From positions 725,363-789,362 of the forward strand of contig NZ_LT985808.1 of the NCBI RefSeq assembly GCF_900291465.1: 64,000 nucleotides of DNA, written 5' to 3'. Below the pieces are notes generated by a model. That model was not told the DNA's origin and did no database searches. It saw only the letters and a list, made by a program, of their open reading frames with translations. Below are positions 1-64,000 of the stretch, piece by piece. The number at the start of each line of letters is the position of its first letter. Positions within the stretch are counted from its first letter, which is position 1. The stretch comes from Bacteroides sp. Marseille-P3684. Lineage in GTDB: Bacteria; Bacteroidota; Bacteroidia; Bacteroidales; Bacteroidaceae. The translations under genes and the position numbers were made by a program.

Positions 1-386
1 TGCAGGCCACGTGCGACGAAATCATGATGATCGAGCACGGACGGGTGGTCTTTACCGGCTCGCTGCGCGACTTCAACAACTACATGGCGCCGAGCACCTT
101 CGTGCTCGTGCTGGAACAGGCGCCACCGGTGGAGGAGCTTGCCGCCATCCCCGGCATCCTCAAGGTGGAACACCTCACTCCCACACGCTTCCGCCTCCAC
201 TTCGACGGTGAAGACCACGGCATGACCCGCCGTGTCGCCGCCCTCGCCGTGGAGAAAGGCTGGCGTCCCAGCGAAATCATGCTCGAACGCGACTCGCTCG
301 ACACCGTGTTCGCACAGCTCTCGGGCAAGGGCGTCGCCTCCCTGCACACCGGTGCACACACGGACGCCGCCGCCTCCCGTTCCTGA
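1..386 (+). CDS. ABC transporter ATP-binding protein, C-terminal part (cut by window edge)
   Basis: Only the last ~127 codons are present; the reading frame enters at base 3 with QATCDEIMMIEHG. This matches the stretch after the switch histidine in the complete ATPase at 2768-3694 (QATCDEIRMIERG), and the following region FTGSLRDFNNYMAPS parallels FTGTMDDFDNYVAPT there. The two are clearly paralogues. The Walker motifs lie upstream of the window. The family powers ABC-2 type export from the cytoplasmic face of the inner membrane. The next gene, 51 bases on, is the matching permease, so ATPase and permease form a module that is repeated once more downstream. The substrate cannot be read from the sequence. 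Confidence 0.9.
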   Translation, partial: QATCDEIMMIEHGRVVFTGSLRDFNNYMAPSTFVLVLEQAPPVEELAAIPGILKVEHLTPTRFRLHFDGEDHGMTRRVAALAVEKGWRPSEIMLERDSLDTVFAQLSGKGVASLHTGAHTDAAASRS

Positions 387-437
387 ACGGCGGGACTCCC
401 GACGCACCTCAACCAACGAACCTAGCAAAGAACCGTT

Positions 438-2732
438 ATGAAAACAACCATCCGCATAGCATTGGCAGAACTGCGCTCGCTCTTCTGCTCACCGATCGCA
501 TGGCTCATCCTGGTCATCTTCGCCTTCCAGTCGGGGCTGGCCTTCAGCGATGCCATCGGACGCCAAATCCAGTCGCAAGCCATGGGCTACGGCCTGTGGG
601 GAGCCACCTCCGGCATGTTCACCGGCTGGATGGGCATCTTCCCGGGGTTGCTCGGCAACCTCTACCTCTACATCCCCCTGCTCACGATGGGGCTCATGAG
701 CCGCGAGTACAGCAGCGGCTCCATCAAGCTGCTCTATTCCTCGCCCGTGACGAACCCGCAAATCATTCTGGGCAAGTACCTCTCGGTGCTCGTCTACAAC
801 CTGGCGCTCATCTTCCCGCTGCTGGTCATGGCCGTGTTCACGGGACTGACGGTGAAGGACGCCGACCTGCCGCTGGTCTTCTCGGGCATCCTGGGCATCT
901 ATCTGCTCATCTGTGCCTACGGAGCCATCGGACTGTTCATGTCGAGCATCACCTCCTATCAGGTGGTCGCCGCCATGGGTACGCTCGCCGTGCTCGCCGC
1001 CCTCAACTACGTCGGCGAGGTAGGGCAGGACTATGCCTTCGTCCGCGACATCACCTACTGGCTCTCCATCTCCGGACGCGCCTACCAGTTCATCGACGGA
1101 CTCATCTGTACGGAGGACTTGCTCTACTTCCTCATTGTCATCGTGCTGTTCATCAGCCTCTCCATCCTGAAGCTCCGTGCCGGACGCAGCAAGGTGTCCC
1201 GCGTCCGTTCGTGGGGAACCTATACGGCTGTGGTGGCTGCCGCCTTCCTCGTCGGCTATCTCTCGACGCTGCCCTCGCTGAAGTTCTACTATGACTGCAC
1301 CGCCACCAAGTCGAACACACTCACCCGCACCAGCCAGGACATCGTGAAGAAGCTCGACGGCGGACTGACCATCACGACCTACGTCAACCTCCTGGAGCCG
1401 AACTACGGCAGCGGGCTTCCCAGCCAGCTCAAGTTCGACGTGGAGCGATTTGAGCAGTACATGCGCTTCAAGCCCGAGATCAAGATGCGCTACGTCTATT
1501 TCTGGGACAAGGCAGACAACGAGTCGCTCGACGACCGCTTCGTGGGGCTGGACGACCGTCAGAAGGCGGAAAAGATGAGCAAGATCCTCGACCTCGACTT
1601 CGACATGTTCCTCACTCCTGAAGAGATACGCAAGGTCATCGACCTGCGACCCGAGGGCAACCGCTTCGTCCGCGTCATCGAACGTGAGAACGGACAGCGC
1701 AGCTTCCTCCGTCTCTACGACGACAACCAGAAGCACCCCTCCGAGACCGAAATCTCCGCTGCACTCAAACGCTTTGTTGTCAAGTCGCCCAAGGTCGCTT
1801 TCCTCACGGGCCACGGGATGCGCGACATCCACAAGACCGGCGACCGCGACTACAACCGCTTTGCCGAGAGCATCTATTTCCGATACTCGCTCATCAACCA
1901 GGGCTTCGACGTGCTGACCGTTGACCTCTCCCGGGAAGATATCCCTGCGGACGTCGACATCGTGGTCATTGCCGACATGCGCACCCCCTTTGATGAGGCA
2001 GAGGGCGGCAAGCTGTCCGCCTACGTCAACCGCGGGGGCAACCTCTTCATCCTCGGCGACTACCGCCGTCAGGAGGTCATGAATCCCGTTGTCGCCCCCT
2101 TCGGCGTCAGCTTCCTGCCCGGCGTGCTCGTCGAGCCGAACGACGTGGACCTGCCGACACTGACCGTCGGCCACATCACGGCACAGGCAGCCGAGGCCTT
2201 CCCGACCTACCGTCGTCCCTATGCCTACGGCTACACCATCAGCATGCCCGAGGCGACCGCCCTCTCGTTTGACCCCTCGTGCGGGTTCACTGCCCTGCCC
2301 GTCATCGTCTCCGGCGAGAAGAGCTGGACCGAGCTTCAGACCACTGACTTCCTCGACCAGGTACCTACAGCCGACAGCCTGAGCGGCGAGCGTCCGGGAA
2401 GCTATCCCACGGTACTGGCACTCACCCGCCAGGTGGGCGACAAGGAGCAGCGCATCGTCATCTCCGGTGACGCCGACTGCGTGAGCAACTACGAGCTGGG
2501 CAAGACCCGCAACGGCGTCAACTCGTCGAACTTCACCCTGCTCACCGGAAGCTTCAAGTGGCTCTCCTACGGCGAATACCCGTTGGACACCACCCGCCCC
2601 GAACCTACGGACAACGAAATCTATCTCGGGCGTGACTCCCGCCGCTGGATCAAGTACGGCTTTGCCGGACTCCTGCCCCTGGCGCTTGCCGCCTGCGGCA
2701 TCACCATCCGTGTGCGTCGGCGCAGAAGATAG
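438..2732 (+). CDS. ABC-2 permease fused to GldG-like auxiliary domain (copy 1)
   Basis: 764 aa. Residues about 15-280 hold six or seven hydrophobic segments and look like an ABC-2/GldF-type permease. The charged part from about 290 to 700 looks like the GldG / ABC_transp_aux domain expected on the periplasmic side, and a last hydrophobic segment near 740 ends in an Arg-rich tail. In Flavobacterium the gliding ABC proteins GldF and GldG are separate; here both parts are in one chain. The start MKTTIRIALAEL matches the start of the paralogue at 3796-6096. It lies 51 bases after one ATPase and 35 before the next. Substrate unknown; linking it to gliding is not justified because no other gliding gene is visible. 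Confidence 0.85.
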   Translation: MKTTIRIALAELRSLFCSPIAWLILVIFAFQSGLAFSDAIGRQIQSQAMGYGLWGATSGMFTGWMGIFPGLLGNLYLYIPLLTMGLMSREYSSGSIKLLYSSPVTNPQIILGKYLSVLVYNLALIFPLLVMAVFTGLTVKDADLPLVFSGILGIYLLICAYGAIGLFMSSITSYQVVAAMGTLAVLAALNYVGEVGQDYAFVRDITYWLSISGRAYQFIDGLICTEDLLYFLIVIVLFISLSILKLRAGRSKVSRVRSWGTYTAVVAAAFLVGYLSTLPSLKFYYDCTATKSNTLTRTSQDIVKKLDGGLTITTYVNLLEPNYGSGLPSQLKFDVERFEQYMRFKPEIKMRYVYFWDKADNESLDDRFVGLDDRQKAEKMSKILDLDFDMFLTPEEIRKVIDLRPEGNRFVRVIERENGQRSFLRLYDDNQKHPSETEISAALKRFVVKSPKVAFLTGHGMRDIHKTGDRDYNRFAESIYFRYSLINQGFDVLTVDLSREDIPADVDIVVIADMRTPFDEAEGGKLSAYVNRGGNLFILGDYRRQEVMNPVVAPFGVSFLPGVLVEPNDVDLPTLTVGHITAQAAEAFPTYRRPYAYGYTISMPEATALSFDPSCGFTALPVIVSGEKSWTELQTTDFLDQVPTADSLSGERPGSYPTVLALTRQVGDKEQRIVISGDADCVSNYELGKTRNGVNSSNFTLLTGSFKWLSYGEYPLDTTRPEPTDNEIYLGRDSRRWIKYGFAGLLPLALAACGITIRVRRRRR

Positions 2733-2767
2733 TAACCAGTCCACTCGTCAACTTAAATAGACCCATT

Positions 2768-3694
2768 ATGGAAGAAACAATTGTAAAAGTAGAGCACCTG
2801 TCCCACCGTTACAGCGTGGACTGGGCGATACGCGACATAAACCTGGAAGTGAGAAGCCGCGGTGTCTTCGGTCTGCTCGGCTCCAACGGAGCGGGGAAGT
2901 CCACCACGATGAACATCATCTGCGGAGTACTCAACCAGACCGAAGGCAATGTCTACATCAACGGCATCAGCCTGCGTGAGAACCCGGTGGAAGCCAAGAA
3001 GTACATCGGCTTCCTCCCCCAACGTCCTCCCTTGTACCCCAACATGACCGTGGAGGAATACCTGACCTACTGCGCCGCCCTGCGTCTGATGGACGAGGCA
3101 GCCATCCCTGCCGCCGTCGAGCGGGCGATGGACCGTTGCGGCATCCTCCACTTCCGCAGCCGTCTGCTGAAGAACCTCTCCGGAGGCTACCAGCAGCGCG
3201 CCGGCATCGCGCAGGCCATCGTCCACAGCCCGAAGTTCGTTGTCCTCGACGAGCCGACGAACGGACTGGACCCCAACCAGATTGTCGAGATACGTAACCT
3301 CATCAAGGAGCTCGCGTCCGACCATGCCGTGATGCTCTCCACCCACATCCTCTCGGAGGTGCAGGCAACGTGTGACGAGATACGCATGATCGAGCGCGGA
3401 CACGTCATCTTCACTGGTACGATGGACGACTTTGACAACTACGTCGCGCCCACCTCGTTCCTTGTCGTGTGGGACAATCCGCCGACGACGGATGAGCTGG
3501 CTGCACTGGATGGTGTCACCGGCAGCGAGGACCTGGGCGACGGATGCTTCCGCGTCCACTTCGACCGCCGCCCCGACATCACCGAACGGGTCATCGACCG
3601 GAGCGTCCGCAGCGGATGGGGCTTGAAGGAAATCAGGCTCGAACGTCGCTCGCTCGACGAGATATTCGCCCGCCTCTCGAAGGGGGAAGGATGA
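2768..3694 (+). CDS. ABC transporter ATP-binding protein (GldA-like)
   Basis: 308 aa, complete ATPase subunit. Walker A GSNGAGKST is at residues 38-46, the Q-loop near 85 (FLPQRPPL), the ABC signature LSGGYQQR at 137-144, Walker B FVVLDEP at 157-163, and the switch His at 193 (STHIL). After about residue 215 follows the short C-terminal region common in ABC-2 exporter ATPases. It should bind the cytoplasmic side of the permease fusion encoded next. It is a paralogue of the protein cut off at the left window edge, so the locus carries two ATPase-permease modules in tandem. Probably co-transcribed with both neighbours. Confidence 0.93.
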   Translation: MEETIVKVEHLSHRYSVDWAIRDINLEVRSRGVFGLLGSNGAGKSTTMNIICGVLNQTEGNVYINGISLRENPVEAKKYIGFLPQRPPLYPNMTVEEYLTYCAALRLMDEAAIPAAVERAMDRCGILHFRSRLLKNLSGGYQQRAGIAQAIVHSPKFVVLDEPTNGLDPNQIVEIRNLIKELASDHAVMLSTHILSEVQATCDEIRMIERGHVIFTGTMDDFDNYVAPTSFLVVWDNPPTTDELAALDGVTGSEDLGDGCFRVHFDRRPDITERVIDRSVRSGWGLKEIRLERRSLDEIFARLSKGEG

Positions 3695-3795
3695 GGCACC
3701 GTCTCCCGGTCCGTCCGTTCCCCCGTCGGCCGGGTGCAGTCCTCCCGTTCCCACGTTTACTTGTTAACTCGTCAACTAACCCATTTCAAGTGAAT

Positions 3796-6096
3796 ATGAA
3801 AACAACATGGAAAATAGCCAAGGCGGAGCTGTACAACCTGTTCTGCTCGCCCATCGCCTGGCTCATACTGATCATCTTCGCATTTCAGGCGGGGCTTACC
3901 TTCTCCGACCTGATCGACGACCAGCTGCGTTACCTCGCACTGGGCTACCGTCCCTATAACCTCACCTCACGCCTCCTGTTGGGCTTCGGCGGTGTGTTTG
4001 CCGCCATGCAGGACAACCTTTATCTCTACATCCCCCTGCTCACGATGGGGCTGATGAGCAAGGAGTACAGCAGCGGCTCCATCAAGTTGCTTTACTCCTC
4101 TCCGGTAACGAACACCCAGATTATCCTCGGCAAGTACCTGTCGATGCTGGTCTATGCCCTCCTGCTCATCGCCGTGCTGCTGCTGTTCCTCGTCTTCTGT
4201 GCCCTGACAGTGGAGCACTTTGACTACCCCTTCGCCTTCACGGGTCTGCTGGGCATCCTGTTGCTCACCTGTGCCTATGCCGCCATCGGACTCTTCATGT
4301 CCACCCTGACCGCCTATCAGGTGGTCGCCGCCGTCGGCACACTGACGCTGCTGGCACTGCTCAACTACATTGGTAATGTGGGGCAGGACATCGCCTTCGT
4401 CCGTGACATCACCTACTGGCTCTCCCTCTCCGGCCGTTCGGACAGCCTCATCGAGGGCATGATTTGCAGTCAGGACGTGCTCTACTTCTTCATCGTCATC
4501 GTCCTCTTCCTCGTGCTCTCCATCCTGAAGCTCAAGTTCGCACGCACGTCGGTGAAGCCGGCTGTCAAGTGGATGCAGTACACGCTGACGGTCTGCGTCG
4601 CCCTCCTCGTCGGCTACACCACCACACGTCCCAAGCTCATGGGCTACTACGACGCCACTGCCACCAAGGCGAACACGCTCACGCCCGAGAGCCAGGAAGT
4701 CATGAAGCAGCTGACCGGCGGACTGACCATCACCACCTACGTCAACCTGCTCGACGAGAACTACGGCAAGGGCATGCCCTCCCGGCTGAACTACGACCGC
4801 GAGCAGTTCGAGAAGTACATCCGCTTCAAGCCCGAGCTGGAGATGAACTACGTCTACTACTACGACCGGGTGAACAATCCCTCCATCTATGCCCAGTTCC
4901 CCGGATTGGACGAGGAAGGCATCGCCCGCCGCATGTGCGACATCATGGACCTGGACTTCGACATGTTCCTCAGTCCCGAAGAGATACACCGCATCATCGA
5001 CCTCACGCCCGAAGGCAACCGCTTCGTCCGCGTCCTCGAACGGGAGAACGGTGCACGCAGCTTCCTGCGTGTGTATGACGACAATCAGCGCGACCCGCGT
5101 GAGAGCGAAATCACCGCTGCCCTGAAGCGGCTCGTCGTCAAGGCTCCCAAGGTGGGCTTTGTCGCTGGTCACGGCGAACGCAGCATTGACAAGGCAGGCG
5201 AGCGCGACTATGCCGCCTTTGCCCGCAACCTCACCTTCCGCTACTCCCTCATCAACCAGGGCTTTGATGCCGTCGGGCTGAACCTGGCGGATTCCACGGG
5301 CATCCCTGCCGACATCGACATCGTGGTCATTGCCGAGGCACGCACCCCGTTCACTGATGGCGAACTGGCACGTCTGCACGACTACGTGGAGCGCGGGGGC
5401 AACCTCATCATTGCCGGTGAGCCGCGCCGTCAGGAGGTCATGAATCCCCTCGTGGAGCCGTTCGGCGTCCGCTTCCTGCCGGGCATTGCCGTCCATCCGA
5501 CGGCAGAGTATGCAGCCGACCTCCTGGCGCAGGAACTCACACCCGAAGCTGCCGCCCTGAACGATGTCTATGCCGGACTGCGCCGCAACGATTACCGCAT
5601 CATCATGCCCGGTGCCGTCGGACTGGCGTGGGCAGACACGACCGCCTTCCACGTGACCCCCATGCTCACCACCCCGGCACAAGGCTCGTGGATGGAGTTG
5701 CAGACGACCGACTTCGTTGACGACAAGGCGGTGCTCGACACCCTGACGGGCGAACGCGAGGCTGCCGTCCCGACGATGCTCCGCCTCACCCGTCAGGTGG
5801 GCGACAAGGAGCAGCGCATCCTCATCCTAGGCGACGCGGACTGCATGAGCAACGGCGAGCTGACGACCGAGCGTTACGCCCTGAACGGCTCGAACTTCTC
5901 ACTCATCACCGAGTCGTTCCGCGACCTGTCCTACAACGTCTTTCCCATCAACACCGACCGTCCGCGTCCGGCCGACGACGCCATGTCCATCGGTCAGGGA
6001 GCGCTCATCTGGGTGCGCATCCTCTTCATGGGGCTTGTCCCCGCCGCCCTCATCGCCTGCTACACGCTGACGTGGTGGCGCAGACGGAAGAAGTGA
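3796..6096 (+). CDS. ABC-2 permease fused to GldG-like auxiliary domain (copy 2)
   Basis: 766 aa. The open frame extends upstream, but the start was set at ATG 3796 because MKTTWKIAKAELYNLFCSP lines up with the start of copy 1 and the upstream part overlaps the ATPase gene. Same architecture as copy 1: N-terminal multi-pass permease (about 15-280), large GldG-like soluble domain (about 290-700), C-terminal hydrophobic anchor ending RRRKK. The two copies share long blocks such as LLTMGLMS-EYSSGSIKLLYSS and EGNRFVRVxERENG, so this is an old tandem duplication of the ATPase-permease pair. It sits 41 bases before the SusC-type gene, with no terminator seen between. Confidence 0.85.
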   Translation: MKTTWKIAKAELYNLFCSPIAWLILIIFAFQAGLTFSDLIDDQLRYLALGYRPYNLTSRLLLGFGGVFAAMQDNLYLYIPLLTMGLMSKEYSSGSIKLLYSSPVTNTQIILGKYLSMLVYALLLIAVLLLFLVFCALTVEHFDYPFAFTGLLGILLLTCAYAAIGLFMSTLTAYQVVAAVGTLTLLALLNYIGNVGQDIAFVRDITYWLSLSGRSDSLIEGMICSQDVLYFFIVIVLFLVLSILKLKFARTSVKPAVKWMQYTLTVCVALLVGYTTTRPKLMGYYDATATKANTLTPESQEVMKQLTGGLTITTYVNLLDENYGKGMPSRLNYDREQFEKYIRFKPELEMNYVYYYDRVNNPSIYAQFPGLDEEGIARRMCDIMDLDFDMFLSPEEIHRIIDLTPEGNRFVRVLERENGARSFLRVYDDNQRDPRESEITAALKRLVVKAPKVGFVAGHGERSIDKAGERDYAAFARNLTFRYSLINQGFDAVGLNLADSTGIPADIDIVVIAEARTPFTDGELARLHDYVERGGNLIIAGEPRRQEVMNPLVEPFGVRFLPGIAVHPTAEYAADLLAQELTPEAAALNDVYAGLRRNDYRIIMPGAVGLAWADTTAFHVTPMLTTPAQGSWMELQTTDFVDDKAVLDTLTGEREAAVPTMLRLTRQVGDKEQRILILGDADCMSNGELTTERYALNGSNFSLITESFRDLSYNVFPINTDRPRPADDAMSIGQGALIWVRILFMGLVPAALIACYTLTWWRRRKK

Positions 6097-6137
6097 AACG
6101 AATCATCCTAATGTTGAGTATTTAATACATATAGAAC

Positions 6138-9100
6138 ATGAGAAAAAAGCGAGAGTTACTAGTGAGACAAGGTGCGCTCCTGGCGTGTGCCCTCTGTTGC
6201 GCGGCTCCTGTGGCAGCACAGGTGTCGGTGCGGGTGAGCACGGGTCAGCAGACAAGCACCGAGAGAACGCTCATTACCGTCAAGGGTAGGGTGGCAGACA
6301 AGGAAGGCCACTCGCTCCCCGGTGTGACCGTGTTGCGCAAAGGCAACATGAACGGTGTGATCACCGACATCGACGGACGGTTCCAAATCAACGTGCCGAA
6401 AGGAGCGGATGCCGTGTTGCAGTTCTCCTTCGTCGGTATGGAAACGAAGGAGGTGCGGGTGAAAGCGTCCGCACTGGGAGAGAAAGAACTGGAAATACGT
6501 CTGGATGAAGACGCCCAGCAGCTCGACGAGGTGGTGGTGACAGGCTTTGTGAACTTCAAGAAGGAAAGCTTCACGGGAAACTCCACCACCATCCGCAAGG
6601 AGGAGCTGCAACGTGTTTCCAAGACGAACGTCATCAAGGCGCTTCAGGCGTTTGACCCGTCGTTCCGCATTGCCGAGAACACCACTTGGGGTTCGGACCC
6701 GAACGCCCTGCCCGAAGTGTCCATCCGTGGTAACTCCGGTATCGGCGTGAAGGAGCTGGATGCGCAGAGCCTGACCTCGAAGTCGAACCTGCAGAACAAC
6801 CCGAACCTGCCTACCTTCATCATGGACGGCTTCGAAATTGACGTGACGAAACTCTATGACATGGACCCCTCTCGCATCGAGAGCATCACCATCCTCAAGG
6901 ATGCCGCCGCCACGGCGATGTACGGTTCGCGTGCAGCCAACGGTGTGGTTGTCATCACGACCGTCACTCCGAAGCCCGGCAAGCTCAACGTGCAGTACAG
7001 CTTCACCGGTGAGGTCGAGGCGCCTGACCTGAGCGACTACCACCTGCTCAACGCGGCTGAGAAGCTGGAGGCAGAACGCCTCGCAGGATGCTACGTCTCC
7101 GACACTCCTGCCGACCAGGAACGGCTGAACGAGGAGTATCAGGGCAAGCTGTACAACGTCCGGCGCGGTGTCGACACCTACTGGCTGTCGAAGCCCCTGC
7201 GCACGGTGTTCAACCATAACCACAGCCTCTACATCGACGGCGGTACGGAGAACCTGCGCTTCGGCGTCGACCTCAACTACAAGCAGGACGACGGTGTCAT
7301 GAAGGGTTCGGGCCGACGGACGATGGGCGGAGGCATGTACCTCGACTACCGCATCAACAAGCTTCAGGTGCGCAACTACGTCAGCTTCAACACGACCCAC
7401 AGTCAGGAGTCACCCTACGGCTCCTTCTCCGACTACACCACCAAGCAGCCCTACGACGTGTACACCGACGAGAACGGCAACTACCTCGAGGAGCTGGAAG
7501 ACTGGCACATGTCGGGCACCATCACCAACCCGCTCTATGAGGCAGGGTTGCACAACTTTGACAAGTCGTCGTACAACGAGCTTATCGACAACCTGAGCCT
7601 GCAGTGGAACATCACGCACCACTTGCTGTGGAAAGCCTCGCTGGGTGTCACCTACCAGACGAACAAGAGCGACCGCTTCCTCGACCCGCTCTCGAAGAAG
7701 AATACCAACCCCATCAGCTCCACCAACTACTCGTCGGGTGAACTGACCACCGGCTCGGGCTCCAACCTGAACTGGGACTTCCAGAGCACCCTGTCCTACA
7801 ACCAGTTCTTCGGCAAGCACAACCTGAACTTCTCGCTCGGCTTTAACGCGCAGGAGACGCAGACCGAGTCGGTCAGCACGACCTACCGCGGCTTCCCCTC
7901 GGGCATCCTCCATTCGCCCAACTATGCGCAGGAAGTCTATGAGAAGCCGTCGACGAGCGAGAACACGACCCGTCAGATGGGTGGCGTGGGCGTGTTCAAC
8001 TACAGCTACGACAACATCTACCTCTTCGACGCCAGCATCCGCGTGGAAGGTTCCTCGGAGTTCGGTGCCGATGAGAAGTGCGGAACGTTCTGGAGCACGG
8101 GCGTCGGACTGAACCTGCACAACTACGAGGCAATCAGCGACCTGGGCTTCTTCGACCTGCTCAAGCTCCGCGGAAGCTACGGACAGACGGGTGCCGTCAA
8201 CTTCGCCCCCTATCAGGCAGAGACCACCTATCAGATATTCACCGACGAATGGTACAAGACGGGCTATGGCGCCACGCTCTACGCCCTGGGCAACGAGGCA
8301 TTGCGCTGGGAGACGACCAACACGCTCGACGTCGGCTTTGAGGTGAGCTTCCTGCGTCGGCTGTTCTACCTGAAGGCAAGCTACTATGTGAAGCGTACGA
8401 CGGACATGGTGAACGACGTGACCATCCCCAGCCACACGGGCTTCACGACCTACAAGGATAATGTGGGCGAGGTGGAGAACCGCGGTTTCGAGCTGGACTT
8501 CCGTTCCGACATCTTCCGCAACCGCGACTGGTACGTCTCCATCTTCGCCAACCTGGCACACAACCGCAACAAGATTCTGAAGATTTCCGACAGCCTGCGC
8601 GACTACAACAAGCAGGTGCAGGACTACTATAGCGACCCCTTCAACCAGAGCTCACGCTCGCAGCCGCTGTTGCAGTACGTCGAGGGCGGTTCGATGAATT
8701 CCATCTGGGGCGTACGTTCGCTGGGCATCGACCCTGCGTCGGGCAAGGAGCTGTTCCTGCGTCCTGACGGGACGGTGACGGACACCTGGCGTTCGGGCGA
8801 CCAGGTCGTTATCGGCAACAAGGAGCCGGACGGCCAGGGAACCTTCGGCTTCAGCGCGTCGTGGAGGAACTTCTCGCTCTACACCACGTTCATGTACGAG
8901 TTCGGCGGACAGCGCTACAACCAGACGCTGGTCGACAAGGTCGAGGACGCCGACATCTATGACAGCAACGTCGACTACCGCGTGCTGACCGACCGCTGGC
9001 AGAAGCCCGGCGACGTGTCGAAGTTCCAGGCGTTGCAGGCAGGCGTGAACAACATCGCGCAGACACAGCCTACGTCGCGCTTCGTGCAGGACTACAACTA

Positions 9101-9290
9101 CCTGACGCTGAACTCACTCTCGCTGGAGTACACCTTCGACAACGAGCTGATAGCCCCTTGGGGACTGAGCATGCTCCGGCTGGAGTTGTCTGCCAACGAC
9201 CTGTTCTATGCCTCCACCGTGAAGCAGGAGCGTGGCTTGAGCTATCCGTACTCGCGCTCCGTAAGTTTCGCCGTCAAGGCTTCCTTCTAA
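6138..9290 (+). CDS. SusC/RagA-family TonB-dependent outer-membrane receptor
   Basis: 1050 aa. A signal peptide (hydrophobic to about residue 28, VAAQ) is followed by a carboxypeptidase-regulatory-like domain (about 45-125), a TonB-box-like EVVVTGF near 133, a plug domain (ILKDAAATAMYGSRAANG near 255) and a long beta-barrel ending in aromatic VKASF. It should import a bulky ligand across the outer membrane using TonB energy, with the SusD-like lipoprotein encoded 19 bases downstream as lid. The downstream DUF4843 and PKD-like lipoproteins are usual companions of one SusCD subgroup whose ligands are poorly known. No glycoside hydrolase is nearby, so a non-glycan ligand is possible (inference). 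Confidence 0.93.
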   Translation: MRKKRELLVRQGALLACALCCAAPVAAQVSVRVSTGQQTSTERTLITVKGRVADKEGHSLPGVTVLRKGNMNGVITDIDGRFQINVPKGADAVLQFSFVGMETKEVRVKASALGEKELEIRLDEDAQQLDEVVVTGFVNFKKESFTGNSTTIRKEELQRVSKTNVIKALQAFDPSFRIAENTTWGSDPNALPEVSIRGNSGIGVKELDAQSLTSKSNLQNNPNLPTFIMDGFEIDVTKLYDMDPSRIESITILKDAAATAMYGSRAANGVVVITTVTPKPGKLNVQYSFTGEVEAPDLSDYHLLNAAEKLEAERLAGCYVSDTPADQERLNEEYQGKLYNVRRGVDTYWLSKPLRTVFNHNHSLYIDGGTENLRFGVDLNYKQDDGVMKGSGRRTMGGGMYLDYRINKLQVRNYVSFNTTHSQESPYGSFSDYTTKQPYDVYTDENGNYLEELEDWHMSGTITNPLYEAGLHNFDKSSYNELIDNLSLQWNITHHLLWKASLGVTYQTNKSDRFLDPLSKKNTNPISSTNYSSGELTTGSGSNLNWDFQSTLSYNQFFGKHNLNFSLGFNAQETQTESVSTTYRGFPSGILHSPNYAQEVYEKPSTSENTTRQMGGVGVFNYSYDNIYLFDASIRVEGSSEFGADEKCGTFWSTGVGLNLHNYEAISDLGFFDLLKLRGSYGQTGAVNFAPYQAETTYQIFTDEWYKTGYGATLYALGNEALRWETTNTLDVGFEVSFLRRLFYLKASYYVKRTTDMVNDVTIPSHTGFTTYKDNVGEVENRGFELDFRSDIFRNRDWYVSIFANLAHNRNKILKISDSLRDYNKQVQDYYSDPFNQSSRSQPLLQYVEGGSMNSIWGVRSLGIDPASGKELFLRPDGTVTDTWRSGDQVVIGNKEPDGQGTFGFSASWRNFSLYTTFMYEFGGQRYNQTLVDKVEDADIYDSNVDYRVLTDRWQKPGDVSKFQALQAGVNNIAQTQPTSRFVQDYNYLTLNSLSLEYTFDNELIAPWGLSMLRLELSANDLFYASTVKQERGLSYPYSRSVSFAVKASF

Positions 9291-9309
9291 CCCTTTAAAC
9301 GTACGACAA

Positions 9310-10764
9310 ATGAAGAAACTCTACATACTCTTGTCCGCCGTCCTGCTCCTGGCGGGCAGTTCCTGTTCCGACTGGCTGGACGTGCGTCCGTCTGACACGC
9401 TGACGCAGGACGAGCTGTTTGCCGAGGGCGACGGCTACCGCGTGACCCTCAACGGTGTCTACCGTCAGATGTCGGAGACCTCGCTCTACGGTTCCGCCCT
9501 GACGTGGGGCTACCTGGATGCCGCCGCACAGATGTACTCGTCCTGGTACCTGGGCACGAACACCCTCTACGACAAGTTCGCCAGCTTCGAATACACCGAC
9601 TCCAAGGTGGAAGATGTCATCGACGGCATCTGGTCGAAGATGTACAACAGCATCGCCAACTGCAACAACCTGATTGCGCAGATAGAGGAGGCGCCCGCCT
9701 CCAAGTTCCGCGGAGGGGAGGAGGAGCGTCAGCTCATCAAGGGCGAGGCGCTGGCTCTGCGTGCCTTCCTCCACCTGGACGTCCTGCGTCTGTTCGCTCC
9801 CGCTCCTGTCAAGGATGACGGGAAGGACTACATCCCCTATGTGGACACGTACCCCTGTACCTTCAAGGAGTACAGCTCCAACCGGGAGGTGCTCGACCGC
9901 ATCATCGCCGACCTCCAGGCTGCCAAGGAGCTGGTGAAGCCCTTTGACACGGCGGAGGAACACGCCTACTGGATGACGACGAACGCCCGTATCGAGAACT
10001 TCGAAGGCTCGGGTGTGGGCAATCCCCCGTCGGACATCTTCTTCACCTACCGCGGCTACCGCATGAACTACTACGCCATCTGCGCCGCCCTGGCACGCGC
10101 CTACAACTACGCCGGACCCTACGACGCGGAGAACTACAAGCGGGCGTTCGACGAGACGCAGCCCATCATTGACGGAGCCTACGAGGGCAACCCCTACTTC
10201 ACGTTCACCTATCCCTCGACGGGCAACACGCGCCTCTATCACGATGTCATCTTCTGCCTCTCCAACCAGAAGACCGTGACGAACTACAGCGACGCCACTG
10301 CCGACAACACGAAGTTCTACATCAACGACGCCTCCTACCTGTTCGACGACCAGTCGGACGTGCGCTATGCGGTCCTGCTGAACACGACGTCCTACAACGT
10401 GCTGTCGCTGAAGTACAGCGACGAGTCCAACAGCTACTGTGCCGACCTGCTCCCGGTGCTGCGCCTGAGCGAGATGTACTATATCCGTGCGGAGTACTAC
10501 TACACCATCGGCGACAATGTGAAGGCTGCCGACGAGATTGATGTCGTCCGTGAAGGGCGCAACTGCTCGAAGGGCAAGTACAGCCAGGTCATTGCCAGCG
10601 ACCCCGAAGGATGGTTCGGTCCGGAAATCGTCAAGGAGGCGAACCGCGAGTTCGTCGGCGAGGGCCAGCTCTTCTACTATTACAAGCGCCTGGGCATTGA
10701 CCCGGACTACGTCTACGACGCCAACTTCGTATTCCCGTTGCCCGACAGCGAGAGTGCCATTTAA
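9310..10764 (+). CDS. SusD/RagB-family nutrient-binding outer-membrane lipoprotein
   Basis: 484 aa. Lipoprotein signal peptide with lipobox LLAGSSC (Cys near residue 19), then the SusD-typical DWLDVRPSDTLTQDELF start, a TPR-like helical body and the late conserved segment LLPVLRLSEMYYIRAEYYY with the C-terminal RagB/SusD domain. It should cap the SusC partner encoded 19 bases upstream and help capture ligand at the cell surface. Ligand not predictable from the sequence. Confidence 0.93.
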   Translation: MKKLYILLSAVLLLAGSSCSDWLDVRPSDTLTQDELFAEGDGYRVTLNGVYRQMSETSLYGSALTWGYLDAAAQMYSSWYLGTNTLYDKFASFEYTDSKVEDVIDGIWSKMYNSIANCNNLIAQIEEAPASKFRGGEEERQLIKGEALALRAFLHLDVLRLFAPAPVKDDGKDYIPYVDTYPCTFKEYSSNREVLDRIIADLQAAKELVKPFDTAEEHAYWMTTNARIENFEGSGVGNPPSDIFFTYRGYRMNYYAICAALARAYNYAGPYDAENYKRAFDETQPIIDGAYEGNPYFTFTYPSTGNTRLYHDVIFCLSNQKTVTNYSDATADNTKFYINDASYLFDDQSDVRYAVLLNTTSYNVLSLKYSDESNSYCADLLPVLRLSEMYYIRAEYYYTIGDNVKAADEIDVVREGRNCSKGKYSQVIASDPEGWFGPEIVKEANREFVGEGQLFYYYKRLGIDPDYVYDANFVFPLPDSESAI

Positions 10765-10785
10765 CCAAACGATTCGAGAATGATT

Positions 10786-11466
10786 ATGAAAAGACACCTG
10801 TTACTCAGTGCGCCTCTGTGTGCCGTGCTTGCGTTTGCTGCCTGCTCGGAGGCGGAGATACCCGTTTACGACGTCAGCTCCCACCGCCTCTACTTCACGG
10901 GCGAGAAGGAGCAGACCGTCACCTTCCAGTTCTATCCCGGGACGGACACCTACGAGGCGTGCTTCCCGATACAGCTCATCGGCCAGCAGCTGGATGCCGA
11001 CCGCGAGGTGAGCGTCGAGGTGGTGGACACTGCCACCACGGCACTGCCCGATGAATACACGTTGCCCAGTCCCGTGGTGTTCCGCAAGGGACTGTTCACC
11101 GACACGCTCAAGGTCCTGCTCAAGCGCAGCGCACGCATGGACGACGAGGAGGTTTCGCTCGCCCTGCGCATCGTGGCGAACGACCACTTTGACGTCGGTT
11201 ACCCCGACAGCCTGATGGTGAAGACCCACTTCAGCAACCTCCTGCGCAAGCCCGAGTGGTGGACCGAGGACATCACCAACGCCATCTTCGGCCCCTACAG
11301 CGATGCCAAGTACCACTACCTCATCGAGTCCACCGGCATTGCCGACTATTCGGGCTACTCGCTGACCGAGATGCGTAAGGTCCGCGATGCCTACCAGCAG
11401 GCACTGGATGCCCACCCCGAGTGGACGGAAGCGGACGGTTCGCCCATCGAACTGGCCGGATATTAA
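10786..11466 (+). CDS. DUF4843 domain lipoprotein
   Basis: 226 aa from ATG 10786; an in-frame ATG at 10780 is an alternative. Lipobox AFAAC (Cys near residue 20) indicates an outer-membrane lipoprotein. The body (SSHRLYFTG..., early beta-strands, EVSVEVVDTATTALPDEY, later DDEEVSLALRI) fits the DUF4843 family, whose members normally sit between a SusD gene and a PKD-like lipoprotein gene, as here. Spacing is about 20 bases to SusD and 26 to the next gene, so one operon. Biochemical role unknown; probably an accessory surface lipoprotein of the SusCD complex. Confidence 0.8.
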   Translation: MKRHLLLSAPLCAVLAFAACSEAEIPVYDVSSHRLYFTGEKEQTVTFQFYPGTDTYEACFPIQLIGQQLDADREVSVEVVDTATTALPDEYTLPSPVVFRKGLFTDTLKVLLKRSARMDDEEVSLALRIVANDHFDVGYPDSLMVKTHFSNLLRKPEWWTEDITNAIFGPYSDAKYHYLIESTGIADYSGYSLTEMRKVRDAYQQALDAHPEWTEADGSPIELAGY

Positions 11467-11492
11467 TCCTTAAGTAAAGAGAAGAAAAAGCT

Positions 11493-13112
11493 ATGAAACA
11501 TAAACTAATCCTGTTATACCTCTGCGTGGCGGCAGTCCTTGCAGGCTGCTATGAGGACAAGGGGAACTATTCGTACACGGATATCCCCAAGTATGTCATC
11601 GACGAGTCGTCCTTCGGGAGCGGCAGTACCCTCAGTCTGGCACAGGGCGACACCCTGACCCTGTCGCCGGTCATCCTCAGCGAGCAGGGCGACACCCTGC
11701 GGGACATCGCCAATGTGGAATATTCATGGAGCATCGACTACGCACAGGTCGTGAGCCGTGAGCGCGACCTGACCTATGTCTGCGACTCGCTGATGAGCAA
11801 CGCCCTGCTGGTCTTCGACATCCATGACCTGGTGAACGACCTGCACTATGCCCAGACCGTCTATGTCAGCGTACGTGAGAAGTACAGCGGTGCGGGCTTC
11901 TACGTCCTGGGCGAGAAGGACGGGCACACCTGCCTGAGCGCCATCCTCAGCTCTTCGTTCCTGGGGGACAAGGTCGACATTGCCAACAGCACCATCCGTA
12001 CGGTCGTCGGTGTGTATCATGCCGAGAACGACGAGTACCTGCCGGACGACCCCATCCGCCTGCACGAGCACAACTGGTACGGCGGCGGTCCGCAGGTGAT
12101 GGTCATCACGCCCACCGAGCTGGTCGACGTCGAGTCGTCGACCTTTGTGAAGGACATGACCGGTTCGGAGATGATTGACGGAGGCTGGCCTGCCGGCATG
12201 CGTGCCGCCAATGTGATGTACATGGGCTGGACCGACGTGCTGGAGGACGAGGAAGGACAGATTTACACCCGCATCAAGTCGACGAAGGAGCTGCCCAACT
12301 CGGAGTATTTCTATCCCGTGCCCTGCAAGTGTGAGGGCGAGGACGAACCGCTCACCGACACTCACATCATCGTCAGCAAGCTGGGAGGCAACTTCTGCCT
12401 GCTGCATGACGACAAGCACAAGCGCCTGCTCCACGTGTCGGACATCAAGTCGGACAGCAAGGGTGAGTACACACTGGGACGCATCTCGGCGCTCCGCCAT
12501 TTCGAGGGACCTGCCGGCTTCGTGCCCCTCGACAACTACGAAGGCTACAACCTGGTGCACTGTGGCTACCACGACCAGTACCAGTACGGAGGCACGGGCT
12601 ACAGCTATGTGTTCATCTTCGAGAAGGACGGACAGTACACCGTGCAGACCTGCCGCATCTGGCAGGACAACTACAACAGTTCGACCCTGATGGTGGACAA
12701 CATGGCGGTGCTCTCGGCTTCGGAAGACGGTTCGCACGTCAACCTCATCGACGACATCATGCGTGCCGACAGCTACGTCTACACCTTGCCCTACACGACC
12801 CAGGCTTCCAACCCCGGTGCCTACACGTTCATCGCGAGCGGCAACGACCTGTACATGCTCGACCGCACGGCGAAGTCGGTGAAGAAGTACCTCTCATTCG
12901 ACGCTCCGGTGACGGCGATGTGCGGCGAGTGGTTCAACAGCAACTACATGGGACTCGGACTGGAGAACGGCAAGTTCTACTTGCTGCCGATGCAGAACGC
13001 CAAGAACCTGGACGACAGTGCCAAGATTCTCTGGGAGTCTCCGGATGACTTCGGCCGCATCGTGAGCGTGCGGACGAAGGAAGCCAACGGATGGGGAGTG
13101 GACCAGTTCTGA
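11493..13112 (+). CDS. PKD-like family surface lipoprotein
   Basis: 539 aa. Signal peptide with lipobox VLAGC (Cys near 19), followed by YEDKGNYSYTDIP, a start typical of PKD-like lipoproteins of Bacteroidetes. The N-terminal region (LSLAQGDTLTLSPVI...EYSWSIDY) resembles Ig/PKD-fold modules, and the remainder is beta-rich and may form a propeller. It is the last gene before a strong terminator at 13164-13200, which closes the SusC-SusD-DUF4843-PKD series. It probably binds ligand at the surface; the ligand is unknown. Confidence 0.8.
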   Translation: MKHKLILLYLCVAAVLAGCYEDKGNYSYTDIPKYVIDESSFGSGSTLSLAQGDTLTLSPVILSEQGDTLRDIANVEYSWSIDYAQVVSRERDLTYVCDSLMSNALLVFDIHDLVNDLHYAQTVYVSVREKYSGAGFYVLGEKDGHTCLSAILSSSFLGDKVDIANSTIRTVVGVYHAENDEYLPDDPIRLHEHNWYGGGPQVMVITPTELVDVESSTFVKDMTGSEMIDGGWPAGMRAANVMYMGWTDVLEDEEGQIYTRIKSTKELPNSEYFYPVPCKCEGEDEPLTDTHIIVSKLGGNFCLLHDDKHKRLLHVSDIKSDSKGEYTLGRISALRHFEGPAGFVPLDNYEGYNLVHCGYHDQYQYGGTGYSYVFIFEKDGQYTVQTCRIWQDNYNSSTLMVDNMAVLSASEDGSHVNLIDDIMRADSYVYTLPYTTQASNPGAYTFIASGNDLYMLDRTAKSVKKYLSFDAPVTAMCGEWFNSNYMGLGLENGKFYLLPMQNAKNLDDSAKILWESPDDFGRIVSVRTKEANGWGVDQF

Positions 13113-13163
13113 TTCCTGTTTTCTATTTGATAATGTCGCTGCCTCCGTACAGGAGGAGCATGC

Positions 13164-13200
13164 AGGGAGGTGCGTCAGACGAACGTGCCTCCCTTTTTTA
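13164..13200 (+). terminator. Rho-independent terminator after the PKD-like gene
   Basis: Arms 13164-13175 and 13183-13194 pair at 10 of 12 positions (AGGGAGGTGCGT with ACGTGCCTCCCT) and run directly into a T stretch. It lies about 50 bases after the PKD-like stop codon and most likely ends the whole ABC-SusCD transcript. Confidence 0.8.
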
Positions 13201-13324
13201 TGCGTCGCCCCTTCCGTTGTCCGGACGTTCTCCCACAGACACGGTTGCCCGGCGGACGGGGCATGGATGCCTGATTCGCTGCACACCCGCTCTTAATCTG
13301 ATACGCATAGGGACTTGACAGACT

Positions 13325-13500
13325 AAAGTATAATACTTAGATAGGCAAAGTATAATACTTAGGTGGTCTAAGTATAATACTTTGGTAGGCTAAGTATTAT
13401 ACTTTGGTATATCAAACCAATTAGTTTGCCACGTCAAACACTTGTGTTTGCCCGATGAAAGACTTGTGTCTGTCCGGTCAAACACAAATGTCCGGAGGGT
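13325..13500. repeat. Array of eight palindromic units at exact 22-bp period
   Basis: Units begin at 13325, 13347, 13369, 13391, 13413, 13435, 13457 and 13479. Each is a 16-base motif plus a 6-base linker. Units 1-2 are AAAGTATAATACTTAG, unit 3 TAAGTATAATACTTTG, unit 4 TAAGTATTATACTTTG, unit 5 CAAACCAATTAGTTTG, unit 6 CAAACACTTGTGTTTG. Units 7 and 8 keep the spacing but are degenerate. Base composition changes along the array while dyad symmetry is kept in units 1-6. No coding potential supports a protein here. Confidence 0.85.
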
Positions 13501-13672
13501 GTGTGTCCATGAAGTGCACCTTCTGTACAGGCGGAAGAAAAGTATGGAGTGTAAATTTAACCCTTATCTTTCTTACAGTCGGAATGTAGCAAAGCGGGAA
13601 TGGTTGAGAAGTGTAAGAAAATACATCTCACAACGATTTTATGGTACAGACAACAAAAAAGGAGGAAAAGAT

Positions 13673-13703
13673 TTTGCATTACAGATAAAATAACATACTT
13701 TTG
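13673..13703 (+). promoter_or_regulatory. Bacteroidetes-type promoter TTTG-N19-TACTTTTG
   Basis: TTTG at 13673-13676 and TACTTTTG at 13696-13703 are 19 bases apart and match the -33/-7 consensus of Bacteroidetes sigma factor promoters exactly. It points at the small open frame at 13767-13976, leaving a leader of about 55 bases. Confidence 0.65.
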
Positions 13704-13766
13704 TCCATCATTAACTAAAGAAAGACAGTTCCCTTCCTCTCTGGGAAGACTGGATGGGAGAGAAAG

Positions 13767-13976
13767 ATGCAGAGAGGGAAATATATAGAGGTGGAGAAAA
13801 GCGAAGATATATGGAGACTAGAGAAGAATGCAGTGTGGAGAGAGAAGAAGACGGATGCAAATCATATACACATTATTGTCGTTTTTGCTATAGGCATAAA
13901 CTCCATTATGATTGCCAGCATGTTCCTGAGAGAGGAAGGGAACTTTTTAATTGACAATGACAACTCTGATAATTGA
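13767..13976 (+). CDS. Possible small membrane protein, unrecognised
   Basis: 69 aa starting MQRGKYIEVEKSED. A charged N-terminal half is followed by one hydrophobic stretch (IHIIVVFAIGINSIMIASMF, about residues 34-53), then an acidic tail LIDNDNSDN that is translated from the TTGACAATGACAA repeat family. An AGAAAG sequence precedes the ATG and a full promoter lies upstream. No family recognised. The overlapping frame starting at 13754 is less convincing because it lacks a hydrophobic segment. It may be a real single-pass protein or only a chance frame in AT-rich spacer DNA. Confidence 0.35.
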   Translation: MQRGKYIEVEKSEDIWRLEKNAVWREKKTDANHIHIIVVFAIGINSIMIASMFLREEGNFLIDNDNSDN

Positions 13977-14059
13977 CAATGATGACGAGATACGAAGGCA
14001 CAAAGGCGCGTCCCTGGTGGTCTTCGTTTTTTTGTGCCTTCGCATCCCGCGGTGTGTCC

Positions 14060-15046
14060 TTACTCCTTGCCGTAACGCTCCTTGATGTCGTCGAAGATGC
14101 TGAACAGCTCGTCGACGGTCTCGGCGCGCAGCATGGCGATGCGTGTGTCGCGGAAGTTCGGCAAGCCCTTGAACAGGGGAGTGGCGGCAAGGTGACGCCG
14201 TATGTGCAGGATACCCCTTCGCTCGTCCAGTCGCGCCACGCTCTGGCGGACCTCTTCGCGCAGGACATCCATCTTCCAGTCGAACGACAGCGGGGGAAGC
14301 TCTTCACCGGTCTCCAGGAAGTGCTTCACCTCCTTGAATATCCACGGACGCCCGAAGCTGCCGCGTCCGATCATCACCGCGTCCACACCGTAACGTTCAA
14401 AACACTCCGCGGCACGTTGCGGGGTGGTGACGTCGCCGTTGCCGATGATGGGGATGTGCATCCGCGGGTTCTCCTTCACGGCTCCGATGAGGGTCCAGTC
14501 CGCCTCGCCGGTGTACATCTGTGCGCGTGTCCGTCCGTGGATGGTCAGCGCCTCGATGCCGCAGTCCTGAAGACGCTCCGCCAGGTCGACGATGATTTTG
14601 TGGTCGGCATCCCAGCCCAGGCGGGTCTTCACGGTGACGGGAATCTTCACGGCATCGACCACTGCACGGGTAATCTCCAGCATCTTCGGGATGTTCTGCA
14701 GCATTCCTGCACCCGCGCCCTTGCCTGCCACCCGCTTCACGGGACAGCCGAAGTTGATGTCGAGGATGTCGGGGCGTGCCTCCTCCACGATGCGTGCCGC
14801 CTCGACCATGGCGTCGGTCTCCTTGCCATAAATCTGGATGGCGACGGGGCGTTCGTCGTCGCTGATGGTCAGCTTCTGCATGGTCTTGCTCACAGAGCGC
14901 ACCAGTGCGTCGCTTGAGACAAATTCAGTGTATACCAGGTCCGCTCCGAAGTGCTTGCACATCAGGCGGAAGGCTATGTCGGTCACGTCCTCCATCGGGG
15001 CGAGGACAATGGGATGTTCTCCTAGGTCGATGTTTCTAATCTTCAT
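14060..15046 (-). CDS. dusB: tRNA-dihydrouridine synthase (DusB-type)
   Basis: 328 aa from ATG 15046 (MKIRNIDLGEHPIVLAPMED); a longer frame to 15070 begins upstream but this start precedes the conserved FMN-binding APMEDVTD motif. The catalytic Cys lies in NFGCPVKRVAGKGAG, followed by VTVKTRLGWD, TIHGRTRAQMY, PIIGNGDV and MIGRGSFGRPW, the FMN/TIM-barrel signature of the Dus family. It reduces specific uridines in tRNA to dihydrouridine in the cytoplasm using a flavin. Length is normal. A -7 box lies at 15068-15075 in the spacer to the truncated response regulator. Confidence 0.95.
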   Translation of the reverse strand: MKIRNIDLGEHPIVLAPMEDVTDIAFRLMCKHFGADLVYTEFVSSDALVRSVSKTMQKLTISDDERPVAIQIYGKETDAMVEAARIVEEARPDILDINFGCPVKRVAGKGAGAGMLQNIPKMLEITRAVVDAVKIPVTVKTRLGWDADHKIIVDLAERLQDCGIEALTIHGRTRAQMYTGEADWTLIGAVKENPRMHIPIIGNGDVTTPQRAAECFERYGVDAVMIGRGSFGRPWIFKEVKHFLETGEELPPLSFDWKMDVLREEVRQSVARLDERRGILHIRRHLAATPLFKGLPNFRDTRIAMLRAETVDELFSIFDDIKERYGKE

Positions 15047-15067
15047 GTTGTCATACGGTTGAGGCTG

Positions 15068-15075
15068 CAAAGGTA
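15068..15075 (-). promoter_or_regulatory. -7 box TACCTTTG before dusB
   Basis: Minus-strand TACCTTTG matches TAnnTTTG and lies about 22 bases before the chosen dusB start. No clear -33 TTTG was seen at the usual distance. Confidence 0.45.
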
Positions 15076-15148
15076 GGAAAAATCGTTGGTTTCATGGACC
15101 ATCGGTCGGGGACAATCTCTCCCTCGTGCCGTCTTGCCGGAGAGGCTG

Positions 15149-15719
15149 TCACTTGACTGCCAGCATCAGTCCGACACCTCTTGCGGTCTTAATTTCCACA
15201 TCCGGATCATCGGTAAAGAGCTTGCGGAGCTTGCTGATAAACACATCCAGGCTGCGGGATGCGAAAAAATCGTCTTCCGTCTTCCAGCAGCGGCTCAGGA
15301 TGGCTTCACGGCGGATGATTTCGTTTTGGTTCTCGGCGAGGAGCTGCATGATTTTGGTCTCCATGCCGGTCAGTGGGAAGACACTTCCGGTGTTGTCGTT
15401 GCGCAGGGTGGCATGCCCGGTGTCGAGCGTGTAGTGGCTGAACTGGTAACATCCTTCTTCTGACCGGCTCTTGCCCCCTGCCTTCATCTTCAGGATGGCA
15501 TGGATGTGCGCATCAATCTCTTCCGGGACAAACGGCTTCTTCACGTAGTTGTTCACCCCCAGTTTGTAGCCATGCCTCACATCCTTGGGCGAGGTCAGGG
15601 CGGAAGTGAACAGGATGGGCGTGTCCCCGTCCGTCTCCCGGATACGTCTCACCATCTCGAAGCCGTCCATTTCGGGCATGTCGATGTCGGACAGGATGAT
15701 GTCGGGACACTGTGAGAAC
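15149..15719 (-). pseudogene. OmpR-type response regulator, 5' part lost
   Basis: From about 15718 downward the minus strand reads LFSQCPDIILSDIDMPEMDG, i.e. the phospho-acceptor Asp region of a receiver domain, then the rest of the receiver (TPILFTSALTS, VKKPF) and a complete winged-helix DNA-binding domain ending RGVGLMLAVK. The first ~45 residues, including the acidic pocket, are missing: just upstream in frame is a stop (TGA at 15724-15722), and the DNA there belongs to the AT-rich island. An internal ATG at 15679 could give a 176-aa product without the acceptor Asp. I infer that the island insertion or a later deletion removed the 5' part; whether the remnant is expressed is unknown. Confidence 0.75.
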
Positions 15720-15722
15720 AGT

Positions 15723-15791
15723 CAGGCGTTCAAACGTTACCGAAGCATCGGTGATGACATCAAGGCTGATGCCATCCGTCATTTGGAGTAG
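15723..15791 (+). pseudogene. 3' stub of an unidentified gene
   Basis: The + frame from 15723 reads QAFKRYRSIGDDIKADAIRH followed by LE and a stop at 15791. It is open only because it runs out of the antisense of the response regulator, so it looks like the C-terminal end of a gene whose front was lost at the junction. It could be the tail of an integrase, given its place next to an excisionase-like gene, but nothing in 23 residues proves that. Confidence 0.4.
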
Positions 15792-15859
15792 CCGGACACC
15801 GGCTATTATTAGCCAACAAGCAATTCAATAAAAATCAAACATATAAATACAGAACCAAC

Positions 15860-16216
15860 ATGGAAAATTATAAATTTATTTCCCTTATGGGCGACCAAAG
15901 CGCATCATTCTCGGTGCAGGCAAGTAAAGAAAACCTCATAGCCTTTGCTGACTATCTCATTGACCGCAGCCGTGAGCGTCAGCAGCACAGGAAGGAGCAG
16001 GAAGAAAAGCTGGAGCTGGATAATCGCACGCTACTCACCCGAAAGGAAACGTGTGAATATCTGGGCGTATGCGAAGCCACGCTTTGGAAATGGGCAAAGA
16101 TCAGGTATCTTGTTCCCATCAAGACGGGTTCCAAGGTACGCTACCGAAAGTCGGACATAGACCGTATTAAATTCGGCTGCAATTTAGATCCCTATGCAGG
16201 CAAGTCCGATAAATGA
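15860..16216 (+). CDS. Excisionase-like helix-turn-helix protein
   Basis: 118 aa. The N-terminal half is polar with a charged helix (RSRERQQHRKEQEEKLELD, about 38-57). The C-terminal half contains TLLTRKETCEYLGVCEATL, WAKIRYLVPIKTGSKVRYRK and SDIDRI (about 60-107), the pattern of HTH_17/MerR-like excisionase and AlpA DNA-binding domains. Such proteins sit in Bacteroides mobilizable and conjugative elements, binding element ends or regulating excision and transfer. It is followed by iterons at 16335-16414. Role in excision is inferred from fold and context. Confidence 0.8.
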   Translation: MENYKFISLMGDQSASFSVQASKENLIAFADYLIDRSRERQQHRKEQEEKLELDNRTLLTRKETCEYLGVCEATLWKWAKIRYLVPIKTGSKVRYRKSDIDRIKFGCNLDPYAGKSDK

Positions 16217-16334
16217 CCATTTTTTTTTGCAGTGTTGTGTCTGCATGTGCTCATAGGTGCGTTCGTTCGGGAGTTCATGCGTGCATATCACAACACTGCA
16301 AGCTGGCATGCAAGAATGCCGTAATGCTGTAATG

Positions 16335-16414
16335 CCGTAATAATGTTATTCCGTAATAATGTTATTCCGTTATAATGTTATTCCGTTATAATGTTATTCT
16401 GTTATAATGTTATT
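16335..16414. repeat. Five 16-bp iterons
   Basis: Five contiguous 16-base units begin at 16335, 16351, 16367, 16383 and 16399 with consensus CCGT(A/T)ATAATGTTATT. A partial unit continues at 16415. The block is bracketed by direct copies of GCTGGCATGCAAGA near 16302 and 16421. Iterons of this kind bind replication initiators or relaxosome proteins in mobile elements; no initiator gene is visible here. Confidence 0.75.
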
Positions 16415-16668
16415 TCGTAATGCTGGCATGCAAGACATGAAGATATATGGATCCTGAATCTTCACATGAAGAAAAAAGAATCAAGATGAGTAGATGCAGA
16501 TAAAACAAGTTAAACAGAAAATGGATATGTAAATTATTGGGGGATGTTCTTGCACTCAACGTTACTAAATGACAGCAAAGCAACTTTCTGTTATCGCAAT
16601 ACAGATTGTTATACTTGAATATAAAAGTTGGCTGCATCGCACAACTCAATAATAGAAAAACTCAAATA

Positions 16669-16727
16669 GCAAGTTGTACTTTTGTACGTACATCCCCGAT
16701 GGGGCTGCACTTACAAAAGTAACTTGC
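16669..16727. other. oriT-like inverted repeat upstream of mobC
   Basis: Arms 16669-16686 (GCAAGTTGTACTTTTGTA) and 16712-16727 (TACAAAAGTAACTTGC) are complementary apart from two extra bases in the left arm. A CCCC-GAT-GGGG hairpin sits at 16694-16704 in the loop. It lies about 60 bases before a MobC gene, the usual place of a transfer origin. Nicking is not demonstrated. Confidence 0.5.
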
Positions 16728-16785
16728 CAAGTCCTGCGGACATTGGGAAATCACCTCGCAACTCAGTAATTTAAGGCAGTGAAGT

Positions 16786-17175
16786 ATGGAGAAAAAGACA
16801 AGAAGAATAGAAATTAGGCTCACCGAAAAAGAGTATGAACTCTTCCAAAAGAAAGGGGAAAATTACCCCACTAAAACATGTATGATAGTGGAAGCTGTCA
16901 GACAAATGGGCGACCTAAACGCACGCCAAAAGTTGGCGGCCTTGGCTGAAATGACCAACCTCTATAAGCAGTACCAACAACAACTGTCGTGGATGGGGAG
17001 CAATCTCAACCAAGCTGTGAAGCGTGCCAATGAGTTAGCCATAGGACAAGAACTCACAGTTCCGTTCTTCGAGTGTGTGCTGTACCCACAGATAGAGAAG
17101 ATACTAGAACTGTTAGAGCGAATCAGGGAAGAGCAACACATCATCACCCTAAAAATTAAACATATTGGTAAGTGA
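16786..17175 (+). CDS. MobC-like mobilization accessory protein
   Basis: 129 aa. The N-terminus KTRRIEIRLTEKEYELFQKK is typical of ribbon-helix-helix relaxosome proteins. The segment WMGSNLNQAVKRANEL (about 66-81) matches the G-NLNQ signature of the MobC family, and the C-terminus is a helical, coiled-coil-like region (IEKILELLERIREEQH). MobC helps open oriT for the relaxase. The relaxase gene that normally follows is absent: downstream is about 150 bases of AT-rich spacer and then genes on the other strand. The gene therefore appears orphaned in a truncated mobilization module. Confidence 0.8.
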   Translation: MEKKTRRIEIRLTEKEYELFQKKGENYPTKTCMIVEAVRQMGDLNARQKLAALAEMTNLYKQYQQQLSWMGSNLNQAVKRANELAIGQELTVPFFECVLYPQIEKILELLERIREEQHIITLKIKHIGK

Positions 17176-17325
17176 TATTCAACTAGTATATTCAGATATT
17201 TCCCACAAAATAGGAATATGAGAGAATATCATTAAATTTTCAGCATCATCTGATGTTTATAAGCTTGAGAGAAATAGACACACTATTTAAACGCTACCTT
17301 TCTTTATTTTTGTATTCAGTAAATT

Positions 17326-17368
17326 GCCTCCCCCAAAAAGATTAGATAATAACTTTTTTGGGGGAGGC
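17326..17368 (-). terminator. Strong hairpin after the Imm32-like gene
   Basis: Arms 17326-17340 and 17353-17368 (GCCTCCCCCAAAAAG with CTTTTTTGGGGGAGGC) form a stem of about 15 pairs, 17 bases beyond the minus-strand stop at 17385. The U-rich tract lies inside the arm, so it could act in either direction. Confidence 0.6.
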
Positions 17369-17384
17369 TGTAAATTATTGTTTT

Positions 17385-17642
17385 TCAAATCTTTTCAATG
17401 ATTAAATCCAATGAGTCTTCCTCAAGAGAGTTATACTCATCTAGATGGATGTGGGTTCCAATAGGAACCGATGTCTGAGCTAAGTTTAGCAAGTGGTTAG
17501 CAAGTGAAGTTAATCCATCAGCATTTGCCTTAATATATACGTCTCCGTCTTCACTTACTACCTTAATTTGGAAATCACCTTCCCATTTGAATACTATACC
17601 AGAATTTTCCGAATAGCTTGGGATATCTAATATAACTTTCAT
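17385..17642 (-). CDS. Imm32-like immunity protein
   Basis: 85 aa. The segment IKANADGLTSLANHLLNLAQ followed by GTHIHLDEYNSLEEDSLDLI and IEKI strongly resembles the Imm32 family, small proteins that protect against contact-dependent or polymorphic toxins. AT-rich and in the decayed island. Upstream on the same strand are a two-helix membrane protein and the 3' stub of a larger gene (18155-18274), which could be the remains of a cognate toxin gene. Family assignment is from remembered motif shape, not a search; toxin pairing is inference. Confidence 0.65.
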   Translation of the reverse strand: MKVILDIPSYSENSGIVFKWEGDFQIKVVSEDGDVYIKANADGLTSLANHLLNLAQTSVPIGTHIHLDEYNSLEEDSLDLIIEKI

Positions 17643-17720
17643 ATATCTAATCTGTTATGAATACATGATAATTTTGGTCAACCATCATTTTCCCTGGTTT
17701 GTTAGGATTCGGTTTCAAAT

Positions 17721-18158
17721 TTACTTAGTGGTCTTATTCTGATTACACTCCAATACTTGAGTTTTGGGACGAGCCTTGCTCCGCTTTACGCTTGGATCTA
17801 TCCAAAGCAAAAATGAAGACAAAAACAATAAAAAAGCCAAAGGAATTCCTTTGTCAGCACGCTGGTTACGACAAAATACTTTATCAAATAATGGATCATA
17901 ATGAAATGTTGTATCATTATATCCTATATTCAAATTTTCCCCACTACGAATATTTGTGAAGTATTCTTTTCCATGATATATAACTCGGGCTGTAGGATGA
18001 GTTCTTGAACCAGATTTAGGATATAACTGAATTATTTGGCAAGCAATGAAATTATGGTGGGAGGCAATAAAAGCCTCCCGCCTAATAGAAAAAGAGTAAT
18101 AGATCGCAAAAAGACCTAAGACTACATTAATCAAAGCAATCATCAATTTCCTTTTCAT
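17721..18158 (-). CDS. Two-helix membrane protein, unrecognised
   Basis: 145 aa. Hydrophobic segments lie at about residues 5-22 (LMIALINVVLGLFAIYYSF) and 104-119 (GIPLAFLLFLSSFLLWI), with an exported middle part (ARVIYHGKEYFTNIRSGENL) and a Lys-rich C-terminus. The ATG at 18158 overlaps the TGA of the upstream gene stub as ATGA, so both were translated as one operon. Proteins of this shape often occur beside polymorphic toxin genes as immunity or accessory factors, but no family was recognised. Confidence 0.6.
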   Translation of the reverse strand: MKRKLMIALINVVLGLFAIYYSFSIRREAFIASHHNFIACQIIQLYPKSGSRTHPTARVIYHGKEYFTNIRSGENLNIGYNDTTFHYDPLFDKVFCRNQRADKGIPLAFLLFLSSFLLWIDPSVKRSKARPKTQVLECNQNKTTK

Positions 18159-18274
18159 TCTCTTGTTTCTTTTTGAGTCTTGTTTCCAGCAACTTTTGAA
18201 ACTACTTGCTTTGTACCCTCACTTCCTTTCTCAAGAGATTCATTTAACCTGATTTCACTTTGAGCCTCCTTAAG
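18155..18274 (-). pseudogene. 3' stub of a gene cut by the IS982-family element
   Basis: On the minus strand the frame running out of the IS left end reads LKEAQSEIRLNESLEKGSEG, then TKQVVSKVAGNKTQKETRE and a stop (TGA at 18157-18155) overlapping the next start. It is charged and helical, like the tail of a large protein. Everything upstream is lost: the other side of the IS carries an unrelated frame on the opposite strand. With the immunity-like genes downstream it may be the end of a toxin or its carrier protein; this is inference. Confidence 0.5.
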
Positions 18275-18750
18275 TAACGTGAGTTCGATATAAGAGCTTA
18301 AATTAGTTGTTTGGAAATTAGGAACATAGCGATAAAAGCATTAAATTTATAGTGTCCAAGTATAACATTTAAGCGATTACCACTATGTTCTCAGAGGCTA
18401 AAGTTACGGAGATTTATTGTATGGCGGATGATTTTTGTAAGGAATTTGCTAAAGTGTAGAAAAAATAGATGGTTTAAGACAAGATCCATGTGCATAGGAA
18501 TATGCCGAATTGGATGAGTGATGCGGAAAAATTATATTAAGGAAACGCGCTTTGGTAGAAACAGTCAATGACGAGTGAAGAACATCGTCCAAATTGAACA
18601 CTTTAGACACCGTTTCTTCAATAACTTTATTGTCAACTCCTTCTCTGTTATAGCGGCATACTGTTTCTTTGAAAAGAAACTCGCCATTGATGTTTGTTTT
18701 GTCAAAGATGGGCAATTTGTCATGTTTTAATTTATATCGAACTCACGTTA
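18275..18750 (+). mobile_element. Internally deleted IS982-family element
   Basis: Perfect 19-base terminal inverted repeats TAACGTGAGTTCGATATAA lie at 18275-18293 and 18732-18750. CTTAAG flanks both sides (18269-18274 and 18752-18757), consistent with a target duplication. Inside, the + strand from 18385 reads MFSEAKVTEIYCMADDFCKE (IS982 transposase start), stops at 18459, and after a frame change HVHRNMPNWMSDAE follows. Near 18536 it jumps to the C-terminal part: KNIVQIEHFRHRFFNNFIVN, then IAAYCFFEKKLAIDV and a stop near 18730. The catalytic middle is missing, leaving a 476-bp non-autonomous copy. Confidence 0.8.
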
Positions 18751-18751
18751 T

Positions 18752-18877
18752 CTTAAGGATGTACTTCCTCAGGCTAAGACTTCTGTACAAAAGGAACGGA
18801 TGGTCGGAAATATTCTTGTAGATATGAAAGAAGCAGGGATAATCATTCTGAAGGGTAGAATATGGTATGTAAAATAG
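18752..18877 (+). pseudogene. 3' stub of a regulator or helicase-like gene
   Basis: The + frame LKDVLPQAKTSVQKERMVGN continues to ILVDMKEAGIIILKGRIWYV and a stop at 18877. The pattern 'LP-----QKE--VGN-L-----G-I' resembles the C-terminal winged-helix region of AlbA/divergent-AAA (RecG-like) DNA-binding proteins. The front part is absent because the IS lies immediately upstream. Assignment is tentative. Confidence 0.4.
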
Positions 18878-18893
18878 GCGTAAGAATTATATT

Positions 18894-18953
18894 TACGACT
18901 AAAAAGAACCAATTACGACTATGTACGACTAAATAGGACCAATTACGACTAAA
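18894..18953 (+). repeat. Two tandem 30-bp units
   Basis: Copies at 18894-18923 and 18924-18953 both begin TACGACTAAA and contain CCAATTACGACTA. Thirty bases equals ten codons, so this may be the relic of a repetitive protein tail following the stub at 18752-18877. Confidence 0.55.
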
Positions 18954-19014
18954 AGCAGTCAGCCTCTTTGTCTGTTTTAACCTAAAGATAACATAAGTTC
19001 CTAAGTTTTCGGAA

Positions 19015-19022
19015 TATCTTTG
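19015..19022 (+). promoter_or_regulatory. -7 box TATCTTTG before the small membrane protein
   Basis: TATCTTTG matches TAnnTTTG and lies about 32 bases before ATG 19054. No TTTG was found at the -33 distance. Confidence 0.45.
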
Positions 19023-19053
19023 TCTTCGGATTAACTAAAGATATGAATCAGTC

Positions 19054-19380
19054 ATGAGCAAGTTATGGAAAATGATTGTAGCAATCGTAGTTTTAGCGAG
19101 CGTTGCAGTCCTGTTGAACAGTTATGTCAATATCCCCGGTGTGAATTACGTCGTCTTTGTCCCTATCATTTTATCCCTCAGAATGTATACTGAACGGAAA
19201 GCCGTCTACAGGGAATGGCTCCTGGCAACCCTGTCGGCTGTCCTGTTTCTCCTCCTGTGCTATTGCATGGATGCAGAAAAGGCATTGGGTGCCTTCATCT
19301 GGGCGTTGGTCGGTGCTCTTGTCGCACTGGCGGGCATATTCGGTTATCGGTGTTTCTTCCGTAGACAGGAAGAGAAGTGA
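19054..19380 (+). CDS. Small multi-pass membrane protein, unrecognised
   Basis: 108 aa with about four hydrophobic segments: residues 6-24 (KMIVAIVVLASVAVLLNSY), 30-42 (NYVVFVPIILSLR), 54-71 (EWLLATLSAVLFLLLCYC) and 76-98 (ALGAFIWALVGALVALAGIF), ending RRQEEK. Base composition is that of the host rather than the AT-rich island. A -7 box is upstream. Downstream, 20 bases on, is the start of another gene that is cut by an IS remnant, so it may be the first gene of a broken operon. No family recognised. Confidence 0.6.
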   Translation: MSKLWKMIVAIVVLASVAVLLNSYVNIPGVNYVVFVPIILSLRMYTERKAVYREWLLATLSAVLFLLLCYCMDAEKALGAFIWALVGALVALAGIFGYRCFFRRQEEK

Positions 19381-19400
19381 CGGTACTCTCTCAAAATAAG

Positions 19401-19483
19401 ATGAATAGAATAATGAACATCAGACTCTTGCCACTTGTCCTCTGCCTCCTCCTTCTCCCCGGTCATCTCGTCGGGCAGAGCCG
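19401..19483 (+). pseudogene. 5' stub of a secreted-protein gene
   Basis: ATG 19401 gives MNRIMNIRLLPLVLCLLLLP then GHLVGQSR, an evident signal peptide with a cleavage-like VGQS site. The frame then runs into DNA matching the end of an IS982-family transposase gene (from about 19484). Only the signal peptide is left, so the mature protein cannot be named. Confidence 0.6.
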
Positions 19484-19579
19484 TCTGTTTTCTTTGAAAA
19501 GAAACCCGCCATTGACGTATGTTTTGGTCAATGACGGGCAACTTACTATGTCTTAATTTGTATCGGACTCACGTTATAA
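19484..19579 (+). mobile_element. Right-end remnant of a second IS982-family element
   Basis: The sequence parallels the last ~95 bases of the element at 18275-18750: VFFEKKPAIDV, then after a one-base shift VNDGQLTMS and a stop, then TATCGGACTCACGTTAT, a variant of the terminal repeat. No left end is present. It abuts the signal-peptide stub on one side and an interrupted minus-strand frame on the other, as expected after an IS-adjacent deletion. Confidence 0.7.
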
Positions 19580-19826
19580 TATGAACTACCAACGTTCTCG
19601 GCTTTTTGGAAAGGACAAGGTCTTTATGGACTTCTCCTTCTTTGCCATTGCCTTCAATATAAGGAAGTGAACTGTTGAACATAATGACATGGCTTGTCCA
19701 ATTGGTTCTTGCGACGGGTGATGATATGAACAGTTTTTCCATGTCCTCAATCGGCATCTGGTAAACGGCGGCTACTGTCTGGGATACATTCTGAATTTGT
19801 GCAAGAGGTTCTTGCATAAATGGCAT
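19580..19826 (-). pseudogene. 5' part of an unrecognised gene, interrupted by the IS end
   Basis: From ATG 19826 the minus strand reads MPFMQEPLAQIQNVSQTVAA and continues to KKPRTLVVH near 19580, after which the frame enters the IS terminal repeat and stops at 19569. It begins 17 bases after the stop of the TonB-dependent receptor gene and was probably its operon partner. Such receptors are often paired with GLPGLI-type proteins, but no clear signature of that family is visible here. Confidence 0.45.
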
Positions 19827-19843
19827 ATTCCACGTCCTTGCTC

Positions 19844-22213
19844 CTATTTCAATCTTCCACCATCTCCCGCACCGACAGCTTTCCGCACTTTTGCCCATTG
19901 GTTTCCCCATTTGAGGACATAGCGCAGGCTGATGCCTATCTTGTGAGGGGAGTAATCGGAGTCATAGTTGTTCACAACGCCGGCTGTATGGATGCGTCCG
20001 GTCAGTTCCGGGCTGTAACCATAGTCGATGGTAGCTGTCAGACGGTCCTTCAAGAACGATTTGCTTAGCGAAGCCGAGATGTTCAGTGCACGTCCCGTGT
20101 CCAGATGGATGCCTTCTGTCGGAGAAACATAAAACAGATTGGTGTTCAGGTTGAGTCCCCAGGGCAGGTTGTTCGTCGATGACAAGGTGATGTTCCAGTT
20201 TTTTGCCCGATGATTTTGTGACTGATAGGATGTCGTCACATACATGCGGTTCACCGTGGCGTTGACCATCCACTTGGGCGAGATGAACTGTACGGCACTC
20301 AACCCGATGACCCAGAACTTGTCCTTTCCTCCATTCTCGTAGGTCGAATAGTAGATATCACGTCCTTCCTCCTTCGAATAGAGCAGCTGGAACAGGGGCG
20401 ACTCGGCATACGTCACCGACAGGGAATAGTTGCCAAAGAGTGACAGGATGCCCGTCACTTCGTTGCCGCACATGGGCTTCAGGTAGGGGTTGCCCTTGGA
20501 GTAGCTGTATTCGTTGCTCCACGTCGTTCCCGGATTGAGCATGTTCATGAAGGGGAACTGGATCTTGCGGGCGTACGACAGGTTGATGTTGTGCCCTTTC
20601 ATGGGATTGATGGTATAATTCAGACGCACGTTTGGGAAAAAATTGCGATAGTAACTCGTGTAGTTTGCTTCCGGTGCCAACGTTGAGTTCGGCGAAATCC
20701 TGGTAAACTCATAGCGCAGTCCCAACGATGCGCTGAAGTTCTTGATCATGAAGTCATAGCTCCCGTACATGCCCAACGTCTGCTCCTTGTAGGTGTACAC
20801 GTCGTCGTAGGTGCCATAAGGGGATTCCCTGCCATCTTCCATCAGGAGGTTGTCGGTGTGGCTGTCATTGTCCCAGTTGGAAAATGCCACTCCTGCCTTC
20901 AACTTGCCTTGCAACGCCTGGAAACGTTGTTCGAAGTCCAACTTGGTATAGAGGGATGCATAGTCGCTGGAAGCGGCTTCCGTGCTGCTCCACAGGTCGG
21001 TATTTCCCTCCCGCCAGCGTCTGCTGTCGTCCGAAGAATGTGAATCGGAGTAAGACCCTGCGAAGGCCAGTTCACCCGTTTTCCACGTATGCACATAGTC
21101 TATGGAGACGGAAGCCCGCCGGCTGTCGCTGTCCGACAATCCGAGGTTGTGTTCTTCTCCCGTTACCACATCGTTCTGCAAGTTTTGAATCCGGGAAGAC
21201 GATTCATATTCGGATTTGTATCCGTGATAGCCGACTTCCAACGTCAGGATGTCATCGGGTGTAAGGTCGTAGCCCGCTCCCACGGTGTATGCCGGAGCCG
21301 GCTTTTGCCTCATGACGGAGCTTGACCATTCCTGCTTCCCCGCTCCGGAATCGGTAAACAAGGTCTTGCTTTCACTGTTGCCCTTATTCTTGTTTGCCAC
21401 CATGGATGCTTCTCCGTAGACAGACCATTTGCCGCTGCGTTGCTGTACGATCAGCGATGGATTGCCGTAAGTCTGACTTTGCTTGTTATAGCTTCCCGAA
21501 TCCCTCATGGACAGCATGCCTCCGTCTTCAATCTTCGTCGTGATGATTTTCAGTACGACGGTGCCGCCTATCGCCGCGCTCTCGTTTGCCCCGGCAGAAG
21601 TAATGACTTGAATTTCCTTCACATTCTTGCCGTGGTAGTTCTGGAGATAGTTCAGGAGGTCTTTTCCCGTGAGTTTGATTTCCCTGCGGTTGATGTACAC
21701 CTTTCCCACCATCTTTCCGTAAATCTTCAGATTGTCTTTCTCCCTCATGGCACCGGGCAGGAAGAGGAGTATCCGGTCCAAATCCTGCTGCTTGAAAAGC
21801 GCGTTGTTTTCCACATTCAGCTTATACCCTTCCACATTGTACGTCAGGCTACGTCCCACGACGGTAAATTCTTTCAATGCCGTGGCACTCTCCACCAGCC
21901 GGATATCATTCACCGACATGGATTGGCGGGCTTCCACGTGTGACGTGAACGGTTGGTAGCCCAGGTAGGAGACACGCAGTTCGTAGGTGTCAGGAGACAA
22001 CTGCACCGTGAACGTGCCTTTTGCATCCGTTACTGCTTTTATTACCGCGGTTGTATCCATCAGGTTCCGGAACACGACATTTGCACCCGGTAACACCTTG
22101 GCACCTTGGTCTGTCACTCTCCCCGATACTTCCACTTGTCCGGGACTCTCTCTCAGCACCTGCGCCACCAGTGACAGCGGAAGCAGGATAAAAATCAGTA
22201 ACGCCTTTCTCAT
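19844..22213 (-). CDS. TonB-dependent receptor with outer-membrane beta-barrel domain
   Basis: 789 aa. Signal peptide (MRKALLIFILLPLSLVAQ), carboxypeptidase-regulatory-like domain (SGRVTDQGAKVLPGANVVF, about 30-110), plug-like region (LLFLPGAMREKDNLKIYG and NGG-like turn AAIGGTVVLKI), then a long barrel with alternating aromatic strands ending LRYVLKWGNQW. This is the shorter receptor class without a SusD partner (OMP_b-brl_2 type). Predicted outer-membrane location; ligand unknown. The gene that follows on the same strand is interrupted by an IS remnant. A TPR-type membrane regulator is encoded just upstream on the same strand and might control it. Confidence 0.88.
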   Translation of the reverse strand: MRKALLIFILLPLSLVAQVLRESPGQVEVSGRVTDQGAKVLPGANVVFRNLMDTTAVIKAVTDAKGTFTVQLSPDTYELRVSYLGYQPFTSHVEARQSMSVNDIRLVESATALKEFTVVGRSLTYNVEGYKLNVENNALFKQQDLDRILLFLPGAMREKDNLKIYGKMVGKVYINRREIKLTGKDLLNYLQNYHGKNVKEIQVITSAGANESAAIGGTVVLKIITTKIEDGGMLSMRDSGSYNKQSQTYGNPSLIVQQRSGKWSVYGEASMVANKNKGNSESKTLFTDSGAGKQEWSSSVMRQKPAPAYTVGAGYDLTPDDILTLEVGYHGYKSEYESSSRIQNLQNDVVTGEEHNLGLSDSDSRRASVSIDYVHTWKTGELAFAGSYSDSHSSDDSRRWREGNTDLWSSTEAASSDYASLYTKLDFEQRFQALQGKLKAGVAFSNWDNDSHTDNLLMEDGRESPYGTYDDVYTYKEQTLGMYGSYDFMIKNFSASLGLRYEFTRISPNSTLAPEANYTSYYRNFFPNVRLNYTINPMKGHNINLSYARKIQFPFMNMLNPGTTWSNEYSYSKGNPYLKPMCGNEVTGILSLFGNYSLSVTYAESPLFQLLYSKEEGRDIYYSTYENGGKDKFWVIGLSAVQFISPKWMVNATVNRMYVTTSYQSQNHRAKNWNITLSSTNNLPWGLNLNTNLFYVSPTEGIHLDTGRALNISASLSKSFLKDRLTATIDYGYSPELTGRIHTAGVVNNYDSDYSPHKIGISLRYVLKWGNQWAKVRKAVGAGDGGRLK

Positions 22214-22390
22214 AACGCTTTTTTTATACAGATTGAATCAGGTCCTTTTCTCTCATCCACACATTGCTCTCTTTATTTATAGTACGTTTGAGAAAAATTT
22301 TCGGGCACCAGTATGGTGCTTTTTCTTTACTCGTGAAACATTATTTAACGGATTATCGAGAGAGGGTGATTGGCTTTTGCCTTCGCCAAC

Positions 22391-23701
22391 TCATTCCCTG
22401 TCAGCTGAAGCCGGACGCATGCCGGACCTGCCCACAGACGCCACACCCAGGTATTCGTCGAGCGAGCCTTCCAGCTCCATCTTCTGACGCAGACGCTGCT
22501 TGCGTTGCGACACACTGCCCTTGCCGATGCCGAAGATGAGAGCCGTCAGGTCGAGCGGCATCTCCATCTTCACGAGGCAGCAGAGGCGGATGTCGTCCTC
22601 CTTCAGGAAGGGGAATGTCGTGCGCAGCCGTCCGGTGAAGCCCGGGAAGCAGGCGTCGGTGTTCGCATAGATGGTCTGCCACTCCTTCTCCCCCATGCGC
22701 ACCTTTCCTTCGCGCAGGCTGTCGTATGCCATGGGCAGCGTCAGCTGGTTCAGCTGACGGTAGTAATCCATCCGGAGTTGTTCGCGGTCCATCCGTTCCT
22801 GCTCGCGCCGGGTCTGCTCGGCGAGCAGGCGGTTTTCCGCCACCAGACGGCGACGGCGGTCGTAGAAGTAAATCGTCAGGAGCACCGCCATCACAGCCAG
22901 CATCACTGCCAGGGTGCGGTAGAGCGCACGTCCGCGCAACACCACCTTGTACTCGGCACGGTCGGCGTCCTTGCGCCAGCGTCGGTAGTCGGAGAGGAGC
23001 TGCAGCTGTCCTGCCAGTTGCTCCTGCCGGTTGGCGCAGGCAGAGTCTTTCGCTTCCGTCAGCTGACGGACGGACGGCTGCACGGTGCGGACATTGCCTT
23101 CGAGACATGCCAGACGCCGGAGTCCGTCGGCAACATAGTCCCCCTTGCCCAACCGCCGGGCGTAGATGAGTGCCTCGCGGAGGCAGTCCCGTTCCCGGTC
23201 GGGCAGTCCGTTCTCGCGGTAGAGGAATGCGAGGCGTTCGTGTACCCGGTAGGCGAACTCGTTATCGTCGGGCATGGATGTCCCGTATGCCTTGGCATCC
23301 AGGAGAGCGTCCACCGCTCCGAGCCAGTTGCCGCGGGCACGCTCGATGCGTCCGCTGAGCAGATAGAGATGAGCGATGCGCACGGAGTCGCGTGTGAAGA
23401 AGTCAAAGTAGCGGAGGGATTGCCGGCAGAGGGAGTCGGCGAGGTCATTCTCTCCCCGTTCGAGGAGGTTCCCGGCAGCAATCTTGTTGCGCAGTGCCTT
23501 CCCTTTGCCCGAAAGGAACGACCGTTCGAAGGCTTGCAGCTGCAACCGGCACGAGTCTGTCGTCAGGTCGGACTGCCGTCTTTCCAGCTCCGCCAACCGT
23601 CCGTAGTTCCGTTGCTGCACGAGGGCACACACCGCCCACACTGCCGCCACGAGGAGCAGTACACTCCCCACGTATGTGTATACACACCTGCGTAACTTCA
23701 T
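22391..23701 (-). CDS. TPR-containing membrane regulator with C-terminal HTH
   Basis: 436 aa from ATG 23701 (MKLRRCVYTYVGSVLLLVAA), chosen because a hydrophobic segment follows at once; the longer frame to 23779 adds an uncharacteristic leader. TPR-like helices fill about residues 50-240, a second membrane segment lies near 275-295 (LAVMLAVMAVLLTIYFYD), then a coiled coil (RLLAEQTRREQERMDREQLR), and a C-terminal domain with DDIRLCCLVKMEMPLDLTAL and FGIGKGSVSQRKQRLRQKM that resembles a LuxR-type helix-turn-helix. This architecture is common in Bacteroidetes and probably senses envelope signals. Target genes are not known; the neighbouring receptor or barrels are candidates. Confidence 0.75.
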   Translation of the reverse strand: MKLRRCVYTYVGSVLLLVAAVWAVCALVQQRNYGRLAELERRQSDLTTDSCRLQLQAFERSFLSGKGKALRNKIAAGNLLERGENDLADSLCRQSLRYFDFFTRDSVRIAHLYLLSGRIERARGNWLGAVDALLDAKAYGTSMPDDNEFAYRVHERLAFLYRENGLPDRERDCLREALIYARRLGKGDYVADGLRRLACLEGNVRTVQPSVRQLTEAKDSACANRQEQLAGQLQLLSDYRRWRKDADRAEYKVVLRGRALYRTLAVMLAVMAVLLTIYFYDRRRRLVAENRLLAEQTRREQERMDREQLRMDYYRQLNQLTLPMAYDSLREGKVRMGEKEWQTIYANTDACFPGFTGRLRTTFPFLKEDDIRLCCLVKMEMPLDLTALIFGIGKGSVSQRKQRLRQKMELEGSLDEYLGVASVGRSGMRPASADRE

Positions 23702-23822
23702 AAGATATACGTCCTTTCGGGCAAAGGAAGGCAGAAAAGGGGAGATATGCAAGAAACGGAAGGGGGAATCTTGGGGCAACGGACAATTGTTCGGCAGTGT
23801 GGGAGACGGAGGTGCGCCGCGG

Positions 23823-24509
23823 TCAGAACATGTAGCCCACGGAGACGGTGAAGTTGTTGTTGCCGCTTCCCATGCCCCCTCGCATGTTGTTCATCAAGCC
23901 GAAGTCGTAGGCGGCACCGATGCGGAGGTGGTCGGCAATCTCTGCTCCCAGCCGCACGCCCAATCCCCAGTCGAAGCGGCGCATCACGTGGAAGACATTC
24001 TCAGACAGCTTCGTTCCGGTGACGGGGTCCGTGTATTTCAGCTTGCCGGAGAGTCCGAATGAAACGTATGGTCCGGCATCGGCATAAATGGCAAGTCCCC
24101 TGGCGACTGCCCAACGGTAGCCGATGTGGATGGGCAGGTGGAGGGAATAGACATCCCAGTAGGGATGGGAATAGGCGGAAGGGTCCATTGTGCCGTGTCC
24201 GGGGAAGCGCAAGGCGTCGATGGCATAGCCTGCCTGACCGTCCTTCCACCCGAGTTTCAGCAGTCCCGGTTCGGCATCGAGGTACATCCGGCTCGGGGCG
24301 TCGGTGAAGGAGAGTTCGGCGCGTGCGGCGAAGTTGAAGCCGTAGCGTCCGCGGTCATCGGAGAGGTTCAGCGTATGGGCGTTGTAGCCGTTCAGTCCGG
24401 CCATGATGCCCCAACGGAGGTACATGTTCCTGTTGTCTTGTGCCTTGAGCGGCAGGGAGCAGATTGCCAGCAGGCAACACAGCCCGAAGAGTAGTCTGAT
24501 TCGTTTCAT
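23823..24509 (-). CDS. Outer-membrane beta-barrel (porin-like) protein, copy 1
   Basis: 228 aa from ATG 24509 (MKRIRLLFGLCCLLAICSLP), where the signal peptide begins; the frame upstream to 24629 is spacer. After cleavage near LKAQ, the body has repeated amphipathic strands (YGFNFAARAELSFTD, RFDWGLGVRLGAEI, FTVSVGYMF) typical of small PF13568-type barrels. It is a paralogue of the protein at 24802-25440, encoded divergently; both share SFTDAPSRMYLDAE and RFDWGLGVRLG. Function unknown; likely outer membrane. Confidence 0.8.
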   Translation of the reverse strand: MKRIRLLFGLCCLLAICSLPLKAQDNRNMYLRWGIMAGLNGYNAHTLNLSDDRGRYGFNFAARAELSFTDAPSRMYLDAEPGLLKLGWKDGQAGYAIDALRFPGHGTMDPSAYSHPYWDVYSLHLPIHIGYRWAVARGLAIYADAGPYVSFGLSGKLKYTDPVTGTKLSENVFHVMRRFDWGLGVRLGAEIADHLRIGAAYDFGLMNNMRGGMGSGNNNFTVSVGYMF

Positions 24510-24581
24510 AAGTCTGGTAGGTTTGGTAGGTTCGACAATGCGTCCTCCTCTTCTGCCGGCGATGGAAGCGGAGGACGGCGG

Positions 24582-24777
24582 CAAAGATAGGCGCCCTTTC
24601 CGCAGCCTCCTTCCTTTCGCGATATACATTTCAGACCGCTTGTTGTATATCCGGTACGACGTTGTCGGTCAATGTATTGCCTTCGCCTTGTATATCCCTC
24701 CCGTCCGTCTGTCTGATATACATTTGTCAGATTTCCCGCTTTTCCTGCCGTCCGTCCGGAAACAATCCCTACCTTTA
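24582..24777. promoter_or_regulatory. Divergent promoter region with four GATATAC/GTATATC sites
   Basis: Between the divergent barrel genes (gap 24510-24801), GATATAC occurs at 24621-24627 and 24715-24721, and its reverse complement GTATATC at 24645-24651 and 24690-24696, a symmetric outside-inside arrangement. A minus-strand -7 box TATCTTTG is at 24582-24589 and a + strand near-match TACCTTTA at 24770-24777. The sites lie between the two promoters, where a shared regulator could act on both genes. Confidence 0.5.
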
Positions 24778-24801
24778 TCAGCGGTTTAAGTCTTCAAGTC
24801 T

Positions 24802-25440
24802 ATGAAACGAACAGTCAGTCTCTTCGGAGTGTGCTGCCTCTTGGTAGCCTGGTCCCTGTCCGCCGTGGCACAGGGCAATCATCGAGCGGCCTTACGCTGG
24901 GGCATTACGGCAGGTATCAACGGATTTGATGCCGGCATCCTCGAGCTCTCCCGCGGACGCGGTCTCCACTCTTTCAACTTTGCGGGACGTGTCGAACTCT
25001 CCTTTACCGACGCACCAAGCCGGATGTACCTCGATGCCGAGCTGGGGCTGTCGGACCTCGCATGGAAGTTCGATGAACCGAGCGGGGAACCCCGCCGCAT
25101 CACTTCCCGCAACTATTACCTCCATCTGCCCCTGCACATCGGCTACCATGGGGACATCGAGCGGGTGTGTGCCATCTTCGCCGACTTCGGTCCCTACTTC
25201 GCATACGGGCTGTTCGGTGAGAGCGTCTATCGTGCCCCGGCGGAGCATACCCGGATACAATGGAGCTCTTTCGACGAGACGGACCGCTTCGACTGGGGAC
25301 TGGGTGTGCGCCTGGGGGTCGAGGTGCTCGACCACTTCCGCCTCGGTGCCGCCTATGACTATGGGGTGAGGGTGATTACATGTTACTATAGCAAGATGCA
25401 TAACGGCAACCTGACGCTCTTCGTGGGCTATACCTTCTGA
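24802..25440 (+). CDS. Outer-membrane beta-barrel (porin-like) protein, copy 2
   Basis: 212 aa. Signal peptide MKRTVSLFGVCCLLVAWSLS with cleavage near AVAQ; then barrel-type strands (LHSFNFAGRVELSFTD, RFDWGLGVRLGVEVL, LTLFVGYTF). Diverges from its paralogue at 23823-24509, with which it shares many blocks, so the pair arose by duplication with inversion. Followed by a hairpin terminator shared with the convergent miaB. Likely an outer-membrane protein of unknown cargo. Confidence 0.8.
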   Translation: MKRTVSLFGVCCLLVAWSLSAVAQGNHRAALRWGITAGINGFDAGILELSRGRGLHSFNFAGRVELSFTDAPSRMYLDAELGLSDLAWKFDEPSGEPRRITSRNYYLHLPLHIGYHGDIERVCAIFADFGPYFAYGLFGESVYRAPAEHTRIQWSSFDETDRFDWGLGVRLGVEVLDHFRLGAAYDYGVRVITCYYSKMHNGNLTLFVGYTF

Positions 25441-25481
25441 CTGTGCGTCGGCGGACAACTCCCGTCCGGATATAAAAACAA

Positions 25482-25529
25482 GTTGCAACGGAATGCCCGT
25501 GGGACCAGCCTGTGGCATTGCGTTGCAAC
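25482..25529. terminator. Bidirectional hairpin between the barrel gene and miaB
   Basis: Arms 25482-25497 (GTTGCAACGGAATGCC) and 25514-25529 (GGCATTGCGTTGCAAC) pair at 15 of 16 positions around a 16-base loop. It lies between convergent stop codons at 25440 and 25560. No long T tract follows. Confidence 0.65.
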
Positions 25530-25559
25530 CTGGTGATTATCTCAGTGAGAGTCGGGCGG

Positions 25560-26924
25560 TCATTCCACTGCCTCGCCCTTCAGCGTTGCCGATGTGCTCT
25601 CGGTGATGCGCACCTGCACGAAGTCGCCGATGCGGTGGTTGCCGCGGTCGAAGACCACGACCTTGTTCTGCTCGGTACGGCCGAAGAGCTGCTCTTTCGA
25701 ACGCTTCGACACGCCCTCGACCAGCACTTCACAGGTCTGTCCGATGCAGCGTCGGTTGCTCTCGGCGGACAGACGGGTCTGCAGGGCGATGATTTCGTTG
25801 AGGCGGCGTATCTTCACATCCTCGGGCACGTCGTCGGGCAAGTGTTTGGCGGCATAGGTCCCCGGACGCTCGGAATACTTGAACATGAAGGCGGAGTCAT
25901 AGGCACACTCCTCCATGAGCGAGAGCGATTCGCGGTGGTCCTCCTCGGTCTCCGAGTGGTAGCCGCAGAAGATGTCGGTACTCAGTCCGCAGTCGGGGAT
26001 GATGCGGCGGATGGCAGCCACGCGGTCGAGGTACCACTCACGGGTATACTTGCGGTTCATCAGCTTGAGGATGCGGTTGCTGCCGCTCTGTACGGGCAGG
26101 TGGATGTGCTTGCAGACGTTGGGCACCTCGGCGATGACGTGCAGTGTCTCGTCGCTCATGTCCTTGGGGTGCGACGTGGTGAAGCGGATGCGCACGCCCG
26201 GCGCCGACTCTGCCACCCGGCGGAGCAGCATGGGGAAGGTCACCGTCTCCCCTTCGCGCTCGAAGCGGTAGGAGTTGACGTTCTGTCCCAGCAGCGTGAT
26301 TTCCTTGTAGCCTTTCGCCGTGAGGTCTGCCACCTCGGCGAGGATGCTCTCCACGTCGCGGCTGCGTTCCCGTCCGCGGGTATAGGGCACGATGCAGTAG
26401 TGGCAGAAGTTGTTGCAGCCGCGCATGATGCTGACGAAGCCGGAGATGTGCGTGCCGCAGATGCGCGAGGGAATCACCTCGCGGTAGGTCTCCGTGGTCG
26501 AAAGCTCCACGTTGATGGCCTTCTCGCCAGCTTCGGCAGACGCCACGAGGTCAGGCAGCGTCAGGTAGGCATCCGGACCTGCCACGAGGTCCACGTGGTG
26601 GTTCTCGATGAGGTTGTCCTTCACCCTTTCCGCCATGCAGCCCAGGACGCCGATGATGAGTCCGTGCTTCTTCTTGCTGCGCAGCGCGTGCAGCGCCTCC
26701 AGCCGGTTGATGATTTTCTGCTCCGCATTGTCGCGCACGGAGCATGTGTTGAGGAATACGGCGTCGGCATCTTCCAGCCGGTCGCACACCTGGTAGCCTG
26801 CCATTTGCATGACGGATGCCACCACTTCGCTGTCTGCCACGTTCATTTGGCAGCCGTAGGTCTCGATGAACAGGTTCTTGTTCGCAGCAGCGGATTTTAA
26901 GTCCGCCCCTTGTTCTTGTGTCAT
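25560..26924 (-). CDS. miaB: tRNA-2-methylthio-N6-dimethylallyladenosine synthase
   Basis: 454 aa. N-terminal UPF0004 domain with Fe-S cysteines (ETYGCQMN, LNTCSVRDNAEQK, LGCMAER), radical-SAM motif RGCNNFCHYC with three cysteines (about residue 165), then TLLGQNVNSY, TSHPKDM, LPVQSGSNRILKLMNRKYTR and a C-terminal TRAM domain (about 385-450). It adds the 2-methylthio group to i6A37 of tRNA in the cytoplasm. The motif LPVQSGS and overall length identify MiaB rather than MtaB or RimO. A TATCTTTG -7 box lies at 26992-26999. Confidence 0.95.
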   Translation of the reverse strand: MTQEQGADLKSAAANKNLFIETYGCQMNVADSEVVASVMQMAGYQVCDRLEDADAVFLNTCSVRDNAEQKIINRLEALHALRSKKKHGLIIGVLGCMAERVKDNLIENHHVDLVAGPDAYLTLPDLVASAEAGEKAINVELSTTETYREVIPSRICGTHISGFVSIMRGCNNFCHYCIVPYTRGRERSRDVESILAEVADLTAKGYKEITLLGQNVNSYRFEREGETVTFPMLLRRVAESAPGVRIRFTTSHPKDMSDETLHVIAEVPNVCKHIHLPVQSGSNRILKLMNRKYTREWYLDRVAAIRRIIPDCGLSTDIFCGYHSETEEDHRESLSLMEECAYDSAFMFKYSERPGTYAAKHLPDDVPEDVKIRRLNEIIALQTRLSAESNRRCIGQTCEVLVEGVSKRSKEQLFGRTEQNKVVVFDRGNHRIGDFVQVRITESTSATLKGEAVE

Positions 26925-26991
26925 AAGATGGTTGGATTAAAATGTTACGGACGGTCCGTCCCGGCTGTTGTGCCGGGCAGCCATTCCGCCG

Positions 26992-26999
26992 CAAAGATA
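26992..26999 (-). promoter_or_regulatory. -7 box TATCTTTG upstream of miaB
   Basis: Exact TAnnTTTG match on the minus strand, about 70 bases before the miaB start. No clear -33 TTTG at 19-21 bases. Confidence 0.5.
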
Positions 27000-27187
27000 G
27001 TGACTCTGTGCCAATCTGCCTTCCGATGTGCCGGGTTTCCGGTGGAAATATCCTCGTTTGCTTACGGTTCGGCTGCCGGACGGAGGCGGAAAAGAAGGAA
27101 TTGACAGCTGCAGAAGCTTCAAAGAAGTTATTTGACACTACCCAATTATTAATTAACATTAAAAAGCAGCGGAAATCGTGTAGAATA

Positions 27188-27219
27188 TTTGATGGATTGA
27201 TGACTATTTCGCACCTTTG
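27188..27219 (+). promoter_or_regulatory. Near-consensus promoter TTTG-N20-CACCTTTG
   Basis: TTTG at 27188-27191 and CACCTTTG at 27212-27219, 20 bases apart; the first two bases of the -7 box differ from TA. No + strand gene follows, only the two-hairpin sequence described next. Confidence 0.5.
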
Positions 27220-27224
27220 GGGAG

Positions 27225-27312
27225 TGAAAAAACATTAGATTTTTTCATAGTTAAGGTTTAGGTTAAAGATTAAAGGAGCAGGAAACTGTGAAGTTTCCTG
27301 CTCTTTGCTTTT
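27225..27312 (+). ncRNA. Candidate small RNA with two stem-loops
   Basis: Just after the promoter-like boxes is a perfect 8-bp stem TGAAAAAA (27225-27232) / TTTTTTCA (27240-27247). A linker reading TTAAGGTTTAGGTTAAAG follows, then a perfect 12-bp stem 27276-27287 / 27292-27303 (GAGCAGGAAACT / AGTTTCCTGCTC) followed by TTTGCTTTT, a good terminator. The predicted transcript is about 85-90 nt and encodes no protein. The terminator hairpin could instead serve the minus-strand gene at 27386-28366. Possibly one of the known Bacteroidales small RNAs, which I cannot check. Confidence 0.4.
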
Positions 27313-27385
27313 CTGACGGTTGCCTCGGTGCATCCGTCGTTTTCCCGATGCCTGCGGGCGTCCTCGTCTCTTAAGAAATATCTTG

Positions 27386-28366
27386 TCATATCCATTCCAA
27401 CGAACAAACGATGCTCCTTGCTTCACGTGCCTTCCGGCTGTCGGTCGACAGACGGTTTATCAGCCTATCCGCCACGTGCCGGTAGGTCTTCATGTAGACA
27501 CCCATCTGTTCGCCGAGGTCGAGCATCTGGAAGAGCAGTCCCTCGATTTCCGACTCATGGCCGCGTGCGAGGTCCTTCTGCATGGATGCCGTGGTGTTCG
27601 GGTCGAGCTTGTCGATGATGCGCAGGTTGGCAGCCGGCAGGTTGTCGGGCAGGTCGATGCCCAGGCGGCGTCCCGTCTCGGCACTCTCTCCCGTCAGTTG
27701 GGCGAAGACCAGGCGCGGTTCTCCCGGACGCTGCAACGCACCCATGGGTACGCCGAAGCAGGCGCCCGTGCAAGCCATGGCCGAGATGAAGGTCCACTTG
27801 ATGAACGTGTCGCGGTCGATGTTGTCGGACACGTCGACCTTGATGCCGCAGCTGCGCAGCTCGTCGGCAATGTCGTCCAGCAGGGCGGTGTCGGCCGTCT
27901 GTCCCGGACGTACGCCGTAGACGATGCGGAACGTCCTGCCCGTCTGTACCACTACACCCGGACGTTCGACATAGCCCACGATGTAGATGCAGCCGTCGAG
28001 CACACAGCTCCCCTTGGGGGCAAGCGAGGCGATGCGTGCGCCTGTCCCGTAGACGTTGAGGATGGGGATGACCACCGTGCGGGGGGTGGCGACGCGCTTC
28101 AGCAGGTCTCTGATGGAGTCCATGGAGTAGCCTTTCACACAGACGAAGACCACGTCGGGCACCTCCCGATACTCGTCGGCGGTGCATGCCTTCACGGGGA
28201 TGACACGGTCGCCCTTCAGTCCCGAGCGCAGGTGGAGCCCCTCGCGACGGATGGTTTCCAGGTGTTCGCCCCGGGCGATGCAGGTCACGTCCTTGCCGCC
28301 CAAGGCGAGGAATCCGGCGATGCTTCCTCCCACGCCGCCGGTACCGATAATCAGGTATTTTCTCAT
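27386..28366 (-). CDS. Ketopantoate reductase family protein (2-dehydropantoate 2-reductase)
   Basis: 326 aa from ATG 28366 (MRKYLIIGTGGVGGSIAGFL); a GTG nine bases upstream is possible. The Rossmann motif GTGGVGGSIAG sits at the N-terminus, VFVCVKGYSMD follows the NADP site, and the C-terminal helical ApbA_C domain contains the family Lys region (FIKWTFISAMA) and GESAETGRRLGIDLP. It would reduce 2-dehydropantoate to pantoate for CoA synthesis, or a related 2-keto acid; members outside PanE exist. Stands alone between the small RNA candidate and the DUF3857 genes. Confidence 0.85.
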   Translation of the reverse strand: MRKYLIIGTGGVGGSIAGFLALGGKDVTCIARGEHLETIRREGLHLRSGLKGDRVIPVKACTADEYREVPDVVFVCVKGYSMDSIRDLLKRVATPRTVVIPILNVYGTGARIASLAPKGSCVLDGCIYIVGYVERPGVVVQTGRTFRIVYGVRPGQTADTALLDDIADELRSCGIKVDVSDNIDRDTFIKWTFISAMACTGACFGVPMGALQRPGEPRLVFAQLTGESAETGRRLGIDLPDNLPAANLRIIDKLDPNTTASMQKDLARGHESEIEGLLFQMLDLGEQMGVYMKTYRHVADRLINRLSTDSRKAREARSIVCSLEWI

Positions 28367-28421
28367 ATGTTTCACAGGTTTTTATGGAGCCTCGTGCTGC
28401 CTTTTCCCGAGGGGGAAGGAG

Positions 28422-30497
28422 TCACGGAGCCGGTTGCCGTTCTGCACGGTCCGGCGGGTCCGTCTCCTCGGAATGGGCAGGCTGAGGCCCGGTGGTTGAT
28501 TGGTTTTCAATAAGGATTGCGATGCGTCCGGCATACGCCTCCTTGATGCGGCGGACGAAGGCCTCCCATGCCGCCCGTTCGGAGGCAGGATAGACCCCCT
28601 TGCGCAGCAGCAGGCGTTGGCGGATGCGGAGGCGTCCGTCCGAGAGGCTTGCCACCGACGAGAGCGAGCCGAACGCGTGCGACCCGGAGACCTCGGGGGG
28701 CAGTGCATCGCAGTGGCTTCCGGCAGGCAGCACCACGTCCAGCGTGTCGCTGTATGATGCGCTCTCCGTCAGCTCCCAACTCCCGTCGGGCAAGGTCCGT
28801 GTCCGGGACAGGCGGTCGGCACGGCGGAAGGGGTTCAGCGTCAGGAACAGCCGGGGCGGTACCGGGCGTGCATAGCGTGCCGAGAGGCGGTAGCCGATGG
28901 TGAGCGAGGGCAGCGCGCCGTCGTCTTCCGTCCGGCTGACGCTGTCGATGCGCACCAGCGTGCAGGCGAGTCCCTCCGTCAGGCGGTGTGCCAGCTCGGT
29001 GGGCTTCAGGTCTTTCAGCGGAAGGGCTTCCTCGTAGAAGCGCAGGCGGTTGTGCAGGCTGACCCGTCCCGATGCCATCCCGTCGCTGCCGACATGGAGG
29101 TGGGCACGGACCGACTGTTCCTGTTGCTCCGCGTCGTAGTCGGGCAGACGCACCATCCGTCCGCCTTCCGGTGTGACCAGCAGGGCGTCGTGCCCTGCGA
29201 TGAGGCGGTGGCGGTAGCCGAAGGGCAGGCGTGCGGCGGTGCACTCCAGCCACAGGGTGTCGGTGGGGCAGGGCACGCCCAGGACCACGTGGTCCATCTG
29301 CCCGATGCCGGGATAGTCGTCGATGCGTGCCTTCCGGGTGCTGATGACGGTGTAGACCGACGGGACGCCTGCCTCGGCAAGCAGTGCCTTCAGGTAGTTG
29401 GTCAGCGCCTTGCAGTCGCCGAACTTGGTGCGGCAGACCTGCTCTGCGGTCATGGGTTGCCATCCGCCGATGCCGAGCTGGATGCTCACATAGCGGGTGT
29501 GCTCCGCCAGGTAGTCATAGAGGGCATGCGCCTTCGCTTCCGGGGTGGAGAGTCCGTCGGTGAGACGGTGCACCGTGGCAGCCTCGTCGGCGGTCAGGCG
29601 GTCGCGTCCCTCGGTGAGACGGTAGAGCCACTGGCCGAAGTGCTCCCAGGTGTCCTGCTGTCCCTCGTAGCCTTCGCAGACGAAGTCGGCGGGTTGCGCC
29701 TGCACCGTCGGGGGTTCCCACACGGTGTCTTCCCGGGGGACGGCAGCAGACAGGTCGTCCGCCTGCCAGCGGTAGGTGCGTGTGCCGGCACCTGCGTCCG
29801 CGCTCTCTTCGGGATGGGCGGCAAGGCCCCGGCTGCGGTACAGGAGGCGGACGGAGGCGGGCAGCGTCAGGGTGTATGAGGCGTGCTCCACTGCCTGGCG
29901 TATGTCGTCCTGCGGACGGAAATCGGGATAGCGCAGCAGTCCGTTGTCGTAGGTGCACGTCCACTCATAGCGGACGGTGAAGGGGAAGGAGCCGCGCGGA
30001 CCTTCGTAGTAGTGGAGGCGGTCGTCGGAGGCAAGTCCGTCGTTGAGCGTCGCCTCGCGCAGGTCGGAACGTCGCAGGCGTGCGAGCTGTTTCCCGCCGG
30101 CGCCGTGGACGGTGCCCTTGAAGTCCTTCAGGTGGATGAAACGGCTGCTGACGACGGCAAACCGTGCGGCGTCTGCCCCGTAGGGGGAGTGCACGGTGAC
30201 GCTCCGCACGAAGTGGGCTTCTCCCCGGTGGGCGTCCAGCTGACGGAACTCCACGCGGTAGTCGTGTACGACGGAGGCGGGACTCGTACCATTATATATA
30301 GGTGTATCCGTGCGGGGAACCTTCCCGTCCGGGCAGAAGCCGGGGAGGGGTCCGCCGGGGGCGTCGGCTGAGAGCGGAAGGACGCACGGCAGCAGGAGCA
30401 GCAGGAGGGCGAGGCGGAGCACCGGGCAGGCAAGGGGACGGGCGGACGGGGCTTGCGGGGCGTGTAGCCGGTGCTTCCGGCAGGAGGGGCGTGCCAT
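28422..30497 (-). CDS. DUF3857 / transglutaminase-like protein (second of pair)
   Basis: 691 aa. Basic N-terminus then a hydrophobic signal segment (VLRLALLLLLLPCVLPLSA, about 28-45). DUF3857 region about 70-260, transglutaminase-like core about 300-450 with TRYVSIQLGIGGWQPM and a Cys in FGDCKALTNYLKALL, His in MDHVVLGVP. It starts one base after the stop of the upstream partner (30499), so translation is likely coupled. Proteins of this family are exported; enzymatic activity is mostly unproven. It shares architecture with its partner but keeps the Cys-Lys-Ala core (GDCKALTN) that the partner lacks in that form. Confidence 0.82.
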   Translation of the reverse strand: MARPSCRKHRLHAPQAPSARPLACPVLRLALLLLLLPCVLPLSADAPGGPLPGFCPDGKVPRTDTPIYNGTSPASVVHDYRVEFRQLDAHRGEAHFVRSVTVHSPYGADAARFAVVSSRFIHLKDFKGTVHGAGGKQLARLRRSDLREATLNDGLASDDRLHYYEGPRGSFPFTVRYEWTCTYDNGLLRYPDFRPQDDIRQAVEHASYTLTLPASVRLLYRSRGLAAHPEESADAGAGTRTYRWQADDLSAAVPREDTVWEPPTVQAQPADFVCEGYEGQQDTWEHFGQWLYRLTEGRDRLTADEAATVHRLTDGLSTPEAKAHALYDYLAEHTRYVSIQLGIGGWQPMTAEQVCRTKFGDCKALTNYLKALLAEAGVPSVYTVISTRKARIDDYPGIGQMDHVVLGVPCPTDTLWLECTAARLPFGYRHRLIAGHDALLVTPEGGRMVRLPDYDAEQQEQSVRAHLHVGSDGMASGRVSLHNRLRFYEEALPLKDLKPTELAHRLTEGLACTLVRIDSVSRTEDDGALPSLTIGYRLSARYARPVPPRLFLTLNPFRRADRLSRTRTLPDGSWELTESASYSDTLDVVLPAGSHCDALPPEVSGSHAFGSLSSVASLSDGRLRIRQRLLLRKGVYPASERAAWEAFVRRIKEAYAGRIAILIENQSTTGPQPAHSEETDPPDRAERQPAP

Positions 30498-30498
30498 G

Positions 30499-32544
30499 CT
30501 AGCTGTCCCCCCTGGCGGCAGTGCCGCTGACGGAAACCGGGGCGCCGTCCTTTCCGCCCGTCCGTTTCAGCGTCAGCAGTGTCTGTGCCGACTCGATGAA
30601 GACATCCCACAGCTCGCGCAGCTCTCCGTAGTAGCGGGCGGGGATGATGGATTGGTTCACTTTCAGTTCGAGCATCACCTGCAGTCCGTCGGGGCGGCGG
30701 TCGAGGAGACAGCTCACCGACGCCATGCGGTCATGGGTGTGCATCCGCATCGGCTTGGGGAGGCTCTCGGGTTCGTAGCCTTCCGGCAACCGGTAGAAGC
30801 CGAAGAAGCGGCGGGTGAACTTCGCGGGGAACTCCACGGGGAAGGTGCGCTTCTCAGCCAGGAAGGGGTTCGCAGGCAGCTGGTCGAGCAGGAAGGGGTA
30901 CAGGTAGATGATGCCGCCGCCTGCCCGGAGGTCCTTGCTGACGTCCATCTGCTCGCGGTAGGCGTCCGTGACGGACTCCTTGTAGGTGTGGAACGTCAGT
31001 CCGTAGCGTTCCGCCTCCTTCTTCACGTGCTCCACGGAGTCCGGTTCGGCGGTGCGGCGGCGCAGGGCGTCGAGCGCCTCCAGTCCGGTGTAGGAGGTCG
31101 AGAGCTTGCCCGTCAGCGAACCGTCGTCGGTGATGCTGCCCTCGAACATGAGGGAGGCGGTGTGTGTGCCGATGTCCGCCAGGCTGATGAGCCGCTGACC
31201 GTCGAGGGGTGTGTAGCAGATGCCCAGGTTCACCATCAGGTGTCCCGGGAGGAGGTTCAGCATGGGCCACTCCAGGGAGCAGTCGGTGCAGTAAACCGCT
31301 CCCTGCTCGTCGAGCAGCCCCACGACGAAGGTCGTCAGCCGGGAGAGGGAAGGTTCGCTTCCGGTGAGGTCGCCCGCACGCTTGTCCCTCACGAGGATGG
31401 GGGTGCAGCGGATGCCGGCGTCGCGGAGCATGGCGAGGTAGATGAAGTTGAGGGCGGCGTTGTTGCCCTGCTGCCTGTCGAGGCACTTGCGCGGGCTGTC
31501 GTCGGTGGCGATGCTGTAGTGCCCGTCCCAGTGGATGTGCTCATGGAGCAGCCGGTGCAGGCGGAGCGCCTTCTCCGTGGCAGGCATGTCGGCAGGCAGG
31601 GCAAGTGCCGCCTGCTCGTCGCGCAGGGGGTTGCGCATGTTCACGTAGTTCCCGAAGCCGGAGAAGTCCTTCAGCTCGGCGCAGACACCCTCCCAGTTGG
31701 AACCCTGGAAGGCCGATAGGCCCAGCCGCGGGTCCAGTCCCCGGATTTCGAAGGAGACGGTGCCGCGGTAGTTCTCGGCACACCAGACCAGGGGCTCGTC
31801 CTTCAGGGGCGGGACGTCGGTGCTGGTGAACGTGTAGCGGTTGTTCTGCATCTGGCTCAGGTGCCCGTCATACGCCTGCATGATGAATTCGCTGTTGATT
31901 TTCTTGTGGTCGCGCTGCATGGGGATGCTGCCCTTGCCGGTGATGTTGAACTGGAAGACCTCGGGGATGTCGACCTGGTAACGGGCGAAGCAGACGGGGA
32001 TGTCCTCCTGCACCCGCCAGTCTTCCAGGTGGACGGGGTTGTTCGACGTGCGCCGGTACTTGTACTCGATGATGGTGCCGGGCTTGACGTCCGGGATGGA
32101 GAAGCGGTAGCGGCGGTAGTTCCCGGTGACCTGTTCCTCGAAGATGTACTTCCGGTCAAGGGGTGTCTCGACGACCTTCCCGTCGACGAGGTTGTATGCC
32201 GACGCGCCGATGGCGGATATCTGTTCCTGGGTGGCGCCCATGCGTTCGCCGCGGTAGTAGAGTATGTCTACGTCGGCATACCTGGTCCCTTCGGGGCGCA
32301 GTACCTGAAGGCGGAACTTGAACTCGGACTCCACACGGATTCTTCCGTCGTTTTCCTGACGGTAGTAGGTGTACCCCTCCTTGTTCAGGAACACGGCGTC
32401 GGTGGTGCTGTCGGTCGGATGATAGAGGGAGAACTCCTTCTTGCCCACCTTCCCGTACTTCATCTCCTTGTGCTGTGCAAACAGGCTCCCTCCGCAGAGG
32501 AAGAGGAGGAGGCTTGCCAGTATGCAGACTCGTGGTGCTTTCAT
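30499..32544 (-). CDS. DUF3857 / transglutaminase-like protein (first of pair)
   Basis: 681 aa. Signal peptide (VCILASLLLFLCGGSLFAQ). DUF3857 domain about 55-240 (YYRQENDGRIRVESEFKFR, GTIIEYKYRRTSNNP), then a transglutaminase-like segment about 290-400 where CLDRQQGNNAALNFIYLAML replaces the usual DCKD/DCKA motif, so catalytic Cys is not obvious. The C-terminal part is beta-rich. Exported, probably periplasmic or surface; role unknown. Promoter box TAGCTTTG at 32587-32594 precedes it, and the second family member follows after one base. Confidence 0.82.
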   Translation of the reverse strand: MKAPRVCILASLLLFLCGGSLFAQHKEMKYGKVGKKEFSLYHPTDSTTDAVFLNKEGYTYYRQENDGRIRVESEFKFRLQVLRPEGTRYADVDILYYRGERMGATQEQISAIGASAYNLVDGKVVETPLDRKYIFEEQVTGNYRRYRFSIPDVKPGTIIEYKYRRTSNNPVHLEDWRVQEDIPVCFARYQVDIPEVFQFNITGKGSIPMQRDHKKINSEFIMQAYDGHLSQMQNNRYTFTSTDVPPLKDEPLVWCAENYRGTVSFEIRGLDPRLGLSAFQGSNWEGVCAELKDFSGFGNYVNMRNPLRDEQAALALPADMPATEKALRLHRLLHEHIHWDGHYSIATDDSPRKCLDRQQGNNAALNFIYLAMLRDAGIRCTPILVRDKRAGDLTGSEPSLSRLTTFVVGLLDEQGAVYCTDCSLEWPMLNLLPGHLMVNLGICYTPLDGQRLISLADIGTHTASLMFEGSITDDGSLTGKLSTSYTGLEALDALRRRTAEPDSVEHVKKEAERYGLTFHTYKESVTDAYREQMDVSKDLRAGGGIIYLYPFLLDQLPANPFLAEKRTFPVEFPAKFTRRFFGFYRLPEGYEPESLPKPMRMHTHDRMASVSCLLDRRPDGLQVMLELKVNQSIIPARYYGELRELWDVFIESAQTLLTLKRTGGKDGAPVSVSGTAARGDS

Positions 32545-32586
32545 GATTTTCTCTCCGGTTTAGGATTTCGTACTGTTTCGTGCTGA

Positions 32587-32594
32587 CAAAGCTA
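32587..32594 (-). promoter_or_regulatory. -7 box TAGCTTTG for the DUF3857 pair
   Basis: Exact TAnnTTTG match on the minus strand, 43 bases before the start at 32544. No -33 TTTG at the normal distance. Confidence 0.5.
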
Positions 32595-32639
32595 ACTTAT
32601 TCATTCAAGTTTTCCTAATTCCGGGTGAGAAAAAAGGAG

Positions 32640-32886
32640 AATCGGGATGCAATTGCCCCCTGTTGTTCCCTGCGCATCGCCTTGCTGACGTCTTGCGCAT
32701 CTCCCTACCGGCGTCTTGCGCTTCTCGTTCTGCCGGGAAGCTCATCTCGCCGGTACCGTCTTGCGCATGACGGAACAGGGAGATGCGCAAGGTGAAAAAG
32801 GGGCTTGCGCGAAGAGGAACAGCACGTTACGCAAAAGGCAGGCGAGGAGATGCGCAGGAGGGTGGTGCCGTCAAGCGCATGCGCAC
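32640..32886. repeat. Spacer with many TTGCGCA-type motifs in both orientations
   Basis: The 400-base gap between the HU-like gene and the DUF3857 pair carries no supportable gene. It has repeated variants of CTTGCGCATCTCC: forward near 32669, 32692, 32715, 32760 and 32804, inverted near 32780 (GAGATGCGCAAGG) and 32847 (GAGATGCGCAGG), and a GCGCATGCGC palindrome at 32875. The copies are not evenly spaced. Confidence 0.5.
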
Positions 32887-32892
32887 AAAAAA

Positions 32893-32927
32893 AAACGCCC
32901 GATGCTGTCAGTCAGCATCGGGCGTTT
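32893..32927 (-). terminator. Terminator of the HU-like gene
   Basis: Perfect 15-bp arms 32893-32907 (AAACGCCCGATGCTG) and 32913-32927. On the minus strand the hairpin is followed by a run of T (plus-strand A tract from 32887). It lies 18 bases after the stop at 32945. Confidence 0.85.
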
Positions 32928-32944
32928 CCCGTCAGGCGAGAGGC

Positions 32945-33418
32945 TTAAATACCTTCATCCGTATCACCTTCTTTGCCGGACTCTTCCGGCGTCTCTTTCT
33001 CTCCCTCCTCGGCAACGTTGTTGCCTTGCAACACCTTGTCGAGCCAGACGAAATCGGCTTTCTGGAGGGCGATTTTCAGCTCGTTCCCGGGTTGGAACTT
33101 GATGTTCACGCGCTTGATGTTGCGCGCGGTCAGCTCTTTCTTTTCACCGGAACCGGCGGTCGACAACGTGATGTTGAAGGTGCCCCAATCGCCCAGGCGG
33201 ACGCTCTTCCCGTCGAGGAGCAGGCGCAGCATCACCTTGCGCAGCTGACGGAGTGCCATGGCGGCTTCCATCGGGTTGAGGGTGACCTCGTCGGCAATCA
33301 GCTGTGCCACCTCATCCTCGGTCACCATCTTGGTGGTGGACTGTATGGGATACCACTTCCGTGTTCCCTTGACGTCCTTGGGATTCACTCGTTGAATAGC
33401 TCTTACTAGAATACTCAT
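32945..33418 (-). CDS. HU-like DNA-binding protein with acidic tail
   Basis: 157 aa. Residues about 1-125 have the HU-related fold of Bacteroidetes nucleoid proteins: an N-terminal strand region (ILVRAIQRVNPKDVKGTRKW), helix pair (DEVAQLIADEVTLNPMEAAM), VRLGDWGTFNITLSTAGSGE and a C-terminal arm (NIKRVNIKFQPGNELKIAL). The last ~25 residues (EEGEKETPEESGKEGDTDEG) are strongly acidic. Likely a nucleoid-associated protein bending or coating DNA. Monocistronic with its own terminator. Confidence 0.8.
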   Translation of the reverse strand: MSILVRAIQRVNPKDVKGTRKWYPIQSTTKMVTEDEVAQLIADEVTLNPMEAAMALRQLRKVMLRLLLDGKSVRLGDWGTFNITLSTAGSGEKKELTARNIKRVNIKFQPGNELKIALQKADFVWLDKVLQGNNVAEEGEKETPEESGKEGDTDEGI

Positions 33419-33771
33419 AATGCGTTACGTTTTGATAGTTAGACATGCGTCCGGCTTCCGTTGTGCCCGGCTTGTCGGCGGGCAGGTCCGGGGTCCTGTC
33501 TGCGGTGGATGTTGTGACGGGGCGGCGCGTTGCAGGGACCCGGGGTTGCCTGTCGGCTTGCCACCGGTCTGCGGTGACCGGAGCTTGCGGAAGCTCGAAC
33601 AGGGACTTGTCTCTTCCGTTTCCCGGAAGGGATGCACGAAGATAGGTGTTTTCCGGATTGAAAAATCGGGTGTAAAATGTTTAACTAAAGTTAGAAAATC
33701 AGGACCTTGAAAGACAGGCAACTACTTGCGTTAAAGTGTGAACGCAAAATGGTGTTTTTGATTTTAGGTTT
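33419..33771. other. Intergenic stretch with no supported feature
   Basis: About 350 bases between the divergent-side start of the HU-like gene and the stop of the hydrolase gene. Open frames here have no recognisable family or hydrophobic pattern. A weak minus-strand TATCTTCG box lies at 33639-33646, 220 bases before the HU-like start. A short hairpin TTGCGTT...AACGCAA near 33728-33749 may end the hydrolase transcript, but no T tract follows. Confidence 0.4.
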
Positions 33772-34587
33772 TCAGCAACAGGGAGATACGTGGTCGCCAT
33801 GAGGGGCGGAGTGTTCCTCCTGCAGGCTCCGGCAGAACGCGCGGAAGGCCTCCCGGAGTGCTGTGGCGTCGGTGGGTGGATAGAGGAAATGGGTGGTCTG
33901 GGGGAGGACGAGCGTCCGCAGGAACTCAGGGGCGACACGGCGGCGGAAACAGCGGAGGCTGCGGCGGGCATCGACCAGCTCGTCGCGTGCTCCCTGAACG
34001 GCAAGGAGGGGGACACGGACGGAAGGCAGCTCCCGGCGTACGTCTGCCATCAGGGTGAAGAGGTCGCGCAGGCGGGGCAGCCAGCGGACGTAGCCGGGGG
34101 TGGGACCCGGGGCGACATTGAGGGCATGAAGGATGGCAAGCCGCTCGTCGCTGGCGTCCGCCCGTCCGTAACGCACACCGAGGAGGTCGCGGACAGCGCG
34201 TGCCGACACCCACACGTGGAGCGGACAGCCGACGCAGACAATGCCTGCGATGCCGTCGGGACGGCGCGTCCACGTCCGCAGGGCAAGCAGCCCGCCCATG
34301 GAGTGCCCCACGAGGATGAGGCGGGGGGAGCGGGGGCGGGAGTCGTCCGTCAGTGAATGGACGAAGGCTTCCCACTCTTCCCGCCCCGAGCGGGCGAACG
34401 TCCCGGCACTGCCGCCATGCCCCGGAAGGACGGCTGCCGCGGCATCGAAGCCCAGGTCGTTTGCCCAGGCTGCCGGACGGCGGAACTGGTCGGGACCCTC
34501 CGTGATGCCGTGGAGGAAGAGCACGGCGGTGTCACTCCGTCGGTCTGTACACGGAAGGACGAAGGGCGGCTGGGGGATGAACTTCAT
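33772..34587 (-). CDS. Alpha/beta hydrolase (esterase/lipase-like)
   Basis: 271 aa, no signal peptide. Oxyanion motif FLHGITEG near residue 25, LPGHGGS near 55, nucleophile elbow GHSMGG with Ser96, probable acid Asp202 (GARDELVD) and His233 (QTTHFLYP). This is the pattern of carboxylesterase/monoacylglycerol-lipase-like hydrolases; the substrate cannot be told. The start ATG overlaps the stop of the upstream antiporter gene by four bases (ATGA), so the two are co-translated. Confidence 0.85.
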   Translation of the reverse strand: MKFIPQPPFVLPCTDRRSDTAVLFLHGITEGPDQFRRPAAWANDLGFDAAAAVLPGHGGSAGTFARSGREEWEAFVHSLTDDSRPRSPRLILVGHSMGGLLALRTWTRRPDGIAGIVCVGCPLHVWVSARAVRDLLGVRYGRADASDERLAILHALNVAPGPTPGYVRWLPRLRDLFTLMADVRRELPSVRVPLLAVQGARDELVDARRSLRCFRRRVAPEFLRTLVLPQTTHFLYPPTDATALREAFRAFCRSLQEEHSAPHGDHVSPCC

Positions 34588-36032
34588 GGTTTCCTGTTTT
34601 CCGAGATGAACAACAGCTTGTCGCCGACGTGCAGCTCCATCTGTCCGTTGGGGATGAGGAACTCGTCGCCGCGCTTGACGAGCATGACGAGGGTGCCGCG
34701 GGGGATGTTCATGTCCGCCAGGCGGTTTCCCCGGGCGAGCATGTCGGGGGTGAGCGTGAGGTCGCGCAGCTGGGTGTCAATCTCCTCGGGCAGCTCGACG
34801 CCGAACTCGTTGCCCTCCTTCTCTTCGGGGAGGTCGAGGTGGAGCAGGCGGGCGGCGCGTGCAATGGTCATGCCCTGCACGACGAGGGAGACGAGGGTGA
34901 TGAAGAAGACGATGTTGAAGAGCTGTTGCGAGCCTTCGACACGGGCGATGACGGGGTAGGTGGCGAAGATGATGGGGACGGCCCCGCGCAGTCCTACCCA
35001 GGAGACGAACCACTTGGCGCGCGCGGGCAGCCGGCGGAAGGGCAGGAGGCAGAGGAAGACACTGACGGGACGTGCCACGACAATCATGAACACGCCGATG
35101 AGCAGTGCCACGGCAGCCACGTCGACCATCTCCAGCGGGTTGACGAGCAGTCCGAGGGCGAGGAACATGATAATCTGGAAGAGCCACGTCAGTCCGTTCA
35201 TGAAGGTGTTGATCTCCTTACGGTTTGCCAGGCGTGCGTTGCCGACGGTCACGCCGGTGATGTAGACGGCGAGGTAGCCGTTGCCGTGGAGCAGGTCGGT
35301 GATGGTGAAGGTGAAGAAGACGAGGCTGAGCAGGAGGATGGGGTAGAGGGACCCATTGGAGAGGCTGATGCGGTTGATGATCCACACGGCGAAGCGTCCG
35401 AGTGCAAAGCCGATGATGGCGCCGAAGAAGAACTGGATGGCAAGGTCCTTGAGGATGACCGCCCAGCTCATGCCGTCGGAGGTGATGACCTGGATGAGGA
35501 CGATGGTGAGCATGTATGCCATGGGGTCGTTGCTTCCGCTTTCCAGCTCGAGCATGGGGCGCAGGTTGTGCTTGAGGTTCATGCGCTGCGAGCGCAGGAG
35601 GTTGAACACCGACGCGGAGTCGGTCGACGACATGGTGGCGGCAAGCAGGAGGGAGGTGGTCAGCGGAAGGGAGATGTTGGTGCTGTCCCACCCGGAGATG
35701 TAGCAGATGAAAAGCCCGGTGAGGAGGGTGGTGGCGAGCACGCCGACGGTGGAGAGCAGAATGCCCTGGGCGAGCACGGGGCGTATCTCGGTGAACTTGG
35801 TATCCATACCTCCGGTGAAGAGGATGATGCTGAGCGCCATCATGCCGATGAACTGTGCGTCTGTGGCGCTGTGGAACTGGAGCCCGAGCCCGTCGCTCCC
35901 GAAGAGCATGCCGACGAGCAGGAAGAGGAGCAGCGTGGGTATGCCGAAGCGATAGCCCGTCTTGCTGATGAGTATGCTGCAGAAGATAAGCACGGAGCCG
36001 AGCAGCAGGATGTTTTCTGCGGTGAATATCAT
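34584..36032 (-). CDS. CPA1-family cation/proton antiporter with TrkA_C domain
   Basis: 482 aa from ATG 36032 (MIFTAENILLLGSVLIFCSI); the longer frame to 36101 lacks support. About twelve hydrophobic segments fill residues 5-390, with the CPA1 ion-binding region ELESGSNDPMAYM near 160 and WVGLRGAVPIIFATYPV near 330. The C-terminal cytoplasmic part (about 400-480) ends MELHVGDKLLFISENRKP, typical of a TrkA_C/RCK_C domain. Closest in design to CvrA/NhaP2 potassium/proton antiporters of the inner membrane. Overlaps the hydrolase gene; a TATCTTTA box lies at 36055-36062. Confidence 0.88.
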   Translation of the reverse strand: MIFTAENILLLGSVLIFCSILISKTGYRFGIPTLLLFLLVGMLFGSDGLGLQFHSATDAQFIGMMALSIILFTGGMDTKFTEIRPVLAQGILLSTVGVLATTLLTGLFICYISGWDSTNISLPLTTSLLLAATMSSTDSASVFNLLRSQRMNLKHNLRPMLELESGSNDPMAYMLTIVLIQVITSDGMSWAVILKDLAIQFFFGAIIGFALGRFAVWIINRISLSNGSLYPILLLSLVFFTFTITDLLHGNGYLAVYITGVTVGNARLANRKEINTFMNGLTWLFQIIMFLALGLLVNPLEMVDVAAVALLIGVFMIVVARPVSVFLCLLPFRRLPARAKWFVSWVGLRGAVPIIFATYPVIARVEGSQQLFNIVFFITLVSLVVQGMTIARAARLLHLDLPEEKEGNEFGVELPEEIDTQLRDLTLTPDMLARGNRLADMNIPRGTLVMLVKRGDEFLIPNGQMELHVGDKLLFISENRKP

Positions 36033-36099
36033 AGGCGGGAGTGGTTTGTGGGCGTAAAGATAGGAAAAAACGGGGGAATGTGAGGAAGGGGGGAGTGCC

Positions 36100-36145
36100 A
36101 AAAACCGGCAAGCCCCTGCGTCTCGTGGGGAGAGGCAGGGGCTTG
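36100..36145 (-). terminator. Terminator of rpsO
   Basis: Perfect 11-bp arms 36109-36119 (CAAGCCCCTGC) and 36135-36145 (GCAGGGGCTTG), followed on the minus strand by five T (36104-36100). It is 31 bases beyond the rpsO stop. Confidence 0.75.
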
Positions 36146-36175
36146 AAGTTCGTTTGCGCCGTAAGCAATGCGGGA

Positions 36176-36445
36176 TTACTTACGCAAGTTCAGAGCTTTC
36201 AGGATGGCGCGGTAACGCTCGATGTCGCGATCCTTGAGGTAGTTCAACAATGCGCGGCGTTTGCCGACGAGAGTAGTCAAAGCTCTTTCTGTGCTATGAT
36301 CTTTACGGTTGCGCTTCATGTGCTCCGTCAAGTGGGAAATACGGTATGAGAACAATGCTATCTGCGCTTCAGGTGAGCCAGTATCAGTGTTAGACTTTCC
36401 GTATTGTCCAAAGATCTCTTGTTTCTTTGCAGCGTCTAAGTACAT
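36176..36445 (-). CDS. rpsO: 30S ribosomal protein S15
   Basis: 89 aa, full length. The sequence EIFGQYGKSNTDTGSPEAQI, LFSYRISHLTEHMKRNRKDH and LVGKRRALLNYLKDRDIERY is the S15 signature. It binds 16S rRNA in the central domain of the small subunit during assembly. Its own promoter (ATTG-N19-TATCTTTG) and terminator are visible. Divergent from typA. Confidence 0.97.
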   Translation of the reverse strand: MYLDAAKKQEIFGQYGKSNTDTGSPEAQIALFSYRISHLTEHMKRNRKDHSTERALTTLVGKRRALLNYLKDRDIERYRAILKALNLRK

Positions 36446-36476
36446 AATGAGTTAGTTTAAAATTGATTTGCGGGCG

Positions 36477-36507
36477 CAAAGATAGACAATATTCCTCAAT
36501 GCGCAAT
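36477..36507 (-). promoter_or_regulatory. rpsO promoter ATTG-N19-TATCTTTG
   Basis: Minus-strand TATCTTTG at 36484-36477 and ATTG at 36507-36504, 19 bases apart: one mismatch in the -33 box. About 30 bases before the rpsO start. Confidence 0.6.
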
Positions 36508-36528
36508 GCCTATTCAAAGATTTTCTTG

Positions 36529-36536
36529 TAACTTTG
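36529..36536 (+). promoter_or_regulatory. typA -7 box TAACTTTG
   Basis: Exact TAnnTTTG match 24 bases before ATG 36561; no TTTG at the -33 distance. It lies back to back with the rpsO promoter. Confidence 0.5.
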
Positions 36537-36560
36537 CGCCCGAAAATTTAAGGTAATAGT

Positions 36561-38363
36561 ATGCAGAATATAAGAAACATCGCAATCATTGCGCACGTCG
36601 ACCACGGGAAGACGACGCTCGTCGACAAGATGATGTTGGCGGGACACCTCTTCCGCAATGATCAGACAAACGGCGTGCTTGTATTGGATAACAACGACTT
36701 GGAACGCGAACGAGGGATAACGATTCTTTCGAAGAATGTATCAATCAACTACAAAGATACCAAAATCAACATCATCGACACTCCGGGACACGCCGACTTC
36801 GGCGGAGAGGTGGAGCGTGTGCTCAACATGGCGGACGGCTGCATCCTGCTCGTCGACGCCTTCGAGGGACCCATGCCGCAGACCCGGTTCGTCCTCCAGA
36901 AGGCACTGCAAATCGGGCTGAAGCCCATCGTTGTGGTGAACAAGGTCGACAAGCCCAACTGCCGCCCCGAGGAGGTCTACGAGATGGTGTTCGACCTCAT
37001 GTTCTCACTCAATGCCACCGAGGACCAGCTCGACTTCCCCGTCCTCTACGGTTCGGCAAAGAACAACTGGATGGGCGAGGACTGGCGCAAGCCTACCGAC
37101 AGCATCACCCCGCTGCTCGACGCCATCATCAAGTACATCCCTGCCCCCAAACAGCTGGAGGGCACTCCCCAGATGCTCATCACTTCACTCGACTTCTCAT
37201 CCTATACCGGACGTATCGCCGTGGGCCGCGTGCACCGCGGGACGCTCACCGAGGGCATGAACATCACCCTGGCACGCCGTGACGGGACGCTCGTGAAGTC
37301 GAAAATCAAGGAACTGCATACCTTCGAGGGACTCGGACGCAAGAAAGTCCAGTCCGTCTCTTCGGGCGACATCTGCGCCGTTGTCGGTCTGGAAGGATTC
37401 GAAATCGGCGACACCATCTGCGACTTCGACAACCCGGAACCGCTGCCGCCCATTGCCATCGACGAGCCGACCATGAGCATGCTCTTCACCATCAACGACT
37501 CGCCTTTCTTCGGACGGGAAGGCAAGTTCGTCACTTCACGCCACATCCAGGACCGCCTCACCCGCGAGCTCGACAAGAACCTTGCCCTCCGCGTCCGCAA
37601 GACCGAGAACGAGGACGGCAAGTGGATTGTCTCCGGCCGAGGCGTGCTGCACCTCTCCGTCCTCATCGAGACCATGCGCCGCGAAGGCTATGAGCTTCAG
37701 GTGGGACAGCCGCAGGTCATCTACAAGGAGATTGACGGCAAGAAGTGTGAGCCCATCGAGGAGCTGACCATCAACGTCCCCGAGGAATACTCCAGCAAGA
37801 TGATTGATATGGTCACCCGACGCAAGGGCGAGCTGACGTCGATGCAGACCATCGGCGACCGGGTCGACATCGAGTTCGACATCCCCTCGCGCGGCATCAT
37901 CGGACTGCGTACGAACGTCCTCACGGCATCTGCCGGCGAAGCCATCATGGCGCACCGCTTCAAGGAGTACCAACCCTACAAGGGCGACATCGAACGCCGC
38001 ACCAACGGTTCCATGATTGCCATGGAGACGGGTACCGCCTTCGCCTACGCCATCGACAAGCTCCAGGACCGCGGACGCTTCTTCATCTATCCGCAGGAGG
38101 AGGTCTATGCCGGACAGGTCGTGGGCGAGCACGTGCATGAGAACGACCTCGTCATCAACGTCACCAAGTCGAAGAAGCTCACCAACATGCGTGCGTCGGG
38201 CTCTGACGACAAGGCGCGCATCATCCCGCCCGTCATCTTCTCGCTCGAGGAGGCTCTCGAATACATCAAGGAGGACGAGTACGTGGAGGTGACGCCCAAG
38301 AGCATGCGCATGCGCAAGGTCATCCTCGACGAGACCGAGCGCAAGCGTGCCAACAAAGTGTAA
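36561..38363 (+). CDS. typA: Ribosome-associated GTPase TypA/BipA
   Basis: 600 aa. G-domain motifs [10 protein letters not shown] (G1, near residue 11), the switch region [21 protein letters not shown] (G3) and NKVDKPN (G4), then EF-G-like domain II ([20 protein letters not shown]), domain III/V segments ([20 protein letters not shown]) and the BipA-specific C-terminal domain ending [15 protein letters not shown]. It binds ribosomes and supports 50S assembly and stress growth. Length is normal. A terminator follows at 38398. Confidence 0.96.
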
Positions 38364-38397
38364 GGCTGTACAAGCAAACATTCTTTAATAGTTCTCG

Positions 38398-38455
38398 GAA
38401 GCGCGGACAGCGCCGGGGTGCTCAGGGCATCCGGTGCATCCGCGCTTCTTCTTTT
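38398..38455 (+). terminator. Terminator of typA
   Basis: Arms 38398-38407 (GAAGCGCGGA) and 38439-38448 (TCCGCGCTTC) pair perfectly over ten bases around a structured loop, followed by TTCTTTTA. Confidence 0.7.
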
Positions 38456-38525
38456 ATCCCTGCCACACTGACTGCCCAATTGTTAATAAATGAGTAGCCG
38501 TGTCGTCATAACGGCTGATTTTCCG

Positions 38526-38533
38526 TATATTTG
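38526..38533 (+). promoter_or_regulatory. -7 box TATATTTG before the BCCT carrier
   Basis: Exact TAnnTTTG match about 80 bases before ATG 38612; no matching -33 TTTG seen. Confidence 0.4.
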
Positions 38534-38611
38534 TCAACCGTGCTTCTGCGGAAGCCTTCAAGTCTCCGGCTCATGGGAGCCGAAACCATAAACCTAAACA
38601 CTCGTACACTT

Positions 38612-40621
38612 ATGAAGTTTTTTCCTAACCTGCAACCAACCTTCACGCGACGTGTCGCCTATCCGGGACTGGCAGTCCTCGTTGGGCTGTCCGTCATCTG
38701 CGCACTGTTCCCCAGGCAGACCAACGCCTGCCTTGCATCCATCCAGACGCTCATCTACGACAAGCTGAGCTGGGCTTACACCCTGATGATATCGTTCTTC
38801 TTCATCTTCCTCTGCGTGCTGGCGTTCAGCAAGATCGGTGCCATCCGTCTGGGAGCGGACAGCTCCCGTCCGCAGTACAGCTTCTTCTCGTGGATAGCCA
38901 TGCTCTTTGCCGCCGGGATGGGTATCGGACTGATGTACTTCGGTGTGGCGGAGCCCATGTCCCACTACGTCAACCCTGCCTTGCCCGACACGCTCAATCC
39001 TGCCAAGGAGGCGCAGCTCGCCACGTTCTTCCACTGGGGCATCCATGCCTGGTCCATCTTCGGACTCATGGGGCTGATTCTCGCCTACTTCTCCTTCCGC
39101 TACAAACTTCCGCTTGCCATCCGCAGCGGACTCTACCCCCTCCTGCGCAATCGCATCAATGGACGGGTGGGCGATGTGGTCGACATCTTCGCCCTGGTCA
39201 GCACCTTCTTCGGCATCGCGACCTCGCTCGGCTTCGGTGTCGTACAGCTCAACGCCGGACTGGTGCACCTGGGCATCCTCCGCGAGTCCAGCTTCCTCTT
39301 CCAGGCGCTCATCATTGTGGTGGTCAGCTCCATGGCGATTGCGTCGGCTGTCGCCGGGGTCAACAAGGGCGTCAAGCGGCTGAGCGAAATCAACCTGACG
39401 ATGGCAATCGTACTGATGCTCTTCGTCCTCCTGCTCGGACCGACCGCCTTCCTGATGAATGCCTTCAGCGAGGGCATCGGCTATTACATCAACCAGTTCG
39501 CCAACCTCACCTTCAAGACCTTCGCCTTCGAGAAGGACGGCGTCGGGTGGTTCACCGGATGGACCGTCATGTACTGGGCGTGGTGGATCAGCTGGGCACC
39601 GTTCGTCGGGCTGTTCATTGCCCGCATCTCCAAGGGACGCACCATCCGCGAGTACATCCTGGCGGTGCTGCTCGTCCCCTCGTTCTTCATCTTCCTGTGG
39701 ATGACGGTCTTCGGCAACAGTGCCATCTACATTGACCGCAACGTGGTGCACGGCGCCCTCTCGGCGCTCGCCGGCAACCCCGACGTGCTGCTCTTCAAGT
39801 TCCTCGAACAGTTCCCCCTCGCCACACCCCTGTGCGTGCTCACGCTGATGATGATTGCCGTCTTCTTCGTCACCTCCGCCGACTCGGGCATCCTGGTGAT
39901 GAACAGCATCTCGTCGAACAACCGCCCCAATGCGCCCAAGTGGCAGAACGCCTTCTGGGGCATCCTGCTCGCCACCATCACGATGGCGCTCCTCTATGCC
40001 GGCGGCCTGCAGTCGCTCCAGACGATGACGCTCATCTCCGCCCTCCCGTTCGGCGTCATCATGGTGCTCCTCTGCCTGTGCCTGCTGCGTGCCCTGCGCA
40101 CCGACAGGCTCTACCACAGCTCCAAGCGGCCCTATGGCAGCGCGACCTGGGACGGCAGCCACTGGCACGAAAGGCTCGACCAGATTCTGACCTTCTCGCA
40201 GAAGCGGGACATCAAGCGCTTCTTCGCCGAGAAGGTGCAGCCCGCCTTCGAGGAGCTGCGCGACGAGCTGAGCCGCAAGGGCATCGACGCACACATCCTC
40301 ACGGGGCAGAACGGCAAGCTCTCCATCGAGCTGCAAATCCCCTTCGAGAAGGTGTGGAACTTCCGTTACGGCGTGACCACCGAGGTGCAGAGCATCTCCG
40401 ACTACATCATCGGCGAGGACAACACCCCCGACGTGGACTCCAACAAGCAGTATCTCCCGGTGACCTACTACACGGACGGCAGGATGGGATACGACATCCA
40501 GTATTTGAATAAGGAGGAAATCATCGCCGACGTCCTCCGCGAGTACGAACGATACATCCGTGTCGTGGCGGACGAACAGAAGGCGATGATGTTTGTCGAC
40601 AAGAAGCGATACAACGGATAA
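38612..40621 (+). CDS. BCCT-family betaine/choline/carnitine transporter
   Basis: 669 aa from ATG 38612 (MKFFPNLQPTFTRRVAYPGL); the open frame to 38531 lies upstream of the likely leader. About twelve membrane segments, with MLFAAGMGIGLMYFGVAEPM (near residue 105) and the BCCT hallmark WAWWISWAPFVGLFIARISK near 325, which includes the substrate-binding tryptophans. A cytoplasmic C-terminal extension of about 150 residues (from near 520) is longer than in minimal members. It should take up a quaternary-amine osmolyte with Na+ or H+. Ends at a repeat/terminator shared with the convergent SLC13 gene. Confidence 0.92.
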   Translation: MKFFPNLQPTFTRRVAYPGLAVLVGLSVICALFPRQTNACLASIQTLIYDKLSWAYTLMISFFFIFLCVLAFSKIGAIRLGADSSRPQYSFFSWIAMLFAAGMGIGLMYFGVAEPMSHYVNPALPDTLNPAKEAQLATFFHWGIHAWSIFGLMGLILAYFSFRYKLPLAIRSGLYPLLRNRINGRVGDVVDIFALVSTFFGIATSLGFGVVQLNAGLVHLGILRESSFLFQALIIVVVSSMAIASAVAGVNKGVKRLSEINLTMAIVLMLFVLLLGPTAFLMNAFSEGIGYYINQFANLTFKTFAFEKDGVGWFTGWTVMYWAWWISWAPFVGLFIARISKGRTIREYILAVLLVPSFFIFLWMTVFGNSAIYIDRNVVHGALSALAGNPDVLLFKFLEQFPLATPLCVLTLMMIAVFFVTSADSGILVMNSISSNNRPNAPKWQNAFWGILLATITMALLYAGGLQSLQTMTLISALPFGVIMVLLCLCLLRALRTDRLYHSSKRPYGSATWDGSHWHERLDQILTFSQKRDIKRFFAEKVQPAFEELRDELSRKGIDAHILTGQNGKLSIELQIPFEKVWNFRYGVTTEVQSISDYIIGEDNTPDVDSNKQYLPVTYYTDGRMGYDIQYLNKEEIIADVLREYERYIRVVADEQKAMMFVDKKRYNG

Positions 40622-40765
40622 ATTGACAATGGACAATTGACAATGGACAATGGCCGTTCGGCGTGCTTGTCTTCCTGCTGAGGAAGGATGACACGCCGAA
40701 CGGTCTATTTGGGAGGTATCACCAATTGTCAATTGTCAATTGTCAATTGAAACGATTGTCAATTG
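40621..40765. terminator. Shared terminator hairpin inside inverted TTGACAATTG repeats
   Basis: Between convergent stops. Perfect 12-bp arms 40654-40665 (CCGTTCGGCGTG) and 40692-40703 (CACGCCGAACGG) have an inner CTTCCT/AGGAAG stem. On the left lie AATTGACAATGGACAATTG units, on the right TTGTCAATTGTCAATTG units, so the flanking repeats are themselves inverted and could lengthen the stem. Acts probably in both directions. Confidence 0.7.
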
Positions 40766-42628
40766 TTAGAACGGGAACAGCAGCGGGAGCACGAATATCA
40801 TCACGATGCCCATGATGACTTGTAGCGGAAGGCCCACCTTGATGTAGTCCATGAAGGTATACTGTCCGGCAGGCATCACCAACGCGTTGGGCGGCGTGGA
40901 GAACGGAGAGGCAAAGCACATGCTGGCGCCCAGGGTCACTGCGAAGAGGTAGGGCACGGGGCTCACGCCGAGAGCCTCCGCACTGTGGAGCGCGATGGGT
41001 GCCAGCAGGACGGCCGTGGCGGTGTTGCTGATGAACATCGTCATCAGCGAGGTCGTGAAGTAGATGCCTGCCATGAGCGCCATGGGACCGTAGCTGCCCA
41101 GTCCGCTCACCAGCGTGCTGGAGATGTAGTCGCTCGCACCGGTCTTCTCCAGCGCCAGCGACATGGGCAGCATGGCGGCAATGAGCACGATGCTCTCCCA
41201 GTTGATGGTCTTGTAGGCAGCCTCCACGTTGCGGAAACACCCCGTGAGCACCATCAGGAGGGCGGCAATCATCACCGCCGTCACCGGCTCCACGGGGATG
41301 AAGTCGAACACCATCATGGCGACCATGAGTACCATGATGGCAGCCGCCACGGGCGCCTTGTAGTCGAGCGTCACACGTGCCGCCTCGGCAAGCGGCTGAC
41401 CCAGCACCACCCAGTCGGCATCCTCGCGTTCCAGGCGGGCGATGTTCTCCCACGTACCCTGCACGAGCAGCACGTCGCCCCCGTGGATGGCCTCGCGTCC
41501 CAGGTCGTTGAGCAGGTACTCCTTCTTGCGGCGGATGCCCAGTACGTTCACGTTGAACTTGTCGCGGAAGCCCGCCTCCTTGACCTGACGGTTCACGATG
41601 TGCGCCGTCGGCATGACCAGAATCTCGGCGATGCCGATGTCGTAGAAGTCGAGCACGTTCGACGTGCTTGCCGCCTCCTCCGTCGTGTGCCCGTCGATGA
41701 GGGCGAGGCGGTAGTCGTCAGCCAGCAGCTTCACCTGGTCGAAGTCCCCCTTCACATAGAGGATGTCGCCTCCCTGCAACGCCGTCTCCGGGTCGGCAAG
41801 CTTCTGCGTGATGGTCTTCAGGAAGCGGTGCTGCGAGATGTCGCCGCGCCGCACCTCGAGGATGTCCAGCCCGTAGCGCCGGCGGATGTCCAGGTCGACG
41901 ATGGTGCGCCCTTCCGCCTCAGAGCCTCCCGGCACCTGCAGACGGAAGAGGTTGCTCGACAGCCCGTATTCGCGCACGAGCTGGGAGAGCGACTTGCCCG
42001 AGCGGTGACGGTCGTCGCGCTTCTGTCCGCGCTTGGCGAGCACCCACTTGCTCAGCGGGAGGAGCACCAGCAGACCCACGGCGAGGCAGACCAGGCCGAC
42101 GGGGAGGAAGGAGAAGAACGACAGCGGCTCATAGCCTGCTGCCGTCAGGGTGTTCTGGATGACGAGGTTGGGCGGCGTACCGATGAGCGTCATCATGCCG
42201 CCCATGCTGCTGGCGAAAGCCAGGGGCATCAGCAGACGGCTGGAGTTGACGCCCGCGCCCGCCGCCATGCTCACCACGATGGGCAGCATCAGGGCGACCG
42301 TACCCGTGTTGCTGACGAAGGCGCCGATGGCTGCCGTCACGAGCATGATGAGCACGAAGAGGCGCAGTTCGCTCTCGCCGGCAAGCTTCAGGATGCGCGC
42401 GCTTATCATCTTCGCCAGTCCGGTCTGGAGGATGGCGCCGCCCACGACGAACAGCCCCACCATCATGATGACCACGTTGTTGGAAAAGCCCGAGAGCGCC
42501 TCGTCGGGCGTGAGGATGTGAAACAGCAGCAGTGCCACCAGCGCACAGAGCGCGACGATGTCCGAGCGGACCTTGCCGTTGACGAAGAACACGGCGGAGA
42601 GGAGTAGGATGAGGAGTGTTATCAGCAT
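40766..42628 (-). CDS. SLC13/DASS-type permease with two TrkA_C domains
   Basis: 620 aa. Two sets of hydrophobic segments (about 1-190 and 415-620) flank a soluble middle. Each half has the family SNT motif: AFVSNTGTVALMLPIVVSMA (near 103) and MFISNTATAVLLAPIALHSA (near 530), plus TLIGTPPNLVIQNTL. Between them are two RCK_C-like domains (about 210-295 and 305-390: GGDILYVKGDFDQV, GGDVLLVQGTWENI). This is the SLC13-like sodium/anion symporter class with regulatory TrkA_C inserts. Ion specificity (sulfate, dicarboxylate or other) is not evident. Confidence 0.88.
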   Translation of the reverse strand: MLITLLILLLSAVFFVNGKVRSDIVALCALVALLLFHILTPDEALSGFSNNVVIMMVGLFVVGGAILQTGLAKMISARILKLAGESELRLFVLIMLVTAAIGAFVSNTGTVALMLPIVVSMAAGAGVNSSRLLMPLAFASSMGGMMTLIGTPPNLVIQNTLTAAGYEPLSFFSFLPVGLVCLAVGLLVLLPLSKWVLAKRGQKRDDRHRSGKSLSQLVREYGLSSNLFRLQVPGGSEAEGRTIVDLDIRRRYGLDILEVRRGDISQHRFLKTITQKLADPETALQGGDILYVKGDFDQVKLLADDYRLALIDGHTTEEAASTSNVLDFYDIGIAEILVMPTAHIVNRQVKEAGFRDKFNVNVLGIRRKKEYLLNDLGREAIHGGDVLLVQGTWENIARLEREDADWVVLGQPLAEAARVTLDYKAPVAAAIMVLMVAMMVFDFIPVEPVTAVMIAALLMVLTGCFRNVEAAYKTINWESIVLIAAMLPMSLALEKTGASDYISSTLVSGLGSYGPMALMAGIYFTTSLMTMFISNTATAVLLAPIALHSAEALGVSPVPYLFAVTLGASMCFASPFSTPPNALVMPAGQYTFMDYIKVGLPLQVIMGIVMIFVLPLLFPF

Positions 42629-42700
42629 AAGTCAGTCTAGTTTGAAGCGACGGGAGGGAGCGGGGTGCGGGACGTCCGCCGGCGCCTCCCCGTCAGGATG

Positions 42701-42749
42701 ATATAAAAAGAGAAAGGAGCCGGGCAAGATAGTTTGTCCGGCTCCTTTC
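42701..42749 (-). terminator. Terminator of the ferritin gene
   Basis: Perfect 12-bp arms 42712-42723 (GAAAGGAGCCGG) and 42738-42749 (CCGGCTCCTTTC). On the minus strand the stem is followed by TCTTTTTATA (to 42701). It lies about 50 bases after the ferritin stop. Confidence 0.8.
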
Positions 42750-42799
42750 AGCCTGTTCATGAAATGAGGGTGTGCACGTCTGCGACGGCACGGTGGGGC

Positions 42800-43282
42800 T
42801 TACTGGCGTGCGCCATATTGCCCGTCGAGGTAGCAGAGGGCCGTGTCGCCCATCTTGCGGATGCGGTCGACGATGTTCTGCACGGTAGCCTCCTCTTCCA
42901 CTTGTTCGCGGACGAAGCTCCAGAGGAAGTCCTCCGTCGGTTTGTCATTTTCCGCCTTGGCGATGTCGAGCAGCGAGTTGATTTGCTCCGACACGTGGCA
43001 CTCATGTTCGTACACATGCTCGAACACTTCCAGCGGGCTTCCCCATCCGGTGGGGACCACGTCGACCTTGTCTACCGTCACCTTGCCACCACGCTTGATG
43101 ACATAGTCAGCCATGCTGTAGGCGTGTGCCAATTCCTCATCAGACTGTTTCTTCATCCAGTGTGCAAAGCCGTCGAAGCCCTCCATCTTGAGGTAGAAGG
43201 ACATTGACATGTAGAGATTGGCAGACCACATCTCTGCCGTTACTTGCTCATTGATGGCTTTTTGCATTTTCTCACTAATCAT
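42800..43282 (-). CDS. ftnA: Ferritin (iron storage)
   Basis: 160 aa from ATG 43282 (MISEKMQKAINEQVTAEMWS); the frame to 43375 begins in spacer. Four-helix ferritin with ferroxidase ligands visible as EQVTAEMWSANLYMSMSFYL (Glu/Tyr), DEELAHAYSMADYVIKRGGK (Glu-x-x-His) and FVREQVEEEATVQNIVDRI (Glu/Gln). It oxidises Fe2+ and stores ferric mineral in the cytoplasm. Length is that of bacterial non-heme ferritins. It lies downstream of cysS on the same strand with a 90-base gap and its own terminator. Confidence 0.93.
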   Translation of the reverse strand: MISEKMQKAINEQVTAEMWSANLYMSMSFYLKMEGFDGFAHWMKKQSDEELAHAYSMADYVIKRGGKVTVDKVDVVPTGWGSPLEVFEHVYEHECHVSEQINSLLDIAKAENDKPTEDFLWSFVREQVEEEATVQNIVDRIRKMGDTALCYLDGQYGARQ

Positions 43283-43371
43283 AGCTGTAATATATTTAGT
43301 TGGTGAATAATACGTTTGTACACGTCCGGGGCGGCAAAAAGCGTACCGGACAGGGGCGCGCTGACAAATCG

Positions 43372-44847
43372 TCACTTCAGCAGGCGCCAGGCGAAGCCGT
43401 CCTTCGTGTCCTTGACTTCGAAGCCCAGGGCGGTCAGCTCGTTGCGGATGCGGTCGCTCGTCGCCCAGTCCTTGTTCGCCTTGGCGGTCATGCGCTGCTG
43501 GAGCAGCATGTCGACCGCCTTGCCGAAAGCTTCCTCGCGGGCAGCTCCCGTGCCCTGTTCGCGCTGCATGCCGAGCAGGTCGAACAGGAAGAGGTCGAAG
43601 ACCGCCTTCAGCTCTTCCAGGTCGGTGGCAGAGAGGGTTGCCTTTTTGTCATAAGCGGTATTGATGGCCTTGCAGGCGTCGAAGAGGTGTGCGATAACGA
43701 TGGGAGAGTTGAAGTCGTCGTTCATGGCGTCGTAGCACTTCTGCCGGAGGCCGGACACGTCCACGCTCGACGTGGCGGACGGCTGGATGTGGCAGAGGTT
43801 GTCATACGCCTCCATGAGCCGCTGCATCCCCTTCTCGGCAGCCTGGAGAGCCTCGTTGCTGAAGTCCACCGTGCTGCGGTAGTGTGCCTGGAGGATGAAG
43901 AAGCGGATGGTCATCGGGCTGTACGACTGCGAGAGCAGCGGGTGCGTCCCGTTGAAGAACTGGTCGAGGGTGATGAAGTTGCCGAGGCTCTTGCCCATCT
44001 TCGTCCCGTTGATGGTAATCATGTTGTTGTGCATCCAGTAGTGCACCATGTCGTCGCCCTGCGATGCCACGCTCTGTGCAATCTCGCACTCATGGTGGGG
44101 GAAGACGAGGTCCATGCCGCCGCCGTGGATGTCGAAGTGGGCGCCGAGGTACTTCCGTCCCATGGCGGTGCACTCGCAGTGCCATCCCGGGAAGCCGTCG
44201 CTCCAGGGGCTGGGCCAGCGCATGATGTGCTCCGGCTGTGCGCTCTTCCACAGGGCGAAGTCGGCGGGATTGTGCTTCTCCTGCTGGCCGTCCAGCTCGC
44301 GGGTGGTGTTGAGCACGTCGTCGAGGTTGCGTCCCGAGAGCTTGCCGTAGTGGTGGTCCTTGTTATACTTTGCCACGTCGAAGTAGACCGAGCCCTGGCT
44401 CTCGTAGGCATAGCCGTTGGCAAGGATTTCCTTGACGAGCTGTATCTGCTCGATGATGTGTCCCGATGCGAGGGGCTCGATGCTCGGCGGCAGGACGTTC
44501 AGCTCCTCCATGGCCTTGTGGTAGCGGTTGGCATAGAACTGTGCCACTTCCATCGGCTCGAGCTGCTCCAGCCGTGCCTTCTTTGCAATCTTGTCCTCTC
44601 CCTCGTCGGCGTCGTGCTCCAGGTGTCCCACGTCGGTGATGTTGCGGACGTAGCGCACCTTGTACCCCAGGTGTTGCAGGTAGCGGAAGACGAGGTCGAA
44701 CGTGATGGCAGGGCGTGCATGCCCCAGGTGGGCGTCACCGTAGACGGTGGGACCACAGACGTACATGCCCACATGAGGAGCATGCAGGGGAATGAACTCC
44801 TCCTTCTTGCGGGACAATGTATTGTAGATGTACAGTTTTTGTTCCAT
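43372..44847 (-). CDS. cysS: Cysteinyl-tRNA synthetase
   Basis: 491 aa. Class I signatures: the HIGH-type motif in [15 protein letters not shown] (near residue 37, preceded by zinc-ligand Cys of MYVCGPTVY), [14 protein letters not shown] (zinc Cys and helix), [18 protein letters not shown], and KMSKS as KMGKSLGNF (near 280). C-terminal helical anticodon-binding DALR region. It charges tRNA-Cys. Promoter TTTG-N19-TATCTTTG at 44875-44905, whose -33 box lies in an intergenic repeat. Confidence 0.96.
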
Positions 44848-44874
44848 AGATGGTTGTGTTTAGTTGAGTAGCTA

Positions 44875-44905
44875 CAAAGATAGGCTTAAATTGACAATTG
44901 ACAAA
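44875..44905 (-). promoter_or_regulatory. cysS promoter TTTG-N19-TATCTTTG
   Basis: Minus strand TTTG at 44905-44902 and TATCTTTG at 44882-44875 with exactly 19 bases between, a full consensus match 28 bases before the start. The -33 box and most of the spacer are part of the TTGACAATTGACAAAG repeat. Confidence 0.7.
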
Positions 44906-45055
44906 GTTTCCGGGACAATTGACAATGGATAATTGACAATTGACAATGTCCCTCCGGTGTGTGCCCCCGTCCGTCAGGCGGCGGATACAGGGGCGACCGG
45001 TCGGGCGTCCGTCCCCACATTGTCAGTTGTTCCTTGTCAATTGTCAATTGTAGAG
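44891..45055. repeat. Composite intergenic repeat (TTGACAATTG units around a CGCC-rich block)
   Basis: Units of TTGACAATTGACAA at 44891-44948 and inverted TTGTCAATTGTCAATTG near 45033-45050 surround a block whose reverse complement reads GGTCGCCCCTGTATCCGCCG (near 44970-45001). It belongs to the same family as the blocks at 55117-55260 and 57213-57432. The right end encodes the last residues and stop codon of the U32 gene. Confidence 0.7.
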
Positions 45056-46293
45056 ACCAGCTTGTAGAGCTTGTCGCTGGGGCGTATCTTCTCGGGCACC
45101 TTGAAGGAGACGTGTACCCCCTTGTCCACATGGTCCACCGAGCGGAGGTCTACGCGCGGGTCCTCCAGCTTCAGGAAGAGCGCTCCCGTGGTGGGGCCCG
45201 TGATGAGCAGGTCGTCCCCGACGTGAAGGTCCGACGCCTCCGTCAGGAACTCCGCCACGCCGAGCTGCGAGAAGTACTTCATGCCGCGGCCCACGTAGAC
45301 CTTCTTCTGCGTCGCCTCCGAACCGTAGCGCCGGCTCCACTCGCCCAGGCGTTGCCCCAGGTAGTAGCCGTCCCAGAAGCCGCGGTTGAAGACCGTCTTG
45401 AGGCGTTCCTCCCACGCAGCCACCTTCTCGGGCGTGAACGTCCCGTCGAGGCAGGCGGCGATGGCCTGCTTGTAGCACTCTGCGACGATGCGGACGTATT
45501 CGGGTCCGCGTGCCCGTCCCTCGATTTTGAACACACGGACGCCCGCCTCGATCATGCGGTCCATGAAGTGGATGGTCTTCAGGTCCTTGGGCGACATGAT
45601 GTACTTGTTCTCCACATCCAGCTCGATGTTGCTGTCCCGGTCGCGCACGGTGTAGGCGCGTCGGCATATCTGCGTGCACGCACCGCGGTTGGCGGACGAG
45701 TTCAGCTCGTGCAGGCTGAGGTAGCACTTGCCGGAGACTGCCATGCAGAGCGCGCCGTGACAGAACATCTCGATGCGCACCTGCTGTCCGCCGGGTCCGC
45801 AGATGTTCTCCTCGACGATGTGTCGGTGAATCTCCCGCACCTGCTCCAGGTTCAGCTCCCGGGCGAGGACGACGACGTCGGCAAAACGCGCGTAGAAGCG
45901 CAGCGCCTCGATGTTGGAGATGTTGAGCTGCGTCGACAGGTGCACCTCCTGACCGATGCGGTTGCAGTAGTCCATCACCGCCACGTCGGCAGCGATGACG
46001 GCGGAGATGCCTGCCTCGTGAGCCGCATCGCAGATGCGTCGCATGAGCTCCAGGTCCTCGTCGTAGATGATGGTATTGACGGTAAGGTAGCTCTTCATGC
46101 CGTGCGCGTCGCAGGTGGCGGCAATCTCCTTCAGGTCGTCCACGGTGAAGGTGTTGGCGGAGTGTGCCCGCATGTTGAGGTTCTCGATGCCGAAGTAGAT
46201 GGAATCGGCCTTTGCCTGTATGGCGGCGGCAAGCGACTCGCGCGAGCCCACCGGAGCCATAATCTCGAAGTCGTTTATGGAATAGGTTGTCAT
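45037..46293 (-). CDS. U32-family peptidase-like protein (TrhP/RlhA type)
   Basis: 418 aa from ATG 46293 (MTTYSINDFEIMAPVGSRES); the upstream frame is spacer. TIM-barrel N-terminal part begins EIMAPVGSRESLAAAIQAKA; the hallmark IEMFCHGALCMAVSGKCYLS near residue 170-190 and NRGACTQICRRAY carry cysteines likely to hold an Fe-S cluster. Family members hydroxylate tRNA (TrhP) or 23S rRNA (RlhA) rather than cleave peptides. The last residues (TIDN) and stop are encoded by an intergenic repeat, suggesting the 3' end was altered. A TACCTTTG box is at 46324-46331. Confidence 0.88.
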   Translation of the reverse strand: MTTYSINDFEIMAPVGSRESLAAAIQAKADSIYFGIENLNMRAHSANTFTVDDLKEIAATCDAHGMKSYLTVNTIIYDEDLELMRRICDAAHEAGISAVIAADVAVMDYCNRIGQEVHLSTQLNISNIEALRFYARFADVVVLARELNLEQVREIHRHIVEENICGPGGQQVRIEMFCHGALCMAVSGKCYLSLHELNSSANRGACTQICRRAYTVRDRDSNIELDVENKYIMSPKDLKTIHFMDRMIEAGVRVFKIEGRARGPEYVRIVAECYKQAIAACLDGTFTPEKVAAWEERLKTVFNRGFWDGYYLGQRLGEWSRRYGSEATQKKVYVGRGMKYFSQLGVAEFLTEASDLHVGDDLLITGPTTGALFLKLEDPRVDLRSVDHVDKGVHVSFKVPEKIRPSDKLYKLVSTIDN

Positions 46294-46323
46294 GATGTTG
46301 GGTCTCAATTTGGTTACCGGGTG

Positions 46324-46331
46324 CAAAGGTA
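46324..46331 (-). promoter_or_regulatory. -7 box TACCTTTG of the U32 gene
   Basis: Exact TAnnTTTG match on the minus strand, 30 bases before the start at 46293. Confidence 0.5.
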
Positions 46332-46384
46332 ACGATTTTCGGTTGAACCGTTGTGTTGCGGACGGGAGGTGGCGGTTGTGTCGT

Positions 46385-46921
46385 TTTGTCAAAACGTCAA
46401 ATGAATCGCCCGGGAAGGGGCTTCGTTGCGCCAAAATACGGATTGGTGACCGGGAATGAATTTTCAGGCGGTTTGCGAAATGCACCTTGACGGTTTTTCC
46501 GTCGGTTTCCTTTCCTTCTGCACGGTTTTTCTCTTCCTGCGTTCCCTTCCGTCGGTCTTTTCACACGGACGGACGCAATTTCACACATCGGGAATCGTGC
46601 CCCTTCGGGCTCTAAAAAATGGGGACAGGGGGCTGTTTTCGTACGGACGCGTCGGTACGACGGTGCGGACACGTCGGTACGGTGGTGCGGACGCGTCCGT
46701 ACGAAGCCAGTCACAGGTGCTTCGGACCGTGAAAATGGGTTCGGCGGATGCTTTTTTCGCGTTAGAAAAGGTTTATTTGTGTGAATGGACGTTACTTTTG
46801 GCGCATTCTGGCGTCCATGTCTTAAAATATTTAACGCGCGATTTTCTGGAAGGGAGAAATTTGCGAAAGTACGCGTCAGCTGAAAACGCCGAATCGGGAA
46901 AATGTGGTGTTAAAACCGGCG
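46385..46921 (+). repeat. 537-bp dispersed element, copy A
   Basis: Matches copy B (56673-57210) along its whole length with almost no net gaps. Both begin TTTGTCAAAA and end near GTTAAAACCG(G/A)CG. The 84-base core 46631-46714 is identical in both. It contains a 22-bp motif in three imperfect tandem copies (GACGCGTCGGTACGACGG type) enclosed by 16-bp inverted arms 46638-46653 and 46690-46705. Open frames through it are not conserved between copies, so it is probably non-coding. It fills most of the spacer before susC. A short TTGTCAACTATCAATTG repeat follows near 46981-47010. Confidence 0.8.
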
Positions 46922-47132
46922 AAACGGTGTCATTGTGACAAACGGACTTTGCGGAAAGGGTCCTCACACCGGACGGACGTTGTCACTTGTCAACTATCAA
47001 TTGTTAATTGGAGGGGCGGAACGAGGCTCCAAAACATGTTTTACAGCAGAGAATACCAGTTTTTCCATCATTTGTGTCAGTTTTTACACCGTCGGAACGG
47101 AGGTTCGGGCTTTCTTTGCGAGCAATCTAAAC

Positions 47133-50100
47133 ATGAAAAATATGAACTACCGAGGAAACACACACACGAGCGTCTCCCGTCACACGGGTAGATGTCTTTC
47201 GAAAAACACACTGTTTGCCTGTAGCCTCTCGTTGGGCATGATGATGGCGCCGCAGCTGCTCCTGGCGGCGGACGTGAATGCCGCAACCGATGTCCAGGCT
47301 GCCGTCACTCAACAGAACAGGTCGGTCACCGGACGGGTGGTCGACGAGAAGGGGGAACCGCTCATCGGCGTATCCATCCAGGTGAAGGGTACGAAGCTGG
47401 GAACGGTGACCGACTTCGACGGTAATTTCAAACTCAACGCACCTGCGGACGCCACACTTGTCATCTCCTACGTGGGCTTCCGTACGCAGGAAATCGAACT
47501 GAAAGGGCGCTCCGACTGCCAGGTCAGCATGGTCCCCGATGACCAGCTGCTCGACGAGGTGGTCGTGGTGGGCTATGGCGTGGTGAAGAAGTCCGACCTG
47601 ACAGGCTCCGTCGGGAGCGTGAAGTCGGACGTGATTTCGGCACGCGGCTCGACGTCGGTCATGGAGAGTCTCCAGGGACAGGTCGCCGGTGTGAACATCA
47701 CCCAGTCTTCGAGCCGCGCGGGCGACGGGTTCAGCATCCAGATTCGTGGTAAGAGCTCGCTCAACGACGGGGAGCCCCTCTACGTCATCGACGGGGTGGT
47801 ATGCGACAACATGGACTTCCTCAACCCGATGGACATCGAGAAGGTAGACGTCCTCAAGGATGCCTCCTCGACGGCTATCTACGGTTCACGCGCCACGAAC
47901 GGCGTGCTGATGATTACGACCAAGAAGGGCGCACCCGAGGAGTCGCGCGCGACCGTCAGCTATGACGGATACTACGGCGTGAAGCACACGACGAACATGC
48001 CCGACTTCATGGACGGTGACCAGTTCCTCAACTGGCGCTTCTACCGCTACTTCGAGTCGTCGATGGACAGCAGTACGGGTCTGACGACATGGAACATGAC
48101 GGACGCCAACTACCAGAACTTCTGGGGCGGGGGCAGCGAGGTCGTCAAGGACATGTACCGCAACAAGCGTTACACCGACTGGGTGGACCTGGTGACACGC
48201 ACCGGCTCGCAACAGAACCACTTCGTCAACATCACCGGCAACGCGCGCGACATCAGCTATCGCGTCGGCCTCGGCTACCAGAACGAGGAGGGCGTGCTCT
48301 ATGACGGCTACAGCCGCTGGAACCTGAAGGGAGCCGTCGACCATAAAATCTCCGACAAGGTGTCGGCAGGATTCTCCACCAACATGGCAACGTCGCTCAA
48401 GGAGAGCGGCAGCAACTACGCCGTCCTCTCGGGCTTCCGCATGACGCCGACGATGCCGGCGTACTACTGGGAGGGGGAGAATGCCGGCGAGCTCATCGTC
48501 CAGCCGGGCAAGGATGCCGCCATCTATCCCAACGGCGGCGGACCGACCTCGAACATCAACCCGCTGGTCGACCGCGAGAACTCCAAGGACAACACACGCT
48601 CCTATGACATCATGGCGAACCTCTACCTGCAGTACAGCCCCATCAAGGAGGTCATCCTGAAGACGACCTTCTCGCCCATGTACACGAAGAGCGAGCGGGG
48701 CACGTTCTACAACGGCAACACGCAGTACCGCTCGGGTAAGACGAACATGGCGGAGAAGTACAACGACCAGGTGTTCTCCTACACATGGGACACGCAGGCG
48801 AACTTCATCAAGTCGTTCGGCGACCACAACGTGAACGTGCTGGGCCTGTTCAGTGTCTACGACCAGCGGATGGAAGGCGACTACATGGGCGTGGTCGATA
48901 TGCCGTTCGACGTCGACTGGCACAACCTCGGCTCGGGAACGGTGCAGAGCCAGTCGAGCTACTATGAGCGCATCACGATGTTGTCTTACGTGGCGCGCGT
49001 CAACTACGACTACAAGGGCAAGTACATGGTGACCGTATCCTCGCGCTGGGATGGCAGCTCGAAGTTCAGCGAAGGGAACCGCTGGGGTATGTTCCCCTCG
49101 GCAGCCGTCGCCTGGCGCATGACCGAAGAGAAGTTCATGGAGCCGGTACGCGGCTGGCTGAGCAACCTGAAGCTCCGTGCCAGCTTCGGTGTGACGGGTA
49201 ACAACGCGGGCGTAGGTCCCTACGACACGCAGGCGCTCGCCAACGTGAAGTACTACTACAACTTCGGCAGCACGGTAGCCAACGGCTTCGGCTACACGAT
49301 GATCAACCCCGACCTCACGTGGGAACGGACGACGGAGTTCAACGTCGGCGTGGACTTCGGCTTCCTGGACAACCGCATCAACGGTTCGGTGGACCTGTAC
49401 AACAAGAACTCCAGCGACCTGCTGATGGAGATGCAGACGCCGCTCGAACTGGGCTCCTACTCGGGCGCCGTGGTGAGCAACGTCGGCAAGGTGAACAACA
49501 AGGGTATCGAGGTTCAGCTGAACACGAACAACGTCCGCACGAAGGACTGGAACTGGACGACGTCGTTCTCCTTTGCCCGCAACATCAACAGCATCCGGGA
49601 GCTGAATGGAGGCAAAGAGGACCTCGTGGGCAACAAGTGGTTCATCGGCAGCCCCATCGACGTGGTCTACGGCTACAAGTACACGGGCGTCTGTACGCGT
49701 GAAGAGGCACAGGCCATGGCGCAGGACCCGAACATAAAGACCAAGTTCTATGAGGGCGAGATGAAGATTTACGACAAGACCGGCGACGGCGTCATCGACG
49801 CGAACGACAAGATGATTCTCGGCCATTGCGCACCGACGTGGACGGGAAGCTTCGTCTCGAACCTGACCTACAGGAACTGGGACCTCAGCCTGAACATCTA
49901 CACGAGCCAGGGAGGCACGGTCTACTCTCCGTTCATGGGCGAGTTCACCGACTACTCGCAGCGCGGCATGCAGCGCCTGAACATCGACTACTATATCCCC
50001 GAAGGCGTACCGACGCTTGCCGAGGACGGCTCGATGACGACCACGACCTCGACGCACTACGGCAGCTGGCCCTTCCCGACGAACGGCGGCAACGGCAAGG

Positions 50101-50387
50101 GCGGCGGCTCCTACTGGCTGTCCGGTGCCAGCGAAGACCGCTCGCAGTACTTCGTGGACAACTCGTACGTGAAGATAAAGAACATCACCCTGGGCTACAC
50201 CTTCCCGACGTCGTGGCTCAAGAAGCTGCACATCTCCCACCTGCGTCTGTATGCCAACGTGGTCAATCCCGTAGTGTGGACGGACTACAAGGGCTTCGAC
50301 CCTGAGTGGGCGGACGCACAGGTCGGCGACGGTACCGGCGGTGTGAGCGCCACGAGCTGGCAGTTTGGTATTAACTTAAAATTCTAA
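47133..50387 (+). CDS. SusC/RagA-family TonB-dependent receptor (pectin-type locus)
   Basis: 1084 aa from ATG 47133 (MKNMNYRG...); the open frame upstream runs through the repeat and is not used. N-terminal export signal (LFACSLSLGMMMAPQLLLAA, about 25-44), carboxypeptidase-like domain (VTGRVVDEKGEPLIGVSIQV, about 63-140), TonB-box-like EVVVVGYGV, plug (QIRGKSSLNDGEPLYVIDGV; VLKDASSTAIYGSRATNG), barrel to the end (WQFGINLKF). It should import oligosaccharides with the SusD partner, which begins 7 bases after it. The downstream GH43-GH28 enzyme points to a pectin-derived ligand (inference). Confidence 0.93.
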   Translation: MKNMNYRGNTHTSVSRHTGRCLSKNTLFACSLSLGMMMAPQLLLAADVNAATDVQAAVTQQNRSVTGRVVDEKGEPLIGVSIQVKGTKLGTVTDFDGNFKLNAPADATLVISYVGFRTQEIELKGRSDCQVSMVPDDQLLDEVVVVGYGVVKKSDLTGSVGSVKSDVISARGSTSVMESLQGQVAGVNITQSSSRAGDGFSIQIRGKSSLNDGEPLYVIDGVVCDNMDFLNPMDIEKVDVLKDASSTAIYGSRATNGVLMITTKKGAPEESRATVSYDGYYGVKHTTNMPDFMDGDQFLNWRFYRYFESSMDSSTGLTTWNMTDANYQNFWGGGSEVVKDMYRNKRYTDWVDLVTRTGSQQNHFVNITGNARDISYRVGLGYQNEEGVLYDGYSRWNLKGAVDHKISDKVSAGFSTNMATSLKESGSNYAVLSGFRMTPTMPAYYWEGENAGELIVQPGKDAAIYPNGGGPTSNINPLVDRENSKDNTRSYDIMANLYLQYSPIKEVILKTTFSPMYTKSERGTFYNGNTQYRSGKTNMAEKYNDQVFSYTWDTQANFIKSFGDHNVNVLGLFSVYDQRMEGDYMGVVDMPFDVDWHNLGSGTVQSQSSYYERITMLSYVARVNYDYKGKYMVTVSSRWDGSSKFSEGNRWGMFPSAAVAWRMTEEKFMEPVRGWLSNLKLRASFGVTGNNAGVGPYDTQALANVKYYYNFGSTVANGFGYTMINPDLTWERTTEFNVGVDFGFLDNRINGSVDLYNKNSSDLLMEMQTPLELGSYSGAVVSNVGKVNNKGIEVQLNTNNVRTKDWNWTTSFSFARNINSIRELNGGKEDLVGNKWFIGSPIDVVYGYKYTGVCTREEAQAMAQDPNIKTKFYEGEMKIYDKTGDGVIDANDKMILGHCAPTWTGSFVSNLTYRNWDLSLNIYTSQGGTVYSPFMGEFTDYSQRGMQRLNIDYYIPEGVPTLAEDGSMTTTTSTHYGSWPFPTNGGNGKGGGSYWLSGASEDRSQYFVDNSYVKIKNITLGYTFPTSWLKKLHISHLRLYANVVNPVVWTDYKGFDPEWADAQVGDGTGGVSATSWQFGINLKF

Positions 50388-50394
50388 TGCAATC

Positions 50395-52110
50395 ATGAAA
50401 CACCTATACATTTTCGCACTTGCGGCCTCCCTGGCGTTTACCGCCTGCTCGGACTTTTTGGAGCAAGACAACAAATCGAACGTCCCCACCGAGGAGTTCT
50501 ACAACACGGCGAACGGCTTCGCCAGCCTCACGAACAGCGCCTACTCCTCGCTCCGCACCATCTACAGCGCACAGCCCCAGCTCTTCGTGGCGGGCACGGA
50601 CCTCTATGCCGACGGCAAGAGCCAGGGCGTGGTCATGGGACAGTACACCTTCACGACCGATGAAGGCATCATCAAGGACTTCTACGACCGTTGCTACAAG
50701 GGCATCCAGCTCGCCAACAGTGTCATCGCGTACGGCGAGACGACCGAGGACAACGCCCAGCGCCTGCAGTACATCGACGAGGCGCGTTATCTACGGGCAT
50801 GGTGGTACTTCCAGCTCGTGCAGCAGTTCGGTCCGGTGGCGCTGAACACCGAGATGTTCGAGTCCGCCGTGATGAGCCACGAGCGCACCGACCTCGCCAC
50901 GGTCTACCAGTTCATCATTGATGAGTTTACCTACCTGGCGTCCGCAGACTCGCATCTGCTGGAGCGCGCCTCTTCCGGCGTCGGTCGTGCCAATAAGCGG
51001 GCAGCCGCCTTCTATGCCGCCAAGGCATACCTGACACGTGGCTGGCTCGACGGCACCGACTACGAGGCACAGGAGGCATCCATCGCCCAGGCGTCGGACT
51101 TCGACAACGCCGTGACCTATGCCCGGCAGGCCATCAACGGGGAGCTTCCCGCGCTCTCCATCGAGGAGGCGTTCGACGTCAATAACGAAGAGAACGACGA
51201 ACTGTTCTGGAGCGTGCAGTACAGCAGCTCCGCCGTGGAGAACCCCGTTGACGACGGGTCCTACCAGCAGGCACAGTTCGGCGCCTACCAGGGTGGCTCC
51301 GAGAAGCCACGCAACAAGGCGATTGACGGCAACTTCGCACCGTCCCTCCGTCTCCAGCAGATGTACACGCGCGGAGACGGCCGACTGGAGCAGACCTTCA
51401 TGCTGGAGTTCCATGAGGCATACTTCGACTGGTACACCAACCCGACGTCGAAGATACTCTACTACTATGCTCCCGCCTGGGCGACCGACGAGGACATCGC
51501 TGCCTGGCGTGCCGACGACCCGAACGGCATCAAGACCGAGACCATAGTCAGCAAGACCGTCGCCGAGGGCGGCATCGCACCGTCCAACGGTCAGCCGGCT
51601 TCCTACAAGGACCGGCGGACGCAGGACTTCGGCAACGCCGCCATCAAGAAGTTTGACGACTACACCGAGACCTCCATTGCCAACCGGAGCACCACGTGCA
51701 GCATGCACGACGTTGTCCTGGCACGCCTGGGCGAAGCCTACCTGATCGCCGCTGAGGCTTACTACAAGAAGGGCGACATGCAGCAGGCTGCGGAGATGAT
51801 CAACAACCTGCGTCAGCGTCCCGGAACCATCAAGAGTGGCTACGAGACAGCCATGCACGTCGACGCTGCCGACATTACCATCGACTTCATCCTCGACGAG
51901 CGCGCCCGCGAGCTGGCAGGCGAGTACGTCCGCTGGACCGACCTGAAGCGCACGCACAAGCTCATCGAGTACGTCACCGAGTACAACGAGGACGGTGTCG
52001 AGCTCAGTGCGCTGACGGGACCCGACGGCAAGTACAAGATCCTGCGCCCCATCCCGCAGGCCGCCATCGACCTCAACCAGGCTCACGTGGAGCAGAACCC
52101 CGGCTATTAA
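50395..52110 (+). CDS. SusD/RagB-family glycan-binding lipoprotein
   Basis: 571 aa. Lipobox AFTAC (Cys near residue 18), SDFLEQDNKSNVPTEEFYNT start, helical TPR-like body with ARYLRAWWYFQLVQQFGPVA near 130, and C-terminal ARLGEAYLIAAEAYYKKGDM, FILDERARELAGEYVRWTDL, IPQAAIDLNQAHVEQNPGY, the standard end of the family. It forms the surface lid of the SusC encoded 7 bases upstream. Co-transcribed; a hairpin lies in the 126-base gap to the enzyme gene. Confidence 0.94.
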   Translation: MKHLYIFALAASLAFTACSDFLEQDNKSNVPTEEFYNTANGFASLTNSAYSSLRTIYSAQPQLFVAGTDLYADGKSQGVVMGQYTFTTDEGIIKDFYDRCYKGIQLANSVIAYGETTEDNAQRLQYIDEARYLRAWWYFQLVQQFGPVALNTEMFESAVMSHERTDLATVYQFIIDEFTYLASADSHLLERASSGVGRANKRAAAFYAAKAYLTRGWLDGTDYEAQEASIAQASDFDNAVTYARQAINGELPALSIEEAFDVNNEENDELFWSVQYSSSAVENPVDDGSYQQAQFGAYQGGSEKPRNKAIDGNFAPSLRLQQMYTRGDGRLEQTFMLEFHEAYFDWYTNPTSKILYYYAPAWATDEDIAAWRADDPNGIKTETIVSKTVAEGGIAPSNGQPASYKDRRTQDFGNAAIKKFDDYTETSIANRSTTCSMHDVVLARLGEAYLIAAEAYYKKGDMQQAAEMINNLRQRPGTIKSGYETAMHVDAADITIDFILDERARELAGEYVRWTDLKRTHKLIEYVTEYNEDGVELSALTGPDGKYKILRPIPQAAIDLNQAHVEQNPGY

Positions 52111-52156
52111 GCCTCCCGCCTGGCAGACTGAACATGCAGTAGACAAGCTCTCTCCT

Positions 52157-52192
52157 GCCTCCTCCATTCTCCTCGGGGAGAGTGGGGGAGGC
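52157..52192 (+). other. Intra-operon hairpin between susD and the GH43-GH28 gene
   Basis: Arms 52157-52172 (GCCTCCTCCATTCTCC) and 52177-52192 (GGAGAGTGGGGGAGGC) pair at 14 Watson-Crick positions plus two possible G-U, with a 4-base loop. No T tract follows, so it may stabilise or process the mRNA rather than end it. Confidence 0.5.
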
Positions 52193-52236
52193 TTCTGCCG
52201 TCTCTGCGATCCCATTACTCCTTATTCCCGACTTTT

Positions 52237-55107
52237 ATGCTGAAACAACTCCTCTCTCTCTTTCTGGGCATGACGGCGCTGTCCGTCCCCCTTGCCGCCC
52301 AACAGACGTCGCCCGACACCTGGGGCGACCAGGGCAATGGCACATACATCAACCCCATCCTCAACGCCGACTACTCCGACCCCGACGTCATCCGTGTGGG
52401 CGAGAAGTACTACATGGTCGCCTCCGACTTCCACTTCCTGGGCATGCAGGTGCTCGTCTCGGATGACATGGTCAACTGGCGCCTCCTCTCCCAGGTCTAC
52501 AGCCGCTTCGACTTCCCGGGCTGGGACACGAACGAACGCTATGCCGGCGGCTCGTGGGCACCTGCCATCCGCTACCACGACGGGAAGTTCTGGATTTTCT
52601 TCTGCACACCCGACGAGGGACTCTTCATGACCAACGCCACCGACCCCGCCGGGCCGTGGAGCCCCCTGACGAACGTCTGCCACGTGCCCAAGTGGGAAGA
52701 CCCGTGCCCCTTCTGGGACGATGACGGACAGGCGTACCTCGGACGCAGCATCCACGGCGCAGGCCCCATCATCATCTACCGCATGAGCCCCGACGGCACC
52801 CGCCTGCTCGACGAGGGACGGACCGTCTACCGCGGACCGGTGGCGGAGGGCACGAAGATTCACAAGCGCAACGGGTACTACTACCTCAGCATCCCCGAAG
52901 GGGGCGTCTCCAAGGGGTGGCAGACCGTCCTGCGCTCGAAGAGCATCTACGGCCCCTATGAGAAGCGCGTGGTGCTCGAACGCGGCACGACCGACATCAA
53001 CGGACCGCACCAGGGAGCGATGGTCGACACGCCGGAGGGCGAATGGTTCTTCTTCCACTTCCAGCAGTACAACCCGCTGGGACGCGTCGTCCACCTGCAA
53101 CCCATGCACTGGGAGGATGACTGGCCCGTGGTCGGCGTGGACATCGACCGCAACGGTGTCGGCGAACCGGTCGCATCGTGGACCAAGCCGCGGGGAACCC
53201 GTGACGTGCCCGTCGAAGTGCCCCGCACCGATGACGACTTTAGCGGACCGTCGCTCGGATTGCAGTGGCAGTTCAACCACAACCCCGTGGACGATGCCTG
53301 GTCGCTGACCGAACGTCCCGGCACGCTCACCCTCCACGCCCTGCAGGCAGACGACTTCCGCCGGGCACGCAATACGCTCACCCAGAAGACTATGGGCTAC
53401 CGCGGCACGGCGACCGTACGCATGGACTTTGACGACCTGGCGGACGGACAGCGCTGCGGCATCGCCTGCATCGGCAAGGCAAACAGCCTGCTGGGCATCC
53501 GCCGCGACGGAGCGGACACCCGCCTCTACCTCGAACACGGGGGCACGGAGGCTGCCTCCTTCCCCGTCAGCGGGACGACCGTCTACCTCCGTCTGCAGGC
53601 GGACGCACGGGCGAACCGCTACACCCTGCTGTACAGTACCGACAACCGCAACTTCACCGCCGCGGGCGACGCCTTCCCGATGGAGTTCGGCAACTGGAAG
53701 GGGGTGCGCGTGGGGTTGTACTGCTACAACGTGCGGCAGGCAGCGGGCAGTGCCTCCTTTGACGACTTTACCTACCGCCACGACGGACCGGCACGCCGTC
53801 AGCCGATGACACCGCAGGAGGCCATTGTCAGCCGCATCGCCACCACCTCCTTCCCCGACCGCACCTTCACCGTCCGCCTGCCTGAAAAGGCTGACGAGAG
53901 CCTCCGGGTCATCCAGCAGGCCATCGACTCCTGCTCGTGGCTCGGCGGAGGGACCGTCCGTGTCACGGCCGGACACTACCCCCTCAACGGACCGCTGCGC
54001 CTGAAGAGCGACGTCAACCTCCACCTCGACGAGGGCGCCTATCTGCAGTTCAGCGGACGGGCGGACGACTTCCTCCCCGTGGTGCTGACCCGCTGGGAAG
54101 GCACGGAGATGTACGGACACTCCCCCATGATTTATGCCTACCATGCCAACAACATTGCCATCACGGGCAGCGGCACCATCGACGCCCAGGGCGGCAAGGA
54201 GTTCGCCGCATGGAGCCGGATTGAGGCACCGGACCGCGACCGCCTGCGGGAGATGGGCGACAAGCTCGTGCCCGTCCAGGAACGCGTCTTCGGCAAGGGC
54301 ACCGTCCTGCGTCCGTCGTGCATCCAGCCCCTGGGCTGCTCGCGCGTGCTCATCGAGGGCGTGACCATCAAGGATTCCCCCTTCTGGACCATCCACCCGG
54401 TGCTCTGTGACAATGTCATCGTCCGCGGGGTGACCATCGACAGCCACTTCCCCAACAACGACGGCTGCGACCCGGAGGGAACGTCGAACGTGCTCATCGA
54501 GCGTTGCACCTTTCGCACCGGCGACGACGCCATCGCCATCAAGTCAGGACGCGACACCGACGGCCGCTCCATCGGACGTCCCTCGCGGAACATCGTCATC
54601 CGCGACTGCATCTTCCACTCCGAGTGCAACGGACTGTGCATCGGCAGCGAGATGTCCGGCGGTGCCTCCGATGTCTATATGAGCAACATCGAGATAGGCA
54701 CGGTCAAGAACGCCCTCTACTTCAAGTCCAACCGCGACCGGGGCGGCTACATCCGCCGCGTCTTTGTCGACAGCATCACGGTGGAGCGCGCCAAGGGCGC
54801 CATACTCCGCTTTGAGACCAACTACTTCGGCTTCCGCGGGGGGAACTACCAGGCACTCTATGAGGACTTCCACATCAGCCACGTCCAGGCTGAGAAGGCG
54901 GACCACTACGCCGTGTTCATGGACGGTAACGAGGTGTACCCGATACGCAACGTCCGCATCCACGACTTCCACGTCGGCGAGGCACCGCACGCCCACTACC
55001 TGAAGAACACCGAGGGCGTCCGCTTCACCTCGTCGTCGGTCAACGGCACCCCGCTGCCCGAACAACCGGAGGAAAGCCCCGAACGGGTCACGCTGGAGGT
55101 CTACTGA
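52237..55107 (+). CDS. Secreted GH43-GH28 fusion enzyme (pectin-active, predicted)
   Basis: 956 aa with signal peptide ending near LAAQQ (residue 23). Residues about 35-320 form a GH43 propeller: general base Asp48 (ADYSDPDV), pKa-modulating Asp154 (EDPCPFWDDDG), general acid Glu203 (VAEGTKIHKR). About 330-515 is a beta-sandwich module as in GH43 xylosidases. About 555-935 is a GH28 beta-helix with aspartates in PNNDGCD (Asp742) and TGDDAIAIKSG (Asp763, Asp764), and the KSNRDRGG motif. GH43 enzymes release xylose or arabinose and GH28 hydrolyses galacturonans, so a substituted galacturonan such as xylogalacturonan is plausible (inference). Probably periplasmic or surface; third gene of the locus. 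Confidence 0.9.
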   Translation: MLKQLLSLFLGMTALSVPLAAQQTSPDTWGDQGNGTYINPILNADYSDPDVIRVGEKYYMVASDFHFLGMQVLVSDDMVNWRLLSQVYSRFDFPGWDTNERYAGGSWAPAIRYHDGKFWIFFCTPDEGLFMTNATDPAGPWSPLTNVCHVPKWEDPCPFWDDDGQAYLGRSIHGAGPIIIYRMSPDGTRLLDEGRTVYRGPVAEGTKIHKRNGYYYLSIPEGGVSKGWQTVLRSKSIYGPYEKRVVLERGTTDINGPHQGAMVDTPEGEWFFFHFQQYNPLGRVVHLQPMHWEDDWPVVGVDIDRNGVGEPVASWTKPRGTRDVPVEVPRTDDDFSGPSLGLQWQFNHNPVDDAWSLTERPGTLTLHALQADDFRRARNTLTQKTMGYRGTATVRMDFDDLADGQRCGIACIGKANSLLGIRRDGADTRLYLEHGGTEAASFPVSGTTVYLRLQADARANRYTLLYSTDNRNFTAAGDAFPMEFGNWKGVRVGLYCYNVRQAAGSASFDDFTYRHDGPARRQPMTPQEAIVSRIATTSFPDRTFTVRLPEKADESLRVIQQAIDSCSWLGGGTVRVTAGHYPLNGPLRLKSDVNLHLDEGAYLQFSGRADDFLPVVLTRWEGTEMYGHSPMIYAYHANNIAITGSGTIDAQGGKEFAAWSRIEAPDRDRLREMGDKLVPVQERVFGKGTVLRPSCIQPLGCSRVLIEGVTIKDSPFWTIHPVLCDNVIVRGVTIDSHFPNNDGCDPEGTSNVLIERCTFRTGDDAIAIKSGRDTDGRSIGRPSRNIVIRDCIFHSECNGLCIGSEMSGGASDVYMSNIEIGTVKNALYFKSNRDRGGYIRRVFVDSITVERAKGAILRFETNYFGFRGGNYQALYEDFHISHVQAEKADHYAVFMDGNEVYPIRNVRIHDFHVGEAPHAHYLKNTEGVRFTSSSVNGTPLPEQPEESPERVTLEVY

Positions 55108-55116
55108 ACGTGCGTT

Positions 55117-55265
55117 AATTGACAATTGACAATGGACAATTGACAATGTCCCTTCGTTGTGACCATGAATCCATCAGGCGGCCCCTACATTCACCGCCTG
55201 ACAGGGTGGGGGACACACCGAAGGGTCATTGTCCATTGCGCATTGTCAATTGTCAATTATCTTTG
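55117..55265 (+). repeat. Composite repeat carrying the MATE promoter
   Basis: TTGACAATTGACAATGG units at 55117-55148, a CCCCTACATTCACCGCCTGA block near 55180, then inverted TTGTCAATTGTCAATT ending in TATCTTTG (55258-55265), an exact -7 box. ATTG at 55235-55238 is 19 bases upstream of it. The promoter lies 27 bases before ATG 55292 and is largely made of repeat sequence. Confidence 0.65.
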
Positions 55266-55291
55266 CACCGCATTTCCACGAGATAACACCT

Positions 55292-56623
55292 ATGAAGACA
55301 GCTTACACCAACAAAGAGATTCTGAAGATAGCCTATCCCTGCCTGATCAGCCTGGTCATGGAGCAGCTCATCGGAATGACCGACACCGCGTTCCTGGGGC
55401 GGGTCGGCGAAGTCGAACTGGGCGCATCGGCGATTGCCAGCGTCTACTACCTCGTCATCTTCATGATGGGCTTCGGCTTCAGTGCGGGCGCACAAATCAT
55501 CATGGCACGCCGTAACGGCGAACAGAACTACCGGGAGGTCGGTGCCATCTTTTACCACGGACTCTACTTCCTCCTCGCCTTTGCCGTGCTCGCCTTCGGG
55601 CTGACCAAGGCGCTTTCGCCCCTGCTGCTGGAGCGCATCATCGACGACCCCGACATCTGTGCGGCAGCCGAGAGCTACATCGACTGGCGTATCTTCGGCT
55701 TCTTCTTCTCCTTCGCCGCGGCGATGTTCCGCGCATTCTACATCGGCACCACCCAGACGAAGACCCTGACGCTGAACTCCGTCGTCATGGTCCTGTCGAA
55801 CGTGGTGTTCAACTACATCCTCGTCTTCGGCAAGCTGGGCTTCCCCGCCCTGGGCATCGCCGGAGCCGCCATCGGCTCGTCGCTCTGCGAGCTGGTGTCG
55901 CTGGTCTTCTTCATCGTCTACACCACACGGCGCATCGACTGTGCCAAGTACGGGCTTGCCCACCGCGTGCGTTTCCGGATGCGTACGCTGCGGAGCATCT
56001 TCACCGTCTCGTTCTGGACCATGATACAGAGCTTCCTGACGCTGTCCACGTGGTTCCTCTTCTTCCTCTTCGTCGAGCACCTGGGCAAGGAGCCGCTTGC
56101 CGTGTCGAACGTCGTGCGCAGCGTGTCAGGATTCTTCTACATGATTGTCGCCGCCTTCGCCGCCACGTGCGGGTCGCTGGTGAGCAACCTCATCGGTGCC
56201 GGCAAGACCGACGCCGTCCTGCCCACCATCCGTCAGCACATCCGCCTGTGCTACCTCTTCGTGCTCGGGCTGGGTGTCCTCGTGGCAGTCTTTCCCACCG
56301 CGGTCATCAGCATCTACACCAACATCCCCGAGCTTCAGGCGGCGACTGTCCCCTCGCTGCTCGTCCTGTGCACGGCGTACGTCTTCCACGTCCCCGGCAT
56401 CATCTATTTCCAGTCCATCTCCGGTACGGGCAACACGCGGATGGCGTTCCTGCTGGAGGTCATCGTCCAGGTGGTCTATGTCGCCTACTGTGTGGTCCTC
56501 ATCAACTGGCTGCGCGCGGACGTCGCCGTCTGCTGGACGACCGAGCACATCTACGGACTGGCACTGCTCGTCTTCTGCTCCATCTACATCCACCGCGGCG
56601 GATGGCGCGGCAAGGCGGTCTGA
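55292..56623 (+). CDS. MATE-family efflux transporter
   Basis: 443 aa from ATG 55292 (MKTAYTNKEILKIAYPCLIS); the frame to 55229 lies in the repeat. About twelve membrane segments in two halves, with the MATE pattern MEQLIGMTDTAFLGRVGEVE near 25 and its second-half counterpart SVSGFFYMIVAAFAATCGSL near 290, and GAGKTDAV. It exports organic compounds using Na+ or H+ gradients across the inner membrane. It sits between the pectin-type enzyme gene and the regulator; whether it belongs functionally to that locus is unclear, because it has its own promoter. Confidence 0.92.
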   Translation: MKTAYTNKEILKIAYPCLISLVMEQLIGMTDTAFLGRVGEVELGASAIASVYYLVIFMMGFGFSAGAQIIMARRNGEQNYREVGAIFYHGLYFLLAFAVLAFGLTKALSPLLLERIIDDPDICAAAESYIDWRIFGFFFSFAAAMFRAFYIGTTQTKTLTLNSVVMVLSNVVFNYILVFGKLGFPALGIAGAAIGSSLCELVSLVFFIVYTTRRIDCAKYGLAHRVRFRMRTLRSIFTVSFWTMIQSFLTLSTWFLFFLFVEHLGKEPLAVSNVVRSVSGFFYMIVAAFAATCGSLVSNLIGAGKTDAVLPTIRQHIRLCYLFVLGLGVLVAVFPTAVISIYTNIPELQAATVPSLLVLCTAYVFHVPGIIYFQSISGTGNTRMAFLLEVIVQVVYVAYCVVLINWLRADVAVCWTTEHIYGLALLVFCSIYIHRGGWRGKAV

Positions 56624-56672
56624 CCCCGTCTGTGTCGGGCGGACGGCGCCTGCCTTCCGACGCGGCTGTCAA

Positions 56673-57210
56673 TTTGTCAAAATGTCAAACGAATCGCCCG
56701 AGAAGGGGCTTCCCTGCACCAAAATACGGATTGGTGACCGGGAAGGCCCTTCTCGGGCGATTTGCCAAATGCACCCTGACGCCTTTTCTGTCGTTTTCCT
56801 GTCCTTCTGCTCGCTGTTCCTTGTCCTGCATTCCCTTCTGTCGGTCTATTCACACGGACGGACGCAATTTCACACTCACGGAATCGTGCCCCTCCGGTCG
56901 CTAAAAAGTGGAGACAGGTGGCTGTTTTCGTACGGACGCGTCGGTACGACGGTGCGGACACGTCGGTACGGTGGTGCGGACGCGTCCGTACGAAGCCAGT
57001 CACCGGTGCTTTCGTCGGCGAAAATGGGTTCGTCGGATGCCTTTTTTGCGTTAGAAACGGTATAATTATGTGAATAACGGTTTATTTCGATGCGTTCTGA
57101 AGGACGTATCTTAAAATATTTAACGCACGATTTTCTAATTGGGACAAAATTGCGAAAATGTGCGTTACCTGAAAACGCCGAATCGGGAAAATGTGATGTT
57201 AAAACCGACG
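56673..57210 (+). repeat. 537-bp dispersed element, copy B
   Basis: Same orientation as copy A (46385-46921), offset by 10,289 bases. The 84-base core is 56920-57003, with inverted arms 56927-56942 and 56979-56994. Near its left end this copy has a long hairpin (arms 56690-56713 and 56741-56764, 22 of 24 paired: GAATCGCCCGAGAAGGG-type) that is decayed in copy A. It lies between the MATE gene and the hybrid regulator, so the two copies bracket susC, susD, the enzyme and the MATE gene. Confidence 0.8.
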
Positions 57211-57212
57211 TT

Positions 57213-57446
57213 TTAATTGACAATTGTCAATTGATGTTCGTTGGACCGGGCGACCAGACCGGTCGCCCCTGCATTCACCGCCTGATGGATTCAGGCATAC
57301 GCCGAAGGGCAATTGTCAATTGTTCCTTGTCAATTGTCAATTGATAAAGGTCGCCCCTACATTCACCGCCTTGCGGTTTCGTTCTTCACGCCGAAGGGCA
57401 ATTGTCAATTGTTCCTTGTCAATTGTCAATTATTTTGTTATCTTTA
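57213..57446 (+). repeat. Two tandem composite repeats with a promoter-like end before the regulator
   Basis: Two tandem blocks each contain TCGCCCCT(A/G)CATTCACCGCC (near 57266 and 57350), CGCCGAAGGGCAATTGTCAA, TTCC and TTGTCAATTGTCAATT. The second ends in TATCTTTA (57439-57446), one base off the -7 consensus, with CTTG 20 bases upstream. ATG 57469 of the hybrid regulator follows 22 bases later. Confidence 0.65.
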
Positions 57447-57468
57447 CGAGCTGTTACGATACACGCTT

Positions 57469-60400
57469 ATGAGAATCCGCATATACCTGGGTCTGTACAT
57501 TCTTTTCACCCTTTTCACCCTGTCCGGGCACAGCCGGGCGGGAGCGTTGCCGCAATATGCCGTCCGAGCCTACGGTCCGAAGGACGGGCTGGGGCACGGC
57601 TTCATGCACGACATCCTCCAGGACCGCGAGGGCGTGATGTGGTTTGCCACATGGAACGGGCTGAGCTGCTTCGACGGCTACACCTTCCGCAACTTCAAGG
57701 CAGGCGCCGATGGCACACATCCCTTCACCAGCGGACGGGTGCTCTCCATCACCGAGGACTCCGTCGGCTGCCTCTGGCTCGTGTGCTACGACAACTCCGT
57801 CTACCGCTTCGACCCGCGCGACGAGCGTGTCCTCCCCATTCCGCTGACAGGCGGACGCCGCACCGCGCAGACTGCCGTCGTCCGTCCCCTTGTCGGCGGT
57901 GTGGTCTGGGTCCTGGGCAACGGCACCGCTGTCCGTGCCTCTTACGATGCCGACAGCCAGCAGCTTGCCCTGCGTCCGCCCGTCAACCTCGCGTCGTGTG
58001 GCGAGCTGACGGACGTCCACCGCGACGACCGCGGGCAGGAGTGGATACTCTCCTCCCGGGGGCTCTTCCGCTTTGACCCGCTGACGGAGATGCTGCGTCC
58101 CGTCCGGTTGCCCGGTGCCCCGGAGACTGCCCTGCGGACGCTGATGGAAGACGGACGCCGCCTGCTCGTTGCCGGCGACAGCGGCCGCGTGTTCGTCTGC
58201 GACAAGGCGACCCGCCGGCTCACCCTCCACCGTCTGCCCACCCCTGCCGCCGTGACCGACATCGCCCGGTGCGCGGACGGCAGCCTGCTCTTTTCCACCG
58301 ACGGCGACGGGCTGTTCCTCGCCACCCCTTCCGACACCCTCCACTTCTCGACACGCACCCCCGGCGGACCTGCGGACGACCATATATATAAGGTGTACAT
58401 CGACCGTCACGGACTCGCCTGGCTGGAGTATGCCTCCCTCGGCATCGGGCTGTTCGACCCATCGCACCGCCGCTTCACCCACTTCCTCATGCGCGACGAG
58501 CACGGGCGTCCGCTTGCCACCGAGACGGGCGTACTCCTGGCGGAAGACGCCAACGGCATCCTCTGGGTCCACCCCAAGGGTGGCGGGCTGGCATGGTATG
58601 ACCGTCCGTCGAACACCCTCGTGCCCTTCAACCCTGCCCAGCGGACGCATGAGTGGCGCTCGAACGACCGCTGTTTCTCCATCTGCACCGACCGTCAGGG
58701 GAACCTCTGGATGAGTACCCTCCTGGGCGGACTGACGAAGATTACCTTCCAGCACGCCTTCTTCCACCTCCTGCCCCTCGATGCCGACGACCCCGAGTCG
58801 CCCGGGAACGAGGTGCGCGCCCTCCTGGTCGACCGTCAGGGACGCACCTGGGCAGGCACGCGCAACAACGAGCTGCTCGTGCTCGACCCCTACAAGCATC
58901 TGCTGGGCAGGCTGGACCCGTCCGCCGGACGCATCGTCTCCCGTGAGAGCGCAGCCACGCGCTTTGCCAGGGTTTACGCCGTGATGCAGGACCGCGACGG
59001 CGACATCTGGGTGTCGACCAAGGGGCAGGGCATCTACCGCCTCCGTCCGTCGGGCGAAGGACGCTTCCGGACGGAGCACTACACCCACTCGTCGGTCGAC
59101 CCCTACAGCCTGAGTTGCGACGAGGTCTACCACCTGTTCGAGGACAGCCGCGGGCGCGTCTGGGTGGCTACCTACGGCGGCGGGCTCAACCTCGTACGCT
59201 TCCAGTCCGACGGCAGCTTGCGCTTCCTCCATGCCCGCAACGAGCTGAAGAGCTTCCCCCTGCGCCACTACTACAAGCTGCGCCACGTCAGCGAGGACAG
59301 TCGCGGACGCATCTGGGTGTCGTCCACCGTCGGTGCGCTCGCCTGCGACGGCAGTTTCAGCCGTCCGTCGGACATCCGCTGGACCCGCTGCCTCGACCAC
59401 TGCGACGTGCACATGGTGGACTGCCTGCCCGGGGGCGGGGTCTTCGCCGCTACCTTCGGACAGGGACTGCAGGAGCTGACCTCCTTCGGCGGGGGCAAGG
59501 CGTCGTTCCGTGCCTACACCCACGCCGACGGGCTGATAGCCGACATCATCTACGCCATCCGTCCGGACGACCGGGGCAACCTCTGGCTCGCCACCGAGAA
59601 GGGACTCATCAAGTACCGTCCTGCCGACGCGACCTTCGAGCACTATGAGAACGACTTCACCGCCTTCAACATCCAGTTCAGCGAGGGTGCGGGCACCTTT
59701 GCCGGGACACAGATACAGCTGGGCACGACGAAGGGCATCTTCTACTTCAACCCCGCGGAAGTGTTCAAGAACACCTTCACCCCCACCATCCGCCTGTCCG
59801 CCCTCGTGACGGACCACCGCACCGTCTCCCCCGGCGACAGCACGGGCATCCTGCGGCACACGCTCAACCACACGTCGCTCGTGTGCATCCCCCACGGCAT
59901 CCACACCGTCGGCATCCGCTACGCCGCCCTTGACATGTCGAACACCGAGGACATCCAGTACGCCTACCGGCTCGACGGCTTCGACCGCGAGTACCGCTAC
60001 GTCGGGGAGAGCCGCGAGGCGACCTACACCAACCTGCCGCCGGGGCACTACACCTTCCGCGTGAAGTCCACGAACAGCGAGGGCGTGTGGCGCGACAACG
60101 AGAAGACGCTGGCAGTCGAGGTGCTGCCTTCCTTCTGGCAGACACCCTGGGCATGGCTGCTCTACACGGCGGGAGTCGTCGGGCTGTTCGTGCTGGTGCT
60201 CCGTCTCTACCGCGCTTTCTACCGGCTGAAGGACAAGGCGGAGCGTGAGGAGCTGATGGCACAGTTCAAGCTGAAGTTCTTCACCGACGTGTCCCACGAG
60301 CTGCGCACCCCGCTGACGCTCATCTCCGGTCCGCTGGAGTACATGCTCGCCCGTTCGCCGCTGACCGACGATGTACGCGGCCGCCTCCTGACGGTGAAGC

Positions 60401-61836
60401 ACAACAGCGACCGTCTGCTGAGGCTCGTCAACCAGATACTCGACTTCAACAAGCTCCAGGACAACCGCCTGAAGCTCTACGTGCGCCGGCTCGACCTCTC
60501 CTCGCTGCTGGAGCGGACGGTCGCCGACTTCCGCCTGCTCGCCGAGAAGCGCGACATCCGTCTGAGCTACGGACATCCCTCCGGCGACGTGTGGGTGTGG
60601 TGCGACGCCGAGAAGATGGAACAGGTCGTGGGCAACCTGCTGTCCAATGCCTTCAAGTATACCCCTGAGCATCGTGCCATCCGCGTGGAGCTGACAACCG
60701 ACGGAGGCGCCGCCGTCATCCGTGTCACCGACGAGGGGGTGGGCATCAGCCCGCAGAAGCTGCGGACCATCTTCGGACGCTTCGAGACCTCGCCCGGTCC
60801 CGACTTCACGGGCATCCCGGGCACCGGCATCGGGCTGGCGCTCACCAAGGAGCTGGTGGAGCTTCACGGCGGCACCATCGGCGTGCGGAGCCGTCCCGGC
60901 GAAGGGAGCTGCTTCACCGTGACGCTTCCTCCGGGCAGGGACCACTTCCCGGAGGACACGGAGTTTCTGCTGACGGACGCGACGGCGCCCTCCGTCCCGA
61001 CGTCCGTGCCGGCGTGTCCGCAGCCTGCCGCCCCTGAATCCGGCGAGGAGACCGCCTCCAGCAGCATGCTCATCGTGGAGGACAACGACGAGCTGCGCCG
61101 CTTCATCGCCGAGGTGTTCAGCCCCGACTTCCGCGTCGTGGAAGCCCGTGACGGCGAAGAAGGCCTGGCGTCGGCACGTACCCTCATGCCCGACATCATC
61201 CTGACGGACATCATGATGCCGCGCCGTGACGGCCTGTCGCTCCTGCGCGAGCTGCGCGCCGACATCGGCACAAGCCACATCCCCGTCGTCCTGCTCACCG
61301 CAAAGGCAGACTCCGACAACCGCCTCCGGGGGCTGGAGACAGGAGCCGACGCCTACATTGTCAAGCCTTTCGGCATCTCCTACCTGCGTGCCCAGGTGGA
61401 CAACCTGCTGGAGCGGCGCAAACGTCTGCAAGCCTACTACGGCAACCCCCACCGCACCCCCGTGCCCGACGAGCCGGAGGCGGACCGTCCGTCGGACACC
61501 CTCACCGCGGGCGACCGGGAGTTCCTGGAGAAGCTCGACGCCCTCATCGACCGCGAGCTGGACAATCCCGACCTCTCCGTGGAGCAGCTCGTGGAGCACT
61601 TCAGCTTCGGCAGGACCGTCTTCTTCCGCAAGCTCAAGGCACTCACCGGCAAGTCGCCCATCCTCTACATCAAGGAGGCGCGCATGACCCGTGCCGCCCG
61701 CCTGCTGAAGGAGCGCCGCAACAGCATCGCCGAGATAGCCTACGCCGTCGGGTTCAGCGACCCGCACTACTTCAGCAAGAGCTTCAAGCAGTACTACGGC
61801 GTCTCCCCGACCGACTACGCCGGCGACCCGGACTGA
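57469..61836 (+). CDS. Hybrid two-component system sensor/regulator
   Basis: 1455 aa from ATG 57469 (MRIRIYLGLYILFTLFTLSG); the longer frame lies in repeats. After a signal segment, residues about 30-800 carry two-propeller Reg_prop repeats (YGPKDGLGHGFMHDILQDRE; many GxLW/GxIWV units). Y_Y_Y domain about 810-890, membrane segment about 893-915, histidine kinase with HisKA SHELRTPLTLISG near 940, ATPase N-box NLLSNAFKYTP near 1056 and GTGIGLAL, receiver domain from about 1199 with Asp near 1247 (TDIMMP), and AraC-type DNA-binding domain about 1357-1447. It should sense an oligosaccharide in the periplasm and activate the adjacent susCD-enzyme genes. Confidence 0.95.
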   Translation: MRIRIYLGLYILFTLFTLSGHSRAGALPQYAVRAYGPKDGLGHGFMHDILQDREGVMWFATWNGLSCFDGYTFRNFKAGADGTHPFTSGRVLSITEDSVGCLWLVCYDNSVYRFDPRDERVLPIPLTGGRRTAQTAVVRPLVGGVVWVLGNGTAVRASYDADSQQLALRPPVNLASCGELTDVHRDDRGQEWILSSRGLFRFDPLTEMLRPVRLPGAPETALRTLMEDGRRLLVAGDSGRVFVCDKATRRLTLHRLPTPAAVTDIARCADGSLLFSTDGDGLFLATPSDTLHFSTRTPGGPADDHIYKVYIDRHGLAWLEYASLGIGLFDPSHRRFTHFLMRDEHGRPLATETGVLLAEDANGILWVHPKGGGLAWYDRPSNTLVPFNPAQRTHEWRSNDRCFSICTDRQGNLWMSTLLGGLTKITFQHAFFHLLPLDADDPESPGNEVRALLVDRQGRTWAGTRNNELLVLDPYKHLLGRLDPSAGRIVSRESAATRFARVYAVMQDRDGDIWVSTKGQGIYRLRPSGEGRFRTEHYTHSSVDPYSLSCDEVYHLFEDSRGRVWVATYGGGLNLVRFQSDGSLRFLHARNELKSFPLRHYYKLRHVSEDSRGRIWVSSTVGALACDGSFSRPSDIRWTRCLDHCDVHMVDCLPGGGVFAATFGQGLQELTSFGGGKASFRAYTHADGLIADIIYAIRPDDRGNLWLATEKGLIKYRPADATFEHYENDFTAFNIQFSEGAGTFAGTQIQLGTTKGIFYFNPAEVFKNTFTPTIRLSALVTDHRTVSPGDSTGILRHTLNHTSLVCIPHGIHTVGIRYAALDMSNTEDIQYAYRLDGFDREYRYVGESREATYTNLPPGHYTFRVKSTNSEGVWRDNEKTLAVEVLPSFWQTPWAWLLYTAGVVGLFVLVLRLYRAFYRLKDKAEREELMAQFKLKFFTDVSHELRTPLTLISGPLEYMLARSPLTDDVRGRLLTVKHNSDRLLRLVNQILDFNKLQDNRLKLYVRRLDLSSLLERTVADFRLLAEKRDIRLSYGHPSGDVWVWCDAEKMEQVVGNLLSNAFKYTPEHRAIRVELTTDGGAAVIRVTDEGVGISPQKLRTIFGRFETSPGPDFTGIPGTGIGLALTKELVELHGGTIGVRSRPGEGSCFTVTLPPGRDHFPEDTEFLLTDATAPSVPTSVPACPQPAAPESGEETASSSMLIVEDNDELRRFIAEVFSPDFRVVEARDGEEGLASARTLMPDIILTDIMMPRRDGLSLLRELRADIGTSHIPVVLLTAKADSDNRLRGLETGADAYIVKPFGISYLRAQVDNLLERRKRLQAYYGNPHRTPVPDEPEADRPSDTLTAGDREFLEKLDALIDRELDNPDLSVEQLVEHFSFGRTVFFRKLKALTGKSPILYIKEARMTRAARLLKERRNSIAEIAYAVGFSDPHYFSKSFKQYYGVSPTDYAGDPD

Positions 61837-61939
61837 CCCTCCGCCGGGGCAGGGGGCGGCATCCTGTCGCCGTGGTAATGAAAATGTAGCCACAATGAAA
61901 AAAAAGTGTGATTTCCTGTACAACTTATGATTTATTTAG

Positions 61940-61947
61940 TAGCTTTG
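61940..61947 (+). promoter_or_regulatory. -7 box TAGCTTTG before the alcohol dehydrogenase
   Basis: Exact TAnnTTTG match 26 bases before ATG 61974; no TTTG at 19-21 bases upstream. Confidence 0.5.
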
Positions 61948-61973
61948 TGCTATCACTATAATAGGTAACTACC

Positions 61974-63146
61974 ATGACCAGCAATTCAATATTCAGTATG
62001 CACATACCGACGAGGATACTCTTCGGCTGTGGCGAGATCAAGAAGTTGGCAACTGAAAAGATGCCGGGTAAGAAAGCACTCATCGTCATCTCCGCGGGTA
62101 CGTCAATGCGGAAGTATGGCTACCTGGGCAATGTGGAACGCTACCTGAAGGAGAACGGCGTGGAAAGCGTGGTCTTCGACAAGGTACTGCCCAATCCCAT
62201 CAAACAGCACGTCATGGAAGCAGCCCAGCTTTGCCGCGACGAGAAGTGCGACATGGTGGTCGGCCTCGGAGGCGGAAGCTCCATCGACTCCGCCAAGGCA
62301 ATCGCCGTGATGGCATGCAACGAAGGCGACTACTGGGACTATATCACCTCGGGCAGCGGTAAAGGCAAGCCCGTGACACGCGCACTCCCCATCATTGCCA
62401 TTCCCACCACCGCAGGCACAGGCACCGAAGCCGACCCCTGGACAGTGGTGACGAACGAGGAGCTTCAGGAGAAGATAGGCTACGGATGCGACCTGACCTA
62501 CCCGACGCTCTCAATCATAGACCCCGAACTGATGGTCTCCATTCCGCCCCACCTTACCGCCTACCAGGGCTTCGACGCATTCTTCCATGCCTCCGAAGGC
62601 TTCATCGCCAACTGTGCGACACCCATCAGCGACCTCTTCGCCCTTGAAGCCATCCGCCTGCTCTACAAATACCTCCCCGTTGCCGTCAAGGACGGACGTA
62701 ACCTCAAGGCTCGTGCCAAGGTGGCGTGGGCAAGCACCCTCGCCGGTATGGTCGAATCCACATCAAGCTGTATCTCGGAGCACTCGCTCGAGCACGCCAT
62801 GAGCGCATACTATCCCCAGCTCCCTCACGGCGCCGGACTCATAGCCTTGAGCGAAGCTTACTTCGAAACCTTCCGCAACGATTGCATGAAGCGCTACATG
62901 AAGATGGCCGATGTCATGCTCGGCATCAAGAGCAACCGTCCGAGCGACTTCATTGACGCACTGGTGCGCATGCAGAAGGAGTGCGGGGTCTACGGCATCA
63001 AGCTCAGCGACTGGGGACTCAAGGAGGAGGACCTGCCGAAGATGGTACAGAACGCGCGTCACACCATGGGCGGACTCTTCACCCTCGACCCGCGTCCGCT
63101 GACCGACGAAGAAGTACTGGGCATCTATCAGAAGTCCTACAAATAA
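61974..63146 (+). CDS. Iron-containing alcohol dehydrogenase
   Basis: 390 aa. NAD(P)-binding GLGGGSSIDSAKAIA at about 98-112, IPTTAGTGTEA at 143-153, and metal ligands Asp201 and His205 (GFDAFFHASEG), His270 (SEHSLEHAMS) and His285 (LPHGAGL), the group III Fe-ADH pattern. The family reduces aldehydes to alcohols in the cytoplasm (butanol dehydrogenase, lactaldehyde reductase and others); lactaldehyde from deoxy sugars of pectin is one possible substrate but is not shown. Own promoter box and terminator, so a separate unit from the regulator. Confidence 0.92.
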   Translation: MTSNSIFSMHIPTRILFGCGEIKKLATEKMPGKKALIVISAGTSMRKYGYLGNVERYLKENGVESVVFDKVLPNPIKQHVMEAAQLCRDEKCDMVVGLGGGSSIDSAKAIAVMACNEGDYWDYITSGSGKGKPVTRALPIIAIPTTAGTGTEADPWTVVTNEELQEKIGYGCDLTYPTLSIIDPELMVSIPPHLTAYQGFDAFFHASEGFIANCATPISDLFALEAIRLLYKYLPVAVKDGRNLKARAKVAWASTLAGMVESTSSCISEHSLEHAMSAYYPQLPHGAGLIALSEAYFETFRNDCMKRYMKMADVMLGIKSNRPSDFIDALVRMQKECGVYGIKLSDWGLKEEDLPKMVQNARHTMGGLFTLDPRPLTDEEVLGIYQKSYK

Positions 63147-63192
63147 GACATTGACAATCGGTACGCCGTGACCCTGTAGTCGTCGGCGGAAA

Positions 63193-63241
63193 AACCTGCA
63201 AGGAGAGCGCACGGGCTGCGCCCCTTTGCAGGTTCTTTTTT
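63193..63241 (+). terminator. Terminator of the alcohol dehydrogenase gene
   Basis: Perfect 9-bp arms 63193-63201 (AACCTGCAA) and 63226-63234 (TTGCAGGTT), with GC-rich extra pairing in the loop, followed by C and a run of T from 63236. Confidence 0.85.
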
Positions 63242-63270
63242 TGCCCGCACGCAGCCTTCACCCGTCCGCT

Positions 63271-63312
63271 GAAAAACAAGGCGGCGTCCCCCGCATCCGG
63301 GAGACACCGCCT
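63271..63312 (-). terminator. Terminator of enolase
   Basis: Minus-strand stem of about 13 bp formed by 63280-63292 and 63300-63312 (GGCGGTGTCTCCC with G-U pairs), followed on the minus strand by TTGTTTTTC. It lies about 40 bases beyond the enolase stop. Confidence 0.65.
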
Positions 63313-63352
63313 GCCTAAGAAATGGATAAAGAAAAAAGTCAGTGTTGCACTG

Positions 63353-64000
<648 letters not shown>

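Follow-up and report, generated by a model that had tools for sequence, protein, structure and literature searches.

The chromosome of Bacteroides sp. Marseille-P3684 carries a family of short arrays of dyad sites, repeated at an exact pitch of 22 bp, which are most likely protein-docking arrays that have spread on BrickBuilt/MITE-like chassis and act in cis over about 10 kb. The window (the whole stretch of 64,000 nucleotides analysed here) contains two copies of one such element and an array with a different site sequence. The relevant features, in window positions, are:

13324 to 13406, unstranded: class B array of four 17-bp dyads (CTAAGTAT-N-ATACTTAG type) at 22-bp pitch (C1:738686 is window 13324)
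13413 to 13450, unstranded: pair of class A-type units (CAAACCAATTAGTTTG, CAAACACTTGTGTTTG), 22 bp from one another, immediately following the class B array
45037 to 46293, minus strand: U32 peptidase gene (PF01136), left of copy 1; start codon approximate, scanned as ORF 45037-46485
46379 to 46940, plus strand: class C element copy 1, ~560 bp, with left hairpin end, polypyrimidine stretch, array and right end; right edge taken from the copy alignment
46396 to 46487, plus strand: left-end hairpin region of copy 1, 92 bp as folded, also found in class A elements elsewhere
46641 to 46702, unstranded: class C array of copy 1, three 18-bp dyads at 22-bp pitch (46641-46658, 46663-46680, 46685-46702)
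47133 to 50387, plus strand: SusC-like TonB-dependent receptor gene (PF13715/PF07715), right of copy 1; start approximate, scanned as ORF 46935-50387
55229 to 56623, plus strand: MATE transporter gene (PF01554), left of copy 2
56667 to 57210, plus strand: class C element copy 2, the final ~21 positions of the right end having no match
56930 to 56991, unstranded: class C array of copy 2, three 18-bp dyads at 22-bp pitch (56930-56947, 56952-56969, 56974-56991)
57471 to 61836, plus strand: hybrid two-component regulator gene (PF07494/PF00072/PF12833), right of copy 2; start approximate, scanned as ORF 57313-61836

When positions 46379-46921 (543 bp) are aligned with 56667-57210 (544 bp), 460 of 544 columns (84.6%) are identical with one gap, which confirms the two full-length copies described in the earlier note. 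At 46631-46714 and 56920-57003 they share an identical 84-bp core, bounded at each end by a mismatch. The three units reported for this core are indeed present, as 18-bp dyads at exact 22-bp pitch, and its outer inverted arms (TTCGTACGGACGCG / CGCGTCCGTACGAA), given before as 16 bp, are exact over 14 bp. The identity of the core had been taken as a sign of selection or gene conversion; it is real, but its exactness is partly coincidental because units 1 and 3 each have a switchable block, and the pal/pal combination occurs in two of 23 copies, which are the two of the window. The letters of the window alone could not show the further classes, the shared chassis, the avoidance or the GC3 link described below.

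A search of the same genome gave 70 matches to the element, which puts the repetition far beyond chance, although some of these matches are a single palindromic core counted on both strands; 23 are nearly full length, with 78-100% identity, those of the window among them. Another 14 class C arrays are bare, with three to five units at exact pitch and no match to the chassis. Two more array classes, unrelated in sequence to class C, were found, and all three unrelated site sequences (classes A, B and C) keep the 22-bp pitch, with dyads of about 18, 16 or 17 bp and spacers. A sequence-free scan detected 73 arrays at pitch 22, none or one at each pitch of 18-21 and 23-26, and none in three shuffles. 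Most arrays have three or four dyad sites, and the examined 61% of the chromosome holds 117 array loci.

The sharing of one exact pitch by three unrelated dyad sequences points to a geometric constraint, probably that of proteins stacked along one face of the DNA. Each array would be a platform for one or more dimeric DNA-binding proteins, mostly with three or four dyads exactly two helical turns apart, and the bound dimers would line up along one face of the helix. The protein-binding array suggested in the earlier note is supported. In the 23 copies, 50 of the 66 columns of the class C array are nearly invariant (>=0.96), while the chassis is ~21% different between copies. When the switchable blocks are included, conservation is 0.921 vs 0.923 in the best 66-bp stretch elsewhere in the element (median 0.872), and this counts against docking since the array is then no better conserved than that stretch.

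The arrays are intergenic, 86 of 87 being placed outside predicted ORFs. Their class tracks the local GC3 of the scored 12-kb windows, with class C at >=0.78 in 39 of 41 cases and class A below this value in 44 of 46; GC3 accounts for the class C zone as well as chromosomal position does.

The arrays also avoid one another. Among 78 loci, one of the 77 spacings is below 5 kb (18.0 expected) and three are below 9 kb (30.0 expected), and the CV of the spacings is 0.53 vs 0.98 simulated; this avoidance is unchanged under four other nulls. Beyond 1.393 Mb none of 17 spacings is below 5 kb (4.3 expected, P=0.003), and the avoidance is softer there, with three of the 17 at 5.9-7.6 kb. Nothing of the kind is seen in two further repeat families of this genome (9 vs 9.0 and 2 vs 2.6 expected). 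The spacings resemble a minimum of ~9.2 kb, with three values below it, followed by a tail (mean 17.8 kb), and the joint spacing takes in the bare class C arrays and the class B arrays. Within single classes the avoidance is not significant under a local null for A-A (P=0.18) or B-B (P=0.74), and the CV is not below the null (A 1.22 vs 1.17, C 1.14 vs 1.18); that of class B against A+C is only suggestive (1 vs 3.6 expected, P=0.066, local null).

We favour docking arrays on account of the pitch kept by three unrelated sites, the intergenic placement, the avoidance, the GC3 link, the left end common to class A and C elements, the bare class C arrays, the nearly invariant array columns and the mixed neighbour orientation of A and C. 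In its fuller form, the explanation is that the arrays would have spread through intergenic DNA on a mobile-type chassis of ~565 bp and then have been retained as chromosomal sites that act in cis, with roughly 10-20 kb to each array. Their most likely role would be to anchor chromosomal domains or mark their limits, and each domain would have the class that suits its composition, either the GC-rich class C or the AT-rich class A. We put this forward tentatively, as quite possibly correct. It is weakened by the fact that a candidate binding protein was not found: the paralogue clusters of the examined part, inspected by eye and named from one member each, include 19 ECF sigma factors, 10 ISL3 transposases and 7 group II intron proteins, and among them no small repressor-like family was seen.

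The earlier note had regarded a lack of further copies in related genomes as evidence against the element. Neither arrays nor chassis were found in any of 14 same-genus genomes, yet the element is abundant in its own genome and we consider it species-limited rather than an artefact. Such an absence is odd for an essential chromosome-organising system and therefore also counts against the domain explanation. No match was obtained in phage and plasmid collections, in viral contigs (exact patterns) or in a genome contig collection (exact class C patterns), all of which may omit records of the own species, and in the open-access literature nothing was recognised as this system beyond BrickBuilt.

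Passages of PMC4596501 describe BrickBuilt as a MITE of Porphyromonas gingivalis, always intergenic and reported from one species, in which a leader, a short-pitch repeat array and a tail follow each other, some copies being without leader, tail or both. Its array consists of 23-nt direct repeats without spacers, from 1 to ~23 per locus at 19 loci in one strain, with predicted stem-loops and GAGACCTTTGCA-like TIRs as in IS5-type elements (PMC4596501). The elements reported here have the same leader-array-tail layout, intergenic placement, single-species record and copies without ends (PMC4596501). They differ in having dyads with spacers at 22-bp pitch, mostly in rows of three or four, whereas the passages of PMC4596501 do not describe the BrickBuilt repeats as dyad sites. 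They also number 117 loci in the examined 61% of the chromosome, use three different site sequences, avoid one another and have a class tied to GC3, all of which sets them apart from what those passages report. Their ends, which read TTTGTCAAAAYG.., are unlike BrickBuilt-type terminal inverted repeats: no GAGACCTTTGCA-like ends and no matching IS were found in the examined 61%. Between the two ends a short imperfect TGTCAAAAYGWCA-like match can be read off, a possible terminal inverted repeat of the MITE kind.

These likenesses bear on a second explanation, in which the whole is a species-specific MITE-like non-autonomous element in the manner of BrickBuilt that nearly fills the intergenic space, the ~9-kb minimum spacing being target immunity. 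The arrays would then be sites for a transposase or accessory protein and classes A and C subfamilies with common ends. We regard this as possible, if rather doubtful. Class A and class C arrays do occupy chassis with common ends, the left hairpin end being shared and the right end partly shared; in 50 aligned class A elements the class C left end was found on a fixed side of the array. Restriction to one genome and the BrickBuilt-like layout also agree with a mobile element, as does the minimum-plus-tail spacing, which is also expected from transposon target immunity and to that extent counts against domains. Immunity of the Mu/Tn7 type acts over kilobases and would keep copies apart. The transposases of such elements bind ~22-bp sites near the ends that are not palindromic; the arrays here are palindromic, and neither a transposase nor a consistent target duplication was found in the examined 61%.

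Mobility fits less well with the other properties of the copies. Of 24 copies, 15 could be matched at both ends, and these show no consistent target site duplication, the largest surplus relative to mismatched pairs being 2.4 copies, for a length of 2 bp. Old copies could have lost such duplications. Element ends flanking a transposase gene, as in an autonomous parent, were not seen in the examined 61%. Three left ends have no array, and one of these adjoins a DDE transposase gene, in what appears to be a copy interrupted by insertion. The arrays seem to outlive the requirements of mobility, since the bare class C arrays match nothing of the chassis; they keep their units and still fall in the joint spacing. 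The class B arrays, for which neither chassis end was matched within 350 bp, are also part of that spacing, although class B against A+C taken alone gives P=0.066. The link of array class to GC3 is left without explanation by this reading. Local spread of class C was considered separately and rejected as weak: the Mantel r is 0.21 (P=0.04) when a divergent copy is left out and 0.03 (P=0.27) when it is kept. The MATE genes of G003 and G008 and the U32 genes of G003 and G010 have no adjoining element, with synteny breaks and no precise empty-site junction. Of the non-autonomous mobile element proposed earlier, the mobile-type chassis is supported.

It is very unlikely that the arrays are operators through which ordinary transcription regulators control neighbouring genes, such as the SusC-like and regulator genes beside the window copies. 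Multi-site operators do resemble rows of three or four dyad sites, and copies 1 and 2 lie in front of the SusC-like gene and the hybrid regulator. However, arrays are found between convergent as well as divergent genes (16 / 13 for class A, 13 / 10 for class C, 12 / 1 for class B), orientation being mixed for A and C, and avoidance over 9 kb is unexpected for a regulon. Of ten proteins encoded beside arrays at five class C loci (10 of the 86 neighbours of 43 arrays), eight have Pfam families, and these differ in kind: ABC-2 transporter, SusE/F, TonB receptor, M20 peptidase, MgtC, AMP-binding enzyme, GH28 and Asp/Glu racemase.

We consider equally improbable, and rejected as a main explanation on folding and pair counts, that the element is a multicopy structured non-coding RNA of ~560 nt under selection, with the arrays as rows of hairpins. 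The left end folds into a long hairpin, with 44 G-U vs 5 A-C cells on the plus strand, and the plus strand of class C is more stable in 24/24 copies (p=1e-7; left end 21/24, p=5e-5), which are not 24 independent observations since the copies are related. Class A shows no strand preference (30/50, p=0.13; left end 20/49, p=0.15), and the structured RNA of the earlier note is poorly supported by covariance: the covariation term is -2.06 kcal/mol, five of 97 pairs have a compensatory change and the type of the 5' arm shows no association with that of the 3' arm (Fisher p=0.30). Rfam gave no family at gathering score and, at E up to 1, only a meaningless match with a plant miRNA name (E 0.22). The one-strand stability of class C nevertheless counts against docking, as do the long stop-free frames of the element (longest frames averaging 134 vs 83 codons in shuffled sequence). 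A coding element was rejected despite these frames, since diversity shows no codon periodicity (p 0.11-0.77, four stretches). That open frames are not preserved, as stated before, holds, with the reservation that a minus-strand frame starting in the core recurs: its length is 105 and 108 aa in the two copies of the window, and of the 19 copies with its anchor, 18 have a stop after 19 to 122 aa (105-108 aa in eight) and one reaches none.

Other palindromic systems can be compared with the docking arrays. BIME units are of ~35-40 nt in alternating orientation, a RAYT transposase being a further mark of REP/BIME systems, and we know of no ~9-kb avoidance between BIMEs. The sites of matS/MatP, Noc, SlmA and parS/ParB are palindromes scattered over chromosomal zones and read by dimeric proteins, and are usually single and common to relatives; the arrays share the palindromic, zonal dispersal and are unlike them in being arrays, of three sequence classes and seen in one genome only, and in that no protein was found for them. 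REP/BIME sequences, in passages of PMC2817692, are extragenic, of high copy number and able to bind proteins, with palindromic units in regularly spaced composite repeats. The arrays are likewise extragenic, numerous and palindromic in regular rows (PMC2817692), unlike them in consisting of loop-less dyads at fixed 22 bp that are not REP-sized. A terminus (matS-like) role was rejected, as GC skew and rRNA strands show the class C zone to hold the origin and not the terminus, and as GC3 accounts for that zone no less well than position. The arrays do not match the parS consensus, the single parS-like site of the genome (C1:463671) lying away from them, and no DnaA-box cluster of >=3 was seen in the 1.86 Mb examined with five exact box forms.

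Arrays that usually lie at least ~9 kb apart look like either a previously undescribed way to divide or mark a bacterial chromosome or an unusually orderly mobile element. If mobile, their spacing would preserve the trace of insertion immunity over ~9 kb in a natural chromosome, and classes A and C would be an example of constant ends around array cassettes that can vary. In the boldest form of the docking explanation, which we think rather unlikely, ~190 arrays (extrapolated from the 117 of the examined 61%, one per ~10-20 kb and mostly at least ~9 kb apart) with one pitch and three GC-matched site codes, born within the species from a mobile element, would be anchors that partition the whole chromosome into labelled domains. 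If the arrays are domain anchors, the domains of a bacterial chromosome would here be set by species-specific, sequence-coded sites in cis, whose sequences and spacing are directly testable.

The window spans C1:725363-789362 in a genome of 3.71 Mb, whose SusC/SusD genes point to the Bacteroidota. Two copies of an element of about 560 bp, which we call class C, occur in the window:

Class C elements of the window and their neighbouring genes
46379-46921, copy 1, with a U32 peptidase gene and a SusC-like gene as neighbours
56667-57210, copy 2, with a MATE transporter gene and a hybrid two-component regulator gene as neighbours

As the earlier note had claimed, the copies align (84.6% identity, one gap) and have an identical 84-bp core (46631-46714 and 56920-57003). 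The three core units are 18-bp near-palindromes (GTACGGACGCGTCGGTAC, GTGCGGACACGTCGGTAC and GTGCGGACGCGTCCGTAC) that begin at intervals of exactly 22 bp. Of the 66 array columns, 50 are nearly invariant across 23 aligned class C copies and the remaining 16 are blocks of units 1 and 3 that switch between two forms (pal and alt) independently of each other (alt/alt 5, alt/pal 13, pal/alt 3, pal/pal 2; Fisher p=0.30). Only the window copies carry pal/pal, and this is reflected in the exact identity of their cores. Taken with its switching blocks, the array does not exceed the best of the element's other stretches in conservation (0.921 versus 0.923; median 0.872).

The nucleotide search proposed as a check gave 70 matches in this genome with both strands counted, 23 of them near full-length (78-100% identity), but nothing in the 14 genomes of the same genus, and a single 26-bp match in 46 other genomes (562-bp query, best ten candidates per genome scored); many assemblies of the relatives are incomplete and fragmented, and repeats can drop out of them. 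The 18-bp site pattern occurs 80/83 times (forward/reverse) in this genome with up to two mismatches (reversed control 0/1) and 58/57 times with one. Among 200 other genomes sampled from the family, four had it once or twice at one mismatch, and none of the 12 same-genus genomes in that sample did. There are also 14 bare class C arrays, of 3-5 units each, with no match to the 560-bp element outside the array; 10 lie within 304-618 kb, three represent a tandem and a nearby duplication, and two have 134 bp in common. The degenerate site at 393361, with a 26-bp step, was left out of this count.

Repeat-finding revealed arrays of unrelated sequence and the same pitch in this chromosome. Class A sites have the arms CAAAC and GTTTG around a variable 6-bp centre, and class B sites read CTAAGTAT-N-ATACTTAG. 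In a scan for at least three quasi-palindromes at fixed pitch, 22 bp yielded 73 arrays, every pitch of 18-21 and 23-26 bp yielded at most one, and three shuffles yielded none; the 46 and 26 arrays at 33 and 44 bp are presumably the 22-bp arrays read differently. In 394 kb of a relative (G003) the scan gave one array at 22 bp and 0-2 at seven other pitches. Class A pairs number 204 here and 0 in 392 other genomes of the order sample; class A triples number 183 here and 0 in 14 same-genus genomes, the 34 reversed-control triples in this genome being probably arrays whose reading through spacers also fits the control. Class B pairs number 126 here and 0 in the same-genus genomes (reversed control: 6 in one relative, 1 in another). 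One class B array (G000:C1:1443814-1444189, on the chromosome of this genome) has 17 nearly identical units at 22-bp pitch, as if recently expanded; that at 589536 has seven. On either side of class B arrays (e.g. G000:C1:366006) there are more units of class A type or else an inverted pair such as CAAGCCGGGGATAGA / TCTATCCCCGGCTTG, which may represent another chassis (element body) or class. At G000:C1:3446789, GAGATGAGCATCTC recurs with 22-bp pitch and may be an additional class.

The left and right parts of class C were made into profiles and searched for in 2.26 Mb of the chromosome. The left end, a long hairpin of about 115-150 bp, also accompanies class A arrays, with its side fixed, and the right end was matched in five of these class A elements; no class B array has either within 350 bp. 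In fifty class A elements aligned from the left end, that end is conserved and gives way to a variable stretch; then come a second conserved stretch, the array and a right part with partial conservation. Given this layout and the common left end, A and C seem to be variants of a single element of about 565 bp that differ in array cassette and middle.

At the looser threshold of the pitch scan 86 of 87 arrays lie outside predicted ORFs. An array is present in 78 of the 155 intergenic gaps of 500-1500 bp. Classes A and C occur whether the flanking genes are in tandem, convergent or divergent, and class B tends towards convergent gaps (12/24). Ten proteins neighbouring class C at five loci belong to unlike families, two having none. 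Among the paralogue clusters in the examined part of the genome are those of 19 ECF sigma factors, of 10 ISL3-type transposases and of 7 group II intron proteins. A separate intergenic family, TTGACAATTG/TTGTCAATTG runs often accompanied by GGGCGACC-n-GACCGGTCGCCC palindromes, is present at window positions 44884-45050, 55112-55259 and 57202-57432 and at many other loci. The intergenic repeats seen in the relative G003 (loci L162-L166, L178 and L179; CCTCCTTTCCG..CGGAAAGGAAGG motifs) are unrelated to the arrays.

Coding GC3 is strongly regional in the examined part of the chromosome (12-kb windows from about 0.4 to 0.88, with the maximum at 280-1040 kb), and G003 has regional GC differences too. 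In scorable 12-kb windows, 39 of 41 class C arrays lie at GC3 of at least 0.78 and 44 of 46 class A arrays below it, a difference that holds both within the zone at 280-1040 kb (p=3e-7) and on its flanks (p=1e-4). Only four scored windows beyond 1.44 Mb have a GC3 of 0.78 or higher, so that composition and position are not separable as reasons why class C is missing there. Judging from GC skew and rRNA strands, the replication origin lies in or close to the zone and the terminus near 2.3 Mb. The dnaA gene (G000:C1:2947344) is far from that origin; the single parS-like site is at 463671.

The arrays avoid each other. The 78 loci of all classes in C1:1-1,393,000 (loci within 700 bp merged) have a mean spacing of 17.8 kb with a CV of 0.53, compared with 0.98 for zone-matched random intergenic gaps, and none of 5000 simulations was as low. 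Spacings below 5 kb number 1/77 (18.0 expected) and below 9 kb 3/77 (30.0 expected); the shortest are 3.8, 6.2 and 6.3 kb, followed by a pile-up from 9.2 kb upward. Four other nulls gave the same result. When the classes were tested separately with a local null, no neighbour within 5 kb was seen for C against C (10.0 expected, P=0.002), C against A (4.7, P=0.006), A against C (3.0, P=0.03), A against A (3.2, P=0.18) or B against B (0.6, P=0.74), and one for B against A and C (3.6, P=0.066); the CV of single classes is not below its null. Beyond 1.393 Mb, outside the first test, spacings below 5 kb number 0/17 (4.3 expected, P=0.003) and below 9 kb 3/17 (7.6 expected, P=0.007). Two other intergenic repeat families of this genome show no avoidance (9 versus 9.0 expected; 2 versus 2.6); the TTGACAATTG/TTGTCAATTG repeats often directly adjoin the elements, yet without mutual avoidance.

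We rank first, at a little under even probability, the reading that the arrays are domain anchors. Dyad sites exactly two helical turns apart in three unrelated sequences are expected of dimeric proteins that would stack on one face of the DNA; no array-binding protein was found. A mobile element with target immunity is possible and ranked second: classes A and C seem to have a chassis in common and arrays keep their distance. Against it, 15 copies show no consistent target site duplication, and three left ends without an array, one adjoining a DDE transposase gene, revealed no parent element. The structured RNA of the earlier note is disfavoured by little covariation and no Rfam match at the gathering score. 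A contrary sign is that each of 24 class C copies folds more stably on the + strand; class A is without strand preference. The earlier note's remark that open frames are not preserved agrees with the missing codon periodicity, but stop-free frames are longer than in shuffles.

The nearest known system in layout is BrickBuilt of P. gingivalis (PMC4596501), whose repeats have another pitch and are of another type, whose copy number and terminal repeats differ as well, and which is without classes; prokaryotic MITEs have been reviewed (PMC10969869) and P. gingivalis resequenced (PMC5771137). That the arrays were not found in the relatives searched speaks against an essential role of long standing. 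Arrays persist both bare and within chassis about 21% diverged, which suggests that they are kept for themselves, and the minimum distance between them suggests that they act in cis at a range of about 9-10 kb.
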